Positions 1 through 64,000 of a stretch of DNA of 64,000 bases are shown piece after piece. Each line of letters begins with the position of its first letter. Position 1 is the stretch's first letter. The DNA comes from Bacteroidota bacterium (GTDB lineage Bacteria; Bacteroidota; Bacteroidia; JABEUT01). The stretch spans positions 88,548 through 152,547 of the forward strand of contig JABDCA010000003.1 of assembly GCA_013288345.1 (NCBI GenBank), in the 5' to 3' direction. The position numbers and the translations under genes are program-made. The notes below the pieces were generated by a model. That model was not told where the DNA came from, did not search any database, and saw nothing but the letters and a program-made list of their open reading frames with translations.

Positions 1-268
1 ATTCGAAGTGATTCAACAGCCAAATGCGCAATAGTGATATTTAGATGCGCAGAAAATTAGCTAATGTGTTTTTTGAATATGTTATTTTGACCCTAAAAAA
101 ACCACTTAAAACCGGCCTTTTTTTATCTTGAGATTTAGCTATGCATTACCTAATTCAACCTATATGGTAGAAATGTACGACCCAAAGTTTAACCGTAAGA
201 AAACATTTGGTTGAGCCAAGTTTAATTTGTAGCTTTACTTTTATAACTAATTAAAAACTTAAAAAATT
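1..268. other. Non-coding left edge of the window
   Basis: AT-rich stretch with stop codons in the frames I followed and no recognisable gene, RNA or repeat. It probably contains the promoter region of the small gene starting at 269; the last 30 bases before that ATG are almost pure A/T, as is usual for leaders in this phylum. Confidence 0.4.
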
Positions 269-499
269 ATGGCTCAAATATGGGAAACACCTGAATTTAA
301 TAGAATGACTCTGGCAGAACAAATTGATTGGTTAAAACGTCAAATTGAAATTTTACAAGGTCAGGTTAATAGCAGAGACAGGACTATTGCAAATGGTTCT
401 GACAGCCTATCAAATTGTAATGGGAGACTTTTAAAATGTAATCAGGAGTACAAAAAGTTAGAAAAGGAAATTGAAGATTTAAAAAAAGGAAAATCATAA
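269..499 (+). CDS. Small hypothetical protein with a C-terminal coiled coil
   Basis: A 76-residue soluble protein that I do not recognise. The middle part (about residues 14-35) is amphipathic and the C-terminal third (about 52-76) is a Lys/Glu-rich heptad-like stretch suggesting a coiled coil. There is no signal peptide or membrane segment. It starts an AT-rich run of three small same-strand genes (269, 529, 671) with 13-30 bp gaps, which look like one transcription unit in the accessory island. A purine-rich A stretch precedes the ATG rather than a clear Shine-Dalgarno. Function unknown; an assembly or scaffold role is only a guess. Confidence 0.6.
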   Translation: MAQIWETPEFNRMTLAEQIDWLKRQIEILQGQVNSRDRTIANGSDSLSNCNGRLLKCNQEYKKLEKEIEDLKKGKS

Positions 500-528
500 A
501 TTTCTAATTTTATAAAAAACAAAACACT

Positions 529-657
529 ATGGAAAAGAAACCAATGCCTGAGCCAACAAGACCCACAATTCCAAATACACCGCCAAGACCTCCGGTTATA
601 ACTGAGCCGTCAAGGCCAGTAATTAAACCAAAACCAGACCCAAGACCAGTAATTTAA
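529..657 (+). CDS. Proline-rich 42-residue peptide
   Basis: Short ORF of 43 codons with ATG start, lying 29 bp after the coiled-coil gene and 13 bp before the next gene. About a third of its residues are proline, spaced as PxP and RP motifs (for example TRPTIPNTPPRPP), with repeated 'RPVI' near the middle and at the C terminus. Such composition suggests an extended, disordered ligand for protein-binding domains. The ordered spacing in a same-strand cluster and the even proline periodicity argue that it is translated, but nothing identifies a family. Confidence is moderate because it is so short. Confidence 0.45.
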   Translation: MEKKPMPEPTRPTIPNTPPRPPVITEPSRPVIKPKPDPRPVI

Positions 658-670
658 AATAAAAAACTAT

Positions 671-922
671 ATGGGAAAATATATGCCAAATGATCCAAGA
701 CAAGTAATAATAGATGGGTTTAGTAAAGTGCCTCGTTTGCAAAAGGAACTTGAACATGCCTATGAACGCCATCACGGAACAAATTCTCTGGATAAAGGTA
801 CGAAAGAGGTGAGAGACAAATATTTGAATACTGCTTTACAGAACCCTAATGATAAAGAAGTGAAAAATATCCTTGATGCCCTTCACTATATATGCACAAA
901 TTTAGACAGGGGAATGATTTAG
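671..922 (+). CDS. Small hypothetical protein, helical
   Basis: An 83-residue soluble, charged, mainly helical protein without signal peptide or membrane segment. It follows the proline-rich peptide by 13 bp and probably belongs to the same transcript as the genes at 269 and 529. No motif was recognised. The following gap to 1003 has no terminator-like hairpin with a T run, so read-through into the protease gene is possible. Confidence 0.55.
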   Translation: MGKYMPNDPRQVIIDGFSKVPRLQKELEHAYERHHGTNSLDKGTKEVRDKYLNTALQNPNDKEVKNILDALHYICTNLDRGMI

Positions 923-1002
923 TTGATATTCGTCAAGCCATTATATTACAAACAAGCAAGTTACTAAATAAGTTCGGTGCTTGAAATAGTTATATTTGTT
1001 AG

Positions 1003-1866
1003 GTGAAAAATATACTACCATTCATCTTGTTATTTGTCTTTGGAAGCACCTATAGTCAAGATACTGTAACAATCAGAAACGAATCTTTACAAAGTTTAGA
1101 ACTAGAATTATACTTTAATCATTCTGGTATCGACACATATTTAGGGTCAGGAAGTGGATTTGTTATAAAATCTAAAACAAGGTATTATCTAGTTACTAAT
1201 TATCATGTTATAACTGGTGGAAAGACAATTGATGGTTTTTGGGAGATAGGATCCAGCAAAATACTTCCCAACAAAATAAAAATCCACTATTTATCAAATA
1301 CTACGCCAGGAGATTCTATTATTAAGTATGAATCTTTGTATGATAAAAAATTCAAGCAACTTTGGATTCAGGATTCTGTGTTGGTGGATGGTAAAAATAA
1401 ACTAATCGATGTCGTTGAATTGCCGCTGAATGATACGAGCAGGGCTTCTATTAATCCTATAAACTACCACATTGATGTCAATAAGTATGTAATACTACAA
1501 CCAACTGACATACTTTTTATTATTGGATATCCATTTTCATTAAATCTTCACTTGACTTCTCATGGGTTACCTATATGGGAGTCGGGTATAATTTCATCAG
1601 AACCCAATTTACCGGATGATTTAAATATTTGGGTTAATGCCACTACATTTCCAGGAATGTCCGGTTCGCCAGCTTATTTTATTTCAAATGGCACATACTG
1701 GGACTCTAAAAAACGTGGCTATTTAACAGCTTCTATTTTTGTTGGTGTATTTTCCGCAGTCCAGCAAGTTAATACAAATGGCAATAACACTCAAAAAGAA
1801 TATGACATATATAGTATTATTTGGAAAGCAACTTATCTTAGAGGTATATTTGATAAACTTAACTAG
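1003..1866 (+). CDS. Secreted trypsin-like serine peptidase
   Basis: A 287-residue exported protein of the chymotrypsin-like fold (Trypsin_2/S1 type). Residues 1-18 form a signal peptide. The catalytic triad can be read directly: His68 in 'NYHV', Asp136 in 'LIDVVEL', and Ser220 in 'GMSGSP', in the family order, with the N-terminal 'GSGSGFVI' strand that precedes the His in this fold. Length fits a single protease domain without PDZ. The start is GTG; the signal peptide begins immediately after it, so an upstream start is unlikely. It lies in the island between unknown small genes and the umuC remnant. The substrate is unknown; an island-encoded protease could serve defence or interbacterial functions, but nothing shows this. 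Confidence 0.8.
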   Translation: MKNILPFILLFVFGSTYSQDTVTIRNESLQSLELELYFNHSGIDTYLGSGSGFVIKSKTRYYLVTNYHVITGGKTIDGFWEIGSSKILPNKIKIHYLSNTTPGDSIIKYESLYDKKFKQLWIQDSVLVDGKNKLIDVVELPLNDTSRASINPINYHIDVNKYVILQPTDILFIIGYPFSLNLHLTSHGLPIWESGIISSEPNLPDDLNIWVNATTFPGMSGSPAYFISNGTYWDSKKRGYLTASIFVGVFSAVQQVNTNGNNTQKEYDIYSIIWKATYLRGIFDKLN

Positions 1867-1979
1867 ACTACTTTAGTCTCGTGTCCAAAGTAGATACTAA
1901 GGGCAAGACTTAACATGTTTCAACAAGCTAGTCGCCAATTCTAATAATCATTCCTCAGATTATTTGTAAATTTTCATGA

Positions 1980-2279
1980 AGTACAAACAGGGAATTATTC
2001 AACTGGATTAAGTGGCAAAAAATTTTAAACAATTCAAGGATTTATCAAGTAATGGGTATAATTCCTCAAAACGAAGTACAAAGTGCCTTATTTGATAATA
2101 CTGACCATCCAAAGCAAAATAAGGTAATGGCTGCAATGGATAGAATAAACAAATTAATGGGTAAGGATAAAGTACGAGTAGCAGCCCAGGGATTTGACCG
2201 TAAATGGAAATTAAGACAAGAAAAGCTTTCTCCATGCTATACAACAAGGTGGAATGAACTATTAATAGTAAAGGTTTAA
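1980..2279 (+). pseudogene. umuC: 3' remnant of umuC (Y-family polymerase C-terminal domain)
   Basis: The frame from 2052 encodes about 75 residues closely resembling the C-terminal DUF4113-type end of UmuC, the DNA polymerase V catalytic subunit: 'MGIIPQ', a 'NKVMAAMDRINKLMGKDKV' helix and the signature 'LSPCYTTRWNELLIVK'. The frame stays open upstream to a stop at 1977, but the 20-odd residues before the 'MGIIPQ' part do not look like UmuC, so the body (palm, fingers, little finger) is missing. No umuD lies nearby. It is best read as a decayed fragment left by island insertion or deletion, not a working gene. Confidence 0.75.
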
Positions 2280-2313
2280 TTCAATTACCCCAATATCACA
2301 TCTTCCTTTAAAA

Positions 2314-3096
2314 CTAAATTTTTTGGGTCTTTATGCTACTGATTTTATCGACAGGGATAATTTGTGTTTGCTGTAATTCAGTATTGAAAAGGTAGACAAA
2401 GCTTTGCGACTTGCCTAAGAAATAAATTTTAGGTGATGTTGTTATTACATCGTTTTCCAAATAAATCGTAGTTAGCGATTTAGCGGAATTTTCCTTTGTG
2501 TATCTTATTTCATACCAAGATAAACTAACTGTAAATAATACAAACATTAAAATAGGGAGTATTGGCATTGTGTTTTTTTCAGACCCCTTCATATAAAGTA
2601 CTATACATAAAAATAAAAACTGTGTTATTGCGAAAATTGCAAAATATAACAACCACATTTTATTGAAAAAGATAAATAATATTGAAAAAATAGCCACTAC
2701 AAAAAAACTACCCAATAGTAGCCAGCCTTTTTGGTGAGTAAATGTATGTCCTACAGCATCTGATATGGATTCCAAGACTGGTTCGGTTGCTTTAACTTCA
2801 TTGGCTGTCGGTATAGCCTGATGTGGAGCGGAAGGACTGGAAATCTTTTTTCTTTGGTTCTTTTCTAGTAATGCAAAAACTATTGCAAAAACAACTTGAT
2901 GGCATACAAAAATAAGACAACATAATATAATTATATTTAGGTCATTAAAAAATGACAAAAGAATTTCAGAGAAATTCAAATAATCAATAATATGAATTCC
3001 CCAATATCCATAATAAATGGATAATTTGAGTAATCCATTAAAGATTAGAAATGCTGTAATAAGTGGTGATAGTTCTACTATTTTTTTTAGTGTCAT
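2314..3096 (-). CDS. Multi-pass membrane protein of unknown function
   Basis: A 260-residue protein with about five hydrophobic segments (roughly residues 8-30, 52-78, 124-146, 148-168 and 178-196), separated by a polar loop near 80-120 and followed by a soluble C-terminal tail of about 60 residues rich in beta propensity ('IYFLGKSQSFVYLFN'). It is convergent with the umuC remnant and isolated on its strand. Base composition is as AT-rich as the rest of the island. I recognise no family; the soluble tail resembles a small sensory or scaffold domain only in general character. Confidence 0.6.
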   Translation of the reverse strand: MTLKKIVELSPLITAFLIFNGLLKLSIYYGYWGIHIIDYLNFSEILLSFFNDLNIIILCCLIFVCHQVVFAIVFALLEKNQRKKISSPSAPHQAIPTANEVKATEPVLESISDAVGHTFTHQKGWLLLGSFFVVAIFSILFIFFNKMWLLYFAIFAITQFLFLCIVLYMKGSEKNTMPILPILMFVLFTVSLSWYEIRYTKENSAKSLTTIYLENDVITTSPKIYFLGKSQSFVYLFNTELQQTQIIPVDKISSIKTQKI

Positions 3097-3571
3097 AAAA
3101 CAAAGTTAATCAAACTTATACAGACCTATACCCACATCTAACATTACTCCGATTATCCACAAAGTTAAAGTCAGGGCAAACAGCCGAACCTGTCAACCGG
3201 CTTTTGCGGCATAAATTATTGCAATTCCTCCCTTGTTATTCCTTTGCTGAACCGGAACAGGCAAAAATTGACTGCTTTTCAATAGCAACATTTGCCTGAT
3301 TCGGAAATACTTCAGCGCCGGAACGTATTTAAAATATACTACTCATTCATCATATACTGGATCTTTCAGTACCAGTCCTCTCTTCATTTCATAGAATATT
3401 TTAAATCCGCCCAAAAGGCAGGGGTAACAATGGATTTTCTCGCCATAAGTTATTCCACAATCCGGTTTCCCGGATAACAGCCATGAAATCCGGTGACAGA
3501 ACCGCCCTGCCTTTGTTGTTTGCGGATAACCGTAGTACTGCATACACGCAGTTTGCATAAACCAAAAACCT
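3097..3571. other. Structured intergenic region with nested inverted repeats
   Basis: No convincing gene. Nested complementary arms are visible: CAGTAC (3367-3372) with GTACTG (3535-3540); TCCGC (3406-3410) with GCGGA (3522-3526); AAAGGCAGGG (3414-3423) with CCCTGCCTTT (3505-3514); and an inner hairpin ATCCGG-TTTC-CCGGAT near 3461-3476. A further arm pair, CAGGCAAA / TTTGCCTG, lies at about 3259-3299. Together they could form a roughly 170-nt long hairpin just before the gene at 3572. Short ORFs in both strands here overlap these arms and look accidental. Confidence 0.45.
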
Positions 3572-3994
3572 ATGAAACAGTTCACGTTAAAAACCTACAG
3601 TAGCTCGACTGCAAATGAGCAAAACTGCTTTTACATCCTTAATAAAGGGCTAAATAGTGGTCAACCACATCCTAAGCCATTCTGCAATAGTTTCACCTTC
3701 ATTGCAGATAATGAAGTAGAAAGAGATATTTTCTACTGGATAACCTTTGCAGCCTGGCAGGGTAGGCTTTTCTATCCGTACCATAAAGGCTCTGTTATTC
3801 CTTTTATAACTATAATGGACACCACTGAGGTAATAAAGAATGCAAGCAAGAATTGCATAGCAAATCCTGAAAGAATTACCAATTTAGTTCAGACCTTTGG
3901 CTCATTGAACAATCTTGAAATGAAATATGAGAACCTAACTAAACTTACTAAGCTGGCAAAACGTGCCGCCGCTTTAAATTTCATTAAAGCCTAG
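3572..3994 (+). CDS. Hypothetical protein (possible DUF6943-like)
   Basis: A 140-residue soluble protein with an N-terminal beta-rich half ('FTLKTYSSS...NCFYILNKGLNSG'), a conserved-looking central block 'DIFYWITFAAWQGRLFYPYHKGSVIPF' region (residues about 52-78) and a helical, Lys-rich C terminus. It resembles small Bacteroidota proteins found in mobile elements (the family called DUF6943), an assignment from memory and not certain. It has its own intrinsic terminator at 4004-4027 and is preceded by the structured region ending at 3540, so it looks like a stand-alone cassette in the island. Function unknown. Confidence 0.65.
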   Translation: MKQFTLKTYSSSTANEQNCFYILNKGLNSGQPHPKPFCNSFTFIADNEVERDIFYWITFAAWQGRLFYPYHKGSVIPFITIMDTTEVIKNASKNCIANPERITNLVQTFGSLNNLEMKYENLTKLTKLAKRAAALNFIKA

Positions 3995-4003
3995 TTAGAA
4001 AAG

Positions 4004-4027
4004 GCCTCGTAGAAATACGGGGCTTTT
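4004..4027 (+). terminator. Rho-independent terminator after the 3572 gene
   Basis: GCCTCGTA (4004-4011), a GAAA tetraloop, and TACGGGGC (4016-4023) form an 8-bp stem with one G-T pair, followed by TTTT. It lies 9 bp after the stop codon of the upstream gene and also sits close to the 3' end of the convergent gene at 4046. Confidence 0.8.
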
Positions 4028-4045
4028 ATACTTACAGTAAACTTT

Positions 4046-4954
4046 CTATTCCCTACTTATTTTCTTGCCGATTAAATTTAACAGGCTTACAGCAAGTGCA
4101 AAAGCTACTTGTGCATCCTCCTTCTGTGCCTCAGGTAAAGGCTTAAGTTTATTATTTCTGTCTTTCTCATGTATATACTTAGAGAAAAAATTAAAGAGTT
4201 TTTGAATTGCAGAAAGAAAATCATTGATTCCTTCGTCATTGTGTTTGTCTTTTTTAAATGCTTTTCTTAATCCTGCTTCAAATGTTTTATGCCCTGCTTT
4301 CCCGTCTCCAATTTTTAGGCCCTCATAAAATTGTCTTGCTGCAAGCATTACATCATCCCATTCACCTTCTCTTATTGCATCTTCCATTTCAGTCAATCTC
4401 ATGTACAATCTGTCATATAATTTTACCCAGGCAGGTTTAACATTATGCTTATTCGGAATTTGTACCTCCAGTAAAAGAAAATTTCCAATACCCAATGCAG
4501 GTGCATAATCCCTTAACCAAACTTCTTGGTTTATAACGATACGCTCACTTTCTCTTCTTATGATTGTTTGAATTGTCTTATCTGAAGGAAGATATTGATG
4601 TTTTACTATGAAATCAAATAGAAAACGAACAGCTTTTTGATGATCTTTCTCTCTCAATGTATTAATATGGTCAATAGCTAAAGGAGTAAGAATGCTCGTT
4701 AATTTTACATCATATTCTCCTTTAAAATTATTTCCTTCATTAAGCGGCTCCTGGGGTTTAATCGTAAACGTGTGGTTATAGCCTACCTCGTATTCACTCA
4801 TGTAGGCACAGGTTTTTCCATCAGCAGTATTTATTTTACCTGAAATAGAAATTGGCATTTCAAACCATGCATAATGTTGAATGCGAATGGTCACTTCCAA
4901 TGTAGGAACTAACGTCTTGGTGCTTACCTTAATATCATTAACCTTTACTTCCAT
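4046..4954 (-). CDS. Hypothetical protein, beta-rich N terminus and possible HEPN-like C terminus
   Basis: A 302-residue protein from ATG 4954; an upstream in-frame ATG at 5041 would add 29 mostly hydrophobic residues, but 'MEVKVNDIKVST' at 4954 with a GAGG upstream is the better start. Residues 1-100 are beta-rich, like an Ig/C2-type sandwich. Residues 110-300 are helical, ending 'FSKYIHEKDRN...ALAVSLLNLIGKKI', a layout reminiscent of abortive-infection C-terminal (HEPN-like) domains where a polar His motif precedes the last helix. That is a weak pattern match, not a proof. It is divergent from a PLD-type nuclease across a long inverted repeat, in an integrase-linked island, a context common for defence genes. 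Confidence 0.6.
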   Translation of the reverse strand: MEVKVNDIKVSTKTLVPTLEVTIRIQHYAWFEMPISISGKINTADGKTCAYMSEYEVGYNHTFTIKPQEPLNEGNNFKGEYDVKLTSILTPLAIDHINTLREKDHQKAVRFLFDFIVKHQYLPSDKTIQTIIRRESERIVINQEVWLRDYAPALGIGNFLLLEVQIPNKHNVKPAWVKLYDRLYMRLTEMEDAIREGEWDDVMLAARQFYEGLKIGDGKAGHKTFEAGLRKAFKKDKHNDEGINDFLSAIQKLFNFFSKYIHEKDRNNKLKPLPEAQKEDAQVAFALAVSLLNLIGKKISRE

Positions 4955-5069
4955 AGATAATAGCCTCACTTGCAAAACTAAAAATAAGAAAATTTGAAAT
5001 ATATGGCTATTTTTGATTTTATAACCAATATATGAAAGCATTTAGGATAAAGTAGAAATATCAACATAT

Positions 5070-5227
5070 CAGCGTTAGCTTCTCTTGTAATCGAAAACTT
5101 GGACATTTTCAATACAGACAGTGATAAGCATAACGTTCACGCAAAGCGTGGGCGTTATCTTATTTGTCTGTAGGTGCGTCCAAGTACCTCGGTTACGGTA
5201 GGGTAAATGTCCCACGCTGTTTTTTTA
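5070..5227 (+). ncRNA. Long multi-stem hairpin with terminal T run (candidate small RNA or mobile palindromic element)
   Basis: Going outward from an AAA loop at 5143-5145: CACGC/GCGTG, ATAACG (5130-5135)/CGTTAT (5153-5158), ATAAG/CTTAT with a bulged C, TACAGACA (5113-5120)/TGTCTGTA (5165-5172), ACTTGGAC (5097-5104)/GTCCAAGT (5178-5185), GTAATCGA (5087-5094)/TCGGTTAC (5189-5196), CTCT/AGGG, and CAGCGT (5070-5075)/ACGCTG (5214-5219), then seven T (5220-5227 region). About 45 pairs over 150 nt cannot be chance. The T run suggests a plus-strand transcript ending at about 5227. It lies between two divergent genes. Whether it acts as RNA or as DNA is unknown. Confidence 0.55.
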
Positions 5228-5274
5228 TATTAACTCCACTTCGGGATATTTTGGAAATAACATCAAAATACATC

Positions 5275-6012
5275 ATGGCTAAATTTTTAGAAACAACAGG
5301 TATTTCTTACCATCTTCAGCAACTTATTAATAAAGCAAATGAAAAATTAGTTTTAATAAGCCCATACTTAAAAATAAATGAGCATATAAAGCAATCTCTT
5401 GAAGACAAAAACAGGTTGAAAATTGACATCAGGGTTGTTTACGGAAAAAATGAACTGCAGCCCGAAGAAAATAATTGGCTAAAATCAATGACAAGTATTC
5501 GTTCAAGTTTTTGTAAGGATTTACACGCCAAATGTTACCTGAATGAAAATGAAGCCATTATCACTTCTATGAATTTGTATGAGTTTTCACAAGTACATAA
5601 TAATGAGATGGGTATTTACATTGAAAAAAGTAATGACCCTGTATTATATCAAGACATTTATAATGAAGCACACAGGTTAATTAGAATTAGTGATGAAATA
5701 ATTGTTTCTGTTGAAAAAGCACCAGTTAAAGACAATAAAACCAACATAACTAAACAGGCAGTAAAAGTTGAATCTAAAAATGGCAAGCAAACAGGCTATT
5801 GTATAAGAACCGGAGTAGAAATTCCATTCAATATTGAAAAGCCAATGAGTTATGAGGCATTCAAATCTTGGAATAAACATGCTGATAAAGACTATCCTGA
5901 GAAATTTTGCCATTTTTCCGGTGAACCATCAAACGGAGAAAATAGCGTAAACAAGCCGATACTTCATAAGTACTGGAAGAAAGCCAAAGAAATTCATGGA
6001 ATAGGACTATAA
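5275..6012 (+). CDS. Phospholipase D-like nuclease family protein
   Basis: A 245-residue protein from ATG 5275 (a TTG at 5164 would add 37 residues translated from the hairpin region, which is unlikely). The N-terminal domain has the PLD pattern: 'KLVLISPYLK' strand early, then 'DLHAKCYL' with the HxK pair and 'TSMNLYEFS' supplying the Ser/Asn of the HKD motif; the Asp position is Asn/Glu rich. A single HKD motif is typical of the Nuc/BfiI-type nucleases that work as dimers. The C-terminal 80 residues carry Cys/aromatic patterns ('GYCIRTG', 'FCHFSGE'), perhaps a small metal-binding or DNA-binding module. The last 6 bp overlap the convergent HTH gene. Possible roles: defence or DNA repair. Confidence 0.75.
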   Translation: MAKFLETTGISYHLQQLINKANEKLVLISPYLKINEHIKQSLEDKNRLKIDIRVVYGKNELQPEENNWLKSMTSIRSSFCKDLHAKCYLNENEAIITSMNLYEFSQVHNNEMGIYIEKSNDPVLYQDIYNEAHRLIRISDEIIVSVEKAPVKDNKTNITKQAVKVESKNGKQTGYCIRTGVEIPFNIEKPMSYEAFKSWNKHADKDYPEKFCHFSGEPSNGENSVNKPILHKYWKKAKEIHGIGL

Positions 6013-6312
6013 ACGGGGTCGTGTAACATTTAAGTTTTTGTATTTAGGGTTTATTTCCATTGCTTGAAATACCTCGCCCCTTTTAAAGAAAACTCGACTA
6101 TTAATCCTATGATATGGCAACTTACCCAGCTTCATCCATTGGGTAACCGTTACCATTGAAATCGAAAAAAGCTTTGCTATATCTTTACGTTTTAGCAAAG
6201 TATCATCTTCTTGTTTTGGCTTTGGGGCTTTAGATAAAGCATTTGTAATACATTCCTCTATAAGTTGCTTTAGTTCATCTACATAAAGTGTAACAATTAG
6301 TCTGTTTTCCAT
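6007..6312 (-). CDS. Excisionase-like helix-turn-helix protein
   Basis: A 101-residue protein with a MerR/HTH_17-type winged helix at residues about 40-90: 'LLKRKDIAKLFSISMVTVTQWMKLGKLPYHRINSRVFF', the standard form of Bacteroidota excisionase-family proteins. The N terminus is a short helical part. It lies downstream of the recombinase on the same strand, separated from it by a terminator hairpin at 6404-6437, so it has its own promoter. It probably helps direct excision of, or controls transcription in, the island. It overlaps the 3' end of the PLD gene by 6 bp. Confidence 0.75.
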   Translation of the reverse strand: MENRLIVTLYVDELKQLIEECITNALSKAPKPKQEDDTLLKRKDIAKLFSISMVTVTQWMKLGKLPYHRINSRVFFKRGEVFQAMEINPKYKNLNVTRPRL

Positions 6313-6403
6313 TTGAAAAGGTATTGGTTAAATAATTCTTCAAAATTCGTAATTTGTTATTGCGTTTAATTGAACGAGTAGTGGGTACAGTAGCTGCTTT
6401 AAA

Positions 6404-6437
6404 TAAAAGGCCTGTAAGCTAATGCTTACAGGCCCTT
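6404..6437 (-). terminator. Terminator downstream of the recombinase gene
   Basis: GGCCTGTAAGC and GCTTACAGGCC arms flank a short loop at about 6420; read on the minus strand the stem is followed by TTTTATTT. It lies 22 bp past the recombinase stop codon. Confidence 0.75.
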
Positions 6438-6458
6438 AAATCATTACTAAGGGTAACG

Positions 6459-7613
6459 TTACGATGCTATCGAATATAAAAAACTGTCCGTAATAACTCT
6501 CATGGCGTTTAACCCCTTTTTTATATCCTTTTCATCTATTCCAATATAACGTAAGGTAATATCTGTGCTTGTATGCCCCAATATCTTACTAATAGTATAA
6601 AGAGGTACCTCTTTGTTGTAAAGTATAGTTGCACAACTCCGCCTCATGGTATGAGTACCAACATGCTTTTCAATCCCTGCTATTTTACACCATTTATTCA
6701 AATGACTTCTTACAGTATCATCATTTCCTATTGAGGTGAAAATCTTTCCTTTACGCTCTTTACCATTACCTATCCAATCGATTAACCCTTTAGTTATGAA
6801 TGAAGGTAATACTTTATCTGTCTTTTCTTGCTGTAATACTATCTTATATACTTCACCTTCTAATACTATTTGTTCCCAAGTCATATCTCTTATATCGCCC
6901 CAACGTTGCCCGCAAGCAAACTGTAACATTAAAGCTTTGCAGGTTTCAGGAGCATTAGGATATGGAGTCCCTTGTAGCCTCTTTATCTCTTCCTCAGTAA
7001 AAGTAATCGGGGCTTTAACTGACCTACCGATTGGTGGTATTTCATAAAACGAATATGCCAGGCTAGATATTAGGCCTTTCCTTTGTGCCCTGTTAGCATA
7101 CCTCATTACACAACTCATATGCAGGTTGGCTGTGGTCTTTCCTATAGTCTTACTGACTTTCTTGCTATTATGGTTAGGAGCCTTATTTAGTAACCACTCT
7201 CTAAACGAAATCAAGAAGGCTTCACTTATCTTGTTAAACGATAAGTCATTACAACCTGCAAACTCGTGAAGCTTACTTAATGCCACATTAGGGTTTCGGC
7301 GGCTTCTCACATTATCTATCCTACTAATTTGCTCTTTAAAAAAGTCCGTAAAGCTTAGGGCACTTGTTTTAGGGGCATGGAATATATACCCCGTACATTT
7401 ACCAAGCGCATGTGTTTTAGTTAGAATATCTAAAGCCTCATTGCCCGTTAAAAAGAGGTTCAAAAATTCAAGGTGCCGTTTTTGCGTTGATTTTTCATAG
7501 GCTTCAATATACAATGATTCAGGATTATTTCCATTTTTTCGGCTTTTAAGCGCAATACTGCCAAATTCATTTTTATGGCGGTATATTTCTGAGTTTACTA
7601 TCTTATTTTTCAT
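6459..7613 (-). CDS. Tyrosine recombinase / phage-type integrase
   Basis: A 384-residue site-specific recombinase of the Bacteroidota type: an N-terminal Arm-binding part (1-80), a SAM-like core-binding domain (about 85-185) and the catalytic domain (about 200-370). Catalytic residues in order, numbering from the chosen start: Arg237 ('GQRWGD'), Lys264 ('QQEKTD'), His321 and Arg324 ('HTMRR'), His347 ('LGHTS') and Tyr356 ('RYIGI'). I chose ATG 7613; the longer frame to 7673 adds 20 hydrophobic residues without similarity to the family. It marks the right border region of the island that runs leftward. No tRNA target is visible beside it, so its attachment site is unidentified. It looks intact. 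Confidence 0.9.
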   Translation of the reverse strand: MKNKIVNSEIYRHKNEFGSIALKSRKNGNNPESLYIEAYEKSTQKRHLEFLNLFLTGNEALDILTKTHALGKCTGYIFHAPKTSALSFTDFFKEQISRIDNVRSRRNPNVALSKLHEFAGCNDLSFNKISEAFLISFREWLLNKAPNHNSKKVSKTIGKTTANLHMSCVMRYANRAQRKGLISSLAYSFYEIPPIGRSVKAPITFTEEEIKRLQGTPYPNAPETCKALMLQFACGQRWGDIRDMTWEQIVLEGEVYKIVLQQEKTDKVLPSFITKGLIDWIGNGKERKGKIFTSIGNDDTVRSHLNKWCKIAGIEKHVGTHTMRRSCATILYNKEVPLYTISKILGHTSTDITLRYIGIDEKDIKKGLNAMRVITDSFLYSIAS

Positions 7614-8050
7614 ATGAAATATTGTTAATAAATATTTGATAATACAAAGGTCGTTGCTATAGAGTGGTGTCAAGAGTTAGTCGCAAGAATAAGCAAAAAC
7701 CTGTAAAAAGATAGAAATAAGAAAAAGTGATAATAGGTCGGTTAATATGGCTGCAATGCAGAACTGTAAAGGCTCAGGAACGAATCGACAAGAAAACTTA
7801 TTGCGTATTGTTTCCGAATAGGCATTCTCCGCTGCAATCCCTAACGCGAGAACCAATTACAAATTAGGAATTACAAATTAGGAATTAAAAATGGAGATAA
7901 TGTCTCCAAAACGTGAGGTGGAAAGATGCACCATAGGAATGAACACATAGATGCACAGGATTATTCATAACTCGTTTATTTGCTATTGAACTCATGCTGG
8001 CTACGCCGATGTGCCAAATGAACGGAATACTGTATTAAATGGTTAAAGGA
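7614..8050. other. Gene-free gap between recombinase and core genome
   Basis: No gene. It contains the recombinase promoter region, possibly the right attachment site, and a direct repeat of ACAAATTAGGAATT words at 7855-7890, a variant of the attacgaatt family seen elsewhere in the window. A second repeat-like stretch lies at about 7919-7962. I could not find a matching direct repeat at the left side of the island. Confidence 0.4.
7855..7890. repeat. Short tandem-word repeat, attacgaatt family (copy 1)
   Basis: Two units of ATTACAAATTAGGA followed by ATTAAAA. The same word family recurs at 25127-25158, 25253-25284, 34893-34925 and 38062-38094. Confidence 0.7.
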
Positions 8051-10009
8051 TTACTTCGAGATGAGTAATTTCTTGAAAATGCTCTCACCCTTATCGGAGG
8101 TGATTTGCACAAAGTAGAAACCGGTAGAGAGAGAAGAAGTATTGATGCTGTTACCCGAGAAGTGAGCATCTTCATAAAGCACACGGCCATCTTCACCAAT
8201 TATGCGAATGGTAGCGTTGTGTAATTCGGCAGAAAAATAAACCTCGTTCTTGGCAGGGTTAGGATACAAAGTAATATCTGTCTTTGGCTCCTCCATGTTA
8301 TTTACAGATGCCGGCCCGGTAGGCGAACCCAGCAGCGGGCGTACCATCATACTACCCGGATAGGTGCTTGTGCTCCAGGTGCGCAAAAGGTCTACACTAT
8401 AAAATATTTGCTTTTGGTGGTTGTCGTTAAACTCAAAGCCCACGTTCATCGAATCGCCTTGTATAAGTTCCCAGCCTACATATATTTTTCCTGCGCCTAT
8501 GGCTTGCGGTTTCTTAAACTTGTAGGTAGTAAATAATAGGTTGTTGCCATCGTTGGCATAAATAGGGTTGCGTAACGAATCATCTACATATATGGTGTCG
8601 CCCGGTGCGCCACCCTTATCGTTCCATAGTATCAGCTTAAAGGTATAGCTGTGTGCATTTATAAAAACATAGTCGAAATATATTTGCATACCAAAAATGG
8701 TATCGGCATTGTTTAAGTCAAATTGGTATGCAGTAAACGAAGGCACATTCGGAATTGGATTAACATAGTATGCGTATTCAGGTATACCGTTATCGTAGGC
8801 ATAGTAGTTATTGAATATCGCATCGTAACGCAAGGTGTCGTTCCAAAAGTCGAAATCGGCTGTACGTTGCAGTATATGAGTAATGTTATAGGTAGCAGGG
8901 GCGCTTAGCGTTGCCGGAAAACTACCGGTTGCCAGTGCCGGGTCCGCTTGCAAAGGGCTATTATCATAACCTATATCAACGTATGGGTCAACGTTAACGG
9001 CACCGCTTGAATAGGCGAAAGTTCCGTTGATGTTATAGTTGTAGGTTACGTTAATAATATTAGATGAGTTAGGCGGATTAATAGCGCTCGAATTATTGTT
9101 CCTTATAAATATGGGCATACCTGTACTTCGCAAATCGCTTTGTTTGTATTGCTCCCAGGGCTCTGCCTGGTAATTGGTAAGTATTTGCGGTGCATTGTAA
9201 ACAAACGATATTTCGCCCTGCACTGTATCCTGGTAGTTGCGGCCTGCTGCTAGGTAAACTTCATCAATACTCCAGTGGTCGGCGCCGGCACACGATGCAT
9301 AAGCCATGAACCTGAACTGGAAACCATCGCGCATAAAGCTGGTATCGGCAAGGCTGTTAAAAGGTATCATTACCAAATGGAACACGGTGTCGGTATCGGC
9401 AACAGGCTGGTAACCCAGTCGCCACCATACGGTGTGCCATGCTGTATCTCCGTTGGCATGAAACTGCAATTTTAAGGTGTCCGAACTTATCGGAGTATAG
9501 TTCAATACGCTCCTGCCTTTGGCATCGGTACCAAAATAAGTGCCTGCCTGGTAATAAAAACTCAGGTAAATAGAATCGCCTAAGCCATAGTGTTGGCCTA
9601 TAAATCCTCTCCTCCAGGTTATTGGTTTCGAGGTTAAAAAATCGCCTGTATCGGACTTATAAGGCGATATACCCGGGTGGTAAGGCATACCCAAAGAGTT
9701 AAGCCCATCGAAGGTAGCTACGCCCAACGTACGCGGGCAAACGGGCATATCGAAGTTTACAAATACGTTATTATCTATCCACAGGCTTGTATCGGGGTAT
9801 GGGCCGGGTTTCGAAAAGCCATCTAAAAAGGGTATGGTATCCATACTAAAGGCCTGGGCACGCTTATTGCTTTTGTTTTGCTGTTGCAAGGCTGCGGCAT
9901 TAGCTACAATAGGGTTACGGTGCAGGGGCACAATATGGTCGTGGTGGTCTTGCGCTGCAAGGCCCAATGATGCAAAAAGAAAAAATGCTACGTATGCTGT
10001 TTTGTACAT
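8051..10009 (-). CDS. T9SS-exported surface protein
   Basis: A 652-residue exported protein. Residues 1-19 are a signal peptide ending 'LAAQD'. The long central part is beta-rich, Tyr/Asp/Asn-rich, with no family that I recognise; 'YHPGISPYKSDTGD' and repeated 'DTVF' type strands suggest a jelly-roll or adhesive fold. The last 75 residues are a type A T9SS sorting domain ('ITLYPNPAKNEVYF' then 'LSTGFYFVQITSDKG...KKLLISK'). It should be secreted across the outer membrane by PorU-dependent T9SS and anchored or released. Unlike other T9SS proteins in this window, its sorting domain carries no repeat-derived sequence. It is divergent from the gene at 10148. Confidence 0.85.
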   Translation of the reverse strand: MYKTAYVAFFLFASLGLAAQDHHDHIVPLHRNPIVANAAALQQQNKSNKRAQAFSMDTIPFLDGFSKPGPYPDTSLWIDNNVFVNFDMPVCPRTLGVATFDGLNSLGMPYHPGISPYKSDTGDFLTSKPITWRRGFIGQHYGLGDSIYLSFYYQAGTYFGTDAKGRSVLNYTPISSDTLKLQFHANGDTAWHTVWWRLGYQPVADTDTVFHLVMIPFNSLADTSFMRDGFQFRFMAYASCAGADHWSIDEVYLAAGRNYQDTVQGEISFVYNAPQILTNYQAEPWEQYKQSDLRSTGMPIFIRNNNSSAINPPNSSNIINVTYNYNINGTFAYSSGAVNVDPYVDIGYDNSPLQADPALATGSFPATLSAPATYNITHILQRTADFDFWNDTLRYDAIFNNYYAYDNGIPEYAYYVNPIPNVPSFTAYQFDLNNADTIFGMQIYFDYVFINAHSYTFKLILWNDKGGAPGDTIYVDDSLRNPIYANDGNNLLFTTYKFKKPQAIGAGKIYVGWELIQGDSMNVGFEFNDNHQKQIFYSVDLLRTWSTSTYPGSMMVRPLLGSPTGPASVNNMEEPKTDITLYPNPAKNEVYFSAELHNATIRIIGEDGRVLYEDAHFSGNSINTSSLSTGFYFVQITSDKGESIFKKLLISK

Positions 10010-10147
10010 ATACTATATGTATGCTGCGAAGATAACGGAAAAAATGGCGTATTATTTTGTGAAGAGAATAAAAACAAAGCCCCTACTGTTTTCACCAATT
10101 CCCTAAAAAACCTATTTTTATAATCCAATTATTAAATATCGGGTAAC

Positions 10148-10603
10148 ATGAAAACAGTAAAAACATTAATTCTTTTAGTAGCATTCGGGCTGTTTACAAG
10201 CCATGCTATAGGTGGTAGCTATGCAATGGGTGGCGATCCGCTTGAACAATGGGAACATAATAACCCCGATGCTTCGAAAGCGCTGGGTGAATGGGTTAGA
10301 GGCCATAAAGAAGCTGCTAAATATATATTTCAGTGGGATGCCGATCATCCTGAGCGTTCGCAGGAACTGGTTAACTGGGCGGTAGCTAACAAATCAGAGC
10401 ATTTAGGTAAGTTTCACCGTCAGCATAAGGACTGGCCTGAACTGGATGAAATAGAAAGACACCACAAACCGGCAATGGAAGACTTTTTGAAATGGTGCCG
10501 CGACTATTCTGATGCTGCACGTGCTTTAATGGAACACCCGGGCGGATTAAGCTGGGCCAGCGAACACCTGTGGAAGGAATCGAAACGTATGGAGAAAGAG
10601 TAA
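10148..10603 (+). CDS. Small periplasmic protein with W/H helical repeats
   Basis: A 151-residue exported protein: signal peptide 1-22 ('LILLVAFGLFTSHAIG'). The mature part is highly charged and helical with a repeating Trp/His spacing: 'QWEHNNPDAS', 'EWVRGHKEAA', 'QWDADHPERS', 'NWAVANKSEH', 'KFHRQHKDWP', 'KWCRDYSDAA'. These fit a period of about 14-15 residues, suggesting a solenoid of short helices in which Trp packs and His is exposed. No family is recognised; metal binding through the many histidines is possible but unproven. A clear terminator follows at 10680. It is a single-gene unit divergent from the T9SS gene at 8051. Confidence 0.7.
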   Translation: MKTVKTLILLVAFGLFTSHAIGGSYAMGGDPLEQWEHNNPDASKALGEWVRGHKEAAKYIFQWDADHPERSQELVNWAVANKSEHLGKFHRQHKDWPELDEIERHHKPAMEDFLKWCRDYSDAARALMEHPGGLSWASEHLWKESKRMEKE

Positions 10604-10612
10604 ACGGAATAT

Positions 10613-10664
10613 GTTTCGACAAGCTCAACACGACTACTATATGTCAGTCTGAGCTTGTCGAAGA
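10613..10664. repeat. Palindromic repeat, GTTTCGACAAGCTCAACA family (copy 1)
   Basis: GTTTCGACAAGCTCAACACGAC faces GTC..TCTGAGCTTGTCGAAGAC, forming a hairpin of about 20 bp with a short loop. Similar copies occur at 16275-16337 and, as a half copy, at 22071-22094. This looks like a REP-type element. Confidence 0.8.
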
Positions 10665-10679
10665 CTTTTCATATTAAAG

Positions 10680-10712
10680 AACAGGTATAGGCCATGCTTA
10701 TACCTGTTTTTT
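10680..10712 (+). terminator. Rho-independent terminator
   Basis: AACAGGTATA and TATACCTGTT arms with a 9-nt loop, followed by six T. It ends the 10148 transcript. Confidence 0.85.
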
Positions 10713-10728
10713 CATGCCTTATTTTTAA

Positions 10729-11739
10729 TTGTCGCGCATTACAAATGTATTTACTAAATTTGGGCTATCTAAATCATATAGACTGAAACTATCACTACCA
10801 TTCGTTTTAATTTTATTGTTGTTCGGTTGTGGTGCACCCCATACCAGACAGGTAGATAGTACTATACCTAACCCTGCTCCGTACGTAACCCCGGCGGGTG
10901 ATAAAATCATTTTTCTGGATGACTATTATACCGGCTACCTGAAAGCTGTACGCCTGAATTTTAAAAAGAACGATAGCCTGCTCGATGCAAGAGCATTTGC
11001 CCCTATACACAAGCGCTATTTTTTAAAAAGTGGTAACTCGGTCGATAGGAACCCCAATACTTCGTTTACCATACACGATACCACCGGCCTGGATGATATT
11101 ATTGCGGGCATAGAAACCAATAAAGCACAAATAGAAAGGTTGATCACTTCTGAGTTAGCCGACTGCAGGGGATATTTGAAGAACGATAGCCTTACCTTTT
11201 ACATAAGCCCATCGAGCCAGGATATGAAGAAAATATTAAAAGGCTTAGGTGGAGTTAGCAGTTGGGCCATAAGTAAAAAGAATATTATTATCATGATCGA
11301 TCCTCGCATTAGCACCTGGAGCGAAATGTTGCAGTATAATATAGCCCACGATTATAGCCATACCTTTTGTTGGGATAAAATGAACCTGGGTGCCCTGCTG
11401 GCCATGAACCTGCTCGACCGTGTTGTGGCCGAAGGCAAAGCCGATGCTTTTGCTCATTTGCTTTACCCCGATGTAAAATGCCCATGGGATACTGCCCTCT
11501 CAGCAGAAGAAACACAATACCAGTGGAGCCGCATAAAAATGGAAATGCGCAGCGAAGAATATTACCAGATACAGGGCATTATGTTTGGCTCAGATAATTA
11601 CCCGGCATGGACAGGCTATAACGTAGGTTATGAAATTGTGCAATCGGCTTTAAAGAACAACCCTGCCCTTACTCCCGAGCAATGGACCAACCAAAGCCCG
11701 GCATGGATACTGGATGCAAGCGACTATAAAGCTAAATAG
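10729..11739 (+). CDS. Lipoprotein with DUF2268-like putative zinc protease fold (HDxxH)
   Basis: A 336-residue lipoprotein: hydrophobic run at about 21-33 with lipobox 'LFGC' (Cys34). The C-terminal domain resembles DUF2268 predicted Zn-proteases: 'NIAHDYSHTFCW' (His207, His211) and, about 25 residues later, 'LLDRVVAEGKADAFAHLL' (Glu235), where the family has HExxH and a downstream Glu. Here the catalytic Glu is Asp208. No ATG opens the frame: possible starts are TTG 10729 or CTG 10783; a TAnnTTTG-like box at 10755-10762 would favour the CTG, which also places the hydrophobic run nearer the N terminus. It is followed after 22 bp by the barrel gene at 11762. Confidence 0.65.
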   Translation: MSRITNVFTKFGLSKSYRLKLSLPFVLILLLFGCGAPHTRQVDSTIPNPAPYVTPAGDKIIFLDDYYTGYLKAVRLNFKKNDSLLDARAFAPIHKRYFLKSGNSVDRNPNTSFTIHDTTGLDDIIAGIETNKAQIERLITSELADCRGYLKNDSLTFYISPSSQDMKKILKGLGGVSSWAISKKNIIIMIDPRISTWSEMLQYNIAHDYSHTFCWDKMNLGALLAMNLLDRVVAEGKADAFAHLLYPDVKCPWDTALSAEETQYQWSRIKMEMRSEEYYQIQGIMFGSDNYPAWTGYNVGYEIVQSALKNNPALTPEQWTNQSPAWILDASDYKAK

Positions 11740-11761
11740 CAGAACATTTTAACCACTACAT

Positions 11762-12352
11762 ATGAAATACAAAATACTTTTAATGGCGAGCTTGGTGCTG
11801 AGCTTGTTTGTGCGTGCACAAACTGATAGCAGTGTTTCGAAAATTCATTTTATTCTGAAAACTAACCCAACTCTTGCAGCTACCAGCGGTGATATAGGTG
11901 AGCTTGGTGCAAGCCTGGAGCTTAATATTGGTAAAAGATTTGGTGCTTTTGTTGGGTATGGTTACAATACTACTACACCTGTTAATAATCCCCCCATATG
12001 GCGTTACCCGCCTGGTTTTGCATTGAATTCTTCAAATGGAAATACTATACGAGCCGGAATTTATTACTTCTTTGGAGGCAGGAAGTTTCTTTCTGCACAG
12101 ATGTTTTACCGTACCTGGCAACCTACAACCGTTTTTGAGTATGTTGACTTTAATGTTACAACAGATTATGCAACAAACAAATTTGGTAATTCTATATCAT
12201 CTGATGAATCTGCCTCTGCTGCATTTACGGTAAATAACAACTCGGTAACTACAACGGCCTTTGATATTCTTTTTGGTAACCAGATTATAAGTAACCCCAA
12301 TGAGGGTAAACTTCATCTTTTTTTTGGAATGGTTTGTAGGTATAGGTGTTAG
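11762..12352 (+). CDS. Outer-membrane beta-barrel protein, 5' part (frameshifted)
   Basis: First 196 codons of an exported porin-like barrel: signal peptide 1-19 ('ASLVLSLFVRAQ') and alternating aromatic strands ('RFGAFVGYGYNTTT', 'TIRAGIYYFFGGRKFLSAQMFYR'). The frame ends abruptly after an eight-T run at 12318-12325. Removing one T continues the protein in the frame ending at 12494 ('EWFVGIGVRANTI...FKLGIQIGLMY'), giving a 243-residue protein ending in an aromatic residue, the usual barrel end signal. So the gene carries either a sequence error or a real +1 shift. It lies 22 bp after the HDxxH lipoprotein and 11 bp before the next gene. Confidence 0.7.
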   Translation: MKYKILLMASLVLSLFVRAQTDSSVSKIHFILKTNPTLAATSGDIGELGASLELNIGKRFGAFVGYGYNTTTPVNNPPIWRYPPGFALNSSNGNTIRAGIYYFFGGRKFLSAQMFYRTWQPTTVFEYVDFNVTTDYATNKFGNSISSDESASAAFTVNNNSVTTTAFDILFGNQIISNPNEGKLHLFFGMVCRYRC

Positions 12353-12494
12353 AGCTAACACAATAAATAATGAAGAATTTGGCACTTTTAGTAGTGGCTC
12401 GAATTATATGCCCGATACACCTCACCTATATTCGAGTACTTCGACTTCTGCATTCGATTTTAAACTTGGAATACAAATAGGGTTAATGTATTAG
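12300..12494 (+). CDS. Outer-membrane beta-barrel protein, 3' part
   Basis: Continuation of the barrel gene in a shifted frame. The useful coding part begins at the T run (about 12325) and encodes 'EWFVGIGVRANTINNEEFG' and a final strand 'FDFKLGIQIGLMY' with a terminal aromatic residue, as expected for the end of an outer-membrane barrel recognised by BamA. The apparent ATG at 12300 is accidental. It is not a separate gene. Confidence 0.6.
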   Translation: MRVNFIFFLEWFVGIGVRANTINNEEFGTFSSGSNYMPDTPHLYSSTSTSAFDFKLGIQIGLMY

Positions 12495-12505
12495 ACACTC
12501 AAAAT

Positions 12506-13729
12506 ATGAATAATAAAACTCTACTGATTATAGCTTTATTTGCCTGCCTTTTTGCAAATGCCCAAACCGAACGAAAAATTTATTACAACAGCGACGAAAA
12601 GGTTGTCTATAATAAAGACAGCGCCACTTTTTACCGCATGGTAAAGCTCGATGCTAAAAATAAGGCACTCGATACCATCCGCGACTATTACATGACTGGC
12701 GAGCTTAAATGCAAAACCGACGGAGCCCTTTATCTTGATACTGTAAATAATGATAGCTCAAAATTCACTGGGTCTTCAAGGGGCTATTATAAATCAGGTA
12801 AAAGGAAAGCATTGGATGTAAGAGATAGTAAGAGCGTTTGCTTAACATCAGAGGGCTGGTATGAAGATGGTAAGCCACGATATGTAATTCCGTATGTTGC
12901 AGGGAAGAGAGAAGGAGATGGCAAATGGGTTTATGAGACCGGAGCCGTATTATCAGTTAAGCATTATACCAACGATAAAGAAACAGGCGTTTCGATATCC
13001 TATTTCGAAAATGGCAAGCCTTATTCTGAAGTAACATACGCTGATGGTAAAAAAAATGGCCCGGCAAAAAACTATTTTGAAACAGGCGAGCTAAATAATG
13101 AATCGGCTTACGTGAATGATACCATTACGGGAACAACTAAGTATTACTATAAAAATGGTAAGCTACAGTCAGAACTTCCGCATAGCCATGGTAAGATAAA
13201 TGGCCTTTATAAAGCATACTATGAAAGCGGAGAACTTAGGTTAAGCTACGATTATGTTAATGGGCTTGTAGATGGCTATGTAACACTATACTGCGAGAAT
13301 AAAAACTTAGAGAGGAAAGATAAGTACGAGAAAAATAAGTTTGTAAGCGGTAACTGTTACGATATGAATGGTAAAGAGGTTAAGCACGACGAATATTTTT
13401 TAGAATCTCCATCTGACCAAGTATATACCGTTGTGCAGAAAATGCCAACCTTCCCCGGTAACCTTAATGAATATTTAAGCCAGCATATAAAATATCCTAA
13501 AAAAGAACAGAAGAATAATGTTACGGGTACTGTTTACGTAAACTTTGTAATAGAGAAAGATGGCAGTGTTAGCAACGTAAAAATATTGAAAGGCGTACCC
13601 GGTGGTCAAGGCTTGGATATGGAAGCTTTTCGTGTTGTTTCATCTTTGCCTAAGTGGGCACCCGGTATGCAGAATGGACAGGCCGTAAGGGTATCGTTTA
13701 ATATACCAATTAGGTTTACACTCATATAG
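12506..13729 (+). CDS. MORN/YwqK-like repeat protein with TonB C-terminal domain
   Basis: A 407-residue exported protein. Residues 1-19 are a signal peptide. Residues about 60-290 contain some eight repeats of 22-23 residues of the MORN_2/YwqK type ('YYKNGKLQSELPHSHGKING', 'YYESGELRLSYDYVNGLVDG'). Residues about 305-407 are a TonB C-terminal domain: 'QHIKYPKKEQKNNVTGTVYVNFVIEKDG' and 'LPKWAPGMQNGQAVRVSFNIPIRF'. It lacks the N-terminal membrane anchor of real TonB, so it should be periplasmic or lipid-free and not energy coupled; a binding role at peptidoglycan or transporter plug is possible. A longer paralogue follows directly, from gene duplication. Confidence 0.85.
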   Translation: MNNKTLLIIALFACLFANAQTERKIYYNSDEKVVYNKDSATFYRMVKLDAKNKALDTIRDYYMTGELKCKTDGALYLDTVNNDSSKFTGSSRGYYKSGKRKALDVRDSKSVCLTSEGWYEDGKPRYVIPYVAGKREGDGKWVYETGAVLSVKHYTNDKETGVSISYFENGKPYSEVTYADGKKNGPAKNYFETGELNNESAYVNDTITGTTKYYYKNGKLQSELPHSHGKINGLYKAYYESGELRLSYDYVNGLVDGYVTLYCENKNLERKDKYEKNKFVSGNCYDMNGKEVKHDEYFLESPSDQVYTVVQKMPTFPGNLNEYLSQHIKYPKKEQKNNVTGTVYVNFVIEKDGSVSNVKILKGVPGGQGLDMEAFRVVSSLPKWAPGMQNGQAVRVSFNIPIRFTLI

Positions 13730-13782
13730 TCTATTTTGAAAATGCTTACAATAGCTTAAATTGCATCCTTCAATTTGGCCTT

Positions 13783-15309
13783 ATGAGGTTACGTATACTT
13801 TTTGTTATTGCCATATTTACAAGCACTCCTGCTGTTTATGCCCAAACGGCTAAAAAAATATTTTACGATAAAAACTGGAGGGTTACCAAAATAAAGGATA
13901 GCGCTGCCTATTACCGGGTAGCTACATTCGATAATAATGGTAAGCCTGAAGGCGAAGTAAAGGACTATTATATTACAGGAGAATTGCAAGCGAAAATAGA
14001 CGGAGCGCTTATTATTGATTCGGTTGATGACAGCAGATCGAAGTTTATAAAATGCAATGAGAACTATTATAAGTCTGGCAAAAAAAGTGCGCTTACCGTA
14101 AACGATAATATGGGGAACAACTTATCATCGATGGGTTGGTACGAAACCGGGGAGTTGTGGTTTAAGGCATCGTATAAAAACGGCAAGCGACACGGAATTG
14201 AAAAATATACTTTCCCTGATGGAACCCGTAAAGCTGAGATAGCTTATGCAAATGGCAAGCGGAACGGCACATCGAAATGGTATTACGAAGATGGCGAGTT
14301 GAAAGAAGAAGCCACTTTTGTAAATGATTCTATTAATGGGTCCGACAAAGTGTATTATGATGGTGGTAATGTAAAATCATCAATACCATTTGTCAATGGT
14401 AAGCGCGAAGGCCAGGCCAAATGGTATTACTATGATGGCCTCGTGCAGGAAGAAGCAAAATTTGCCAATAATAAAATAATAGGCTCTGATGTATATTATT
14501 TCGAAAACGGACAGATACTGGGTGAGATACCTTATGTAAACGGGGAGAAAAGTGGTATGGCTAAAGGCTATTATGTTGATGGCACCCCAAGAACACTAAC
14601 ACCATACCTGCACGATAAACTTAACGGAACCCAGAAAGATTATTTCGACAATGGCTTGCCAAGGAACGAAGCCACCTATGTGGACGATTCGCTTACAGGA
14701 ACCACCAGGAACTATTATAATAATGGGAAGTTAATGAAGGAGATACCTTATGTGAATTATAAAATTGAGGGCACTGTTAAAACCTATACCGATCAGGGTA
14801 AGCTATCGGCTGCTGTCGATTATACTAAAGGTAAACTGAATGGCAACTTTATTATGTATTGGGGCAATATGCAGGTAAAGCGAAATGATAAGTACGAGAA
14901 AGGCGAATTTAAGCAAGGCACTATTTACGATTCGAATGGGGTAGAGTTGCAGCCTTACGTTAAATTGAACTTAGATATTACGGCAACCCAAAACGACGAG
15001 GTATATACTATTGTGGAGCAAATGCCAACGTTCAGTGGCGATGTAGATGCATGGATTGGTGAACATATACAATACCCCGAAACAGAGAGGCAGCATCAAA
15101 TATCTGGCACAGTGTATGTTACCTTTATTATAGAAAAAGATGGCCAGGTTGACCATGTTCGGGTGCTTAAAGGTATAGAAGGAGGCGATGGATTAGAAGA
15201 CGAGGCGGTGCGCGTTATTTTGTCAATGCCCAAATGGACACCCGGTATGCAGGGCGGTAAGGCGGTACGGGTTGCCTATAATTTACCTATACGGTTTTTG
15301 CTGCGGTAA
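13783..15309 (+). CDS. MORN/YwqK-like repeat protein with TonB C-terminal domain (longer paralogue)
   Basis: A 508-residue paralogue of the preceding gene: signal peptide 1-20, about twelve MORN_2/YwqK-type repeats ('YYEDGELKEEATFVNDSING', 'YFENGQILGEIPYVNGEKSG'), and a TonB C-terminal domain at about 405-508 ('GTVYVTFIIEKDGQVDHV', 'MPKWTPGMQGGKAVRVAYNLPIRF'). The extra length comes from four to five more repeats, so the repeat array expands and contracts. The 53-bp gap from 12506 has no terminator, so the two are probably co-transcribed. No membrane anchor is present. Convergent with the small membrane protein at 15326. Confidence 0.85.
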   Translation: MRLRILFVIAIFTSTPAVYAQTAKKIFYDKNWRVTKIKDSAAYYRVATFDNNGKPEGEVKDYYITGELQAKIDGALIIDSVDDSRSKFIKCNENYYKSGKKSALTVNDNMGNNLSSMGWYETGELWFKASYKNGKRHGIEKYTFPDGTRKAEIAYANGKRNGTSKWYYEDGELKEEATFVNDSINGSDKVYYDGGNVKSSIPFVNGKREGQAKWYYYDGLVQEEAKFANNKIIGSDVYYFENGQILGEIPYVNGEKSGMAKGYYVDGTPRTLTPYLHDKLNGTQKDYFDNGLPRNEATYVDDSLTGTTRNYYNNGKLMKEIPYVNYKIEGTVKTYTDQGKLSAAVDYTKGKLNGNFIMYWGNMQVKRNDKYEKGEFKQGTIYDSNGVELQPYVKLNLDITATQNDEVYTIVEQMPTFSGDVDAWIGEHIQYPETERQHQISGTVYVTFIIEKDGQVDHVRVLKGIEGGDGLEDEAVRVILSMPKWTPGMQGGKAVRVAYNLPIRFLLR

Positions 15310-15325
15310 AAACGGACATTGCCAT

Positions 15326-15559
15326 CTACCAGTGGAAGCAGCCAACAATATCAAACCAAAACTGAAGCACTAAGCCAACACCGACAAGAGCAAGTCCAAA
15401 ATTGGTAAGCCTTTTATTTCGTTTGTATTTTTCTTCACTCATTTGGGCCATATATCCCTTTTTGAGCTTTGGTGATAGCCCGAATATATAAATGATAATA
15501 CCTCCAATAATGTTCAGGATGCCTCCAATAATTGTAACTGCTTCGTGTAAGCTGAGCAT
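15326..15559 (-). CDS. Small membrane protein, two helices
   Basis: A 77-residue protein with two hydrophobic helices (about 8-27 and 52-72) separated by a basic loop ('KLKKGYMAQMSEEKYKRNKR'), predicted cytoplasmic. Its ATG lies 1 bp before the stop codon of the PASTA gene upstream, so the two are translationally linked. No family recognised. It may assist the PASTA protein, but the only evidence is the tight spacing. Confidence 0.6.
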   Translation of the reverse strand: MLSLHEAVTIIGGILNIIGGIIIYIFGLSPKLKKGYMAQMSEEKYKRNKRLTNFGLALVGVGLVLQFWFDIVGCFHW

Positions 15560-15560
15560 G

Positions 15561-16124
15561 TTATTCCTGTTCGTTCACGCTCTTGCCAATAACCAGGTCG
15601 AGGCGGGAGCCTACAGGTAGTTTATCGCCCGGGGCCATTAGCTTACCTTTGAAACGGACTTCCAGAACGCAGTCTACGCATATATCAGTCTTCTTGCTAA
15701 TTCCGCCAATTTTAAAGCCCTGGCGTTCTAATACAATCTTTGCGCTTGCAAACGATGCATCAATTACACTCAACGGTATTTCTACAAGTGGCGGTACTGT
15801 TGATGTAATGTAGAGGTATATATTCCTACCGCTTTTTACGTGAGCCCCAACATAAGGTATCTGGTTAATAACGGTGCGGGGTGGTAGTTTTTCGTCGTAT
15901 GATGAGTCAATGATGACATATTTCAGGCCTTTTTCCTGAAGCAGGCCTTCTACATCGGTCAGCGATTTTTTGCTCAGGTCGGGCAATACAATAAACTCGC
16001 CATGGTTGGTGTACCACGATAAAAATTTACCTGCGCCGCCAAATAAAAGCCCCAGTACCACCAATGCTATAGCCAGGTTTATAAAGAATACTCTGCTTTT
16101 TATGAATTCCTTGAATTCTCCCAT
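15561..16124 (-). CDS. PASTA-domain membrane protein
   Basis: A 187-residue inner-membrane protein: cytoplasmic 'MGEFKEFIKSR', one transmembrane helix (about 13-34), then two to three PASTA domains outside ('FIVLPDLSKKSLTDVEGLLQEKG', 'VEIPLSVIDASFASAKIVLERQG', 'KLPVGSRLDLVIGKS'). PASTA domains bind peptidoglycan or muropeptides. Bacteroidota place such a protein next to D-Ala-D-Ala ligase, and this is the case here (ligase upstream at 16337). I use ATG 16124 rather than 16133. There is no kinase domain, so it is not a Stk1-type kinase but a small structural or regulatory partner of cell wall synthesis. Confidence 0.85.
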   Translation of the reverse strand: MGEFKEFIKSRVFFINLAIALVVLGLLFGGAGKFLSWYTNHGEFIVLPDLSKKSLTDVEGLLQEKGLKYVIIDSSYDEKLPPRTVINQIPYVGAHVKSGRNIYLYITSTVPPLVEIPLSVIDASFASAKIVLERQGFKIGGISKKTDICVDCVLEVRFKGKLMAPGDKLPVGSRLDLVIGKSVNEQE

Positions 16125-16133
16125 AATTAACAA

Positions 16134-16336
16134 TATCTCTCAAAAATAGTCTTTTGCCACAAAAGCACTAAAGCACAAAATCCCACCAAATTATTTGTGT
16201 GCAGTTTCTTGGTGTTTTTGTGACTTGGTGGCAAATTTAATTTCAATATTTTATTTACCTGTTGACTTTTTGTTCGTCAGCCTGAGCCTGTCGAAGGCTT
16301 TTTTACTCGGACTATGTTTCGACAAGCTCAACATGA
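16134..16336. other. Repeat-filled gap between ligase and PASTA genes
   Basis: No gene. It contains an imperfect inverted repeat at 16154-16233 (GCCACAAAAGCAC facing GTGACTTGGTGGC) and the GTTTCGACAAGCTCAACA family palindrome at 16275-16337. Confidence 0.6.
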
Positions 16337-16337
16337 C
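16275..16337. repeat. Palindromic repeat, GTTTCGACAAGCTCAACA family (copy 2)
   Basis: GTCAGCCTGAGCCTGTCGAAGGC followed after about 17 bp by GTTTCGACAAGCTCAACATGAC: the same family as 10613-10664 with the two arms in the opposite order. Confidence 0.8.
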
Positions 16338-16840
16338 TATTTTTTTCTGTTGACTAATGACTTACGACTATCGACTAAATTAAAACTATATTTTAAAATG
16401 GCATCAATAAAACCAAAAGGCGTATACCCGTTAATTGCCGTCTGGTGAAAGATGCAGGTGGCCGGAGTCATGCCCGGTAACGAATTCACTTCTATAAATA
16501 CTACTTCTACCTTTCCGTTCTTATAAACACGCACAAAAGCATCTATACGGGCATAGCCTTCAATGTTCAGGAGTAAGGCAGCCTTCTTTAACTCTGCTTT
16601 TACTTTATCTGATATGGCTTGCCTTTGCTTTGGGTTAACCGCATAACGTGCGGGGGTAATGTTCTGGCCTTCTCCGGCTAAAAACTTTTCTTCTAATGAT
16701 AACACAGCACCTTCTGATAAGGCTTCCGAGGCTTCAAATATTTCGTATTCTTTTTTATTGCCTTTGTGGTGGGTAAGCAAGCCGCCGGTTATTTCTAACA
16801 AGTGCTGCGCGCCTTTTTTGCTTATCATCTCCTCAGCCAA
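16337..16840 (-). CDS. ddl: Tandem D-Ala-D-Ala ligase, C-terminal part (after frameshift)
   Basis: Last 160-odd codons of the double ligase at 16833-19055, in a different frame because of one extra base in the T run 16879-16884 (A run on the coding strand). Restoring the frame joins 'AAEILK' to 'IKANEEFPQKNAFLAEEM'. This part holds the metal- and ATP-binding end of module 2: 'YARIDAFVRV' and 'VVFIEVNSLPGMTPATCIFHQ', the canonical ExN motif of the ATP-grasp fold. The final residues 'LVDSRKSLVNRKK' are encoded by a dispersed repeat word (16350-16378), so the C terminus has been extended by a repeat. TTG 16840 is not a true start. Confidence 0.8.
   Translation of the reverse strand: MAEEMISKKGAQHLLEITGGLLTHHKGNKKEYEIFEASEALSEGAVLSLEEKFLAGEGQNITPARYAVNPKQRQAISDKVKAELKKAALLLNIEGYARIDAFVRVYKNGKVEVVFIEVNSLPGMTPATCIFHQTAINGYTPFGFIDAILKYSFNLVDSRKSLVNRKK
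16350..16378. repeat. Repeat word GACTATCGACTTACGACT family (copy 1), inside ligase 3' end
   Basis: TTGACTAATGACTTACGACT followed by ATCGACTAA. The same words occur as an inverted pair at 19755-19787 and 19821-19851. This copy is translated as the C-terminal tail of the ligase. Confidence 0.75.
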
Positions 16841-19055
16841 AAAAGCATTCTTCTGCGGAAACTCCTCGTTGGCTTTTATTTTTTAATATCTCTGCTGCCT
16901 TTACATCTTTCTTTTCTTCACTACGGAATATCAGCTTTACAAAAGCTTCGAACTCTTGCAGGGTATCTATCTTACGCACTGCCGAACTGCAGCCATCGTC
17001 AATAGGTTTAGCAATAAAAGGTACGCCCAGTTTGTTCTCCAGTTTCTTAAATAGTGCCTTGGTATCTTTTTTGCACTCCTCGTGGGTAATTACAATATCA
17101 TCGGGTACAAGCAGGCCGTTGTGGCGGAGGATGTTGTTGGTCTCGTACTTGTTTATGGTAATAGCAGACGTAACTGCCGATGAGCCATTGAATGGTAGTC
17201 CTACCTTGCCCAGTTCTATCTGTACCTGTCCGTCTTCACCGGGGCGGCCATGCAGCGCAATAAACACACCGTCTACTTCCTTGGCTAACTGTGTATAGGT
17301 AAGTTTGCTTGGCGGAGTAAGGCTGTTGCCGGTCGAATATTTTTCGGTAATGCTCTCGCAGTTCTGCTGTATCTTTTTTATGTAAGGGTGTATCTTGTAA
17401 TTTTCTATCTTCTCCTTTATATCGTCGGCATTATCCTTTAGCAGTATGTTAATAGGTATCTGGTACAGCGAATAATTTTGTGCATTGCCGGCAAGGAACA
17501 CGGGTATGGGCTCATACTGGCTCGATGATGCCAGCTTCTCGTAAATGTTCCGGCCACTCTCAACTGATATATGTCTTTCGGATGAATAGCCACCGAGTAT
17601 TACGGCAATCTTCTTTTTATGTGCGCCCTTGTTCTTGTCTTCGCTAATTAATGTATCTACACGGTGCAGCAATTCATTGTAACGCGGATTGTTCATACTG
17701 GCAACAACACGCTCTTGCAATGATGCACGAATAATATAAGTAAGGAACCGTGAAGGGTTCAGGCCAATCTCTGCAGCCTGGTGGAAAAAGAACGACGATG
17801 GCAACATACCCGAAGTAGTGTTCGGGTCGTTTAAAAATATCTGGTTCTCGGCAGTTATAAAGCCATCAATACGGGCATATACGTTAAAGTGCATACTACC
17901 GAACAGTTCGCAACAGGCATCGGCAATTTGTTTTATGCGTTCTTCAGGCAGGTCAATTGGGGTAATTTTCCTCGACAGGCCCGGTAAATACTTCGAACGG
18001 TAATCGAACAGCTCTTGTCCTTTGCGTATTTCGGTAGGTGGGAGCGCTATAGGTTTGCCATGCTCATCTTGTATTACAATGCACGAAAACTCCTTGCCAC
18101 GCAAAAAGGTTTCTATCATCACTTCGCTTTCTCCATCAAAGGCTTCCAGTATCGCATCCTCCTTCGATTTGCTGAACTGTGCCTTTAGTTTTTTCAGTAA
18201 TTCTTCGGGGTGAATAACAATACTGTTTTGCTTACCATGCTTTAACGACAGCGGAAAGCCAATGCCCTCGCGTATATCGCCAATATGGCGCACATAATCC
18301 ACTTGCTGTTCCTTGCTCATGTTGGTCCATGTGCTGTGTGTAAGCTTGGTCAGGAAGAAAGCTTTTAATATGGCGTTTTCAAACGAAGCATAATCTGTTT
18401 GCATTAACACTGTTGCACCAATCGATGAACCCTGGTTGGCAGGCTTAATAACACAAGGCAAGCCGACGGTCTGTTTAACTTCTTCGTATAGTTTCTTTAA
18501 GGTAGATGGTTCAAAGCCCTGTTCGCGGTTTACAATAATAAATGCGGGTACTGCAAGGCCTGCTTCATACATCCACTTGCGCTGTATGGCCTTGTTCATA
18601 CCCAGGGCCGATGAAAATATGCCCGAACCCGAGTAGGGTATCTTAACATAATCTAACAGGCCCTGTATGCTGCCATCTTCTCCGCCGGCGCCATGCAGGC
18701 ACAAAAAGGCAAAGTCGATGTGGTTTTTAAGTTCTTCTGCTTTTACAGGCTTGCCCAGTTTTTCAAGCATTTTATACGCCAGTTTTCCGTCAGTGTCTTT
18801 CAACGATTCGGCATAAACCTGGTAATGGTGTGGGGTAGGTGGCAAATATTCTACAGGCGGATAAAAATCGCGTATGCTGCCTTTGTATATATACTTCCAG
18901 TCGAGGATAACGAAATTGCCGAAGCTGTCAACGAATATGGGTACGGGCTCGAACAGGGCCTTGTTCAGGTTATCGTAAACGGTTCTGCCACCAGCAAACG
19001 ACACCTCGCGCTCTCTCGAATACCCTCCAAAAACTATGCCTACTCGTAACTTCAT
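16833..19055 (-). CDS. ddl: Tandem (two-module) D-alanine-D-alanine ligase, N-terminal 740 residues
   Basis: ATP-grasp ligase joining two D-alanines for peptidoglycan precursors in the cytoplasm. Two complete modules occur in one chain. Module 1 (about 1-450): 'VGIVFGGYSREREVS', 'CLHGAGGEDGSIQGLLD', 'VIKPANQGSSIG', 'MIETFLRGKEFS', 'YARIDGF' and 'FLNDPNTTSGMLPS' where the usual Glu-x-Asn is Asp410-Pro-Asn412, plus an insert near 240-300. Module 2 starts at about 482 ('IAVILGGYSSERHIS', 'LHGRPGEDGQVQIELG', 'FIAKPIDDGCSSAVRK') and finishes beyond the frameshift at 16337-16840. Full length would be 906 residues against about 300-360 for standard Ddl. ATG 19055 follows the ORF6N gene by 3 bp. PASTA gene downstream supports the cell wall role. 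Confidence 0.85.
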   Translation of the reverse strand: MKLRVGIVFGGYSREREVSFAGGRTVYDNLNKALFEPVPIFVDSFGNFVILDWKYIYKGSIRDFYPPVEYLPPTPHHYQVYAESLKDTDGKLAYKMLEKLGKPVKAEELKNHIDFAFLCLHGAGGEDGSIQGLLDYVKIPYSGSGIFSSALGMNKAIQRKWMYEAGLAVPAFIIVNREQGFEPSTLKKLYEEVKQTVGLPCVIKPANQGSSIGATVLMQTDYASFENAILKAFFLTKLTHSTWTNMSKEQQVDYVRHIGDIREGIGFPLSLKHGKQNSIVIHPEELLKKLKAQFSKSKEDAILEAFDGESEVMIETFLRGKEFSCIVIQDEHGKPIALPPTEIRKGQELFDYRSKYLPGLSRKITPIDLPEERIKQIADACCELFGSMHFNVYARIDGFITAENQIFLNDPNTTSGMLPSSFFFHQAAEIGLNPSRFLTYIIRASLQERVVASMNNPRYNELLHRVDTLISEDKNKGAHKKKIAVILGGYSSERHISVESGRNIYEKLASSSQYEPIPVFLAGNAQNYSLYQIPINILLKDNADDIKEKIENYKIHPYIKKIQQNCESITEKYSTGNSLTPPSKLTYTQLAKEVDGVFIALHGRPGEDGQVQIELGKVGLPFNGSSAVTSAITINKYETNNILRHNGLLVPDDIVITHEECKKDTKALFKKLENKLGVPFIAKPIDDGCSSAVRKIDTLQEFEAFVKLIFRSEEKKDVKAAEILKNKSQRGVSAEECFFG

Positions 19056-19058
19056 ACT

Positions 19059-19571
19059 TTATTGTCCCTTTATTTTAAAACCAATTCGTTTACGCTTCTT
19101 CTGACTAACTTCTTCCTGATCTTTTTGAAGTAAGTAAGTTATAGCGGCATCAATATCCGAAAACTTCTGATTGTATTTTCGCTCCATCTTTTTTAGCTTT
19201 TCTGTCAGGTCTTTATGTGTAAGCGCATAGTTCCGTATGAAGACAAACGCACGCATAATGGTAATATTGATTTCTATAGCTTTATCTGAATTTAGAATAC
19301 CGCTTAACATGGCAACGCCTTGTTCTGTAAAGGCATAGGGCATATATCTAAGTCCCCCTCGGTTTGAGATCACAATTTGTGACCTCAAAGCATCGAATTC
19401 TATTTTTGTAAGCTCAAACATAAAGTCGTCAGGGAAGCGTTTTATGTTACGTTTAACCGACTGTTTTAATATACGGGTTTCAGTGTTGTATAGTTCAGCC
19501 AAATCAAAGTCGAGCATCACTTTATGCCCTCTTATTTCGTAAATCTTGTTTTTAATAAGCTGTAACTTCAT
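19059..19571 (-). CDS. ORF6N-domain protein
   Basis: A 170-residue soluble protein with the ORF6N domain in residues 8-95 ('IYEIRGHKVMLDFDLAELYNTETRILKQSVKRN', 'FPDDFMFELT', 'YMPYAFTEQGVAMLSGIL'), a KilA-N-associated domain of phage and mobile elements thought to bind DNA. The C-terminal 60 residues are a basic coiled coil. It sits 3 bp upstream of the ligase start in the same direction, an odd partner; it probably arrived independently and now shares the transcript. Repeats of several families fill its upstream region, again suggesting a site of insertion. Confidence 0.85.
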   Translation of the reverse strand: MKLQLIKNKIYEIRGHKVMLDFDLAELYNTETRILKQSVKRNIKRFPDDFMFELTKIEFDALRSQIVISNRGGLRYMPYAFTEQGVAMLSGILNSDKAIEINITIMRAFVFIRNYALTHKDLTEKLKKMERKYNQKFSDIDAAITYLLQKDQEEVSQKKRKRIGFKIKGQ

Positions 19572-19754
19572 TTTTTTATGATCTTTAAATACAATGGAAC
19601 ACTGATGACGCTGATTGAGCAGATTTTCACTGATTTAATCCGTTGTAACTGTGTTATCTGTGTTCTATTTTAATAAGCTGCAAAGATAGGTAAAGGCTAT
19701 GTGATTTTTTGTGCCCCAACCATGAGTTATTAACGAGAAATGGACAATAAAAGT

Positions 19755-19851
19755 ATAGTCGTAAGTCGATAGTCATTAGTCATAAGTAAATACATTTAGT
19801 ACTGCTGCATTTCCTATGGCTGTCGACTTATGACTATCGACTTACGACTAT
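19755..19851. repeat. Inverted repeat pair, GACTATCGACTTACGACT family
   Basis: Left arm 19755-19787 (ATAGTCGTAAGTCGATAGTC...) and right arm 19821-19851 (GTCGACTTATGACTATCGAC...) are complementary over about 28-30 bp with one or two mismatches and a 33-bp spacer. It ends 5 bp before the rnpB -7 box, so the palindrome forms the upstream edge of that promoter. Confidence 0.8.
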
Positions 19852-19855
19852 TTTG

Positions 19856-19863
19856 TATCTTTG
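19856..19863 (+). promoter_or_regulatory. Probable rnpB -7 box (TAnnTTTG)
   Basis: TATCTTTG matches the Bacteroidota -7 consensus TAnnTTTG and lies 5-6 bp before the predicted RNA start at 19867-19869, the spacing expected. A good -33 TTG is not evident. Confidence 0.65.
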
Positions 19864-19866
19864 CCC

Positions 19867-20249
19867 CAAAGCAGGCCGTTCTATCGTCGCGTCCCGCAGC
19901 AGTGCGGGACGGGAAGGAAAGTCCGGACAACATAGAGCAACCCGCCCCCAGAATACGAGGGACGCCGGTAGTAAATACCGGTGATGGATAGTGTCGCAGA
20001 AAACAAACCGCCTTAGCGTTTACCGCAAAAGGTAAGGGTGAAAACGCGAGGTAAGAGCTCACGATTTTTGCTGGCAACAGCAAAATTGATAAACCCCGGG
20101 TGTTGCAAAGCCAAATATGCCGTGGCTTGAGGGCGGCTCGCCCAACACGGTGGGTAGGCTGCACGAGCATGGGTAGCAATGCCCTGCCTAGATAAATGAT
20201 AGGAACTCCCGCAAGGGATGACAGAATCCGGCTTACAGGCCTGCTTTTT
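19867..20249 (+). ncRNA. rnpB: RNase P RNA, bacterial type A
   Basis: Catalytic RNA of ribonuclease P, which trims tRNA 5' leaders together with RnpA. Conserved parts are visible: AAGCAGGCC at the 5' end pairs with GGCCTGCTT at 20239-20247 (P1); 'GGAAGGAAAGTCCGGACA' and 'ATAGAGCAA' (CR-I and following), 'GGTAGTAAATACC' and 'GATGGATAGTGTCGCAGAAAA' in the middle, 'GGTGGGTAGGCTGC' for the tRNA CCA-binding P15 loop, and 'TAGATAAATGATAGGAACT...ACAGAATCCGGCTTACAGG' at the 3' end. P1 is followed by six T, acting as terminator. Length of about 383 nt fits type A. Any ORF on the opposite strand here is accidental. Confidence 0.95.
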
Positions 20250-20274
20250 TATTACCCTTTTTAGTTTAGTGTTT

Positions 20275-20340
20275 ACCCCAACCCCTAAAGGGGCTTTAAT
20301 GCATTGGCGTTCTTTGGCCCCCTCTATGGGGCTGGGGGCT
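20275..20340. repeat. GC-rich palindromic repeat, CCCCAACCCCTAAAGGGGC family (copy 1)
   Basis: CCCCAACCCCTAAAGGGGCT at one end faces GGCCCCCTCTATGGGGCTGG at the other. A near-identical copy lies at 21975-22040, with the same internal 'GTTCTTTGGCCCC' core. Confidence 0.85.
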
Positions 20341-20364
20341 GTATTAATGCGTCCTTGTTTTTTT

Positions 20365-20510
20365 AATTGCCGTCTGCTTTAGCTGACGGAAAAAAATGTA
20401 TCCACGATGTGGCTTTAGCCTAAAACTGTTTTTGTTTGGTTGATTTGGTTTTGTGCTAAAGCCCAACTTACTTTGTATTACATAACCGTCAGCTAAAGCA
20501 GACGGCAATT
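20365..20510. repeat. 146-bp nested inverted-repeat element
   Basis: Perfect 25-bp terminal inverted repeats at 20365-20389 and 20486-20510 (begin AATTGCCGTCTGCTTTAG), with a 96-bp interior that contains a nested pair GGCTTTAGC / GCTAAAGCC. No ORF inside. Same size and plan as the elements at 21167-21316 and 25127-25284, but unrelated sequence. Confidence 0.85.
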
Positions 20511-20531
20511 GAACTCTCGGGATTGAGCGGG

Positions 20532-21140
20532 TTAGTCCTCCTCGCCACTACTTACTTCTATGGCTATAATTTTGTTTTTGCCATTAATGGTAAAGTCTAA
20601 TGTGCGGTAGGAATCTTTCAGGTATGCTTCTATAAGGGTGGAATCACTTGTATCGCCACCTATTTTGTGTTGGGCCACATATGATTGGGGCAAAACAGAT
20701 TTCAACACATTTACATTGTCGCCGATCTTAATGCTCTTGCCATTTACCGAAAAACGAACGCTATTATCTTTTATGCTGAAATATTGGAAGCTGTTATTGC
20801 AATAAATAAAGAGGGAAGCCTTTAAATGGTAATCGGTATCAATGCAATTATCTTCATCGCTGTGGTAAGCAAAAACAGAATCGGCCTGTTTTAAAAACTT
20901 CTCCATTCTTTGTTTGGTAGTAACTACAATAGGGTAACCGGCAACCAATATGTTATCATCTTTTACCGAATCATACTGCATTGTTGCAAGTGAATCTGTT
21001 TGCTGGCTTGTGCTTTTTATCAGCTTAGTAAGTGCCGATTTGGTTGTATCGCTTTTAGTAGTTGATCCAGCAGGTGTTTCACTATTCCGGCAGGAGAAGA
21101 GTAGGAGAGCAAATAAAATTGTTAGTGCTGTGGGTTTCAT
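20532..21140 (-). CDS. Lipoprotein of unknown function (paralogue 1)
   Basis: A 202-residue lipoprotein: short hydrophobic start with lipobox 'LLFSC' (Cys17), then a Ser/Thr-rich linker (about 20-50) and a globular domain of about 140 residues. It is related in plan and in motifs to the gene at 21333: 'VQYDTVEAKDIWVQNKPII' there, 'MQYDSVKDDNILVAGYPIV' here, followed by 'SVRFSVNGKSIKIGDNVNVLKSVLP' against 'ILTFSIAGHGIKVGDDQSLLKAMFP', and 'KIIAIEVSSGEED' against 'TIIGIEIMTVLDA' at the end. The two are a tandem duplication separated by a palindromic element. Function unknown. Confidence 0.7.
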   Translation of the reverse strand: MKPTALTILFALLLFSCRNSETPAGSTTKSDTTKSALTKLIKSTSQQTDSLATMQYDSVKDDNILVAGYPIVVTTKQRMEKFLKQADSVFAYHSDEDNCIDTDYHLKASLFIYCNNSFQYFSIKDNSVRFSVNGKSIKIGDNVNVLKSVLPQSYVAQHKIGGDTSDSTLIEAYLKDSYRTLDFTINGKNKIIAIEVSSGEED

Positions 21141-21166
21141 AATTCAAAGATAATCATTAGAGATTA

Positions 21167-21316
21167 AACCCCAGAGGGGTGAAATGTTTGTAGATATTAC
21201 AAACATTGCGGAACAATGCCCGCCGACTACCTTGATTGCGTATAGTTAATTGGTGCTCGGCGGGGTAGGTATGGTGGGTGACCGTTTTGCTATAAACATT
21301 TCACCTCGCTGGGGTT
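21167..21316. repeat. 150-bp nested inverted-repeat element
   Basis: Arms AACCCCAGAGGGGTGAAATG... (21167-21193) and ...CATTTCACCTCGCTGGGGTT (21290-21316) are complementary with three or so mismatches. A nested pair CCCGCCGA / TCGGCGGG lies inside. No ORF. It separates the paralogous lipoprotein genes. Confidence 0.85.
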
Positions 21317-21332
21317 ATAAAGGTTCTGTAGT

Positions 21333-21914
21333 TTAGGCATCAAGCACGGTCATAATTTCTATACCAATAATAGTGCCTTGTGGGTTCAGCAGAAAATGCA
21401 GTTCGATATTGGCATGCCTTACCAATACATATACAATGCTGTTATGTTGTTTTGCGACAGTAGAAGAATCTCTTTCTGCGAATGGCTTTGGGAACATTGC
21501 TTTTAGCAGGCTCTGATCGTCGCCTACTTTTATGCCATGCCCGGCAATACTAAATGTAAGGATGTTGTCGCGCATAATTAAATTCGCGAACACACTATCA
21601 TGGTAACGTATAACGGTTCCCTTCAGGTTGTATTCGGTATAGTTGTAGCCAAATTCAGTTATTGTTCCGTGCGTAACAGAATCAGCAGTTTTTAACAAAT
21701 GTTGCAAATCGCGCACTGGTGTATTTATAATAGGTTTGTTTTGTACCCATATATCTTTCGCTTCAACTGTATCGTACTGCACAACAGGTGGCGGTTTTGC
21801 TACTGAATCAGTTTTAGGCTTCGAAGTTTCTGTTGATGTTTCGGCAGGGGTGTTTGCATTTTTGCAAGAGAAGATAAGTGTTGCCGATAGCAATATAAAT
21901 GCAAGTGTTTTCAT
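21333..21914 (-). CDS. Lipoprotein of unknown function (paralogue 2)
   Basis: A 193-residue lipoprotein: signal 'LAFILLSATLIFSC' with lipobox Cys17, Thr/Lys-rich linker, then the same domain as the gene at 20532, about 30 percent alike by eye. Periplasm- or outer-membrane-facing. Both paralogues keep 'IKVGDD/IKIGDN' and an end strand 'IIGIEI/IIAIEV'. No known family recognised. Confidence 0.7.
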   Translation of the reverse strand: MKTLAFILLSATLIFSCKNANTPAETSTETSKPKTDSVAKPPPVVQYDTVEAKDIWVQNKPIINTPVRDLQHLLKTADSVTHGTITEFGYNYTEYNLKGTVIRYHDSVFANLIMRDNILTFSIAGHGIKVGDDQSLLKAMFPKPFAERDSSTVAKQHNSIVYVLVRHANIELHFLLNPQGTIIGIEIMTVLDA

Positions 21915-21974
21915 AACTCAAATATAATAATTAGGGAATAAGCTCAAGTGGAGCGGCTGGTTGTTTTGTGCTTG

Positions 21975-22040
21975 CCCCAACCCCTAAAGGGGCTTTAATA
22001 CACAAACGTTCTTTGGCCCCCTATAGGGGGTTGGGGGCTG
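21975..22040. repeat. GC-rich palindromic repeat, CCCCAACCCCTAAAGGGGC family (copy 2)
   Basis: Second copy of the element at 20275-20340 in the same orientation, conserved at both ends and in the centre; differences are confined to a few positions and a short indel. Confidence 0.85.
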
Positions 22041-22070
22041 ATGGAGTAGGTCTGTTTTTTTTATTGGAAG

Positions 22071-22094
22071 ATGTTTCGACAAACTCAACACGAC
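22071..22094. repeat. Half copy of the GTTTCGACAAGCTCAACA palindrome
   Basis: ATGTTTCGACAAACTCAACA followed by CGAC, only one arm of the family seen at 10613 and 16275; it abuts the 3' end of the gene at 22109. Confidence 0.7.
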
Positions 22095-22108
22095 GCTAAT
22101 AATATAGG

Positions 22109-22795
22109 CTACTCTACTTCCTTTAGCTTTTTAATATCCGAACTAATAAACTCACCACCCGAGTTGAACACAATTTTGTAAATGTTTAGTTTGTCCTTGC
22201 GAATGCCTACCTGGTATGTTTTTACATTCGCCGAATCAATATTACTGCGCAATGGCCAGCTCTCTTTAGCCAGGAAGTTACCGAACCTGGCTTTTAAATA
22301 TACTTTCGATGGAACAGGCAGGGAATCGTAAGGGAGAAGGATCATAGTATTTATACGTGTTGCCAGCGAATCGTACGTAACAATATACTCGTACATATTA
22401 TTGTAAAAGCTTACGGTGTATTTATAAGGGCGGCTGTAATACTCATCGCTCCACTGTACAATTTTTGCGCCATAGTGTTGTTTGGTAAATTTGGCTTGCA
22501 CTACTTTGGGTACCGAATCAATATGTCTTGCCTGCAGGTCGCTAAGGTTACCATGTGCATCTACAAATACACGGCCTGTCCAACCGGCGCCTTCATTAAA
22601 AAAAGCAATGTATTCTGCTTCATCGTGCGGATGCTTAACAACATACCACTCGTTCTTTTTCGAAAACTCTGCATGCTCGCTGTTAAATCCTTTCCGCACT
22701 ACCAATGGCACACTAGCCGAATCGACTTGCGATTGTGCTTTTACATAAGTAATTGCTGACAGAAAAATAAATAAAACGAGTAAATGGTGCCTCAT
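22109..22795 (-). CDS. Secreted PepSY-like domain protein
   Basis: A 228-residue exported protein: signal peptide 1-20 ('LLVLFIFLSAITYVKAQ'). The mature protein has two or three repeats of the PepSY-like (putative beta-lactamase-inhibitor-like) plan: 'VPLVVRKGFNSEHAEFSKKNEWYVV...AEYIAFFNEG...VFVDAHGNL', then 'VPKVVQAKFTKQHYGAKIVQWSDEYY...YKYTVSFYNNMYEYIVTYDS', and a degenerate third copy from about residue 160. Such proteins are periplasmic and of unknown biochemical role in Bacteroidota. It stands alone on its strand between repeat elements and the T9SS gene at 22869, with a 73-bp gap to it. Confidence 0.7.
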   Translation of the reverse strand: MRHHLLVLFIFLSAITYVKAQSQVDSASVPLVVRKGFNSEHAEFSKKNEWYVVKHPHDEAEYIAFFNEGAGWTGRVFVDAHGNLSDLQARHIDSVPKVVQAKFTKQHYGAKIVQWSDEYYSRPYKYTVSFYNNMYEYIVTYDSLATRINTMILLPYDSLPVPSKVYLKARFGNFLAKESWPLRSNIDSANVKTYQVGIRKDKLNIYKIVFNSGGEFISSDIKKLKEVE

Positions 22796-22868
22796 AAATA
22801 CATTTGTATTAATGAGGGTAAAAATATGTGAATATTTGAAATAGAAAAATGATATAAATCAATACTGA

Positions 22869-23909
22869 TTAATTCTTAACTAATTTCAGTGTGTAAGCAC
22901 TTCCTGTTTCAATTTCTTTAATAGTTACAAAATAAATCCCATCATTCAGGCTCGATGTGTTAAGTGTAAACTGTTTTTGGTTTTCTTCTGCCGAGAACAT
23001 CAGTTGCCCAACCATATTATATACAGTTATTTGTTTATCGTTTTCACTTGTACCGTTAATATATATAATGCTTTCAGCCGGATTAGGATACATCATATAT
23101 CCACCGGTAGCAGTTAGTTCATTAATGCCCATAGTGCAACTGCTATCTATCGTTACATTCAATTGTACTTCCTCTTTGTCAACTAAAATTTTATGTGTTG
23201 TACCAACGTATGTTGTGAATACTATGGAGAAATTATATAGCCCTACACGCGATGGGCTGCACCAGTTTAATTCACCCGTAATGGAATCGACAGTAACACC
23301 GTGGGGTATAAAGTATCCGGGTAAAGAATCGAACCCTAGTGCATAAGCAACACTATCTCCGGTGGATGCAGTTGCGCCAAGATTAAAGCTATAGCATTGG
23401 CCTAAACAGCCGTAAGTACAAACAGGTGGATTAGTAATTACAGGCATTGAAAAGTTACCTGCTGCCGGATTTACATACAGTGTGTTAGATATGATCATAG
23501 CCATTGCTCCGGAATTAATCATGTTAACTATACCGTTTATATAACCACCGCCAAAAAACCATATAGTATATGCACCTGGCCCCGAAAAAGTGTGCTGGCC
23601 TATGTAAATATTTGCTTTCAGGCATGGGCATAGCGAATCGCCACCAGGATAAGTATTAGGAGGGTATATATTCCCATTAGAACGGTAAAGAATTCCTGAA
23701 GTATTGTCTCCATAATATATCCGCAATGTATCACTGTCAAACTTATCGCACCTGCCCGAATTTTCAGGATCGCCAAAGGAATAATCAGTTGCTGTAACCT
23801 GGTAAGTGTTACCGCTTATATGTTGTATGCTTATGTAGCCCGCAAACTCGTATGCCTGAGAAAGCAATGGAACAGAAATAAGAAATAAAACAAATAGTAA
23901 TTTTTTCAA
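22869..23909 (-). CDS. T9SS-exported surface protein
   Basis: A 346-residue exported protein: signal peptide 1-19 ('LLFVLFLISVPLLSQA'), a Gly/Tyr/Cys-rich beta domain ('YEFAGYISIQHISGNTYQVT', typical of the start of gliding-motility-associated surface proteins), with eight or so cysteines, and a type A T9SS sorting domain at the end ('YMMYPNPAESIIYI', 'LNDGIYFVTIKEIETGSAYTLKLVKN'). The Cys content suggests disulfide bonds outside the cell. The sorting domain has no repeat-derived insert. Confidence 0.85.
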   Translation of the reverse strand: MKKLLFVLFLISVPLLSQAYEFAGYISIQHISGNTYQVTATDYSFGDPENSGRCDKFDSDTLRIYYGDNTSGILYRSNGNIYPPNTYPGGDSLCPCLKANIYIGQHTFSGPGAYTIWFFGGGYINGIVNMINSGAMAMIISNTLYVNPAAGNFSMPVITNPPVCTYGCLGQCYSFNLGATASTGDSVAYALGFDSLPGYFIPHGVTVDSITGELNWCSPSRVGLYNFSIVFTTYVGTTHKILVDKEEVQLNVTIDSSCTMGINELTATGGYMMYPNPAESIIYINGTSENDKQITVYNMVGQLMFSAEENQKQFTLNTSSLNDGIYFVTIKEIETGSAYTLKLVKN

Positions 23910-24056
23910 AGTGGTGTTATTTCTTTTATGTTTGATTCTTTAAACCTGCATAAGTTTAATGCGCTATTGAGTATTATACAACTAAAATACAAAATGAAGC
24001 AATAGAATAATAATGGTAAGCCTAAGCATTTACCATTTACTATTTCAAATTCAAAA

Positions 24057-25088
24057 TTACATTTTAGGAACCTGGCTCTTCACAACCAATGTGTCTGCCA
24101 GTTCATCGTGCAGGGCCTGTGCCTTAGGTGTAAAGCCTGCCATAATATAACCAATGAAAAATGTAAGGTTCGATACCAGTTTGCCTGCATACCTGCCTGC
24201 TGCTCTCCAAAAGCTGAGCCTTTGCCCGAGCATATCCGATACGCGGATACCAATAGCTATTTTACCGGGAGTGGCCTGAAAGCGCGATGATTCGAATGAA
24301 GCGTAGTAAAAGAAGGTGATTAGTGAACTTGCAATAATTACAAGTATAAAACGTATTACAGCATCTACCGGCGGAATAATAAGTGGCTGGTGATTGACAT
24401 ACTGCTTCATGAATTCGTTTACCGGATTTTTACCATCAACAAGTACAAAAATGCTGAGTGGGGTAAGCAGCATTTGCAACATCAGCCAATCGAGGACGAA
24501 AGCTGCAAGCCTGCGCCAGAAACCTGCATATTCTACACCTTGTATATGCGGAATTTCGTAACTGGTTTTAAGTACATAGCTGTTGGTTATTTTATCGTGC
24601 AGGGTCTGGTGCTTTTCGGTTACCAGTGCCATTAAATAACCAATGTAAATTACTGCGGTCGATACGATCTTAAGCAGGTTGCGCGATAGTGCGCGTAAAA
24701 AAGTCATGCGGTTGCCGTTCTCGTCAACCACCTTAAGGTTGGCCGACATTTTACCAGGTGTAGCCTGAAACTTCGACGATTCCCAGATGCTGTAATAGAG
24801 TGTGTAGAACACAAAATTGGCAGCAGCCATTATTATGATGTCCTGAAAAAAGTGGCCAAACAAAATAGTAAGCCCCATAGAACTGTCGCCCATTTGAAAG
24901 CCTGCATCATGTGCTGTTTTGGCTACCTGCATAAGGTCCCAAAAGCCCGACTTTTTTAAGTACAGGGCAAACAAAGGCAATAGTAATATTGAAATAATGG
25001 AATTGTCAATAATGTATGCCGCTAACCTTCTCCATATAGTAGCGTATGAATGCTGCGCCTCAGGGGCTATAGCGTGGACTTCTTCCAT
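24057..25088 (-). CDS. Double RDD-family membrane protein
   Basis: A 343-residue inner-membrane protein with two RDD domains in tandem (about 15-165 and 180-335). Each has the family's start ('YATIWRRLAAYIIDNSIIS', 'YAGFWRRLAAFVLDWLMLQ') with the Arg-Asp pair, and the second conserved block ('FQATPGKMSANLKVVDENGNRMTFLRALSRNLLK', 'FQATPGKIAIGIRVSDMLGQRLSFWRAAGRYAG'), followed by a last helix. RDD proteins are membrane proteins of loosely defined, possibly transport or ion-related function. Internal duplication is clear. It is divergent from the DUF4139 gene across a 32-bp inverted-repeat element. Confidence 0.9.
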   Translation of the reverse strand: MEEVHAIAPEAQHSYATIWRRLAAYIIDNSIISILLLPLFALYLKKSGFWDLMQVAKTAHDAGFQMGDSSMGLTILFGHFFQDIIIMAAANFVFYTLYYSIWESSKFQATPGKMSANLKVVDENGNRMTFLRALSRNLLKIVSTAVIYIGYLMALVTEKHQTLHDKITNSYVLKTSYEIPHIQGVEYAGFWRRLAAFVLDWLMLQMLLTPLSIFVLVDGKNPVNEFMKQYVNHQPLIIPPVDAVIRFILVIIASSLITFFYYASFESSRFQATPGKIAIGIRVSDMLGQRLSFWRAAGRYAGKLVSNLTFFIGYIMAGFTPKAQALHDELADTLVVKSQVPKM

Positions 25089-25126
25089 GTAAAAAACGAA
25101 TTTATAATGGTAAAGATAGTAATACT

Positions 25127-25284
25127 TAATTACGAATTAAAAATTACGAATTACGAATGCCATACAGCGTGTTTTTTTGATACAGTCTAAGTACAATTTG
25201 TTTATTGTTTAGATTCTGTGAGGCCTCTTGGTTTTTTATTGAGAATATTATAATTCGTAATTCGTAATTTTTAATTCGTAATTA
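25127..25284. repeat. 158-bp element with perfect 32-bp inverted repeats, attacgaatt family
   Basis: Left arm 25127-25158 and right arm 25253-25284 are perfectly complementary over 32 bp; each arm is made of ATTACGAATT words. The 94-bp spacer (containing CATACAGCGTGTTTTTTTG) has no ORF. It lies in the divergent promoter region between the RDD and DUF4139 genes. Confidence 0.9.
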
Positions 25285-25321
25285 CTTATTCATGTATATT
25301 TACCCCATATAATCTCTCTCC

Positions 25322-26953
25322 ATGAAAAAAGTAATCTTGTTAGCATCAGTTATCACTGCTGCATCTGTTAATGCGCAAACTACCATCGACCTTACTCCGC
25401 CTGTAAAGGCAGTAACGGTTTATTTAAAAGGTGCAGTTGCCACCCACGAGGTACAGGCAACATTGCCCGAAGGTAAATCAACAGTTGTGTTCCATGGCCT
25501 GCCATCGAACATCGATAAGGGTACCATACAATTAGCATCTACCGGAGATATTACCATACTGTCGGTTACTTCGTACGAAGATTACCTGAGCGAGAGCAGG
25601 AAGAGTGCAAAAAATAAAAAATGGACCGATTCACTGAACGTGCTGAACGACGAAATGGAAAAGATAAAGAACGAGGAGTCAATAATTCAGGCCGGCAAAA
25701 CCCTGTTAGATAATAACCGCATTACATCGGGTGCAAATACAGGCACAACTGCCGCAACCGTAAAGGCTATGTACGATTATTATGTGCACGAGGTTACCCA
25801 TATTCAAGATTCGCTGATGAGGCTGAATAAAAAAGAAAGGTATATACAAAACAAACTAAACAAGATACACAGCGAAATGTATGAGTGGAAGACCCAGACC
25901 GATACCCTTGCCAGTGATGTAGAAGCTATTGTAACATCAGGCCGCTCACAAAATCTCGAATTCCGTTTGTCGTACCTTACCTACGAAGCAGGCTGGGCTC
26001 CTGAGTACGACCTGCGTGCTAAAGATATTAAGCATACCTGCCAGCTTACTTACAAAGCAAATGTATACCAGCATACTGGTGATGATTGGAACAATATCGA
26101 CCTTACCCTTTCTACATCGAACCCTGAGGTAAGCCAAACAGCGCCTTTTCTTAATCCAAACTATTTAAGTTTCCAGACTTCATATAATTACAAATCATCG
26201 TATGGAGGATCTCCTGCGCCAACGGCACAAAGGGCTATGGTAATGAATGAGATGAAAGGAGATGAGGAGAAGTTAGAAATTGCTTCAAATGGTAATGGAG
26301 GATTTAGTTCTAACTCAGTTGGTACCACCACTAACGAAAGCCAACTGGCTGTTGAGTTTCATATTGATGTGCCTTATACGTTGCCTACCGATGGCAAGGC
26401 CCACATGGTTGATATTAAAAAACTGGATATTCCTGCTTTATACCGCAACCAAACCACACCTAAGCTTAAGCAAGATGCCTACCTTATGGCTGATGTAATA
26501 CACTCGCAAGACCTTGACCTGATGCCTGCCGAGGTAAATATTTACTATGCCGGTGCGTATGTGGGTAAGTCATACATCAACACCCAAAGCACTACCGATA
26601 CCATAAGCTTTTCGCTGGGTATTGATAAAAAGATAATAGTAAAACGGGAGCGTGTAAAAGAACTGTGCTCGACTAAATGGATAGGTACCAACAAAACACA
26701 AACCTTTACCTATTCAATAACCATGCACAACACCCATCCCGATTCATTGAAGATAGAGGTGTTCGACCAGGTTCCTGTAACTACCGATAAGGATATTGTA
26801 ATTGAAGTGCAGGATAAAGGCGGAGCAACACAAAACCCCGATACCGGCAAGCTTACCTGGAAAATTTCATTGAATCCGGGCGAAACAAGGAAACTTACTT
26901 TCTCTTATTCCGTAAAATACCCTAAGGACAAGATTGTAGAAAACTTAAACTAG
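25322..26953 (+). CDS. Secreted DUF4139 / mucoidy-inhibitor MuiA-like protein
   Basis: A 543-residue exported protein: signal peptide 1-19 ('ILLASVITAASVNAQ'). The N-terminal DUF4140-type domain ('VTVYLKGAVATHEVQATLPEGKSTVVFHGLP', about 30-100) is followed by a coiled coil (about 100-200), then a DUF4139 beta domain (about 205-540) with 'LEFRLSYLTYEAGWAPEYDLRA', 'HTGDDWNNIDLTLSTSNP' and the C-terminal 'FTYSITMHNTHPDSLKIEVFDQVPV...NPGETRKLTFSYSVKYPKDK'. It is the full family plan. Role in the envelope is not defined. Its stop codon overlaps the first base of a repeat (26953). Confidence 0.9.
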   Translation: MKKVILLASVITAASVNAQTTIDLTPPVKAVTVYLKGAVATHEVQATLPEGKSTVVFHGLPSNIDKGTIQLASTGDITILSVTSYEDYLSESRKSAKNKKWTDSLNVLNDEMEKIKNEESIIQAGKTLLDNNRITSGANTGTTAATVKAMYDYYVHEVTHIQDSLMRLNKKERYIQNKLNKIHSEMYEWKTQTDTLASDVEAIVTSGRSQNLEFRLSYLTYEAGWAPEYDLRAKDIKHTCQLTYKANVYQHTGDDWNNIDLTLSTSNPEVSQTAPFLNPNYLSFQTSYNYKSSYGGSPAPTAQRAMVMNEMKGDEEKLEIASNGNGGFSSNSVGTTTNESQLAVEFHIDVPYTLPTDGKAHMVDIKKLDIPALYRNQTTPKLKQDAYLMADVIHSQDLDLMPAEVNIYYAGAYVGKSYINTQSTTDTISFSLGIDKKIIVKRERVKELCSTKWIGTNKTQTFTYSITMHNTHPDSLKIEVFDQVPVTTDKDIVIEVQDKGGATQNPDTGKLTWKISLNPGETRKLTFSYSVKYPKDKIVENLN

Positions 26954-27045
26954 AATATTGAATATCGAACAAGGAATGTCGAATATCGAAGGGAGGACAG
27001 AATAACAATATCGAATATTGAACAAGGAATGTCGAATGCCGAAAT
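26953..27045. repeat. Two direct copies of GAATATCGAACAAGGAATGTCGAA family
   Basis: Copy 1 at 26953-26990 and copy 2 at 27006-27045, sharing the core GAACAAGGAATGTCGAAT. Copy 2 includes the start codon of the next gene. An inverted third copy lies at 27446-27478. Confidence 0.85.
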
Positions 27046-27427
27046 AAATAACCTAAGCAAACGTAAGTTTGATTTGGAAGAAAGATTAATTGATTTTTCT
27101 GTTCTTATTATAGAAATTTCCGAAGGTTTACATGGTTCTCCTGCCGGAAAGCATATTTCGGGCCAAATTGTCAGATCGGGCACATCACCGGCATTGCATT
27201 ATGGCGAGGCTCAAAGTGCAGAATCGAGGGCCGATTTCGTTCATAAACTAAAAGTGTTATTGAAAGAATTGAGAGAAACCTTAGTTGGCCTAAAAATTAT
27301 TAAAAGGGTTCCGTTGGCAAATAAAATGGAAATAATAGATAAGGGCATTGTTGAGTGTAATGAATTAATTGCGATTTTTAACAAAAGTGTTGAAACAGCA
27401 AGAAATAATAATGACGTAAAAAAATAA
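27029..27427 (+). CDS. Four-helix-bundle protein (S23 / 23S rRNA-IVP family)
   Basis: A 132-residue helical protein of the S23/IVP family, related to Avd of diversity-generating retroelements: 'DLEERLIDFSVLIIEISEGL', the signature 'GKHISGQIVRSGTSPALHYGEAQSAESRADFVHKLKVLLKELRETLVGLKII', and a last helix. The pentameric bundles of the family carry a basic nucleic-acid-binding face. The start ATG 27029 lies inside repeat copy 2, so the first five codons are repeat-derived; the frame is open upstream through both repeats to the stop codon of the previous gene. An inverted repeat closes the gene at 27446. It is not in an rRNA gene here. Function unknown. Confidence 0.85.
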   Translation: MSNAEINNLSKRKFDLEERLIDFSVLIIEISEGLHGSPAGKHISGQIVRSGTSPALHYGEAQSAESRADFVHKLKVLLKELRETLVGLKIIKRVPLANKMEIIDKGIVECNELIAIFNKSVETARNNNDVKK

Positions 27428-27445
27428 GTCGCAGGTATTTAACTT

Positions 27446-27478
27446 CAGTATTCGATATTCCTTGTTCGATATTCATTA
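27446..27478. repeat. Inverted copy of the GAATATCGAACAAGGAATGTCGAA family
   Basis: Reverse complement of copy 1 with one mismatch in the 26-base core. It lies 18 bp after the four-helix-bundle stop codon and 13 bp before the next start codon. Confidence 0.85.
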
Positions 27479-27490
27479 TTTCAGATAGAT

Positions 27491-29767
27491 ATGATTTTTA
27501 AAAAGCACCAACGACTCAGACGCGCCTTTTACTTTTTTCCTTTGCAATTGTTCTTTATGACAATTAAGGAAAACCTCGTCTTTATATTCGTATGGATGCT
27601 GTTCTTCGGGTTTATTACACAATCGGTAGCAGGCAAGTATGGTGTACCTTATCTTTTTTTATATCCCGAATATTTTAATAGAGTGGGCTTCAGCTCTTAC
27701 TTTTTGGTCGGCTTTTCCTGTGGCGGTTTCATCATGTCATATAATGTATCCAGTTATATTATCAATAGCTGGCGCTTTCCGTTTTTGGCAACATTAGAAA
27801 GACCGTTCTTTACATTTATACTGAATAACTGCCTTATTCCGCTTGCCTTTATAATAACCTTTATTTGCTGCGAAGTGCATAACCGCGCTTACGATGCGGC
27901 CCTTTCGCAAAGCTTGCCCCACCACATGTTTGGCTTTTTGCTGGGCGTTACATGCTTCTTGCTAATCACTATTGCCTATTTCTACCTGTTCGATAAAAAC
28001 ATATTTAAAGTATTTGGCATAGGCCCTAAAAAGGTGTCGAGGGTATCGCTGAAAAAAGAAAAGGTAAGGCTCGGTTTTGGCATGCAGTGGGAAACCGCAT
28101 CGCACCATGCCGATGTATATGCCGACCGCACCTGGCATATTGAAACCTACCTGGGTGGCAATATGAGCATAAGGCTGGCACGTGGCTACGAGCACTACGA
28201 TCATAAAATGCTCGAACGCATTTTCAGGCGTAACCACCAAACGGGCGCAATTTTTGAAGTTGTGGCTATTTTAAGCCTGTTGGTGTTGGGTGTGTTTCGC
28301 GATAACCCTTTGCTTATGGTACCTGCTGCAGCCAGTGTGTTTCTGTTGTTTACCATTTTTACCATGCTTGTTAGCGCCATACACAATTGGTTGCGTGGCT
28401 GGACAACTATGGGCGTAATAGGGCTGCTTGTATTGATCAATTACTTTTCTTCTACCCACTGGCAGTGGTTTGCAGCTAAGGCCTATGGCATGAATTATAA
28501 AACTGCTCCGGCTCCGTATTCATTCGAAACATTTAAACTGCTTGGCGAAGATCACCAACTGGTGCAGCACGATAAGAGCCACATGATTGGAATATTGGAT
28601 CTGTGGAAACTGAAGAATTCGGAAAAGGCCAACGGGTATAAACCACCCATTGTATTTATAAATACCAGCGGTGGCGGTTTGCGTTCGGCCATGTGGACCT
28701 TTTATACCCTGCGTTATTTAGACAGCGTATTCAATGGCAAATTCTTTAACCGTGCCGAACTTATTACAGGCTCATCGGGTGGTATGGTAGGTGCAGCGTA
28801 CTATCGTGAACTTTATTTAGAAAGGCAGAAGAACCAGCCGATTGACCTGAACAACCCCAAGTATCTCGAAAAGATAGGAGAGGATATACTCAACCCTATT
28901 GCATTTACCATTGCCACTAACGACTTGGCTTTTCGCTTACAACGGTTTAACGACGGAAAATATAGCTATACCAAGGATAGGGGTTATGCCTTTGAAGAAA
29001 AGCTGGATGAGAATACCGATAACGTGCTTAACAAGCGCCTGCGCGATTATCGCTTGCCCGAGGAACAGGCCATGATACCCATGATGTTCATTACCCCGAC
29101 CATTGTTAACGATGGCCGCAAGCTTATTATATCGCCACAAGGGGTTTCGTTTATGACAAGCTTTGATGTGGACAGCAACTTTAAGTACAGCCCTATGACA
29201 CAGTCGGTGGAGTTTACCCGCCTGTTTGTAAACCAGGACGCACAAAACCTGTGGTTTACCAGCGCCCTGCGTATGAGCGCCACATTCCCTTACATTACTC
29301 CTATAACAGCCCTGCCCAGCGAACCTGCTATAGAAGCTATGGATGCAGGCCTTATAGATAACTTCGGGCTTGAGGAAACCGTAAAATATTCATATACCTT
29401 CAGGAAGTGGCTCAGCGAAAATGCCGACCGCATTATTATTATACAAATACGCGATCAGTATAAGCAACCTGCTATTAAAGATAATTCGCCGCACAACCTG
29501 GTAGAGAGCTTTACCTTCCCTGTAAACCGTTTTTACAGCAACCTGTTCCCGGTTGAAAACTATAAGGAAGACCGGTTGATGGAATACATGAGCCGCTGGT
29601 ATAAAGGTAAGGTGAACGTGGTATGCTTTCAGATAGATAATACTGGTACCGATGATATATCGCTTAGCTGGCATCTTACCGACAAAGAAAAGATACAGGT
29701 AAAGGGCTCTATGAACCAGCCCGACAATTCTAAAGCCATTGAAGAGCTGAAAACGCTTTTAAAGTAA
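27491..29767 (+). CDS. Membrane-anchored patatin-like phospholipase
   Basis: A 758-residue protein. Residues 1-330 contain about seven hydrophobic segments (for example 30-45, 68-90, 108-128, 147-166, 258-280, 282-300, 306-320) with a soluble loop at 180-250. Residues about 385-750 are a patatin acyl hydrolase domain: oxyanion loop 'SGGGLRS' (394-396 GGG), nucleophile elbow 'GSSGG' (Ser429), and catalytic Asp618 in 'DAGLIDNFG'. It should cleave membrane lipids from the cytoplasmic side or at the membrane. The fusion to a long multi-pass membrane region is seen in Bacteroidota but is not the common form. The inverted repeat ends 13 bp before its start. Confidence 0.85.
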   Translation: MIFKKHQRLRRAFYFFPLQLFFMTIKENLVFIFVWMLFFGFITQSVAGKYGVPYLFLYPEYFNRVGFSSYFLVGFSCGGFIMSYNVSSYIINSWRFPFLATLERPFFTFILNNCLIPLAFIITFICCEVHNRAYDAALSQSLPHHMFGFLLGVTCFLLITIAYFYLFDKNIFKVFGIGPKKVSRVSLKKEKVRLGFGMQWETASHHADVYADRTWHIETYLGGNMSIRLARGYEHYDHKMLERIFRRNHQTGAIFEVVAILSLLVLGVFRDNPLLMVPAAASVFLLFTIFTMLVSAIHNWLRGWTTMGVIGLLVLINYFSSTHWQWFAAKAYGMNYKTAPAPYSFETFKLLGEDHQLVQHDKSHMIGILDLWKLKNSEKANGYKPPIVFINTSGGGLRSAMWTFYTLRYLDSVFNGKFFNRAELITGSSGGMVGAAYYRELYLERQKNQPIDLNNPKYLEKIGEDILNPIAFTIATNDLAFRLQRFNDGKYSYTKDRGYAFEEKLDENTDNVLNKRLRDYRLPEEQAMIPMMFITPTIVNDGRKLIISPQGVSFMTSFDVDSNFKYSPMTQSVEFTRLFVNQDAQNLWFTSALRMSATFPYITPITALPSEPAIEAMDAGLIDNFGLEETVKYSYTFRKWLSENADRIIIIQIRDQYKQPAIKDNSPHNLVESFTFPVNRFYSNLFPVENYKEDRLMEYMSRWYKGKVNVVCFQIDNTGTDDISLSWHLTDKEKIQVKGSMNQPDNSKAIEELKTLLK

Positions 29768-29866
29768 GGGCCTTTAAATAAGCCGTATTGGGTTGTATTT
29801 CATTACCCGATATGAGTAATAGCCAAATTGTATAAAATTTCGTACTTTTAAGGCTTATTTCACGAA

Positions 29867-30403
29867 ATGATATTGGGGGAACGAAATAAAATACCGATTG
29901 GTGCGGCCATAGTAATAGTAACTATAGGTATGCTATTCTCATCGTGTGCCAAGAGCGGGGTAGAGCAACCTACGGGCCTGTCATCTTATAACATGAGCGC
30001 TTATAACAACAACCAACTGCTTACCTTTAATGCAAGCGCTATTAACCATGGCGATACCATACTGGATATTATAGGCAACTGGCCCACAAACATTGGCAAA
30101 ACATATGTGTTAGATATTTTTCATATTAAAATATATGTAAAGCTTAAATACCTGGTGGGTACATATAACCTGGGTACCAAGCCCGATGCCGTTTATGGCG
30201 CTTATCCTACGGGCTCAAATCCTATAAAGTTCGATTTTTACTATTACACCGATCGTGCCGATACAGGCACTTTGCGCATTACATCCTTCGATTCAGCAAC
30301 TACTTCTATTTCGGGTACCTTCGATTTTAACGGAGCCAACTCAGCTACTGGCGGTAACATATATATAACCAACGGTTCCTTTACCAATGTTAAAATAAAT
30401 TAG
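29867..30403 (+). CDS. Small lipoprotein of unknown function
   Basis: A 178-residue lipoprotein: hydrophobic run 'AAIVIVTIGMLFSSC' with lipobox Cys27. The mature part is beta-rich with aromatic strands ('YNMSAYNNNQLLTFNASAIN', 'FDFYYYTDRADTGTLRITSFD', 'SISGTFDFNGANS'). This plan matches secreted beta-sandwich lipoproteins related to the DUF6252 type, though I am not sure. It is a single gene with its own leader region. Confidence 0.65.
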   Translation: MILGERNKIPIGAAIVIVTIGMLFSSCAKSGVEQPTGLSSYNMSAYNNNQLLTFNASAINHGDTILDIIGNWPTNIGKTYVLDIFHIKIYVKLKYLVGTYNLGTKPDAVYGAYPTGSNPIKFDFYYYTDRADTGTLRITSFDSATTSISGTFDFNGANSATGGNIYITNGSFTNVKIN

Positions 30404-30515
30404 CAGTAAGCCAATAGTGCAAAAATCATTAGTCGTATAGCGTATTTTTATGCATTAATTGTTTGGCAATTATATAGTTTATTTATATTTATAATTCAAA
30501 TTTAAACGCTTAACC

Positions 30516-33128
30516 ATGATCAAAAAATTACATCTTTTTATTGCAATTATTATTGCAGGCTCATTAACCGCTCAAACATCAATACCCAATAGTGGTTTTG
30601 AAAAATGGAACTATACCAGTTGGTTAGATCCGCAATATTATATCACATCGAATGTGAATAATATAACAAAAGGCTTACCGGTAAATGTAACGCAATCGTC
30701 CAGCTCGTATCATGCAAAAATTGCCGTACAAATGACAACAGTTGCCACAGGCAGTGATACATCGGCCGGTTACTTTTTTGATGGCCAGCCTACCAATAGC
30801 GGGTTTCAGGGTGGTATTCCGTACAGCCAAAAACCTACAGGCTTGCGGTTTTACTATAAATATACCCGCACAGCTACCGACACAGGCGTGGTGCTTTGCA
30901 TATTTAAATTAGGGGGTACTACCATAGGCGGGAAGGAAATAAAATTAGATACAGCGAAAAATTATAAGTTGAGCTACACCACATTTAGCTTGCCTATAGC
31001 ACCCGATAGCATTATGTTTGGCGGCCTTTCATCTATTGGCGCTATTCAAAACACCGATAAACAAATACCCGGCAGTACATTAATTATAGATAGTGTTACG
31101 TTTACCGGCGTTACCAGTCAACCGGCCATGCTTAACGGCGATTTAGAAAGCTGGGTAGGTGATACACTAAAAGCGCCGCAGGGCTGGTATATACAAAATA
31201 ATAGTAGCAGTGTGCTCAGTAACCAAACTACCGATGCCTATACAGGTAACTATGCACTTATAATAAGTTCTGTTCTTCAAAATTACCAAGGTGCCGATTC
31301 TACCTTTACGGCTGAGGCTACAACAGGTATAGAGTCAAACAACGGCTTGCAGGGCGGATACCCATTTACACATAAAGTAGATACCATTGAGTTTTATTAT
31401 AAGTATGCCCCTGCCAACCCTAACGACAGTGCCATTATGCAAGTGGGGCTGAAAAATAGCGGCGTATTTATTTTGTATCGCGATACTATGTTAGCCGCAT
31501 CAGCTTCATATAAACGTGTGCGGGTACCCTTCTCATCCAATAGTACTCCCGATAGTGTTACGGTAACCTTCAACTCATCAAAAAAATGGAGAACAGGGCC
31601 ATCCTACACAGGAGCAGTTTTAAAGGTAGATAATGTACGTTTCTTATCACAGGCAGTACCGCCTGTGGCTGCCTTTACCGGTGGCACCGTGGTATGCGTA
31701 GGTTCTACTATTAACTATGCAAGCACATCATTAAACGCACCAAGCACAGTAAGCTGGACCTTTGGCGGCGGTTCACCGGGCACTTCGGGTTTAGCAAGCC
31801 AATCGGTATTGTATTCTGTAGCGGGCCCATATACTACCAAACTGGTAGTAAGCAACAGTGCAGGCAGCGATAGCATTACAAGTACGGTAACTGTAGTTAC
31901 AGCGCCTACTATAAAGTTCACAGGTAATACAGCTATATGTTCGGGTACCAATACTATTATTACAGCTTCGGGTGGCAATACCTATTTGTGGAGCACCGGT
32001 TCTACCAACGATACCATTAATGTATCTCCGGCATCAACCAAAACCTATTCGGTTACAGCTACTGCCATTGGCGGATGTTCTGCCAGCAATAGCCAGGCGG
32101 TAACAGTTACCCAAACACCTCCTGCTCCTTCGGCAGGTAGCAACAGCCCTTTATGTAGTGGCACAACACTTAATTTTAATGCTACCGCAGCAAATGCTAC
32201 TTCTTATACCTGGACAGGGCCTAATGGCTTTAGTTCGGGTTCGCAAAATCCGTTTATAAGTAGTGCACAGGTTCTGGCTTCGGGTACTTACACTGTTACC
32301 GGAACTAATGGAGGTTGCACCGGCCCAATAGCAACAGAATCTGTAACTGTTAATCAAACACCTGCTGCACCTTCGGCAGGTAGTAACGGCCCTATTTGCA
32401 GTGGTATAACACTTAACCTTAACTCTAACTCGGTGGGTGCTACCGGTTATACCTGGACAGGCCCTAATGGGTTTAGTTCGGGTTCGCAAAATCCGTTTGT
32501 GACAAATGCACAAGTTGTGGCTTCGGGTACTTACTCGGTTACGACATCATCGGCAGCAGGTTGTACCAGTACTTTAGGAACCGTTGCAGTAATAGTTAAT
32601 CCAACACCTACTGTGTCTGCATCCTATAATCCCAATAACGATACTATCTGTAATGGATCGAATGTAGTTATTACCGCTGCAGGCGGTGGTGCGGGTGCAA
32701 CGTATACCTGGTCGCCTAATATTGGTTTAAGCGCCACAACAGGTGCAATGGTTACTGCCAACCCAACCGGCGACCAAAAATATACAGTGGTTGCTACCAC
32801 TACACTTAACTGTTCGAATACCTTAGATACTGCAGTGTATGTAAAAACATGCGTTACGGGTATTGAGTCTTTAAATCAATTGCAACAGGTGGTGGTTTAT
32901 CCGAACCCAAGCAATGGTGTTTTCACCATTGAAGTGAAAAGTGAAGAGTTTAAAGTGAAAAATGTAGAGATTTACAATATACTTGGCGAACAGGTTTGTT
33001 CACCATTTACAATTCACCACTCACAATTCACCATTGATTTAAGCAGCAGGCCAGCAGGTATTTATTTTTACACAATTTATAATACAGCAGGCGAAGCCAT
33101 TGACCGTGGTAAGCTTATCATTAAGTAA
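30516..33128 (+). CDS. T9SS surface protein with PCMD-like, PKD and Ig-like domains
   Basis: An 870-residue exported protein: signal peptide 1-19; two copies of a PCMD-like carbohydrate-linked domain (about 24-190 and 200-385: 'PNSGFEKWNYTSW...', 'LNGDLESWVGDTLKAPQGW', 'IDSVTFTG', 'VDNVRFLSQ'); a PKD domain (about 390-460); Ig-like repeats (about 465-790) including two close copies containing 'TWTGPNGFSSGSQNPF'; and a type A T9SS sorting domain. In the sorting domain both arms around the 'YNILGE' core ('SEEFKVKNVEI', 'FTIHHSQFTIDLSS') are encoded by repeat words. It should be a cell-surface adhesin or binding protein. A paralogue follows at 33647. Confidence 0.85.
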   Translation: MIKKLHLFIAIIIAGSLTAQTSIPNSGFEKWNYTSWLDPQYYITSNVNNITKGLPVNVTQSSSSYHAKIAVQMTTVATGSDTSAGYFFDGQPTNSGFQGGIPYSQKPTGLRFYYKYTRTATDTGVVLCIFKLGGTTIGGKEIKLDTAKNYKLSYTTFSLPIAPDSIMFGGLSSIGAIQNTDKQIPGSTLIIDSVTFTGVTSQPAMLNGDLESWVGDTLKAPQGWYIQNNSSSVLSNQTTDAYTGNYALIISSVLQNYQGADSTFTAEATTGIESNNGLQGGYPFTHKVDTIEFYYKYAPANPNDSAIMQVGLKNSGVFILYRDTMLAASASYKRVRVPFSSNSTPDSVTVTFNSSKKWRTGPSYTGAVLKVDNVRFLSQAVPPVAAFTGGTVVCVGSTINYASTSLNAPSTVSWTFGGGSPGTSGLASQSVLYSVAGPYTTKLVVSNSAGSDSITSTVTVVTAPTIKFTGNTAICSGTNTIITASGGNTYLWSTGSTNDTINVSPASTKTYSVTATAIGGCSASNSQAVTVTQTPPAPSAGSNSPLCSGTTLNFNATAANATSYTWTGPNGFSSGSQNPFISSAQVLASGTYTVTGTNGGCTGPIATESVTVNQTPAAPSAGSNGPICSGITLNLNSNSVGATGYTWTGPNGFSSGSQNPFVTNAQVVASGTYSVTTSSAAGCTSTLGTVAVIVNPTPTVSASYNPNNDTICNGSNVVITAAGGGAGATYTWSPNIGLSATTGAMVTANPTGDQKYTVVATTTLNCSNTLDTAVYVKTCVTGIESLNQLQQVVVYPNPSNGVFTIEVKSEEFKVKNVEIYNILGEQVCSPFTIHHSQFTIDLSSRPAGIYFYTIYNTAGEAIDRGKLIIK
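32926..33036. repeat. Inverted simple-word repeats inside a T9SS sorting domain
   Basis: Left arm 32926-32965 (GTGAAAAGTGAAGAG... words) and right arm 33000-33036 (TTTACAATTCACCACTCACA...) are imperfectly complementary and flank the codons for 'YNILGEQV'. Both arms are translated. Confidence 0.7.
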
Positions 33129-33148
33129 ACCGGTTTTGTTCTTTTGTA

Positions 33149-33184
33149 AAAAAGCCCTGAAGCATATGCTTCAGGGCTTTTTTT
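33149..33184 (+). terminator. Rho-independent terminator after 30516 gene
   Basis: AAAGCCCTGAAGCA and TGCTTCAGGGCTTT form a perfect stem, followed by T7. A strong terminator. Confidence 0.9.
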
Positions 33185-33646
33185 ATAATGAATGTCAGGT
33201 TGTTTAAAAGTAATGCACTATTTTATTACATGTAGTAAACTAATTGGTTATTTTTGTATTGATAGATATAAACGATAAGCGATGAACTATGAATTTAAAA
33301 CATTGTGGACTCTGTGTGGCTGTTTACTTTGCGTTCTTTGCGGTAAAAAAAACGTTATTACAGCGGAGTAAAAAAAAGTATATAGTACGACATGGAACGA
33401 CAAAAAACGACATGAGTAAAACTCAAATCACGGTTGACAAAATGCAATTTTTTTCACAGCTCATTTTATTGAAAACCAATAGGTTGATGGTTGACAAAAC
33501 CTCAAAAGTGTCAACCGTGTTCAGAGGTTTTAGAAATCAAAAAACGGGGACACGAAAACACGAAGCGTGTGCATAAGTGTGCCATTTTTTATTCCCCGAT
33601 TATTTAATATATATTTGCTATACAAAACCAATCTATAACACACATC
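33185..33646. other. Gene-free gap with short inverted repeats
   Basis: An ORF of 95 codons from 33289 lacks any family resemblance, contains repeat words (CTCTGTGTGGCTG and CTTTGCGTTCTTTGCGG) and inverted repeats (CACGGTTGAC at 33429-33438 with GTCAACCGTG at 33510-33519; AAACCTC / GAGGTTT), so I do not accept it as a gene. The promoter of the 33647 gene is at 33610-33617. Confidence 0.5.
33610..33617 (+). promoter_or_regulatory. Probable -7 box of the 33647 gene
   Basis: TATATTTG fits TAnnTTTG and lies 30 bp before the ATG. No good -33 TTG at the expected spacing, so moderate to low confidence. Confidence 0.4.
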
Positions 33647-35086
33647 ATGATCAAAAAAATACTAACCCTTGGTTTAGCAATATTTGCAGGCAGTACTTTA
33701 TTTGCACAAACCGCAATACCCGGTGGCGATTTTGAAACATGGGATTCTACCTTTTGGCAGGAACCGGCTTTTTACAGCACATCTAATGGGGGCAATAATT
33801 TACCCATTGGCGCTCCGCCAAATGTTGTGCAAGCTGCTGCTTACCATGGTAAGTACGGTATTCAGTTAACTACCATAAAACAAGGCCCTGATACATCGTT
33901 TGCTTATTTTACCAATTCCACCGGTAACCCGGTGCAGGGGCAGGGCGGCATACCATATAACCAAAAGGCTACCGGCGTTCGCTTTTATTATAAGTGCAGT
34001 ACAATTGCAAATAAAGATACAGCAGGAGTAATGTTTGTGTTTAAAAAAGCGGGTAGTGTAATTGGTGTATACGAGTATAAATTAGTTGGCAATGTATCAT
34101 CTTATACGCTTTACAGTAAAACATTCAGCCCTGCTTTGTCGGTAGCACCCGATTCTGTAATTATTGCAGCCATATCATCTATTGGCGCATTACAAGGCAC
34201 AAGTTGCTATCCGGGCAATTCGCTTACACTCGATAGTTTAACTTACACCGGCGTTGCCAGCCAACCTGCTATGCAAAACGGCGATTTTGAAAACTGGATA
34301 CAGGATTCATTATATAACCCAGCCGGATGGATTGTAATAAGTACAGCTAACCCGCGTACTACTGATAAGTACACAGGCAAGTATGCTCTTGAGCTCAGAT
34401 CAGGCGTATCGGTAAATAATGGAGGCCAGGTGCAACCTGGTTATGCCACTACCGGAAAAGAATTGCGTATAAACAATCACCACGATACCCTTGCAGGTGG
34501 TTATCCTTATGCAAAACAAATAGATTCACTTATATTTTATTATAAGTATGCCCCTGCCGCTCCCGGTGATACGGCAGAAGTAAACTTGCAGTTCAATAAA
34601 AATGCTAAAGTTATATATAACACCGGCACATATATTAGTAACCCTGAAGCTACATATACACGCATGTCGGTACCATTTAACGTAGGTTCTGTACCCGATA
34701 GCGTTATAATAGGCTTTGAATCATCAAGGCAGGATAATAACGGTAATGTAAACGCTGCGTATAACGGAACAGTATTAAAAATAGACAGCCTGCACTTTGC
34801 CTCGCAACCTATTACTGTAGGCATTATGCCTATTATAGTTGCCGAGGGTATAAAGGTTTATCCGAACCCGAGCGACGGAAAATTTTCCGTTGCAATTACG
34901 AATTACGAATTAGGAATTACGAATGTGGAGGTATACAATATACTTGGCAAGCAGGTATGTTCGCAATTTACAATTAACCATTCACCATTTACCATTGATT
35001 TAAGTAGTATGCCTGCAGGTGTTTATAGTTTAAAAATAACTACAGGTAAAGGCGTTCAATACCAGAAGCTTATAAAAGCACAGTGA
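33647..35086 (+). CDS. T9SS surface protein with two PCMD-like domains
   Basis: A 479-residue exported protein, paralogous to the N-terminal half of the 30516 product: signal peptide 1-20; two PCMD-like domains ('IPGGDFETWDSTFW...', 'MQNGDFENWIQDSLYNPAGW', each closing with 'LDSLTYTG' or 'IDSLHFAS'); and a T9SS sorting domain ('KVYPNPSDGKFSVAITNYELGITNVEV'). The arm 'ITNYELGITN' is encoded by the attacgaatt repeat word and the second arm 'FTINHSPFTIDLSS' by the CACCATTTACCATT type words. No PKD or Ig-like region. Cell-surface binding role expected. Confidence 0.85.
   Translation: MIKKILTLGLAIFAGSTLFAQTAIPGGDFETWDSTFWQEPAFYSTSNGGNNLPIGAPPNVVQAAAYHGKYGIQLTTIKQGPDTSFAYFTNSTGNPVQGQGGIPYNQKATGVRFYYKCSTIANKDTAGVMFVFKKAGSVIGVYEYKLVGNVSSYTLYSKTFSPALSVAPDSVIIAAISSIGALQGTSCYPGNSLTLDSLTYTGVASQPAMQNGDFENWIQDSLYNPAGWIVISTANPRTTDKYTGKYALELRSGVSVNNGGQVQPGYATTGKELRINNHHDTLAGGYPYAKQIDSLIFYYKYAPAAPGDTAEVNLQFNKNAKVIYNTGTYISNPEATYTRMSVPFNVGSVPDSVIIGFESSRQDNNGNVNAAYNGTVLKIDSLHFASQPITVGIMPIIVAEGIKVYPNPSDGKFSVAITNYELGITNVEVYNILGKQVCSQFTINHSPFTIDLSSMPAGVYSLKITTGKGVQYQKLIKAQ
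34893..34925. repeat. attacgaatt word repeat inside a T9SS sorting domain (copy)
   Basis: CAATTACGAATTACGAATT then AGGAATTACGAAT, translated in frame as 'AITNYELGITN'. Same words as the 32-bp inverted repeats at 25127 and 25253. Confidence 0.85.
34963..34998. repeat. CACCATTTACCATT word repeat inside the same sorting domain
   Basis: AATTTACAATTAACCATTCA followed by CCATTTACCATTG, translated as 'FTINHSPFTID'; matches the right arm at 33000-33036 of the previous gene. Confidence 0.75.
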
Positions 35087-35104
35087 TTGATAAGAAACAG
35101 ATGA

Positions 35105-35136
35105 CAAAAAGCCCTGCAGTTATGCGGGGCTTTTTA
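35105..35136 (+). terminator. Rho-independent terminator after 33647 gene
   Basis: AAAAAGCCCTGCA and TGCGGGGCTTTTT form the stem around GTTA, followed by T run. Confidence 0.85.
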
Positions 35137-35161
35137 ATGATAAACAATCAGGTAAATAATG

Positions 35162-35169
35162 TATATTTG
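35162..35169 (+). promoter_or_regulatory. Probable -7 box of the 35211 gene
   Basis: TATATTTG, 42 bp before the ATG, the same octamer as in front of the 33647 gene; the -33 element is weak. Confidence 0.4.
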
Positions 35170-35210
35170 AAATAATAACCACAATCCCTCAATAAATTAA
35201 AATAGCCATA

Positions 35211-38200
35211 ATGAAAAAGTACGCAAAATATTTATCGGTTTTATCTGTATTACTGGCATTGGGTTGTAATACCGCAAATGCTCAGAATATAAATACTATG
35301 GCCGGCAATGGCACAAGTGGTTATAGTGGAGATGGGGCAGCAGCTACTGCTGCAACCCTTGGAGGCGAAACATTAGGTGTGGCAAAAGATGCAGTTGGCA
35401 ATACTTATATAGCCGATTATTTTAATAACCGTGTGCGGATGGTTAATGCTGCCGGTATTATAAGCACAATAGCAGGTGGCGGCACAGGCGGAGACGGAGG
35501 GCCTGCAACTGCGGCAAGCTTAAACGAGCCCAGGTTTGTAACTGTGGATAAGGCAGGCAATATTTATATATCTGAAAGGGGTAGCAACCTTGTTCGCAAG
35601 GTGAATACACTGGGTATAATAAGCACAATAGCCGGTGGTGGTGCAGGTGGAGATGGGGGGGCTGCAACGGCGGCATCGTTAAACGCACCATACGGAATAG
35701 CTGTAGATGCATCAGGTAATGTTCTAATTGCAGATCAGTTAAATAACAGCATACGTAAAGTAGATACACTTGGCATTATAACCACCATTGCAGGTAATAG
35801 TGCATTCGGCTACATAGGAGACGGAGGGCCGGCAACTGCAGCAGAACTTACAGAGCCATTCGGCATAACCCTCGATGATTCAGGTAGCCTTTATATTGCC
35901 GATTGGGGTAATAAAGTTATTCGTAAAATAAATACATTGGGTATTATAAGCACAGTGGCAAAAGGGTTTGACCAACCATTTGACGTGACGGTAGATAGTG
36001 CCGGTAATATGTTCATTGCCGATTACCTGGCTTCTTATATTTATAAAGCTGACAAATTTGGTACTGTAACAATTTTTGCGGGCAAGGGCAGTTTTGGATT
36101 CAGCGGAGACAACGGGCCGGCTACTGCAGCACTAATAGGCGGGCCAACAGGTATTGCGCGCGATGCTTCAGGTAATATTTACATGGGTGATGCAGGAAAT
36201 TATCGTGTGCGCGAAATTTATACCCTGCATAAACCTGTGACCAATTTTACTACTGCCGATTCGGTAGTTTGTTATGGAAATACAGTTCAATTTACAGATG
36301 AATCGTCAAATAAAATTACCAATAACCCCTCAAGCTGGAACTGGACGTTTACAGGCGGTACACCTGCATCATCTTCTGCACAAAACCCATCTGTGGTATA
36401 TAATACCCCTGGTACATACAGTGTAAAACTTGTAACTTCTAATGCTGCAGGTTCCGATAGTCTTACAAAAACAACTTACATAACAGTACGCTCGGTGCAA
36501 GCTCCTGCATTGACTATTAGCAGTAATGTAAAAGGCGGACTAAAAGTATGTGCAGGTACTGCTGATACGCTTATAGCTAATGCCACAGGTACCGGTCCGT
36601 TTAGTTATAACTGGTCAACAGGCCAGACAAATGATACAGATCTGGTTTATCTGGCAAATACATATTCTGTAATAATTACCGATGGTAATGGTTGCAGGAA
36701 TAATGCAACAGCAACATTGGTAGTTAATGCATTACCTAATGTGGGTATAACTACAGGTACAAGTACAATATGCGTTGGTTCTAATACCACGCTTACAGGT
36801 ACAGGCGCCAATACGTATGTATGGACAGGCGGGCCTGCTACTGCAAGCTATAAGGTTTCGCCGACAAGTACAACTACATACACGGTAACCGGAACAACTA
36901 CAGTTACTTCATGCAGCAATACTGCTACACATGTTGTTACTGTAGATGTGGTGCCTATAGTAAAGGTAGTGGCATCATCCGATACGTTATGTTACAAAAA
37001 TTCAAGTATACTTACATCAAGTGGTGCAGTTAGTTATACATGGGCCCCTTCAACAGGCCTCAATACCATTTCAGGTACAAGTGTAACAGCATCTCCGGGT
37101 GCAGGCAGTATTACCTATACGGTTACAGGTACAAATTTATGTGGTAGCAATAAAGATTCGGTTACGCTGAAAGTAAACTCCTTACCATCAGTAATAATAA
37201 GTGGTAATTCCGGTTTTTTATGCGTAGGTGCAGATGTGCTCACAGCTATTCCTTCGGGTGCATTGCCGTTTAACTATAATTGGAGTAACGGCAGTACAGC
37301 AAATAGCATAAGTGTTACAAACCCCAATACCTATAGTGTAACCGTTAAAGATGCAAATGGTTGCGGCAATACGGCAAGTTTTAATGTGGCCACTGATATT
37401 GCACCTGCTACTCCTTCTATATGTATGGTAACGGTAGACAGCACATCTTCAAAAAATTTAATAGAGTGGGATAAGCCTGCGCAGGGCTCTATAGACAGCT
37501 TTAGGATTTACAGGGAAGTTGCGTCGGTATATAAACATATTGCAAGTTTACCTTATAAGGCATTCAGCGTTTTTACCGATACTACCAACGGAGTAAATCC
37601 TAATATTACATCATATCAATACGAAATATCGGCTGTAGATACCTGCGGTAATGAAAGTGCACTGAGCTCCTTTCATCGCACCATACACGTATCAATAAGT
37701 CCTGCTTCGCCTTGTGGCTATAATCTTAACTGGAACGATTATATAGGGTTTAATATAACCCAATACCTTATTTACCGCGACAGCGCTAATACCGGCTGGA
37801 AGGTGAAAGATTCGGTAAGCTTTGGAAACGTGGCCTGGAGCGACCCAACCTGCTATGCCAAAAACGATACAATCGGTTACATGGTAGAAGCTGTGAATCC
37901 CAGCCCATGTACACCCAGTGTAATGGGACATAAGGCCATTACTGCAACATCTACCCGCAGCAATACCCAGCATAATTTGGTTACTGGTGTGCAGGACTTA
38001 AACCCAGCGGTAGCATCTGTATTAGTATACCCAAACCCTTCCGACGGAAAATTTTCTGTCGCAATTACGAATTACGAATTAGGAATTACGAATGTTGAAG
38101 TGTATAATATCCTTGGAGAGATTGTGTATTCGTCATCGTCAGTTGGCCATTCTCAACTATCTATTGATATAAGTAATATGCCTGCAGGTGTTTATAGTTT

Positions 38201-38255
38201 AAAAATAACTACCGGTAAAGGTGTGCAGTACCAGAAGCTGGTAAAGGCGCAGTAG
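35211..38255 (+). CDS. T9SS surface protein with NHL propeller, PKD and Ig-like domains
   Basis: A 1014-residue exported protein: signal peptide 1-24; an NHL-repeat beta propeller (about 30-345) with repeated 'YIADYFNNRVRMVNAAGIISTIAGGG' type blades; a PKD domain (about 350-425); three or more Ig-like or CHU-type repeats (about 430-740); a fibronectin-like part (about 745-930); and a type A T9SS sorting domain (KVYPNP equivalent 'VLVYPNPSDGKFSV') whose arm 'AITNYELGITN' comes from the attacgaatt repeat. It should be a large surface-displayed binding protein. Tandem arrangement with 30516 and 33647, each with its own promoter and terminator. Confidence 0.85.
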   Translation: MKKYAKYLSVLSVLLALGCNTANAQNINTMAGNGTSGYSGDGAAATAATLGGETLGVAKDAVGNTYIADYFNNRVRMVNAAGIISTIAGGGTGGDGGPATAASLNEPRFVTVDKAGNIYISERGSNLVRKVNTLGIISTIAGGGAGGDGGAATAASLNAPYGIAVDASGNVLIADQLNNSIRKVDTLGIITTIAGNSAFGYIGDGGPATAAELTEPFGITLDDSGSLYIADWGNKVIRKINTLGIISTVAKGFDQPFDVTVDSAGNMFIADYLASYIYKADKFGTVTIFAGKGSFGFSGDNGPATAALIGGPTGIARDASGNIYMGDAGNYRVREIYTLHKPVTNFTTADSVVCYGNTVQFTDESSNKITNNPSSWNWTFTGGTPASSSAQNPSVVYNTPGTYSVKLVTSNAAGSDSLTKTTYITVRSVQAPALTISSNVKGGLKVCAGTADTLIANATGTGPFSYNWSTGQTNDTDLVYLANTYSVIITDGNGCRNNATATLVVNALPNVGITTGTSTICVGSNTTLTGTGANTYVWTGGPATASYKVSPTSTTTYTVTGTTTVTSCSNTATHVVTVDVVPIVKVVASSDTLCYKNSSILTSSGAVSYTWAPSTGLNTISGTSVTASPGAGSITYTVTGTNLCGSNKDSVTLKVNSLPSVIISGNSGFLCVGADVLTAIPSGALPFNYNWSNGSTANSISVTNPNTYSVTVKDANGCGNTASFNVATDIAPATPSICMVTVDSTSSKNLIEWDKPAQGSIDSFRIYREVASVYKHIASLPYKAFSVFTDTTNGVNPNITSYQYEISAVDTCGNESALSSFHRTIHVSISPASPCGYNLNWNDYIGFNITQYLIYRDSANTGWKVKDSVSFGNVAWSDPTCYAKNDTIGYMVEAVNPSPCTPSVMGHKAITATSTRSNTQHNLVTGVQDLNPAVASVLVYPNPSDGKFSVAITNYELGITNVEVYNILGEIVYSSSSVGHSQLSIDISNMPAGVYSLKITTGKGVQYQKLVKAQ
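38062..38094. repeat. attacgaatt word repeat inside a T9SS sorting domain (copy)
   Basis: Practically identical to 34893-34925, also translated as 'AITNYELGITN'. Neighbouring sorting-domain codons are more diverged than this repeat. Confidence 0.85.
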
Positions 38256-38277
38256 TTTGTAATAAATAAGATAGTAA

Positions 38278-38304
38278 GAAGCCCTGCAAATGCGGGGTTT
38301 CTTT
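38278..38304 (+). terminator. Rho-independent terminator, possibly two-way
   Basis: GAAGCCCTGCA and TGCGGGGTTTC form a stem followed by TTTA. It separates the convergent genes ending at 38255 and 38308. Confidence 0.75.
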
Positions 38305-38307
38305 ATG

Positions 38308-39417
38308 TTAAAACAATTTCTTGTATTGCTCAGTATAGTTCTTTTTCAGGAAGTATTGTTCAGCTAAGGATTGGTTATGTTGTTTAGCCTCTGCCGATGG
38401 GCGTTTTAACGATGTAAAGTCAACTGCGTTTGCAAGCGAGCCACAGTTATGTTGTTGTACAAATGCACTATAGTCGCCAATATGTTCCGATATAAGTACA
38501 GGCAGGCCTGCAGCAAGGTATTCGGCAAACTTAACGGGCGAGCTTACCTGGTTGGTAACAGAGTTCTCGCGGAGCAACAGTCCGTAATCGGCAGCCTGCA
38601 GGTAGTTCTGCACTTGGTCTTCAGCAAGCCATTGTTGTATAACCCTGCCGGGGAACTTTTGTGCCAGCGACTTTTCAGCGCCGGGTTTGCAGAGCATAAG
38701 TAGCTTTAGTGAAGGGTTTTGAGTAAAGGCCTTAGTAATGGTTTCATCTAGCACTTTAAACGATTGCCAACCTGCTGAAGAACCTGAATAGGCAAGCAGT
38801 ATATCAGTATCTGCTATGCCAAGTTGCTTACGAAGGGATGTAGCATTTGCAGCATCGTAAGTTGTTCTTACATGGGCGCCTAAGGTACATGGTATAACCG
38901 AATGGCTTAGTGCCATGTATTTGAATGAGGTTTTCCAATAGTCGACCAGCTTTTGCGAAACGGCAATACGTGAGTTCGATTGTAGTACGGCTCTGCTTTC
39001 CATCTTGGTCATTTCGTTAGCAATAGCAGGGGCTTCGTTCTTTAAATATTCGGTCCATTCTGCGGTGTAGGCGCCACGTGCATCAAAGCATACCTTCCCG
39101 AACTTCTCGCTGTCGCGGGCAAGCAGTGTAGCAAATACACCTCGGGCAATAACGTTCTCTTTTTTTAATAGCATTACAGCAACACTTAACAGAAACATGT
39201 TCTTCTCCCAATTGGCAATGCCCGGGTACATTGGTAAAACTGTAGAGTTGTGGTAACTTGCTTTTATTTTGCTGCGGTTTGCCATAAAGCCACGCCCCGA
39301 TATAAAGGCAATCAAATGTACCTTTTCGTGGAAGGTGTCTTCCCAAAAACGGCAGGTATCAATTACCTGGCTTTGGTAAATACCGCCGGGGGCATCGTTA
39401 AAGGTGAGGAATACCAT
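38308..39417 (-). CDS. GT4-like glycosyltransferase
   Basis: A 369-residue cytoplasmic glycosyltransferase of the GT-B fold. The C-terminal half has the nucleotide-sugar-binding pattern: 'LLAYSGSSAGWQSFKVLDETI', 'LMLCKPGAEKSLAQKF', 'WLAEDQVQNYLQAADYGLLLRENS', and 'SSPVKFAEYLAAGLPVLIS' where the usual ExxxxG loop has its Glu in 'KFAEYL'. Substrates cannot be told. It is the last gene of a three-gene minus-strand unit with WbqC (3 bp gap) and DedA, consistent with envelope polysaccharide synthesis. Confidence 0.8.
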   Translation of the reverse strand: MVFLTFNDAPGGIYQSQVIDTCRFWEDTFHEKVHLIAFISGRGFMANRSKIKASYHNSTVLPMYPGIANWEKNMFLLSVAVMLLKKENVIARGVFATLLARDSEKFGKVCFDARGAYTAEWTEYLKNEAPAIANEMTKMESRAVLQSNSRIAVSQKLVDYWKTSFKYMALSHSVIPCTLGAHVRTTYDAANATSLRKQLGIADTDILLAYSGSSAGWQSFKVLDETITKAFTQNPSLKLLMLCKPGAEKSLAQKFPGRVIQQWLAEDQVQNYLQAADYGLLLRENSVTNQVSSPVKFAEYLAAGLPVLISEHIGDYSAFVQQHNCGSLANAVDFTSLKRPSAEAKQHNQSLAEQYFLKKNYTEQYKKLF

Positions 39418-39420
39418 ATA

Positions 39421-40041
39421 TTAGCTTAGCAGTAATTGTTTTGAATGAGGCCCTTCGCAAAACAGCAAATCTATAATACTCAGGTTAGGTATAAAACCAA
39501 ATTTTTCCTGGAACACCTGCTGGTACTTTATGTTTTTTGCACAATGCTGCTCTATATAGTTTGGCGCTGAGAGGCTTCTGAGATCGTCGGCCTGTTCGTA
39601 AGTTTTTAAGTACTCGGCAGTGTAACTTAGTTTTATCTCGACCTGCATTAGTTTGTTTATGGCATCAAATACTTTGCGGTTCCAGTCAATAAGCAAAGTG
39701 GGCTTATAGTCGCCTTTGTATAAGGGCGCAAGCTCATGTTCAAAGTATTCGAAGTAAGGCGATCGGCGGTAAGCAGCCTCTAACGATCGCCAGTGGAGTG
39801 TTTGCCACTGTGCTTCGTAACGTATCTTAACATCTTTCAAGGGTGTTTTTACGTGGCGCTTTTCTAAGGGGACTATAAGCTTTAGCGGCCCGTTGGCTCC
39901 ATAAATGACGCATCGGTTGTAATAGAACTGCTTGTGGAAATGCTCGTGTATATCCCATTGGATTTCGGTATGTGCAAGCATGGCTGCATAATGGGGCAGA
40001 GGAGGCAAATAAGCAACAGGCAATATGGCAACAGGGTTCAC
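39421..40041 (-). CDS. WbqC family protein
   Basis: A 206-residue protein of the WbqC-like family: 'AILPVAYLPPLPHYAAMLAH', 'NRCVIYGANGPLKLIVPLEKRH', 'RYEAQWQTLHWRSLEAAYRRSPYFEYFEHEL'. WbqC is encoded in O-antigen-like gene clusters and is thought to act in polysaccharide biosynthesis; the exact activity is unclear. Its ATG overlaps the DedA stop codon by 2 bp, and the glycosyltransferase follows after 3 bp, a tightly coupled unit. Confidence 0.85.
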   Translation of the reverse strand: MNPVAILPVAYLPPLPHYAAMLAHTEIQWDIHEHFHKQFYYNRCVIYGANGPLKLIVPLEKRHVKTPLKDVKIRYEAQWQTLHWRSLEAAYRRSPYFEYFEHELAPLYKGDYKPTLLIDWNRKVFDAINKLMQVEIKLSYTAEYLKTYEQADDLRSLSAPNYIEQHCAKNIKYQQVFQEKFGFIPNLSIIDLLFCEGPHSKQLLLS

Positions 40042-40685
40042 TCTTTCTTTTTTGCCATTAGTCCGCGTAATACGCCATAAGCAGCAGGTATAAGCGATAC
40101 CACTATAATTGCTAAAGTAACAAGGCTGAAGTGCGCTTTAACCCAAGGGTTTTCGCCAAGTGCATAACCGGCCCATATAAACAGGTTTATCCATATTAGG
40201 TTACCCACTATGCTGAACAATATAAACCTGCTGTACGTCATGCTACCTACGCCTGCAACAAAGGGTGCAAAGGTGCGGATGATAGGCATAAAGCGTGCCG
40301 CTATAATGGTTTTGCCACCGTGCTTTTCGTAAAACTGGTGGGTACGTTCTAAATAGCTTTTATTGATAAAGCGCAGGTTCATACTGAATATTTTAGGCCC
40401 GAAATACCTGCCAATAAAGTAGTTTGAGTTATCACCGGTAAAGGCTGCAATAAACAAGAGTATAATAAGGGTAGGTGCATTAAGTACGCCCATACTGCCT
40501 GCAATGGCGCCTGCTGCAAATAACAACGAATCGCCCGGAAGGAAAGGGGTTACAACAAGCCCGGTTTCGCAAAAAATAATCATAAAGAGAATAAGATATG
40601 TCCAGCTTTTATACTCGCCCACTATGGTTTTAAGGGCGTTATCTGCATGCAGCAGCATATCTATCCAGTGCTTAATCTCTTCCAT
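40038..40685 (-). CDS. DedA family membrane protein (VTT domain)
   Basis: A 215-residue inner-membrane protein with the VTT/SNARE-associated domain of DedA proteins, which move undecaprenyl phosphate or other lipids between leaflets: 'FCETGLVVTPFLPGDSLLFAAGAIAG', 'GDNSNYFIGRYFG', 'FYEKHGGKTIIAARFMPIIRTFAPFVAGVG', 'FILFSIVGNLIWI'. Start ATG 40685, since the TTG at 40712 adds nine residues without support. About five membrane segments. It is first in the WbqC/glycosyltransferase unit, fitting lipid-carrier recycling for polysaccharide synthesis. Confidence 0.9.
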   Translation of the reverse strand: MEEIKHWIDMLLHADNALKTIVGEYKSWTYLILFMIIFCETGLVVTPFLPGDSLLFAAGAIAGSMGVLNAPTLIILLFIAAFTGDNSNYFIGRYFGPKIFSMNLRFINKSYLERTHQFYEKHGGKTIIAARFMPIIRTFAPFVAGVGSMTYSRFILFSIVGNLIWINLFIWAGYALGENPWVKAHFSLVTLAIIVVSLIPAAYGVLRGLMAKKKE

Positions 40686-40899
40686 TATATATGATAATAA
40701 ATAGGTTGCCAAAAATAGCGGATTTTCATTTACTTAGCCCAGTGTTATTGTTATTCCGAAATAATTACTAATATTGCATCGCATTTCCCTCTCAACTTAT
40801 TAAACAAGCCAGATAATTACCGGGTATACAGTATAGAATTCAGACACGCATTTTTTCCCCACATCTTACTAAGACATAACTCCAACAACATAACTTATT

Positions 40900-42486
40900 A
40901 TGTACGACATCGTTGACTTAAACACCAAATCGTTGGTACAACTCAAAGAGATTGCAAAATCGCTTAGGATTACCAAACTAGAAGGCCTTAAAAAACAAGA
41001 CCTTGTTATTAAAATACTCGAAACCCAGTTAGGTTCATCTGGCGATACCAAAGGCGATCATGTGCCAGAACACAAACCTAAAGTGGGCGCTAACCACCCA
41101 AGGGCTTTAGAAAAGAAACACGAAGACACACCTGTATTGCCTGCTTATAACGAACCTGAACCTGCAATGCCTGTTGCCGAAGAACCGGTAAAAGAAGTTG
41201 TTGCTGAAAGCGCAGCGCCTGCAACACAAGGCCTGCCCGATTTTATTACGCCTCCTGAAAATACTAATGCGCATAACAGCGGTAGTAATAGCAACACCGG
41301 CAATAGCGGTGGTAATGGTGGTAACAACGGCAACAATAACCAACAACAAAGAGAACCACAGTATAACTTCGATAATATTGTAGGCGCTGAAGGCGTATTG
41401 GAAATTATGCCCGATGGTTACGGCTTCCTGCGTTCTGCCGATTACAACTACCTCAATTCACCCGATGATATTTATGTTTCCCAATCGCAGATAAAGCTGT
41501 TTGGATTAAAAACCGGCGACACCGTTAATGGCTATGTACGCCCGCCACGCGAAGGCGAAAAGTTTTTCCCGCTTACCCGTGTAGACCTTATCAATGGCAA
41601 ATCGCCGGATGTAGTGCGCGACAGGGTACCGTTCGATTTTTTAACTCCTTTGTTCCCACACGAAAAGTTTAACCTGGCAAGCCATCCTAAGGCTACCTTG
41701 TCGAGCCGTATTGTAGATATGTTTACCCCTATAGGTAAAGGCCAACGCGGACTTATTGTAGCGCAGCCTAAAACAGGTAAAACAGTATTGCTTAAAGAAA
41801 TTGCAAACGCCATTGCCGATAACCATCCGGAGGCATACCTTATTATATTGCTTATTGACGAACGCCCTGAGGAGGTTACCGATATGGCCCGTAGTGTAAA
41901 GGCTGAAGTTATTGCATCTACATTTGATGAACCTGCTGAACGCCACGTGAAGATTGCCAACATAGTACTTGAAAAAGCTAAGCGCCTTGTTGAATGCGGT
42001 CACGATGTGGTTATATTATTAGATTCTATTACCCGCCTTGCACGTGCTTACAACACGGTATCGCCTGCATCGGGTAAAGTATTATCGGGTGGTGTAGAAG
42101 CAAACGCTCTGCAAAAACCTAAACGTTTCTTTGGTGCTGCACGTAAAATTGAAGATGGTGGTTCGCTTACCATATTGGCTACAGCCCTTATAGATACTGG
42201 TTCGAAGATGGATGAGGTGATATTTGAAGAGTTTAAAGGAACAGGTAACATGGAGTTACAACTCGATCGTCGCCTGTCGAACAAACGTATCTTCCCGTCT
42301 ATTGATATTGTATCATCGAGCACACGCCGCGATGATCTGTTGTTGGATAAAGAAAACCTGCAACGTATTTGGGTATTGCGTAATCACCTTACCGATATGA
42401 CTCCGATAGAAGCTATGGAGTTTTTACGTGAGAGATTGGTTCGTACTAAATCGAATGCTGAGTTTTTGGTCACCATGAACGATTAA
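40900..42486 (+). CDS. rho: Transcription termination factor Rho
   Basis: A 528-residue ring ATPase that terminates transcription by translocating along RNA. N-terminal Rho_N helix domain (1-45), then the Bacteroidota-type insert (about 46-155), which is Pro/Glu- then Asn/Gly-rich ('[16 protein letters not shown]'), then the cold-shock RNA-binding domain with 'DGYGFLR' (172-178), and the ATPase domain with Walker A 'AQPKTGKT' (288-295), Walker B 'VVILLDS', the Q-loop '[17 protein letters not shown]' and R-loop region. All family parts are present. The low-complexity insert varies in this phylum and may promote condensate formation. An own promoter region of about 190 bp and a terminator at 42528 mark a single-gene unit. 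Confidence 0.98.
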
Positions 42487-42527
42487 CAGCCCACCTTGCC
42501 TCCCCAATAGGCTTGGTAACGAAAAGA

Positions 42528-42560
42528 CAAAAGCCCAACTCATATTGAGTTGGGCTTTTT
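42528..42560 (+). terminator. Rho-independent terminator after rho
   Basis: AAGCCCAACTCA and TGAGTTGGGCTT form a perfect 12-bp stem with a TAT loop, then T run. Confidence 0.9.
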
Positions 42561-42589
42561 AGTTAAAGGGAGATTAAATGGTATAGGGA

Positions 42590-45229
42590 TTATTCTTTAA
42601 TGATCTTAACATAAGTTCCGCCCGCATTCAAAAAGTAAATACCATTAGGTTGGTCACTTAAATCAATGGACAATTGACGATTAACAATGGACAATTGTAA
42701 AGGAATTTTTTCTCCTAATATATTATACGCGGTTATTTGTGTTCTCTCATTGTCCATTGTCCATTGTCCACTTTCAATTGTAATTGTGAATTTTCCGTTG
42801 CTTGGGTTGGGATAAACTTTTATTGAGGCATTTTCGCTACTGATATTGTTAATGCCCAGCGGAGAAGTTAGTTGTGTTTCCCACAAGCCTCTGCCAAAGG
42901 TACCTGCACGTAATAGGTTACCTGATTGTTGTATGTCGAGCGAGTAAACCATAACATTAGGTAGCCCGGTATTAAAGCTAAGCCAGTTTCCGCCCTGTGT
43001 GTTGTCGGTATAAAAAACACCTATATCGGTTCCTACAAATACCCGGTCGTTGTTCGATGTTTCGTCATACACAACACAATCTACCGGTACATTTGGTAAG
43101 CCTGTGCTTGTATTGGCCCAGGTAGTTCCGCCATCGGTAGTTTTGTAAACCTTAATGCCCGATGTGTAATTCGAAAAGGTAACCCATACCGTTAGCGGAT
43201 CGGATGCTTTTACAGCAATTGCAGAAATATAAGCAGATGCTATGGGCAATGTGCCGGTAACATTGGCCCATGTTGCACCTCCATCAGTAGTTTTAAAAAG
43301 GAAGGTACCCGGAATATTGTTGTAGCCTGTATTTACACCCATTGCCGCGTATAAGTAGTTCGAGTTCGATGGCGATATGGCCATAGCCATTACAAGGTCT
43401 GTTGCTGTTCCGGTAAGGTTATTGCTCACCTTTGTCCATGCAGTGCCCTGATTGGTGGTTTTCCAAATGTCGTTGTATCCGGCGTAAAGCGTGGTGTTTG
43501 TGTTTTTATCAATTACATAAGGCGTAACCCATGCACCCGTTACAACTCCGCTATTGGGTGTAATTACAGTAAAGCTTGTTCCTCCATTTGTGGTTAACGA
43601 AATTTTTCCGCCGTATGTTGCTGTATATATAGTACTGGCGTTTGTGTAATCAACAATGGTCATCATTCCGTCTCCCTGTTGGTCCTCAGACCATGCACCG
43701 CTGTTAAGCAAATTGCTGCCATTATCCTGCACGCCGCACGATACCAATGTGGTGTTTGTTTGTGCGCTGCTGATGTTGTACATTTCCATTATGGTAAGGC
43801 CGGCACTCAGGTCGGTCCATGCAGTACCTGTATCAGCCGATTTGAATAAGCCGCCATCGCAGCCTGCTAAAATAGAAGTAGAGCTACCCGGCATAAATAC
43901 CAGTTTATGAATATCAGAATGTACATAATTTGGGTTGTTATGAAGCGATGTTCCTTTTGATTTGTTTATCCAGGTTGTGCCGCCATTATCCGATGACCAG
44001 ATGTTTATGCCACCTATAAAAATGGTGTTGGCAAATTTTGGCGATGCTACTAATGCAAGATCGCCCCAGCCTTGCCCGCCTGCAGTTGAGCCAAGCGGTG
44101 ATGAACCCAACACGTTAGGGCTGTTCGACATTTGTGTAAATGTTACACCACCATCAGTTGATCTTACCAATGCATGAAAACCGGAATTAGCGGAGTCAGA
44201 CTCAAGTGCATATAGGTAATTTGCATTTGCGGGTGTAACGGCAAGCTGAAGCCTGTTTGTACCTGATGCATTATATACAGCAGTAAATGAACTCCCCGAA
44301 TCGGTCGATTTGTAAACGCTGCGATAGTTACAAGCATACACAACTGCCGAATTGCCTGGTTTAAACTGTATATCGTAAATGCGGTGCCCCGTCATTGAGT
44401 TTGTCCATGTGGTACCACCGTTAAGCGATTTGGCTACGCCGTTATAATTGCCCACCATTATCATGTTATGGTTGTTTGGGTTTATAACAATTTTGTTCAT
44501 GTAGAAGCCCTGATTGGTTTGCCAGCTTAGGCCTGTAGTTTTCCAGGTAACTCCTCCATCGGTCGATTTCATAACGCCGGTAGAGTAGGTATATATCACA
44601 TCGCCATCGCCGGTGGCTATATAAATAATGCTTGTATCTGTAGGGTCAATAGCAATATCAGTTACACCTAATGTAGCCAGATAGTCTGATGTGGGTGTCC
44701 ATGTTGTGCCGCCGTTTGTGGTTTTCCATAAACCACCCGATGGTGAACCTACATAAATGGTATTTGTATCAAGTGGATTTACTGCGACGCAATTCAGCCT
44801 GCCTTCTCCACCTTTGGTAGGTATCGATGCAGGGCCTATAGATGTCCATGATGCGCTTAGTAGCGCTTTCTTATCCGTTCTTTGTTTGTCTTGCTGTTCA
44901 ATTCTGTTCCTTTCTAAATAAGCTATCATCGGGTTAGGCGACTGCCCTGTTGGGCTTACTCTTTTCGATGCAAACCATTCCCAACGCTTATACTGAATAT
45001 ATTCGCCATAAGCGCCATCCTCATCATCGTCCATTTGGTCCCTGTCTGTCATATCGAGACCTTTGGCATTCCAATAGGTGTTGAACGATTTTTGGATCTC
45101 AAAAAAACTTGGAGCAGCGCTGTCGGCAAACTTGTTCATCCAGGCTTGTGCTTTGCCTGTGTTTACCGTAATGGCCAGTATAGCTATAATGGCCAGCTTT
45201 AACATGTTTTGGGTAGTTGTGTTTTTCAT
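42590..45229 (-). CDS. T9SS surface protein with BNR/Vps10-like propellers
   Basis: An 879-residue exported protein: signal peptide 1-28 from ATG 45229 (the ATG at 45292 adds 21 residues with no export role). The body carries sortilin/BNR-type blades with repeated 'TTNGGTTW' and 'SxDxGxTW' Asp-box motifs, for two beta propellers, and a C-terminal type A T9SS sorting domain ('IKVYPNPSNGKFTI' ... 'NGIYFLNAGGTYVKIIKE'). In the sorting domain the arms 'GQWTMDNER' and 'LSIVNRQLSIDLS' come from a repeat of CAATTGTCCATTG words. Its promoter at 45375-45415 shares the ECF-type motif with that of the sigma gene at 48225, so it is probably controlled by that sigma factor. Confidence 0.85.
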   Translation of the reverse strand: MKNTTTQNMLKLAIIAILAITVNTGKAQAWMNKFADSAAPSFFEIQKSFNTYWNAKGLDMTDRDQMDDDEDGAYGEYIQYKRWEWFASKRVSPTGQSPNPMIAYLERNRIEQQDKQRTDKKALLSASWTSIGPASIPTKGGEGRLNCVAVNPLDTNTIYVGSPSGGLWKTTNGGTTWTPTSDYLATLGVTDIAIDPTDTSIIYIATGDGDVIYTYSTGVMKSTDGGVTWKTTGLSWQTNQGFYMNKIVINPNNHNMIMVGNYNGVAKSLNGGTTWTNSMTGHRIYDIQFKPGNSAVVYACNYRSVYKSTDSGSSFTAVYNASGTNRLQLAVTPANANYLYALESDSANSGFHALVRSTDGGVTFTQMSNSPNVLGSSPLGSTAGGQGWGDLALVASPKFANTIFIGGINIWSSDNGGTTWINKSKGTSLHNNPNYVHSDIHKLVFMPGSSTSILAGCDGGLFKSADTGTAWTDLSAGLTIMEMYNISSAQTNTTLVSCGVQDNGSNLLNSGAWSEDQQGDGMMTIVDYTNASTIYTATYGGKISLTTNGGTSFTVITPNSGVVTGAWVTPYVIDKNTNTTLYAGYNDIWKTTNQGTAWTKVSNNLTGTATDLVMAMAISPSNSNYLYAAMGVNTGYNNIPGTFLFKTTDGGATWANVTGTLPIASAYISAIAVKASDPLTVWVTFSNYTSGIKVYKTTDGGTTWANTSTGLPNVPVDCVVYDETSNNDRVFVGTDIGVFYTDNTQGGNWLSFNTGLPNVMVYSLDIQQSGNLLRAGTFGRGLWETQLTSPLGINNISSENASIKVYPNPSNGKFTITIESGQWTMDNERTQITAYNILGEKIPLQLSIVNRQLSIDLSDQPNGIYFLNAGGTYVKIIKE
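42664..42790. repeat. Inverted word repeats CAATGGACAATTG family inside a T9SS sorting domain
   Basis: 42664-42699 (CAATGGACAATTGACGATTA...) and 42748-42790 (CATTGTCCATTGTCCATTGT...) are complementary arms around the codons of 'AYNILGE'. Both arms are translated. Confidence 0.8.
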
Positions 45230-45374
45230 GGTATCAGCTTTTGGGTTTAAATTAACTAAAATTGACAGGTTAAGCGGAGTAGTACAAGCCACACAAGTAA
45301 TAAACCGATTAAGAGGATGGAAAGCTTTTGATTTTTCATAGGATAAATATTATGGCGTTAATTGCCTCCTATTA

Positions 45375-45415
45375 ATTACAACACGAATGAAAACCCCTAA
45401 AGGTTGGGTAGGGTA
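45375..45415 (-). promoter_or_regulatory. Predicted ECF-sigma promoter of the 42590 gene
   Basis: On the minus strand: TACCCTACCCAACCTTT (45415 to 45399), 18 nt, then TGTAAT (45380-45375). The same two blocks with the same spacing lie in front of the ECF sigma gene. The start would be near 45368, leaving a leader of about 140 nt. Confidence 0.6.
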
Positions 45416-45434
45416 GTAAAATATTTTTTACAGG

Positions 45435-46556
45435 CTAAAGATAAGCCACAGAGAAAGATACATCTCCGCTAAGTACCATGCTGTTTGCACCATTATAAAG
45501 GGTACAGTAAACTTTGGCATGAATTATTTTGGTGGGCTCGCCATTTGAGTTGGTTTGGTAGTCGGCTACCGAGGTTATTTTAAACATGCTTTTGTTGGGC
45601 TGACTGTTGTTATACGAGGTATATAGGTTTCCGCTTGCATCGTGCCACTCTAATACAACATCGGCAAGATTTATAGGGTTGGCCAGCGGAGTTATAGTAT
45701 TATGGGTAAAGTTGGTATAGCAGGTTGATATGGGTTTTATAGGAAAGTTTTTACTGCTTGTTTCTATTGAATCAGCGCCATCGGCACGCGATAGTGTTAC
45801 CTGGTAAACACCGGGCCCTGCATAACCGTGCTTATAAACCGGTGCAGCACTTGACGCGGTAGTACCATCGCCAAAGTTCCAGTTAAAGGTTAGTGGGTTA
45901 ACGCCGCCTACAGTACATGCTACCGATATAGTATCGCCTACTGCACTTGGTGCAAACGATAATTGTACCAAATTGCCCACCTCGCCAAACACTACCTCAT
46001 CGGTTACAGATGATGAGCAGGCAGCGGTTGATTGTGTATTTAACGATACATAATAAGTACCGGGATGTAAATAGGTATGGGTGGGTTTATGTTGTGTAGA
46101 TAGTGTGTTGTCGCCAAAATTCCAGCTATAGCTTAAGGCAGTGGCATTGTATAATGAATCAACATATTGAACTGAATACATAGATGCCATGCCAGCGGGC
46201 GTTGCGTATGAATAATAACCTATGGTAATGGTACTATCAATTGCAGTTGGTGTAGCGGTAGATGTTCTGTAATCTTTAATGTAAATCTTCAAGGAATTAG
46301 GGCAGTTCGATGTGCAGGTACTGCCTCTGAATTCTCCTGTATAGTTATATACACTGTTAGCATCGGTAGTATAGCCTGTAAACATATAGTAATCGTTTAC
46401 GCCTGCCTGTATGTTGGTTTGCACACCATTAATGGTGCCGTTAAAATAAAAGGGCGGGTTGCCTGTAGTGGTAGATTGTGTTATCTCCTTTTTTTTGCAC
46501 GAAGCCATTATGAGTGTGATGCTCATTAATAGCCATACTATGTGTTTTGTTCTCAT
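45435..46556 (-). CDS. PKD-domain lipoprotein
   Basis: A 373-residue lipoprotein: 'IVWLLMSITLIMASC' with lipobox Cys20. An N-terminal region of about 120 residues ('PFYFNGTINGVQTNIQAGVNDYYMFTGYT') is followed by two PKD domains ('ALSYSWNFGDNTLSTQHKPTHTYLHPGTYYVSLNT' and 'PLTFNWNFGDGTTASSAAPVYKHGYAGPGVYQVTLS'), then a C-terminal beta domain. It is 6 bp downstream of the barrel regulator gene in the sigma unit and is likely at the cell surface. PKD domains bind surfaces or polysaccharides, or serve as spacers. Confidence 0.8.
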   Translation of the reverse strand: MRTKHIVWLLMSITLIMASCKKKEITQSTTTGNPPFYFNGTINGVQTNIQAGVNDYYMFTGYTTDANSVYNYTGEFRGSTCTSNCPNSLKIYIKDYRTSTATPTAIDSTITIGYYSYATPAGMASMYSVQYVDSLYNATALSYSWNFGDNTLSTQHKPTHTYLHPGTYYVSLNTQSTAACSSSVTDEVVFGEVGNLVQLSFAPSAVGDTISVACTVGGVNPLTFNWNFGDGTTASSAAPVYKHGYAGPGVYQVTLSRADGADSIETSSKNFPIKPISTCYTNFTHNTITPLANPINLADVVLEWHDASGNLYTSYNNSQPNKSMFKITSVADYQTNSNGEPTKIIHAKVYCTLYNGANSMVLSGDVSFSVAYL

Positions 46557-46562
46557 GCCTTT

Positions 46563-48212
46563 TTATTGAAAAATGTTATACGATACCAATATGCGTAATC
46601 CTGTTTCACGTTCAAATTTCTGTTCTGCAAAAACCGAATTGCTCTTTATATCCATTAAGCCAAAGTAAGCTGTAAGGCTTGCTGAAAGCCTGCTGGTGAG
46701 TTTTCTTCCGTAGAGTGCCATTACTGTTGCGTTCCAGCTATTAAAGCCATTGTAATAACCTGTTTGCGCCACGGTCTGTTTATTGGTTACCGTAAACGAG
46801 TTTTGGTTGTATGTAGTAATGGTGCCCGAACTGTTTATGAGATAAGATAAAGTACCACCTATGCCTATATAATTCTTCTCATCGAGGTTGTATTGCAATT
46901 GCAATGGCACGGTTATGTAATAAAGCCACTTGGTAGTTATAGAAGTATCTTTAGCGGTGTAGCCAAAGTCGTAATTGGTATGGCTATCGGTATAGGTGCT
47001 CGAACTTAAATAACCAATGGTGTTAAAAAATACGCCCGTATGCACCGACCATGTTGGGTTAATAATATGTGTATAGCCTATACCCACAATAGGGTTAAAG
47101 CCTCTGCCTTCGGTAGTGTTGCCATAGCTCCAGCCAGTAACAAAGTTTGTTCCTGCTTCAACCGATAGAACATCTTTTTCAGATGTTCTGGGTTTATCGG
47201 GCTGCGGAGTAATTGTTTTTGCTGTGTCGGTTTTTTTAGCTGCAGTGTCTTTTTTAGTTGTAGCAACAGTTTCATTTGTTTTTTGTACTGAATCAGCTTT
47301 AGCCTGTGCTTGCTTTTGTGTTGCAACTACTTGTAGCGAATCGGTTTTTGCCTGAGCATTGTTTTGTGAAACAGGCTCTTGCTTTTTGCTTACAATAGCT
47401 GCATCATTCTTTTCAGGTACAGTATCAGTCTGTGTTTGCTTCTCAGCAGGCTTGCTTGTTGTAACTACCGCAGTAGTATCGGCGATGGTATTATTCTTTA
47501 CGGTTTTTTCTTTTTGCGTTTCTTTAGGCTTGACCGAGGCCGACGCAGCAGAGGTATCCTTGCTGTTTATTGGATAATTATCTGTTTTAGCCGTTGAACT
47601 CATTTTTACTTTCGGTTCGTTGTTACTGCTGCTATTCGTAGCTAAAGTTACGGTTTTATTTTTTGTTGCCGTAGTTTTTACACTTGCCTCAGCGGGCGAG
47701 GTACCTATGCTGCTTTCGTTATTGTTTGTTTGGGTAGTATTGGTTGCCTTATGCTTTGCAGGTATAGCAGCTATATCTGTTGCAGTAGTTTTGCCTTTGC
47801 TTTCTTTTATGTCAGATGCTGCCGCAGCGCTGTTGGTTGCTTCTGACAGGGCCGCATGCACCGGGACTGAATCTGCTTTTTGTGCTGTTACTGCATTGTT
47901 GTTTTCTTTTACCGATGCCGGATTATTGTTCTTTTTTAAGCTTGTGTCTGTACTTTGTTTAATTGGTTGAATTTGTTTGGTATCGCTATTGTCTGAACTG
48001 TTTTTATAAGAATGTAACGCAAAAGGGAGCATTACTGCAATGCCGGCCCCCAAGCCAATAAAGAAAATAATGGCCCACCTTCTGCGCTTTTTCTTTTTAC
48101 GCGAATCGTCTATCAGTTTCTCGGCATGCTCCCAGTTCTCTTCATCAAAAGGAACTTCCCCTTGAGAGAGTTTGGCGTTGAGCAAGTTTTTTAATTCTTC
48201 TTCTTCTGTCAT
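46563..48212 (-). CDS. Membrane regulator with cytoplasmic helix, long linker and C-terminal outer-membrane barrel
   Basis: A 549-residue protein. Residues 1-44 are acidic then basic and cytoplasmic ('EEELKNLLNAKLSQGEVPFDEENW', a pattern seen before anti-sigma-like segments), one transmembrane helix at about 46-67, a Lys/Thr/Ala/Gln-rich low-complexity linker of about 270 residues, and from about 345 a beta-barrel-like domain with aromatic strands ('FNPIVGIGYTHIINPTWSVHTGVFFNTIGYL', 'WLYYITVPLQLQYNLDEKNYIGIGGTLSYL', final 'RILVSYNIFQ'). The chain could span from cytoplasm through the periplasm to the outer membrane, so linking an outer-membrane event to the sigma factor next door (12 bp upstream). 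The regulator role is inferred from order. Confidence 0.75.
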   Translation of the reverse strand: MTEEEELKNLLNAKLSQGEVPFDEENWEHAEKLIDDSRKKKKRRRWAIIFFIGLGAGIAVMLPFALHSYKNSSDNSDTKQIQPIKQSTDTSLKKNNNPASVKENNNAVTAQKADSVPVHAALSEATNSAAAASDIKESKGKTTATDIAAIPAKHKATNTTQTNNNESSIGTSPAEASVKTTATKNKTVTLATNSSSNNEPKVKMSSTAKTDNYPINSKDTSAASASVKPKETQKEKTVKNNTIADTTAVVTTSKPAEKQTQTDTVPEKNDAAIVSKKQEPVSQNNAQAKTDSLQVVATQKQAQAKADSVQKTNETVATTKKDTAAKKTDTAKTITPQPDKPRTSEKDVLSVEAGTNFVTGWSYGNTTEGRGFNPIVGIGYTHIINPTWSVHTGVFFNTIGYLSSSTYTDSHTNYDFGYTAKDTSITTKWLYYITVPLQLQYNLDEKNYIGIGGTLSYLINSSGTITTYNQNSFTVTNKQTVAQTGYYNGFNSWNATVMALYGRKLTSRLSASLTAYFGLMDIKSNSVFAEQKFERETGLRILVSYNIFQ

Positions 48213-48224
48213 GATGTTGCAGTA

Positions 48225-48782
48225 TTAATAAGCGTAACCATGTTTTTGTATCATATCCCTTAGCCAGGTCTTCGAAAAATTGATGTGCCATTTGGTTGTC
48301 CCTACCGACATGCCCAGCATTTCACTTATCTCCTTATGGCTAAACCCATCTATTACAAACATGTTAAACACTTCGCGGCTACGTGGTGGTAGCTTACCTA
48401 TAAGGCTGTTTATCGAGTCCACGTTCATAGATGCAAGCGCTGTGTTTAATTCCGAATGACTTTGGGTTTCAAAATATTCTTCTACATACACAATATGCTC
48501 ATCGTGCTTTTTGTTCTTCCTGAATTCATCTATCAATACGTTTATCATGATCTTTCGTACCCATAGCTTAAAAGGTACTTCGGGATGATATTTTTCCAGG
48601 TTGCTCAAAATTCTGTAAAAGCCTACGTTAAGTATTTCTCGGGCCTCTTCCTTTGTATTGGTATACCGGCGGCAAATCATCATTAAATAACTATAGGCTC
48701 TTTTATACAGCTCGTATTCAGCCCTTCTTTCGCGGTTGATGCAAGCTGTTATAAGGTCAAGTTCTATAGTTTCGATATTCAT
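48225..48782 (-). CDS. ECF-type RNA polymerase sigma factor
   Basis: A 185-residue sigma-70 family factor with region 2 ('YELYKRAYSYLMMICRRYTNTKEEAREILNVGFYRILSNLEKY', 'FKLWVRKIMINVLIDEFRKNKK') and region 4 ('INSLIGKLPPRSREVFNMFVIDGFSHKEISEMLGMSVGTTKWHINFSKTWLRDMI'). The linker between the two is short, as in ECF factors. It is the first gene of the unit sigma-regulator-PKD lipoprotein, and its promoter carries the same motif as the 42590 gene, so it probably activates itself. The target sequence is predicted at 48814-48854. Confidence 0.93.
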   Translation of the reverse strand: MNIETIELDLITACINRERRAEYELYKRAYSYLMMICRRYTNTKEEAREILNVGFYRILSNLEKYHPEVPFKLWVRKIMINVLIDEFRKNKKHDEHIVYVEEYFETQSHSELNTALASMNVDSINSLIGKLPPRSREVFNMFVIDGFSHKEISEMLGMSVGTTKWHINFSKTWLRDMIQKHGYAY

Positions 48783-49292
48783 TTACCGATAGATGCAAAG
48801 TATATGGCCTAGTATTACAATACGTAAGAAAGGGGCCAAAGGTTGGGTAGGGTACATGAATAAATATTGTACAGCAATAATAAGGTTATTATCAATAAGT
48901 GCCAAAAGTGTTAATCGGCCTATGTTGTTGATTACCAATATTTTTTATGTTTTTTCTTGATGCAGGTGGGGTGTTTGAGTTGTGGGCTATAGCTTAAATA
49001 GTAGCTGTTTCCGCATTGCTGACACAAAAATATTTTATATAATTGTAGTAATTAATTCCATGAATCTACAGGCTTGGTATTAATCTATACAAACAAGCTT
49101 GGTCAATTATATTATTAAAAACAACGTATTAAGGGGCTTTTCCTTTATTGGAATAACCATAAAATATAGCGGCGTGCAGATAAGGAGTTTTAACTATCTC
49201 TTTAAACTGTTCACCTATGGATTTATAGCACTCATCGAAATTGTAAATCTTTAAAACCGTTCCTGCGTAAACCCATACATACCCTTCCCACC
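48783..49292. other. Intergenic region between divergent sigma and kinase genes
   Basis: A 510-bp gap with no gene or RNA recognised. It contains the ECF-type promoter at 48814-48854 facing left. The right part (49100-49292) would hold the kinase promoter, but no clear -7/-33 pair was identified. Confidence 0.5.
48814..48854 (-). promoter_or_regulatory. Predicted autoregulated ECF-sigma promoter
   Basis: On the minus strand: TACCCTACCCAACCTTT (48854 to 48838), 18 nt, TGTAAT (48819-48814). Identical in both blocks and in spacing to the promoter at 45375-45415, and the 18-nt spacer also shares 'TTTCnTnCGTnT' before the -10. The start would be near 48807, 25 nt ahead of the ATG. Confidence 0.65.
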
Positions 49293-50459
49293 ATGAAAAA
49301 CCTTGCAGACTTTGCCAAATACCTGAGAGAAAACCGCTTGAAAGAGTATGTGATCTATTACCTGGAAGTGATGAAAGGGATGGATATTCCTATTATTAAG
49401 CTTGTAATTGAAAAAGGGCTTATCAAGGATATTTCAGAAGAAAACTCGATAAACATGACAATGGTTAGCCAGGAAAAGTATTTTAAAACACTCGAAGATG
49501 GTACGGCTCTTGCTGTTTCTAAAGTAAGCCTGAAAATGTGGGAGGAAGATAAGTTGCCCGGAATAAATAAACATGAAATACTTCCTTCAGACCTGGTTCT
49601 TATATATGCTGCGCAGAAAAAAGCCATTTTTCATTTTTTACCCGACTATACTTCTTCAGCCACCGAAACAGTGGCAGTAGTTCAGGAGTTTGAAGACCTG
49701 TTTACCGAAATGCAAAACGAGGCATCGCAAATGCTTTTTAAAATACAAAAAGAGACAGAGATGCAGCTTGAGCTGGCCAATAAAGAACTAGAATCATTCA
49801 GCTATTCTGTATCGCATGATTTGCGTGCACCATTGCGTGCAATAAGGGGCTACACTAAAATTTTGCAGGAAGATTACTCTGCCAGTCTTGAAGAAGAAGC
49901 AAAAAAAATGATGTATTCGGTTGCAGGAAATGCAGAGCGGATGAGCCAGCTAATAGATGATCTGCTGGCATTTTCGAAAATGGGAAAAAAGGAAATGAAC
50001 CTGGGTAAGGTTAATATGACCGAAGTTGCAAAAAATTCGCTGGAGACAATAAAGATGGCTCAAAATAACAAGGTTAAGGCAACAGTTACTATAAATGAAC
50101 TATTACCTGTAATAGCTGATAATGCACTAATGGCTAATGTATTTACTAACCTTATTTCGAATGCTATAAAATATTCAAGTAAAAGTGAGAACCCTGTTGT
50201 GGAAGTTAGCTCTTATAATAAAGATGGGGAATATATATATGCAGTAAAAGATAACGGAGTAGGATTCGATATGAAATACTACGATAAGTTATTTGGCGTA
50301 TTTCAGCGCTTGCACAGTGTTGCCGAGTTCGATGGCACCGGTGTGGGCCTGGCACTGGTTAAGCGTATTGTAACCCGCCACGGTGGCCGGGTATGGGCTG
50401 AGGCAGAAATAGGAAAAGGCGCAACTTTTTATGTGGCTTTACAAACAATGAAACAATAA
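49293..50459 (+). CDS. Sensor histidine kinase
   Basis: A 388-residue cytoplasmic kinase. N-terminal sensor-like part (1-140) without known fold, a short coiled coil, HisKA domain with His175 in 'SYSVSHDLRAPLRAIRGY', and HATPase with N-box 'NLISNAIKYSSK', G1 'DNGVGFD' and G2 'GTGVGLALVKRIV'. No membrane segment, so it senses an internal signal or a partner. The HisKA type matches phytochrome-like kinases. It is 13 bp upstream of a small receiver protein and in the same unit as the receiver-phosphatase, giving a phosphorelay. Confidence 0.92.
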   Translation: MKNLADFAKYLRENRLKEYVIYYLEVMKGMDIPIIKLVIEKGLIKDISEENSINMTMVSQEKYFKTLEDGTALAVSKVSLKMWEEDKLPGINKHEILPSDLVLIYAAQKKAIFHFLPDYTSSATETVAVVQEFEDLFTEMQNEASQMLFKIQKETEMQLELANKELESFSYSVSHDLRAPLRAIRGYTKILQEDYSASLEEEAKKMMYSVAGNAERMSQLIDDLLAFSKMGKKEMNLGKVNMTEVAKNSLETIKMAQNNKVKATVTINELLPVIADNALMANVFTNLISNAIKYSSKSENPVVEVSSYNKDGEYIYAVKDNGVGFDMKYYDKLFGVFQRLHSVAEFDGTGVGLALVKRIVTRHGGRVWAEAEIGKGATFYVALQTMKQ

Positions 50460-50472
50460 TTAAAACCCAACT

Positions 50473-50922
50473 ATGATGAAAAACGACATGGTAGAAATTA
50501 TTCTTGTAGAAGATAATATTGATGATGCAACGCTTGCAATAAGAGCGCTTAAAAAGCAAAATCTTGCAAATAATCTTGTACATCTTAAGGATGGTGAAGA
50601 GGCGATTCAGTTTATTTTTGGAACCGGAGCTTACGAAGGCAGAAATATCAGTAACTCTCCTAAGGTTATTTTTCTTGACCTTAAAATGCCCAAGGTAAAT
50701 GGCATGGAAGTGCTTGAAAAAATAAAATCAGATAAACGGACTGCGCATATACCCGTGGTTGTTTTAACTTCTTCGGCAGAAGATCCTGATATTAACACCT
50801 GCTATTCACTTGGGGCTAACAGCTACATAGTAAAGCCTCTTGGCTTCGACGATTTTACACATAAAATATCAGAACTGGGCCTTTACTGGCTGGTGTTGAA
50901 CGAACTGCCCAGAAAAGAATAA
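50473..50922 (+). CDS. Response regulator, single receiver domain (Rcp1-like)
   Basis: A 149-residue single-domain receiver: acidic pocket 'VEDNIDD' (Glu13, Asp14), phospho-acceptor Asp69 in 'IFLDLKMPKVNG', Thr99 in 'VVVLTSSAED', Lys121 in 'IVKPLGF'. The longer loop 'GAYEGRNIS' is typical of Rcp1-like receivers that pair with phytochrome-type kinases, matching its neighbour. With no output domain it acts as a phosphate shuttle or interacts with a partner. Confidence 0.93.
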   Translation: MMKNDMVEIILVEDNIDDATLAIRALKKQNLANNLVHLKDGEEAIQFIFGTGAYEGRNISNSPKVIFLDLKMPKVNGMEVLEKIKSDKRTAHIPVVVLTSSAEDPDINTCYSLGANSYIVKPLGFDDFTHKISELGLYWLVLNELPRKE

Positions 50923-50992
50923 TAAGTAACAATGTCTTTGCGCGAAATTGAGGTTGTGGAGAGAATAAAGGACGAATTAAAACTTGGAGGAT

Positions 50993-52204
50993 ATGAAAGA
51001 AGAACTAAAAATATTATTCCTGGAAGATAATTACGATGATTTAGCACTCGTACAAAGGGCCCTGCGAAAGTCTAATTTTGTTTTTAATAGCTCGCACGCA
51101 AGCAATAAAGAAGAGTTTGTTTCAAGCCTGTCTTCTTTTGGCCCCGATATTATTCTATCCGATCATACATTGCCCCAGTTTGATTCCTTATCAGCGCTGG
51201 AAATTGTGAAGGAGCAATACCCTTACATACCTTTTATACTGGTTACCGGCTCAGTGTCGGAAGAGTTTGCCGTAAAGTGCATAAAAGGCGGGGCAGAGGA
51301 TTATGTATTGAAAAGTAATTTGTTGAAGTTGCCCTCTATAATTGAGAATGCTTTAGGTAAAAAAGAACTGAAGAATGAAAATATTATAGTAAAGAACCTA
51401 AATGAAAAACTAAAAAATGCCAATGAGGTAATAGCCCAGAAAAATAAAGATATTACCGATAGTATTAACTACGCTCAACGAATTCAGCATGCCATATTAC
51501 CAAGCGAAAGGCTATTACAACGGTATTTTCCCCACTCATTTATTTTATATAAGCCCAAGGATATTGTAAGCGGAGATTTTTATTGGTTCACCGAACTTAA
51601 CGGTAAATTTATTATTGCAGTATGTGATTGTACAGGGCATGGTGTTCCGGGTTCATTGCTTTCTATGATGGGCTATCACCTGCTTAAGAATACCGTACAC
51701 CTTAAGAATATAGCCGACCCTGCCGGAATATTGAATGAAATTAACAGTGGGTTTAGCGATATTTTTGGAATAGGTACCAATGCCGATGCAATTAACGACG
51801 GTATGGATATTTCGGTTTGTTCTATTGATAAAGCGAATTCAACTCTTACCTTCTCAGGGGCTAAGCGTCCGCTGTATATTATCAGGAACAAAGAACTTAT
51901 AGAAGTTAAGGGCTCTCCGCTTCCTATAGGTGGCGGGCATTATGAAAGACATCCGTATAAAAATGATGAAATAAAGATTGAAAAGGGTGACCGATATTAC
52001 ATGTTTACCGATGGCTATGCCGACCAATTTGGAGGTGAGAACCATAAAAAACTAAAATCAATCGGGCTTAAGAACCTGTTAATTGGCCTTGCTGATGAGC
52101 CTGTTCAAGCACAAAAAAAGATATTGGGTGACTATTTCGAAGTACGGAAATCTGCCGATGAGCAAACAGATGATGTGCTGATAATTGGGTTTGACGTAAT
52201 TTGA
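50993..52204 (+). CDS. Receiver domain fused to SpoIIE/PP2C-type phosphatase
   Basis: A 403-residue protein from ATG 50993 (a TTG at 50984 would add three residues; GGAGG lies only 2 bp before the ATG, which leaves the start uncertain). Receiver domain at 1-120 ('LFLEDNYDD', phospho-acceptor in 'PDIILSDHTLPQFD', Lys in 'YVLKSN'), coiled coil (about 125-160), and SpoIIE-type serine phosphatase at about 165-400 ('VSGDFYWFTELNGKFIIAVCDCTGHGVPGSLLSMMG', 'DGMDISVCSIDK', 'YMFTDGYADQFGG'). Asp residues for metal binding are present. It should dephosphorylate an anti-anti-sigma-like partner under control of the kinase; no such partner is nearby. Confidence 0.9.
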   Translation: MKEELKILFLEDNYDDLALVQRALRKSNFVFNSSHASNKEEFVSSLSSFGPDIILSDHTLPQFDSLSALEIVKEQYPYIPFILVTGSVSEEFAVKCIKGGAEDYVLKSNLLKLPSIIENALGKKELKNENIIVKNLNEKLKNANEVIAQKNKDITDSINYAQRIQHAILPSERLLQRYFPHSFILYKPKDIVSGDFYWFTELNGKFIIAVCDCTGHGVPGSLLSMMGYHLLKNTVHLKNIADPAGILNEINSGFSDIFGIGTNADAINDGMDISVCSIDKANSTLTFSGAKRPLYIIRNKELIEVKGSPLPIGGGHYERHPYKNDEIKIEKGDRYYMFTDGYADQFGGENHKKLKSIGLKNLLIGLADEPVQAQKKILGDYFEVRKSADEQTDDVLIIGFDVI

Positions 52205-52273
52205 TTTTTTAAATACCCGGTCTCAATCAATTTCCTTCATCAATTCTTCAGATTTGTTGCGTACTTTTATTCT

Positions 52274-52972
52274 ATGAAACGCCTACACCTAATCTTGCTA
52301 AGCTATTTAATTCTGCTTGGAGGTAGTGTTCTTGCACAACAGGAACATACTGAAATAACTCCGGTCTACAATGGCTATCGTCATGTTATCACTTACGATG
52401 CACGGAATAACAAGCTAAGTGACATAGAGCAGGAAATCTGGAATGATAAATGGATAGATATTGAAACCGATAAGGCTACGTATAATGCCGCTAATAAAGT
52501 AACATGGTCAATTTCTCAAGTCTGGCAAAACTTTTTTACCTACGATAGCCTTAATAATTTAAAAAGCTTTACAAAGCAATACAGATACGATAGCGTATAT
52601 GTTAATACTGAAAGGCATTTTTACACCTATAGTAGTAAAAATGAAAAGACCAGTGAGATAATCCAGGAATGGAGCAATGACCAGTGGGTTAATAAGTCCC
52701 GAAGCAAAATCAGCCATGAAGAACTATTAAACCAAAATTGGGATGGCAAACAATGGGTAAACAGTGACCGGCGAACATATGCCTACGATACACGGGGCAA
52801 TGTATTATGTCAGTTATCGCAACGCTGGGATGGTAAACAATGGATAAATGTGGAAAGATGGACATACACATTTGATGATAGTAATAAACAGCAAAGCTAT
52901 ATAGATGAGGTATGGGATGGATCGGAATGGGGTCCCTGGCAACCGGTTCGAGACCCCATGCCACATTTGTAA
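52274..52972 (+). CDS. Secreted WDGKxW-repeat protein
   Basis: A 232-residue exported protein: signal peptide 1-21. The mature part repeats a motif of 35-40 residues around 'W(D/N)(G/D)xxW(V/I)Nx(D/E)RxxYxYD' ('NQNWDGKQWVNSDRRTYAYD', 'QRWDGKQWINVERWTYTFD', and degenerate copies upstream such as 'EIWNDKWIDIETDKATYN'). Such repeats occur in many Bacteroidota surface proteins, often before a T9SS domain, but here the protein ends without one ('WDGSEWGPWQPVRD'). So it may be periplasmic, or a truncated relative. It is 70 bp after the phosphatase gene. Confidence 0.75.
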   Translation: MKRLHLILLSYLILLGGSVLAQQEHTEITPVYNGYRHVITYDARNNKLSDIEQEIWNDKWIDIETDKATYNAANKVTWSISQVWQNFFTYDSLNNLKSFTKQYRYDSVYVNTERHFYTYSSKNEKTSEIIQEWSNDQWVNKSRSKISHEELLNQNWDGKQWVNSDRRTYAYDTRGNVLCQLSQRWDGKQWINVERWTYTFDDSNKQQSYIDEVWDGSEWGPWQPVRDPMPHL

Positions 52973-53013
52973 GTGGTTAGACTTCTTCCAATCTTACAAA
53001 TAATAATGTAGAA

Positions 53014-53556
53014 TTATTCTTTCCCTATTGCGCCTTTAAAGTGGTGGTCGGTGTCTTTAAATAGTACATTAAACGTAGTAAGCGAGCCATAAATACTTGT
53101 TAAATATTGTTGTAGCTCCACTTTTTCTGAATCAGTAAGCACTTTATGGGCATTTATTTTTTGCTCCATTACCCGCAGTTTATCGCGCACCATTACAATT
53201 TTATGGAAAAAGGTTTCGATGGGTATCTCTTTCGATTGAGCGCTGGTTTCGGCTGGTTTTAATACCAAGGTACCTTTGTTCCATTTTGCTGCCATCGGAA
53301 CAGTATCTGATGTGTCTAATCTTCTGTTCAATATTCGTTCAAGGGCATCTTCAATATCACTAAGTGTTGTAGTGGTATCAATTGGCACATTTTCAGCGCC
53401 CTCTAGTAACTCCAGGTTTTCATTCTTGCTTACAATCTTAGTGCCTTGCTGGGCCTTAAACCATATTACATAGTATTCAGCCTCTACCGAAACTATAACC
53501 CCTTTGCCAAAGCCGGGATGCTCAATGCGTGAGCCGGTGTTAAATGTTGTACTCAT
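53014..53556 (-). CDS. Hypothetical protein with small Tudor/CarD-like N-terminal domain
   Basis: A 180-residue soluble protein. Residues 5-55 ('GSRIEHPGFGKGVIVSVEAEYYVIWFKAQQGTKIVS') resemble the small beta-barrel found in UvrD-type helicase C termini and CarD-like domains, which bind nucleic acid or RNA polymerase. The rest is helical ('LRVMEQKINAHKVLTDSEKVELQQYLTSIYGSLTTF'). It has no signal peptide. It is convergent with the gene at 52274. The assignment of the N-terminal domain is by pattern only. Confidence 0.6.
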   Translation of the reverse strand: MSTTFNTGSRIEHPGFGKGVIVSVEAEYYVIWFKAQQGTKIVSKNENLELLEGAENVPIDTTTTLSDIEDALERILNRRLDTSDTVPMAAKWNKGTLVLKPAETSAQSKEIPIETFFHKIVMVRDKLRVMEQKINAHKVLTDSEKVELQQYLTSIYGSLTTFNVLFKDTDHHFKGAIGKE

Positions 53557-53632
53557 AGTAATAGCAAATATAGCCGATTTTTAAACTCTACTAGTTGAGA
53601 ATGGTATATGGGCACAAAGCAAGTTTATTGTG

Positions 53633-54703
53633 CTATTTCAACAGAACCGAAGGTAATACCCCAAATTGTTCCTTGAAAACTGCGGCAAACTTGCTCGCAT
53701 TTTCGTATCCAAGCAAACCGGCAACTTCTTTTACTGTACTGGCTTTTTCGGTGAGCAGTTTATTAGCCAACGACATTTGATGATGCCTGTAATGCTGGTA
53801 TAAGCTTTTATTATGAACTGTCTTAAAATCGCTTTTTAATTTGGTTGGCGAAATGCCAACCTTTTTAGCGGTGTTTTCAATGCCCGGAAATGAGAGAAGT
53901 ATATTATCCCTAAGGTATTGTTCTGCTTTTTGAATGTACTTGCGGTCGGCGTCAGATAATTTAAACTGATCATCTGCAATAGCTTCCTTATCATATACGT
54001 TAAGGTATTGTTTAAAGAAACCGGTAAGCAAGGCTCTTATTTCCTTTTTCTTACTATCATTTATATTTTGTTCTGCCAGTGCCAGAAAATCGCTGTAAAA
54101 TTTATCACTATCAGTACTGGTATCGGCCATTATAAGATTAGTGTTACCCGATTGGAAGAATTTATCAATACTGCTGTTTGCAAAATAGTTTTTCGATGCT
54201 ATTTGCTTGCTCATCCATTCATTGGTAAAGTACACGGTTATATTCGTTTCATGGGCGTCTTTAAAATGAACATCGCTTGTGGCGTTACCGGGTTTAAAAA
54301 TGGTCCATGTTTTATCGGTTAGCACCTGGCCATTTACCAGCATCGATTTGCTTTTAATTGTAGTGGCATGGTAATGCAGGTTTATAAAATTAAAATCCAT
54401 TGGTAACGACTTATCATAAATGTTCGTCATCTCCAGGTTCTTTTTATAAAGCAGATCGGAAACAAATATCCACAAACCTTCTTCCAATTCAGTATAATAC
54501 AACTGTGCATGCAGGAACATGGTACTTGTGGTTATTAGCTTCTTTTCGCGCGAATGTTTGCAAAAGGGTACACTGTCGAATGTTTCAATAATGGTGTAGG
54601 GCGAGTTGGCCAGGTTAGCCAGATGGAAAAAACCGGCCTTGTAAGTAACTTTATACTTCTGGAATTTGGAAAGCCATTTTTTTACCTGTCCGGCAATTGT
54701 CAT
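53633..54703 (-). CDS. AraC-family transcriptional regulator
   Basis: A 356-residue protein with a C-terminal AraC/XylS double helix-turn-helix (about 255-355): 'IQKAEQYLRDNILLSFPGIENTAKKVGISPTKLKSDFKTVHNKSLYQHYRHHQMSLANKLLTEKASTVKEVAGLLGYENASKFAAVFKEQFGVLP', all standard positions. The N-terminal 240 residues are a sensory domain rich in aromatic and beta residues; a ligand cannot be told. It stands alone and lies upstream of a terminator-flanked gene on the same strand. Confidence 0.9.
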   Translation of the reverse strand: MTIAGQVKKWLSKFQKYKVTYKAGFFHLANLANSPYTIIETFDSVPFCKHSREKKLITTSTMFLHAQLYYTELEEGLWIFVSDLLYKKNLEMTNIYDKSLPMDFNFINLHYHATTIKSKSMLVNGQVLTDKTWTIFKPGNATSDVHFKDAHETNITVYFTNEWMSKQIASKNYFANSSIDKFFQSGNTNLIMADTSTDSDKFYSDFLALAEQNINDSKKKEIRALLTGFFKQYLNVYDKEAIADDQFKLSDADRKYIQKAEQYLRDNILLSFPGIENTAKKVGISPTKLKSDFKTVHNKSLYQHYRHHQMSLANKLLTEKASTVKEVAGLLGYENASKFAAVFKEQFGVLPSVLLK

Positions 54704-54742
54704 TTACCTGAGATTTTTTTATTTAGATAAGGTGTAAAGTAA

Positions 54743-54780
54743 CAAAAAAAATGGACCGCCAGTTTAACGGCCCATTTTTA
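54743..54780 (-). terminator. Terminator downstream of the 54797 gene
   Basis: AAAAATGGGCCG and GGTCCATTTTTTTT (minus strand) form an imperfect stem with T run, 17 bp past the stop codon of the T9SS gene. Confidence 0.65.
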
Positions 54781-54796
54781 TGGAAGCAATAATTTA

Positions 54797-57700
54797 TTAT
54801 TCTAAAACAATCCGTTTATTCAGTGTTTCTTGTTTAGATACTATGTTCAGTATATAGCATCCTTTTTGCAGGCCGCCTAAATCAAGTTTCAGGTTATGGC
54901 CACTTTGTGTTGTGCTGTAAACGGCTTCACCTAAAATATTGGTAACGGTAATCTTCATATCTGTTGCATCAATGTTAGGGTTATTTATATCTACAAAAAT
55001 AAAGCCTGTGCTTGGGTTAGGGTACACCTTGGTGCTACCTGCAAGCAGGGGTGTACTAATACCGGTAGGCGTAAAGGTAAGTTGTAATGTGCACACACTA
55101 TCGCAACCGGTACTGTTGGTTAAAGTATCTACATATGTTCCGGCTATAGAAAGTGTATCATATTTGTTTTGCCATAAATAGTAAGCATTAGATGTTGTAA
55201 TACTATCGGTATGGCTATTGGCGCAGGTAAATGAAGTGACAGCAGTAGTGGTGCCCATATAAAATGTGCTGAACTCAGTTACTGCGAAATCAACTTCCCA
55301 ATCCTTGTCGGCAGTTATCCATTTTGCAGCAATAGGGCTGTGTGGTATAGCGCGTATGTTTCCGTTGCTGTCTTTATGCAATTGTAAAACGGCCACTTGC
55401 ATGGTACCGGTTGTGGTATCATTCGATAAATGCTGCCCCGAGGTATTGCTGGTGTTAAAGTTTACAATATCCTGGTAGGTAAAGTACATGCTTAAACCTG
55501 CAGGTGCATGAGGGTTTTGTGCATTAACCTGGTTTACCCTTGGTGCAAACTGGCCTGTACCAAATGTTGCAATGGTAGGGTATACAGTCTGCTTTATTTG
55601 TGTAAAACCGGGGCTGCCACCTGCAATACTATCTGCAATAGTGAGCATTTTCGAACAGTTATTGGTGTCATTATAGTTTACAGTTAACCCATCCGTTTGG
55701 TTAACTATTTTTGAACCCAATGTGCCTGGTGTACCGCTTAACGGGCTTGGCGGATCAACCGAGAAAGTCAGGGTTGAGGTTTTAGCGCCATACTGGCTGT
55801 TTACTGTAATGGTATAGGTTTGTGTTGCGGTTGCAACAGCAGGTGTACCTGTAATTTTACCACTTACGAAATCGTAAGATAAACCTTTGGGCAATGGAGG
55901 AGTTATTTGATAAGCATAGAACGCCACACGTTTTACATAGTTACTGTTGGTATCTGCTATCCATGTTTCAGGTATACCTGTTGGGTTAGGTACGGTAACA
56001 ACACCGCAAGGCTTTTGCAGCTTTACACCTAATTGTTTGAAGTCATACATTTGGTTTGTTGTATCGCCTTTAGCTGAAAAAGTGCGATACAAGGCAAAAA
56101 CAGAATTTGCTGTGGCAAGGTAAACAGCTCCAACTCCGTTGGTATCAATATCAATAGAATGGAACTTCCATTTCAATGTATCGAGTCCTGAAAAGTATTG
56201 ATAAAAATTTCCACTGGCAGGATTATTACTAACCAGTATGTTTTTATACCCATTGTCGCTAATGAACATTTGGCTATTTTTACCGAATGTAAATCCGTTT
56301 ATTATATCGAAACTGTTACTTGTGCTGGCGCTAATTTGTGAAGGTGAACCGCTTGAAGTGTCAACTACAGTTATATACCCCGATGTGGCACCCGTAGCAG
56401 TATTTGTATCGGCTAAATATAGTTTTCCGTCAGGGCCAAGGCGCATAGCAGATACATTACTGATGTACCCGGAAGGCAGAGAAGTAAAGCTGAAGTCATT
56501 GTTACTGGCCGAAGTAAGACGATAAATGTTAGATAAAACGCTATTGGTTTGATCGGGTGCTGCCAGGTAAATACGGCCTGAATCATCGGCAGTAATATTT
56601 GTTACATACAGGTAGTTAGGAACTGTGTTAATTGCTCCTTTATAATTTCCATTATAGTCAAAACGCATAATGCTATCGGCGGTGCTTAGTACATAAATAG
56701 TGTTATAGTTTTTGCATATACCTTTTTGATGTCCGGTATAAAACGAATCGACTTGTAATGTCATACCAAGTGTTCCACCGGTTATAGCCGGCTGGTAGTT
56801 TAGCGCACTGCCCATGCAAACATGCGCATTTATTCCGTTATAGGTAATTACAGGCGGCTTAGGGATTATCTGTTGTATTTCACGGATTCTGGCATTCAAT
56901 ATATCCCCAACAAATAAGGTACCTGAGCTATTACTGGCAATGCCAGGAATAGGAAATAAGTCATATCCATCAGTAAAACCAAATTGAGCCTTCTTACCAA
57001 TATCATCCTGGAACCCTCCAGTTGTAGCTCCATTACCTGCAATAGTTATAACGTCTCCACCTGAGCTGATTTTTCTTACAGTATTACTTGTAGGCTCAGT
57101 AACATATAAGTTGCCTTTGGCATCTATACAAATTCCGGTTGGAGAGTCAAAACTCGCCGATGTTCCGTGCCCATCAATAGTTGCCTCCGTTCCAGAACCA
57201 GCAACAGTGCTTACAACACCTGCCGGGGTAATTTTCCTGATCCGTTGGTTTCCTCCATCAGCAACAAATAAATTACCTGAATGGTCTACACATATTCCAT
57301 TAGGATAGCTAAATTGAGCGTTTGTACCTGTTGCATCCTGGTAACCAACTACGCCCGAACCAGCGAAAACAGATACAGTACCTGTTGTGTTAATTTTATA
57401 AATTACACTATAGCCATCTGTAGTGTATAAACTACCGGTTTTATCTATACATATGCCAAAGTAAAAGCCTGAAATTGATAGAGATGCAAACGTTGTAACA
57501 ATTCCGGCGGTAGTAATTTTTCGGATTGTAGCGGTTCCAGTACCAATATCCGGCAAATATACATTGCCTGTTGAATCGCAGCAAATTCCATAGACACTTC
57601 CAAACGATGCCTTATTACCTGTGCCATTGATATATCCTGATGAACCTGAACCCGCTAAGGTACTTACCACACCGGCTGGTGTTATTTTTCGGATTAAAAA

Positions 57701-57907
57701 ATTATTCTGATCGACAACATATACATTGCCTGCTTTATCTGTACATACACCATAGGGGTTAGAAAAACTTGCCGAAGTTCCGGGCCCATCGGTATTGCCA
57801 TATACTCCGTTTCCGGCAAATGTGCTCACCTGCATTGAATCGGCCAGGGTTTGTGCCTGTAAGTTAATGCCTAAGAGTGTGGTTAAAATAAGTAATGCTC
57901 TTTTCAT
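54797..57907 (-). CDS. T9SS surface protein with NHL propeller
   Basis: A 1036-residue exported protein: signal peptide 1-20; NHL-type propeller blades over about 25-350 ('GVCTDKAGNVYVVDQNNFLIRKITPAGVVSTLAGSG' repeated); a second propeller-like region (about 380-660); a cadherin/Ig-like 'PKGLSYDFVSGKITGTP' motif near 690; a domain with 'DYNDTNNCSKMLTIADS' and a C-terminal type A T9SS domain ('STKVYPNPSTGFIFVDI', 'LQKGCYILNIVSKQETLNKRIVLE'). The propeller resembles that of the 35211 product. No repeat-derived arms in its sorting domain. Confidence 0.85.
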   Translation of the reverse strand: MKRALLILTTLLGINLQAQTLADSMQVSTFAGNGVYGNTDGPGTSASFSNPYGVCTDKAGNVYVVDQNNFLIRKITPAGVVSTLAGSGSSGYINGTGNKASFGSVYGICCDSTGNVYLPDIGTGTATIRKITTAGIVTTFASLSISGFYFGICIDKTGSLYTTDGYSVIYKINTTGTVSVFAGSGVVGYQDATGTNAQFSYPNGICVDHSGNLFVADGGNQRIRKITPAGVVSTVAGSGTEATIDGHGTSASFDSPTGICIDAKGNLYVTEPTSNTVRKISSGGDVITIAGNGATTGGFQDDIGKKAQFGFTDGYDLFPIPGIASNSSGTLFVGDILNARIREIQQIIPKPPVITYNGINAHVCMGSALNYQPAITGGTLGMTLQVDSFYTGHQKGICKNYNTIYVLSTADSIMRFDYNGNYKGAINTVPNYLYVTNITADDSGRIYLAAPDQTNSVLSNIYRLTSASNNDFSFTSLPSGYISNVSAMRLGPDGKLYLADTNTATGATSGYITVVDTSSGSPSQISASTSNSFDIINGFTFGKNSQMFISDNGYKNILVSNNPASGNFYQYFSGLDTLKWKFHSIDIDTNGVGAVYLATANSVFALYRTFSAKGDTTNQMYDFKQLGVKLQKPCGVVTVPNPTGIPETWIADTNSNYVKRVAFYAYQITPPLPKGLSYDFVSGKITGTPAVATATQTYTITVNSQYGAKTSTLTFSVDPPSPLSGTPGTLGSKIVNQTDGLTVNYNDTNNCSKMLTIADSIAGGSPGFTQIKQTVYPTIATFGTGQFAPRVNQVNAQNPHAPAGLSMYFTYQDIVNFNTSNTSGQHLSNDTTTGTMQVAVLQLHKDSNGNIRAIPHSPIAAKWITADKDWEVDFAVTEFSTFYMGTTTAVTSFTCANSHTDSITTSNAYYLWQNKYDTLSIAGTYVDTLTNSTGCDSVCTLQLTFTPTGISTPLLAGSTKVYPNPSTGFIFVDINNPNIDATDMKITVTNILGEAVYSTTQSGHNLKLDLGGLQKGCYILNIVSKQETLNKRIVLE

Positions 57908-58044
57908 GGGGAGGTTTGTTTTATGTTTAATTATAAAATGCTTTTTATGAAAACGCTTTAAAATTATAAGGGTTTTTTAAAAAAGTATAGCCCGAAACGA
58001 CATTTGTTTTTTGAGCGACATTTTATAAGAGCTGATATGTGAAA

Positions 58045-58079
58045 CAAAAAAGGTGGCCACTTTAAAAGCTGACCACCTT
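58045..58079 (-). terminator. Rho-independent terminator of the SRPBCC operon
   Basis: On the minus strand AAGGTGGTCA and TGGCCACCTT (one G-U pair) flank a 10-nt loop and are followed by six T. It lies 23 bp past the stop of the gene at 58102. Confidence 0.85.
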
Positions 58080-58101
58080 AACCTGTTATAAGCGTAATAA
58101 C

Positions 58102-58560
58102 CTATTCAGGAAAGCCCATACCTTCGTCAATAAGTTTCTGGAGGCTACCTTTAAGATGGCCTGTCCATCCGGGTTTACAACTCTCGTAACATTCGCTTTC
58201 AGGGGTAAGGCCCTTATGTACAAAGTCTATCTGGGTTTTCTCGCCCTTTTCTGTGAGGGTATATATCACTTCTGTATTCTTCCACTCCTTTTTAGCTTTT
58301 ATCCAGCCAAGGTTGCAATCGGTTACCAGCCAAACAACTTTCTTACCGGGAATAAATTCAGATACCCTGAAGTTTACATAAGTATCTCCAAAATGCACCG
58401 AGAATTCATCGTGTAGTTTGCCGGCCTTGCCTTTAAAGTTTTTTGCCCACCATAAATTAACCTGTGCAATCCTTTTCAGGGCTTCCTTTGCCGTAGCCTT
58501 TACTGTCAACTTATAGCTAAAATCCTGCCCCACAAGGGTCTCATCGGTTTGTTTTTTCAT
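58102..58560 (-). CDS. SRPBCC/AHSA1-like protein
   Basis: A 152-residue cytoplasmic START-like (SRPBCC, AHSA1-type) protein: 'FSYKLTVKATAKEALKRI', 'VNFRVSEFIPGKKVVWLV', 'EVIYTLTEKGEKTQIDFVHKGLT' and a C-terminal helix 'WTGHLKGSLQKLIDEG'. It binds hydrophobic ligands in a cavity in related proteins. Last gene in the ArsR/SRPBCC operon; its first codon overlaps the stop of the previous gene by 4 bp. Confidence 0.85.
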   Translation of the reverse strand: MKKQTDETLVGQDFSYKLTVKATAKEALKRIAQVNLWWAKNFKGKAGKLHDEFSVHFGDTYVNFRVSEFIPGKKVVWLVTDCNLGWIKAKKEWKNTEVIYTLTEKGEKTQIDFVHKGLTPESECYESCKPGWTGHLKGSLQKLIDEGMGFPE

Positions 58561-58964
58561 GTTTTTATTTTTAATAGTTCAATTAATCGGGTTCCTAGTA
58601 GTGTCCATCCATTGTTGTGCTCGGTAATATCTTTTAACGTAATAAAGCCATCATGTACTAAATGCAGCTCGGTTCCATTTCCTTTCGGAACAAGCGTCCA
58701 CACAACTTTTGAATTAAAAGGTTTATTGTCGGTCAACGAATTCTTTTGCCATGAATAGGAGAGCCTGGTAAACTGTTTTACTTCCAGCACTTCGCAATGA
58801 ATTTCACTGCCTTGCTTCCCCATAATTAGGAATTTGTGTCCCACTATCGGTTCAAACTCTGTTTTCCCAAGCCATTGTTCTATTAGTTCAGGTTTAGTAA
58901 GATATTCCCAAACTACTTTCGGCGATTGGTTGTAAAACCAGGTATGTTTAATTTCATTTTGCAT
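58557..58964 (-). CDS. SRPBCC/AHSA1-like protein
   Basis: A 135-residue SRPBCC protein, close in plan to the one at 59321: 'IKHTWFYNQSPKVVWEYLTKPELIEQWLGK', 'PIVGHKFLIMG', 'RLSYSWQKN', 'VVWTLVPKGNGTELHLVHDGF'. I use ATG 58964 rather than the TTG at 58973. It is co-transcribed with the ArsR gene upstream (31 bp) and overlaps the next SRPBCC gene by 4 bp. Gene duplication within the operon is clear. Confidence 0.85.
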   Translation of the reverse strand: MQNEIKHTWFYNQSPKVVWEYLTKPELIEQWLGKTEFEPIVGHKFLIMGKQGSEIHCEVLEVKQFTRLSYSWQKNSLTDNKPFNSKVVWTLVPKGNGTELHLVHDGFITLKDITEHNNGWTLLGTRLIELLKIKT

Positions 58965-58995
58965 AGCAATCAATTTTTAGTGAAATACAGTACGT

Positions 58996-59319
58996 TTATT
59001 TTTTTGTTTTTTCGTTTAATAAATTTTCCAGTTTTTTAAGTTTTGTTTCCCAGAATTTATCAAAGTAGTTTATCCAGTTCTGCACTTCATTAAATCCTTC
59101 TTGCTTAAGCACACAGTGCCTTTCGCGCCCAATATCCTGTATTGAGATAAAGCCTGCCTTATACATTATTTTTATGTGTTTTGACACAGCAGGCCGGCTC
59201 ATGTTAAAGTTTTCAGCAAGGGCGTTTATAGTCATACTGTCTTTCGAAAGCAGGTGCATCATGTGCCTGCGGCTTGGATCGGCAATTACCTGGAATGCGT
59301 CTAATTGTGCTTGTCGCAT
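58996..59319 (-). CDS. ArsR-family transcriptional regulator
   Basis: A 107-residue winged-helix repressor: 'AFQVIADPSRRHMMHLLSKDSMTINALAENFNMSRPAVSKHIKIMYKAGFISIQDIGRERHCVLKQ', the ArsR/SmtB-type HTH. It lacks the Cys-rich metal-binding signatures of metal sensors, so it is of the SRPBCC-linked group (such as those controlling AHSA1 genes). It sits 1 bp after the 59321 gene and probably controls the whole operon through the palindrome at 59781-59808. Confidence 0.9.
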   Translation of the reverse strand: MRQAQLDAFQVIADPSRRHMMHLLSKDSMTINALAENFNMSRPAVSKHIKIMYKAGFISIQDIGRERHCVLKQEGFNEVQNWINYFDKFWETKLKKLENLLNEKTKK

Positions 59320-59320
59320 A

Positions 59321-59755
59321 TTAACGGTTTTTTAAAAGTTCAGCAACTTTAGCAATGTTCTGTTTCCAGCCTGCATCCATAACAGTAAATATCTGTAGCA
59401 TAGCGTCATCGGTTGCAAAGCCATGGTGTTCAAGTAATAACTCAGTACCATTATCCTTAGGTACTAAGGTCCACTCCACGGTTGAATCGAGCGTTATTGT
59501 GCCTGGCTTAGGTCCGCCTTTCCAGGAGTAGACCAGTTTTTTGTTGGGTACAAGTTCAAGCACCTTACAGTATATTATACCATCGAAATTGAAAGCGGGC
59601 ATGGGTCTTGCTGTGAATTTAAAATCGTGCCCTACAACTGGTTTAAAATCGTTAGCCATTAACCATTGTGCAATCAGTTCAGGCTTGGTTAAGTATTCCC
59701 AAACAGCTTCCGGTTTGTGAGAATAAAAAAATGTTTGTTTAATTGATTTTGTCAT
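59321..59755 (-). CDS. SRPBCC/AHSA1-like protein, first gene of ArsR operon
   Basis: A 144-residue SRPBCC protein: 'IKQTFFYSHKPEAVWEYLTKPELIAQWLMAND', 'DFKPVVGHDFKFTARP', 'LVYSWKGGP', 'TVEWTLVPKDNGTELLLEHHGF', C-terminal helix. Its closest relative in the window is the 58557 product. First in the four-gene operon SRPBCC-ArsR-SRPBCC-SRPBCC; the operator palindrome lies 26 bp before its ATG. Confidence 0.85.
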   Translation of the reverse strand: MTKSIKQTFFYSHKPEAVWEYLTKPELIAQWLMANDFKPVVGHDFKFTARPMPAFNFDGIIYCKVLELVPNKKLVYSWKGGPKPGTITLDSTVEWTLVPKDNGTELLLEHHGFATDDAMLQIFTVMDAGWKQNIAKVAELLKNR

Positions 59756-59780
59756 AATAGGTAATTTAAAAGTTACGCAA

Positions 59781-59808
59781 ATATACGTAACTTTAAAGTT
59801 ACGTATAT
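59781..59808. promoter_or_regulatory. 28-bp perfect palindrome, likely ArsR operator
   Basis: A perfect inverted repeat with centre between 59794 and 59795, with half site ATATACGTAACTTT. A further half site AAAGTTACG lies at 59769-59777. It lies 26 bp upstream of the first operon gene, the expected place for an ArsR-type repressor dimer site. Confidence 0.8.
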
Positions 59809-59915
59809 ACGTTTAAAGCAAAATGTTTTCAGGGTAGGGTGGTAAGTTACTGATTATTAGAGAGAAAAAAATAGATAGGTGATAGTTGGCTTACTATAGA
59901 AAAGTAAAACGGACT

Positions 59916-60779
59916 TTAGTTTGTGCTACTTAAAGCAGCTGCAGGCTCTCCTTCAGGTTTACGATAAGCAGGGTGCAGGTCACCTTTATGGCTGTTATAG
60001 ATAGTGGCTAAAAATCCGTAGAGTTCCTCATGCCTTTTTTTGAACTTATCAGGGTTATCGAAAAAGTATTCACTTACAACGGCTAAAAACTCAGCATTGC
60101 TGCTAAGTGCATAAGGGTTAATATCTGAATTACCTTTTTCAATCCTGCCCATTTCTTTTTTTATTTCGTGCAACCAAGGGCCGGCAAATTTGTGTGTGAT
60201 AAGGGCTCGTGGTATACCATCTATAATTCCATCTTCTTTATCGAGCAGGTGTACAAATTCGTGTATACCTACGTTTTCTTTATGTGGCAGGCCATCAAAA
60301 GCTTTTACCAGGTCGGGCTTCGATAATATTACAGCGCCATTCATATATCGGTCGCCCACCATTCCCATTATCACTTCCTTGTGCCCTTCGTATCGCCCTG
60401 TTTGAAACTCCTCATCGAAACTATTGGGATAAATTAAAATGGTATGTACACCCGGGTAATTGAACTTATCGAAGGCAAATGTAGGAATGATGGCGCTTGC
60501 AGCAACCATAATGCGTATGGTGTCGTCAATATCGGTATCAATACCATCAATGGTTTTTGTAGCCAAAAAGCGCTGTATACGTTTCTCGAAAAGCGTTTTG
60601 TCGGCATCTTCTAATTTCGAATAGAAGAGTATTTTTTGTGTAAGTATTTCGCGCCACAAACCGGGAATTTCCTCTTTTAGTTTTTCCTCCAGTTTTTTTC
60701 TTTTACGCGATACCCTTAACGAAACCAGCAGTGTAATTACAATGAAGGTAATAAGTGTAAGCAGGCCTTGTTCATTCAT
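59916..60779 (-). CDS. MtfA-family zinc peptidase (M90)
   Basis: A 287-residue protein with an N-terminal membrane helix (about 5-22), then the MtfA/DgsA anti-repressor peptidase domain: HExxH at 173-177 ('GIHEFVHLLDKEDG') and the downstream 'NAEFLAVVSEYFF' Glu. In E. coli MtfA binds Mlc; here the membrane anchor and distance to sugar genes suggest another partner. It is followed upstream by a lipoprotein gene, 7 bp apart. Confidence 0.88.
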   Translation of the reverse strand: MNEQGLLTLITFIVITLLVSLRVSRKRKKLEEKLKEEIPGLWREILTQKILFYSKLEDADKTLFEKRIQRFLATKTIDGIDTDIDDTIRIMVAASAIIPTFAFDKFNYPGVHTILIYPNSFDEEFQTGRYEGHKEVIMGMVGDRYMNGAVILSKPDLVKAFDGLPHKENVGIHEFVHLLDKEDGIIDGIPRALITHKFAGPWLHEIKKEMGRIEKGNSDINPYALSSNAEFLAVVSEYFFDNPDKFKKRHEELYGFLATIYNSHKGDLHPAYRKPEGEPAAALSSTN

Positions 60780-60786
60780 TGATACC

Positions 60787-61224
60787 TTACTTAACTATCT
60801 TGTTCTTAAGGTCAGTTATTGCCTCACCTATGTTATGCATATCCTTGTTAAAGCCAATCTTAAACTCAGCCCATTTAGCTTTTCCGTCTGCTTTGTATTC
60901 ATCAAGCCTTCTTTTCATGTCGGAATTCTTGTGGTCTAAAGCTTCTATCTTTCTTTTGTATTCTGCTCTGTCTTCTTGTTTTTCGTCAGCTATACGTGCA
61001 TTAAACTCGTCTATGCTTTTTTGATTTGCGGTAATGCTGTCATCGGTTTGCTTTCTGTAGGTTTCAATATCTGCTATGTATACCAGGCTGTCTACATCGC
61101 CCTTTACAATAGTATCTTTTGTTGTGTTTGTAGTTGAAGCAGTTTGTGAAGAGTTACTGCAACTTGTCAGGGCCATGCCTGCTATAAAGGTTAATGCTGT
61201 AAATGTTAAAAGTATTTTTTTCAT
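60787..61224 (-). CDS. Coiled-coil lipoprotein
   Basis: A 145-residue lipoprotein: 'LTALTFIAGMALTSC' type signal with lipobox Cys22, then Ser/Thr-rich linker and a long helical domain (about 50-140) of Lys/Glu-rich coiled coil ('AEYKRKIEALDHKNSDMKRRLDEYKADGKAKWAEFKIGFNKDMHNIGEAITDLKN'). The final part resembles the sll1863-type stress-response proteins. It heads the two-gene unit with mtfA-like. Confidence 0.75.
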   Translation of the reverse strand: MKKILLTFTALTFIAGMALTSCSNSSQTASTTNTTKDTIVKGDVDSLVYIADIETYRKQTDDSITANQKSIDEFNARIADEKQEDRAEYKRKIEALDHKNSDMKRRLDEYKADGKAKWAEFKIGFNKDMHNIGEAITDLKNKIVK

Positions 61225-61460
61225 TTTGTTTGTTTTGGTACGGGTTAAAATTCAAGGGGCAAAGATTGACTATAAGGCAAATAAGGGAGTTATATAACCT
61301 GTTTATTATGTTACATCATTCACGCTTTGTGAGATTCACCTATAGTTAAGGTGTAATGCAAAGTGTGACTTATATAAGTTTCTTTTAAACTTCTATAACA
61401 ACAATACAATGAAGGTATTGCACCTTTGGGGCACATAAAATAATTAATTAGCCTGCTTAT

Positions 61461-61838
61461 ATGGATACAACAAGCAACACTATGGAATACTTGCCTATTG
61501 CAATAACCGCAATTGTGGCTGGTGGCTTTGTTACATTAACTATGGTTGCAAGCCACTTTGTAATACCTAAACGCAAAAGTGCACTTAAGTACGAAGTGTT
61601 CGAGTGTGGTATTCCGTCGCAAGGCAATGCACGTTCGCCCTTTTCTATAAAATATTTTCTGGCAGCTATTTTATTCGTGCTGTTCGATGTGGAGGTAATA
61701 TTTATGTATCCATGGGCGGTTGACTTCCGTCATTTAGGCACTACAGGCTTCATTGAAATGATATCGTACATGGCAGTTATGCTTTTGGGCTTTGCCTATG
61801 TAATACAGAAGGGTGCCCTTAATTGGGGTAAGGAATAA
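61461..61838 (+). CDS. nuoA: NADH-quinone oxidoreductase subunit A
   Basis: A 125-residue membrane subunit of complex I, with three helices. Signature: 'SALKYEVFECGIPSQGNARSPFSIKYFLAAILFVLFDVEVIFMYPWAV' including the conserved acidic residues of helix 2 and the preceding Cys loop. It helps couple quinone reduction to proton pumping. An ATG at 61482 ('MEYLPIA') is an alternative start. In most genomes nuoB follows directly, but here the next gene is convergent, so nuoA is alone. Confidence 0.93.
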   Translation: MDTTSNTMEYLPIAITAIVAGGFVTLTMVASHFVIPKRKSALKYEVFECGIPSQGNARSPFSIKYFLAAILFVLFDVEVIFMYPWAVDFRHLGTTGFIEMISYMAVMLLGFAYVIQKGALNWGKE

Positions 61839-61852
61839 TAACACTTATAATG

Positions 61853-62249
61853 TTACGCAGCTTTCTTATTCTTAAAAAAAGGTGCAATGCACAAAAATGC
61901 CACAATAGGGAAGAAGTGCATAGGCACTACCAAACCGGGGAATAGTTCAGGGGTTGTAATATCTAAAGGCAGGCTCATGCTAATAGGGCTTATAATACTA
62001 ACGAACGATAGCAGAGCAATTACAATGTTCAGAACCCCTTTCAGGTTTTCTTTGTTGAACCTTTCCAGCAAGTAATAACCAATTGCCATTAACATGCAGC
62101 CAAATAAACAAGCGCCTGTTAACGAACCAATATTAATGATCTTGTGGAAATCGGTGCCGAGTGCATTTTGATAAATGTTCGAGTAAATAATGGCAGCCGC
62201 AGCTGCCATTATTCCCGAAACAATTCCGTGAAGAAATGTTTTTTTTCAT
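61853..62249 (-). CDS. Four-helix membrane protein (DUF4386/DUF998-like), N terminus frameshifted
   Basis: The frame 61853-62209 encodes 118 residues with about four membrane helices ('NIGSLTGACLFGCMLMAIGYYLLERF', 'GVLNIVIALLSFVSIISPISM', 'MHFFPIVAFLCIAPFF'). An eight-T run at 62239-62246 separates it from the true start ATG 62249: removing one T gives 'MKKTFLHGIVSGIMAAAAAIIYSN' in frame. The 397-bp total is 3n+1. It follows the YceI gene by 6 bp. Family uncertain. Confidence 0.65.
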
Positions 62250-62255
62250 GGCTGA

Positions 62256-62790
62256 TTACATTTTGGTTACAGGAACCGAAACATCAATTAGAAGGTTGTT
62301 TTCTGCGTGTGCATTCATTCCGCTATCATCTCCTACATGGTAATCGATACGGTTAACGCTGAAGCTTGCTATAAAGGTGTTATTGGTAAATGTAAAAGGT
62401 ATGGTTACTTCTTTCTTTACATCGCGTATCTGCATAGTTCCGGTTACAGTATACCCGGTAGCTGCTTTGGCAATTTTGCTCGATGTGAAAGTAATAGTAG
62501 GATACTTATCGGCATTGAACCAGGTTTCGTTCTTGGCTTTGGTGTTTTTTCATGCCGTTGCCTGTATTAATAGAAGCCACATCAATGGTTAAGTTAAACT
62601 TCGATGCATCAAGGTTTTTTTCGTCAAAAGCTATATCGCCCTTAAGTGTTTTAAAAACACCTGAAGGGTCCTTGCTGGTAAACTTTATCGAGTAGCCATC
62701 AGCTATCTTCCAGTTTGTAGATGTAATAACTGTAAAGGCAGAGAAGAACAGGGTTGCTGCTACTGCCATGGGGAAAATGATCTTTTTCAT
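62256..62790 (-). CDS. YceI-family periplasmic protein, frameshifted
   Basis: Signal peptide from ATG 62790 ('MKKIIFPMAVAATLFFSAFT'), then the YceI lipocalin-like domain: 'WKIADGYSIKFTSKDPSGVFKTLKGDIAFDEKNLDASKFNLTIDVASINTGNGMK'. A six-T run (62545-62550) shifts the frame; with one T fewer the protein goes on 'NTKAKNETWFNADKYPTITFTSSKI', 'GTMQIRDVKKEVTIPFTF', and ends 'LLIDVSVPVTKM' at 62256. YceI proteins bind polyprenoid lipids in the periplasm. The total of 535 bp is 3n+1. The ATG at 62817 adds nine unsupported residues. Confidence 0.8.
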
Positions 62791-62882
62791 TAGGGTTAGT
62801 TTTAAATTATAATGCAAAGTTGATGTATAATTGGTTTTTAAAGATTAACCTAGATTAAGAAATGTTATTTCAATGGGATTTA

Positions 62883-63287
62883 TCAGTTTTTAAGAAAGGT
62901 ATATTCATTCTGTTCCAGCAAAAAATCCATTATCTGTTTGGGTAGCTCCTCCGGCGACAGAGCAAGTTTTATAGCGTTAGATAACCCTATTTCCTTAAAC
63001 TCATCTTTATCGTCGCTGTATATCACTATCATTTCAAATGCAGCGCCGGGCTTATCATATCGCTTTAGTATTTCCTCATACGAACGGGATACTATAAGCT
63101 TCTCAAGTGTTTTGTCTTTTGGTTTATTTATCTCTCTGAAAGTTATGGCTGTAATTATTCCGGTGTTTTCTACCCAGCTTTTGCCTGTAAGGGTTTTGCC
63201 GCGCAGGTTTTCATCGTCGGGCGATGAATAGAATATTTGCACCGCAATGGCTTGCCTTAGTGTAAGTTGACGGAAATTATCAGTCAT
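62883..63287 (-). CDS. Hypothetical protein
   Basis: A 134-residue soluble protein from ATG 63287 (the ATG at 63305 would overlap the upstream gene's end). It has beta and helical parts ('SWVENTGIITAITFREIN', 'FEMIVIYSDDKDEFKEIGLSNAIKLALSPEELPKQIMDFLLEQN'). No family is recognised. It lies 4 bp after the oxidoreductase, so they are likely co-transcribed; no functional link is known. Confidence 0.55.
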   Translation of the reverse strand: MTDNFRQLTLRQAIAVQIFYSSPDDENLRGKTLTGKSWVENTGIITAITFREINKPKDKTLEKLIVSRSYEEILKRYDKPGAAFEMIVIYSDDKDEFKEIGLSNAIKLALSPEELPKQIMDFLLEQNEYTFLKN

Positions 63288-63291
63288 GGTA

Positions 63292-63999
63292 TTAAACTTT
63301 AACAATCATTTTGCCTTCGTTCTTTCCTTCAAACAGGTCGAGGAATGCTTGCGGGGCATTGTCAAAACCGTCTACCACAGTTTCGGTATAGGTTAGCTTG
63401 CCTTCCTTCAGCCAGGTGGCCAGTTGTTTTATGGCAGCAGGGAACTTTTCGTAAAAATCTGATACAATAAAGCCGCGCATGGTAGCGCTTTTAGTAACTA
63501 TTATGGGCTGAATGCGCGGGCCCATAGGTACCGTTGTTTCGTTGTATAATGATATAGCTCCACACAATGGTATGCGTGCATATTTATTCAGGTTACCTAA
63601 TACAGCGTCTGATATTTCACCGCCTACATTATCATAATAAACATCTACTCCTTTAGGGCAGGCGCTTTTAAGGGTTTCTTTTAAATTATTAACGGTTTTG
63701 TAGTTAATGGCATCATCAAACTTAAATTTCGATTTAAGCAGTTTTACCTTTTCATCTGATCCGGTAATGCCTACAACTGTGCATCCCAAAATTTTACCTA
63801 TTTGCCCCACTGTGCTGCCTACAGCTCCTGCCGCGCCTGATACCACAATGGTTTCGCCTGCTTTAGGCACACCAATATCGGTAAGGCCCAAATAGGCTGT
63901 AATGCCTGTCATGCCCAGTACGCCAAGGTACAACGATAGGGTAGATGGGTTTTGGTCTATTTTGGTTAACCCTTTGCCATTCGATACCTGATATTCCTT
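63292..63999 (-). CDS. NADP-dependent medium-chain (MDR) oxidoreductase, partial
   Basis: C-terminal 235 residues of a zinc-independent MDR alcohol/prostaglandin-reductase-like protein (CurA/LTB4DH type), cut at the right window edge. Rossmann motif 'VVSGAAGAVGSTVGQIGKILGC', 'VDVYYDNVGGEISDAVL', 'GFIVSDFYEKFPAAIKQLATWL' and 'APQAFLDLFEGKNEGKMIVKV' at the end. It reduces enone or 2-alkenal double bonds in related proteins. The open frame continues to the window edge, so its start lies beyond 64000. Confidence 0.88.
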   Translation of the reverse strand, partial: KEYQVSNGKGLTKIDQNPSTLSLYLGVLGMTGITAYLGLTDIGVPKAGETIVVSGAAGAVGSTVGQIGKILGCTVVGITGSDEKVKLLKSKFKFDDAINYKTVNNLKETLKSACPKGVDVYYDNVGGEISDAVLGNLNKYARIPLCGAISLYNETTVPMGPRIQPIIVTKSATMRGFIVSDFYEKFPAAIKQLATWLKEGKLTYTETVVDGFDNAPQAFLDLFEGKNEGKMIVKV

Positions 64000-64000
64000 C

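Follow-up and report, generated by a model that had tools for sequence, protein, structure and literature searches.

The sorting domains of predicted T9SS substrates in one bacterial genus carry, in frame and within their loops, DNA repeats that are also dispersed through the genomes of that genus. The words recur in position and frame, are alike at the DNA level beyond what the protein requires, belong to several unrelated families per site and are mostly the version found in the host genome. We put the probability at roughly 0.57 that this pattern arose through repeated writing of dispersed repeats into permissive loops, followed by selection.

A preliminary description had pointed to repeat words flanking the YNILGE core in four C-terminal domains (CTDs) of the window, a 64,000-nucleotide stretch of DNA from an uncultured Bacteroidota bacterium, and had read them as repeated recruitment or gene conversion of palindromes. 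The observation is confirmed and proves wider than first described; the interpretation as a whole is partly supported.

Repeat words in the sorting domains of the window

All seven window proteins examined match the PF18962 HMM at their very C terminus above the curated 27-bit cut-off (43.9 to 57.1 bits). By sequence, these are T9SS type A sorting domains, which are predicted to act as export tags. The relevant features are:

7852..7892, + strand: intergenic heptad array, AATTACA/AATTAGG
25121..25158, + strand: left arm of an intergenic AATTACG heptad inverted repeat
25253..25290, + strand: right arm of the same inverted repeat, reverse complement of the left arm (95%)
30516..33128, + strand: T9SS substrate gene with PKD/Ig-like repeats and a C-terminal PF18962 CTD
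32912..32931, + strand: perfect palindrome CAATGGTGTTTTCACCATTG, coding for SNGVFTIE, immediately before loop 1 of gene 30516
32932..32964, + strand: heptad array in CTD loop 1 of gene 30516, AGTGAAA-type, EVKSEEFKVKN
32999..33035, + strand: heptad array in CTD loop 2 of gene 30516, TTCACCA/TTCACAA, SPFTIHHSQFTI
33647..35086, + strand: T9SS substrate gene with a PF18962 CTD (34856-35083)
34894..34924, + strand: heptad array in loop 1 of gene 33647, AATTACGAATTACGAATTAGGAATTACGAAT, AITNYELGITN
34964..34996, + strand: heptad array in loop 2 of gene 33647, QFTINHSPFTI
35211..38255, + strand: T9SS substrate gene (NHL/PKD) with a PF18962 CTD
38063..38093, + strand: loop 1 array of gene 35211, 31/31 bases identical to 34894-34924; loop 2 without array
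42590..45292, - strand: sortilin-like T9SS substrate gene with a PF18962 CTD
42748..42792, - strand: loop 1 array of gene 42590, GGACAAT words, TIESGQWTMDNE
42664..42695, - strand: loop 2 array of gene 42590, CAATTGTCC words, LSIVNRQLSID, partial complement of loop 1

The words lie around the core of the four CTDs at every coordinate originally reported; those of gene 42590 are of the CATTGTC/GGACAAT type. Non-coding inverted copies of the AATTACG-type word were likewise recovered (25121-25158 and 25253-25290; arms 95% complementary, spacing 94 nt). The three other T9SS proteins (genes 8051, 22869 and 54797), described as free of such words, contain no array with a score of at least 8 within the last 240 nt of the CTD. 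Repeats had been claimed for both segments of all four domains; this holds for genes 30516, 33647 and 42590, the first with an additional loop 1 array (32932-32964) that had been overlooked, and fails for gene 35211, which has an array in loop 1 only and a diverged loop 2.

The CTD of gene 33647, the one domain modelled, is predicted to form an Ig-like β-sandwich like that of solved CTDs (pLDDT 88). Its best PDB match is the T9SS-bound CTD 8glk_D (TM 0.76), and it also resembles the T9SS-bound CTD 8gl6 (TM 0.70); the host domain of the repeats has, by prediction for this gene, the fold of the T9SS type A CTD. The alignment columns occupied by arrays correspond to the β1-β2 and β3-β4 connectors of this predicted fold together with the adjoining strand ends, and both connector loops are likely to be permissive to repeats.

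Across the genus, 401 CTDs were reduced to 345 by merging those with identical last 150 nt, some genes having been fetched twice. Strong 7-bp arrays occur in 30 of the 345, whereas 200 rounds of synonymous codon resampling yielded 1.2 on average and 5 at most; one gene is still counted twice (L166 = L322), which makes this count, and those of 35 and 48 below, one too high. Periods of 4-6 and 8-13 gave no arrays at the same threshold in these CTDs, and at a score of 14 arrays appear at no lag other than 7 and its double, 14 (lags 4-14 and 4-15 tested). For genes 30516, 33647, 35211 and 42590, respectively, 120, 2, 0 and 1 of 2000 synonymous draws scored as high as the best observed array, which makes gene 30516 weak on its own. 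At a threshold of 12, all 48 arrays fall within alignment columns 9-25 and 32-50, around the core, and none in columns 1-8, 26-31 or 51-76. Their arms span 27-45 nt, or about 10-16 residues.

A heptad repeat has a particular property as coding sequence. Perfect 7-bp tandems of eight words, two of them mutual reverse complements, each translate into one identical 7-residue repeat in all three frames per strand, a consequence of 7 and 3 being coprime. This means that an array reads alike from any starting point, while the downstream frame is kept only by changes of three units (21 bp).

The likeness at the DNA level exceeds that of the surrounding codons, as the preliminary description had proposed to check. 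In seven CTDs with the NYELGITN arm, 162 of 168 codon comparisons are identical within the arm, compared with 36-46% of same-residue codons elsewhere in the same domains. Plain protein conservation, which would draw on the CTD being a conserved domain and on the arms reading as amphipathic strands, is practically untenable: it is refuted by this codon identity inside versus outside the words, by that of the REP-like word described below and by the 30 arrays found against 1.2 expected for the same amino acids.

Dispersed copies and the origin of the loop words

Loop 2 also houses a second, unrelated type of word. The dispersed REP-like word CTTCGnnnnGCTCAGGnTGAC (at most 2 mismatches) lies in loop 2 of 13 CTDs, always on the same strand and in the same frame. 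Within the encoded LR[QS]AQ[GD]D, 84% of codons are the same among these 13 CTDs, against 36-54% around it. Different families therefore occupy the same homologous site, as had been suggested. Of the genomic copies, 40 were inspected in their context: 24 are intergenic, 2 adjoin CTDs, 3 are in other open frames and 11 are in CTDs, all of the latter on the same strand, in frame 0 and at an offset of 108-129 nt. Outside these 40 are three copies from one word search and, from another, one copy in G005 and eight in G004; the G004 copies and the 29 copies of G000 were compared with CTD coordinates by eye. As expected of REP elements, these are high-copy short repeats found mainly between genes (29 copies in G000, 11 in G002). 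Y1_Tnp genes, candidates for the RAYT tyrosine transposases that accompany REP elements, are present in 10 of 11 genus genomes, with two in G000.

The words differ between genomes. CTTCGACAAGCTCAGGGTGAC (at most 2 mismatches) has 29 copies in G000 and none in G002 or G006; CTTCGCTCTGCTCAGGATGAC has 11 copies in G002, 6 in G006 and 1 in G000. The loops follow suit: G002 and G006 use the LRSAQ type, and the LRQAQ-type word is absent from both. Running counter to this pattern, in G008 the only copy found of its own REP word is the CTD copy. Repeated recruitment is our best reading because unrelated REP-like words stand in loop 2 and are mostly the version of the same genome.

We also compared the loops with the intergenic DNA of their own genome. 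In G000, loop 1 gave 9 and loop 2 gave 7 matches at a score of at least 19, against null values of 1.6 and 0.8 and 0, 0, 1 and 0 in other segments, which bears out the claim that the coding words also occur as intergenic repeats. The excess is confined to G000: for each loop, G004 and G002 gave a single match at this score (19), which is close to the null. Matches of G002 in C-terminal segments stem largely from one unmasked CTD fragment. Loop 2 of L222 shares 28 of 29 bases with an intergenic copy and is a candidate for a closer intergenic than CTD match. Sharing of exact 13-mers and 15-mers was weak, as AT-rich words match by chance, and was replaced by this scored comparison; one exact k-mer comparison had wrongly counted two short-frame CTDs as intergenic. 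Arrays number 35.8 (G000) and 62.6 (G002) per 100 kb in CTDs, 0.6 and 1.4 in other coding DNA, and 16.4 and 40.4 in intergenic DNA, the G002 stretches having been picked for CTDs. G004 has 31.8 intergenic arrays per 100 kb but one CTD array; its 112 domains include 30 taken as loci, and of the other 82, 71 were placed into regions, 40 of 46 of which were fetched.

Because the CTDs share ancestry, the number of sequences with a feature cannot be read as a number of events. Single-linkage clustering of upstream sequence places 35 array CTDs in 8 families, one of which, with 140 members joined by common domains, is little informative. On a FastTree phylogeny of 44 non-loop columns, from which gappy rows were left out, a minimum of 28 gains or losses of an array is required, which hints at many separate events. 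In a G004 ortholog that is 80% identical across the 820 aa preceding the CTD, neither arm is present. This is the sole ortholog pair at 80%, and its CTDs have diverged throughout rather than in the loops alone. A recent insertion with clean boundaries was not found. Nor are arrays universal: in other families, 40 CTDs from 38 loci contain no array at score 14 and two at 11-13. Genus CTDs beyond G000 and G004 were partly selected by similarity to an arm-bearing query. Matches in Lentimicrobiaceae, GWF2_35_48 and Calditrichaeota are biased, because NYELGITN was among the fetch words of the scan that yielded them.

Alternatively, arms may have spread among CTDs only, by duplication of paralogues and gene conversion. 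In this case, the likeness to intergenic DNA would be old or would have arisen by transfer from CTDs outward. The NYELGITN arm speaks for such a history. Its exact 31-mer occurs at 4 places in 395 genomes, all inside CTDs and never outside them, and was also seen in one Lentimicrobiaceae CTD (L088); intergenic near copies differ by at least 2 bases among those whose context was read (30 of 45 places). Genes 33647 and 35211 share a base-for-base identical arm 1 and are 80% identical over the CTD region. Moreover, CTD copies of the REP word mostly end in ..CAGGGTGAC or ..CAGGATGAC, unlike many other copies (..CAGTGTGAC, ..CAGGCTGAC or ..CAGACTGAC). Given that the 31-mer is found at four places that are all CTDs, conversion between CTDs is plausible for this arm. 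As a general account, however, we consider spread among CTDs improbable: one site holds several unrelated families, the words of loop 2 mostly agree with the repeat dispersed in the host genome, and the majority of REP-word copies lie outside CTDs (27 of 29 in G000, judged by coordinates; 6 of 11 in G002, the other 5 being in CTDs).

Somewhat less probable still is growth in place, in which strand-turn-strand loops would become heptads by replication slippage with no import, and intergenic arrays would form by the same process. In the intergenic DNA examined, too, heptads outnumber every other type of array. Loop lengths are ordinary (loop 1 median 16 with and without arrays; loop 2 17 versus 18), which fits replacement or growth in place as well as insertion. 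Perfect palindromes are found in loop 1 of 9 CTDs against 0.5 expected, 6 of the 9 at NG-x-FT, and suggest local hairpin-templated correction; a scan of loop 2 found 0 against 0.4 expected. Yet slippage does not explain why GC-rich REP words stand in a single frame of loop 2, or why the 31-nt arm matches an intergenic array at 90% identity.

Recruitment of the palindrome as a unit is not supported as a general rule. The arms are inverted overall (permuted mean score 10.2 inverted, 8.1 direct) and co-occur (13 CTDs with both, 9 and 13 with a single arm, 309 with none), and a few genes are strongly complementary between arms and resemble inverted pairs (L166, one gene on L186, L197 and L381). 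However, same-gene complementarity does not exceed that of other-gene pairs, with a mean of 10.62 versus 10.23 (P = 0.36, N = 13 two-arm genes; P = 0.16 for the 35 with at least one arm), and many genes have a single arm. A small same-gene excess is seen even in 150 armless CTDs (inverted P = 0.002, direct P = 0.008) and resembles an effect of composition. It is accordingly very improbable that both arms fold into a functional hairpin, in mRNA or DNA, around the core.

Under our preferred reading of recruitment, dispersed repeats would have entered the loops by repeat-templated conversion or insertion, copies with stop codons would have been purged, and selection would have favoured the strand-turn-strand pattern. 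Duplication or conversion may later have carried some arms to further CTDs, among them the NYELGITN arm shared by genes 33647 and 35211.

Relation to known repeats and implications

Cyanobacterial STRR heptamers are heptameric tandem repeats. TAACTGA heptameric tandem repeats are described from Beggiatoaceae, some Cyanobacteria and five Bacteroidetes (PMC4679880). As far as that description goes, they share with our arrays the 7-bp unit and a largely intergenic location; they form a single-word family, whereas here many words, often in inverted pairs, are used as coding sequence. REP elements (GTAG/CGTC palindromes) are intragenic in some species, in ORFs of different categories, many of them in DNA synthesis and repair (PMC3733652). 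These too are short dispersed palindromic repeats, described there as mostly intergenic with some in ORFs; the repeats reported here cluster at a pair of homologous positions within a single domain, and the principal one is a 7-bp tandem.

Rickettsia palindromic elements, selfish repeats of about 150 bp translated in frame within host proteins of unrelated genes (PMC10969869), are alike in being translated. By that account they are palindromic inserts with their own open frame, unlike our arms of 27-45 nt, and here words of about 21-45 nt from several unrelated families sit in fixed loops of one sorting domain. PARCELs are repeat coding sequences with dyad symmetry, for which spread from gene to gene and genome to genome has been proposed (PMC2996958). 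The resemblance lies in a dyad-symmetric, putatively mobile repeat that serves as coding sequence; PARCELs are presented as a tandem 25-residue amphipathic motif that builds domains, whereas here a short word (arms of about 10-16 residues, with a 7-residue repeat) sits in a foreign domain. Among the titles and abstract openings listed by searches of openly licensed papers, none describes repeat-built CTDs.

A bolder and more tentative possibility makes the T9SS sorting domain a docking site for repeats of the genome itself: selfish non-coding families would be rewritten in frame, time after time, into one pair of loops, supplying and renewing the tag's variable surface and yielding species-branded tags. 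Translated selfish repeats were already known as scattered events in unrelated genes. In the genus studied here, by contrast, repeats recur in a large number of predicted secreted proteins, always within one pair of loops of a single short signal, which makes them a natural test case for the conversion of non-coding repeats into protein sequence. The finding also names loops of the T9SS signal that are apparently tolerant of change, which is of practical use for learning what the translocon and shuttle read. It further carries a warning: NYELGITN or LRQAQGD in such proteins are signatures of DNA repeats, not conserved secretion motifs.

Heptad arrays and the protein-conservation alternative

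The draft genome (2.99 Mb in 90 contigs, 86.7% complete, with the window on contig C3) contains 120 matches to PF18962, the T9SS C-terminal sorting domain (CTD), at E 0.001 or better, of which seven lie inside the window. In four of these T9SS substrate genes, named here by their window coordinates (30516, 33647, 35211 and 42590), tandem words of 7 bp (heptads) stand beside the YNILGE core. The preliminary description placed these words correctly, save that 35211 has one array and 30516 two; it was also right that the CTDs of 8051, 22869 and 54797 lack them, as no array was present in any of the three. The paralogues 33647 and 35211 share all 31 bases of the loop 1 arm, and arm 2 is an array in only one of the pair.

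One alternative is that the words merely reflect protein conservation. Codon-level repetition would not be expected to produce a 7-bp period. At score 14, the genome's 120 CTDs showed arrays at lags 7 and 14 only (six CTDs each), with none at lags 4-6 and 8-13. Across the genus, 30 of 345 deduplicated CTDs (one gene counted twice; part of the sample selected by similarity to an arm-bearing query) carry lag-7 arrays at this score. Synonymous-codon resampling, which preserves the proteins but not the kinship among sequences, averaged 1.2 such CTDs over 200 rounds and never exceeded 5, so the words are commoner than the amino-acid consensus predicts. The NYELGITN word occurs in seven CTDs, five in the genome of the window (G000) and one each in its congeners G004 and G009. 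Within the word, 162 of 168 pairwise codon comparisons are identical (pairs not independent), against 36%, 38% and 46% for same-residue codons in three non-loop regions of the same domains. At DNA level the words therefore resemble one another much more than their surroundings do, a comparison that the preliminary description had proposed.

All 48 arrays at threshold 12 fall within columns 9-25 and 32-50 of the domain profile, and none in columns 1-8, 26-31 or 51-76. The predicted model of the 33647 CTD (pLDDT 88) has strands at 9-12, 23-27, 33-37, 45-48, 55-62 and 67-74, and its top PDB match is a T9SS-bound CTD (8glk, TM 0.76). From these strand positions, the arms are predicted to occupy the b1-b2 and b3-b4 connectors plus the neighbouring strand ends.

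Different words at the same two sites

Features of the two loops, with word types sorted by eye:
Loop 1 word types: AATTACG/AATTAGG, AGTGAAA/AGTTAAA, AATGAAG, GGACAAT, AGCTAAG, AGTCGTC
Loop 2 word types: TTCACCA/TTTACAA, CAATTGT, AATTCCT, TTCGTAA, CATTCAA, AGCCAAT, ATAGTTC, ACTGACC
32912-32931: perfect palindrome CAATGGTGTTTTCACCATTG, coding SNGVFTIE

The suggestion that different word families sit at one homologous site is borne out by these several types per loop and by paralogues on contig C14 (~60% identical upstream), one of which has NYELGITN in the position where another has weaker words of GGACAAT type (score 8). Each of eight heptad words, two of them mutual reverse complements, gives a single seven-residue repeat whichever of the three frames of a strand is read (for example NYELRIT, GQWTMDN or FTIHNSQ), which may be why heptads are tolerated. 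Some strands of the tested words have a stop every 21 nt; in CTDs, stop-bearing words are broken by variant units, such as AGTTAAA among AGTGAAA, and we infer that these units were selected.

Arrays at score 14 were absent from 40 CTDs (38 loci) of other families; a biased search word also retrieved arrays in Lentimicrobiaceae, GWF2_35_48 and Calditrichaeota. Other insert-like segments in CTDs include a Lentimicrobiaceae heptad arm interrupted by a TAAPLGASSAKL segment (L130), a long loop 2 containing NPRPNGSAGRA (L392) and a palindromic EDACLSGRQGS insert close to the CTD end in the congener G002 (L328).

Dispersed repeats inside and outside the domain

A REP-like word, read LRQAQGD/LRSAQDD, occurs with close variants in loop 2 of 13 CTDs, where same-codon agreement is 84% inside the word and 36-54% around it. 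Among 40 copies examined in seven genomes, 11 lie in CTDs, 24 between genes, two adjoining a CTD and three in other open frames; all 11 CTD copies read in frame 0 of the coding strand and lie 108-129 nt from the start of the CTD. In G002, 5 of 11 genomic copies are in CTDs, which make up ~1% of the genome (estimated from 150 listed domains). The two versions of the word follow the genomes. With up to 2 mismatches allowed, CTTCGACAAGCTCAGGGTGAC has 29 copies in G000, 14 in G001, 9 in G004, 6 in G005 and 2 in G009; the remaining six of the 11 genus genomes, including G002 and G006, have no copy. CTTCGCTCTGCTCAGGATGAC has 11 copies in G002, 6 in G006 and one each in G000, G001, G004 and G008. CTDs carry the first version in G000, G001 and G009 and the second in G002, G006 and G008; in G008 no copy other than that in the CTD was found. 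Loop 2 of one G002 CTD (L222) is taken up by a different REP-like word, GATGCTGAAACCAGTTCAGCATGAC, which matches an intergenic copy at 28 of 29 bases.

Heptad arrays per 100 kb
G000: CTD 35.8, other coding 0.6, intergenic 16.4
G002 (stretches selected for CTDs): CTD 62.6, other coding 1.4, intergenic 40.4
G004: CTD 4.3, other coding 0.6, intergenic 31.8

By these densities, CTDs resemble intergenic DNA in G000 and G002, but not in G004. This near relative has 12 arrays in 38 kb of intergenic DNA but a single one in 23 kb of CTDs. At score 19, loops matched their own intergenic DNA in excess in G000 (16 against 2.4 in the null), with no excess in G004 (2 against 0.6) or G002 (2 against 1.0). 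When up to 3 mismatches are allowed, 6 of the 11 genus genomes contain the 31-nt arm, at 45 places in all, and the reversed control gave 0; of the 30 places examined, 20 are intergenic, 8 fall within CTDs and 2 within other open frames. The exact 31-mer was found in 2 of 395 class genomes at four places, all in CTDs, and also in L088, a CTD from Lentimicrobiaceae that had been retrieved by name.

Related elements and neighbouring features in the window:
26954-27043 and 27433-27480: inverted heptad arrays (GAATATCGAACAAG words) flanking a PF05635 gene (23S rRNA intervening-sequence-type, 27029-27427)
19755-19851: inverted heptad pair (TAGTCGTAAGTCG words, 43 nt apart), ending 17 nt before the RNase P RNA gene (19868-20251)
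10615-10662, 16318-16337 and 22075-22094: dispersed-repeat copies, TTCGACAAGCTCA..GAC; a relative of this family codes LRQAQGD in CTDs
16337-16840 and 16833-19055, minus strand: open frames overlapping by 8 bases, the former the end of a D-Ala-D-Ala ligase domain; they may represent a single gene interrupted by a frameshift

Of the four PF05635 genes detected in the genome, three are flanked by heptad arrays, and the inverted pairs look as if they had two forms, one with the gene inside and a short one without.

Proposed recruitment into two permissive loops

The preliminary description favoured recruitment or gene conversion of palindromes. Complementarity between the arms of one gene does not exceed that between arms of separate genes (P = 0.36), and thus the data support neither a hairpin of the two arms nor movement of a palindrome as a unit. 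Both arms occur in 13 genes, a single arm in 22 and none in 309, a co-occurrence that may reflect shared descent. In the only orthologue pair with such upstream identity (80%), 42590 and its G004 counterpart, both arms are absent in G004 and the remaining CTD has diverged too. Whole-CTD likeness is lower in array pairs (core 50% against 75% without array; 12 and 59 pairs, not independent). Palindromes containing GC were counted in loop 1 of 9 of the 345 CTDs of the genus, where synonymous resampling predicts 0.5, six of them at an NG-x-FT motif, which hints at hairpin-templated correction there.

The recruitment part of that proposal survives: of the single accounts, the one that fits best has dispersed repeats recruited in frame, again and again, into two permissive loops. 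The analysis shows where the words sit, the frame in which they are read, their DNA-level identity and their match to the version that the genome itself carries; the copying mechanism behind them we infer. The recruited words would then have come under selection, with some spread from CTD to CTD. No description of repeat-built CTD loops was found among the titles and abstract openings that searches of openly licensed literature listed. In kind, the CTD repeats stand beside intragenic REPs and Rickettsia palindromic elements; unlike these, they are concentrated at two sites within a single sorting signal.
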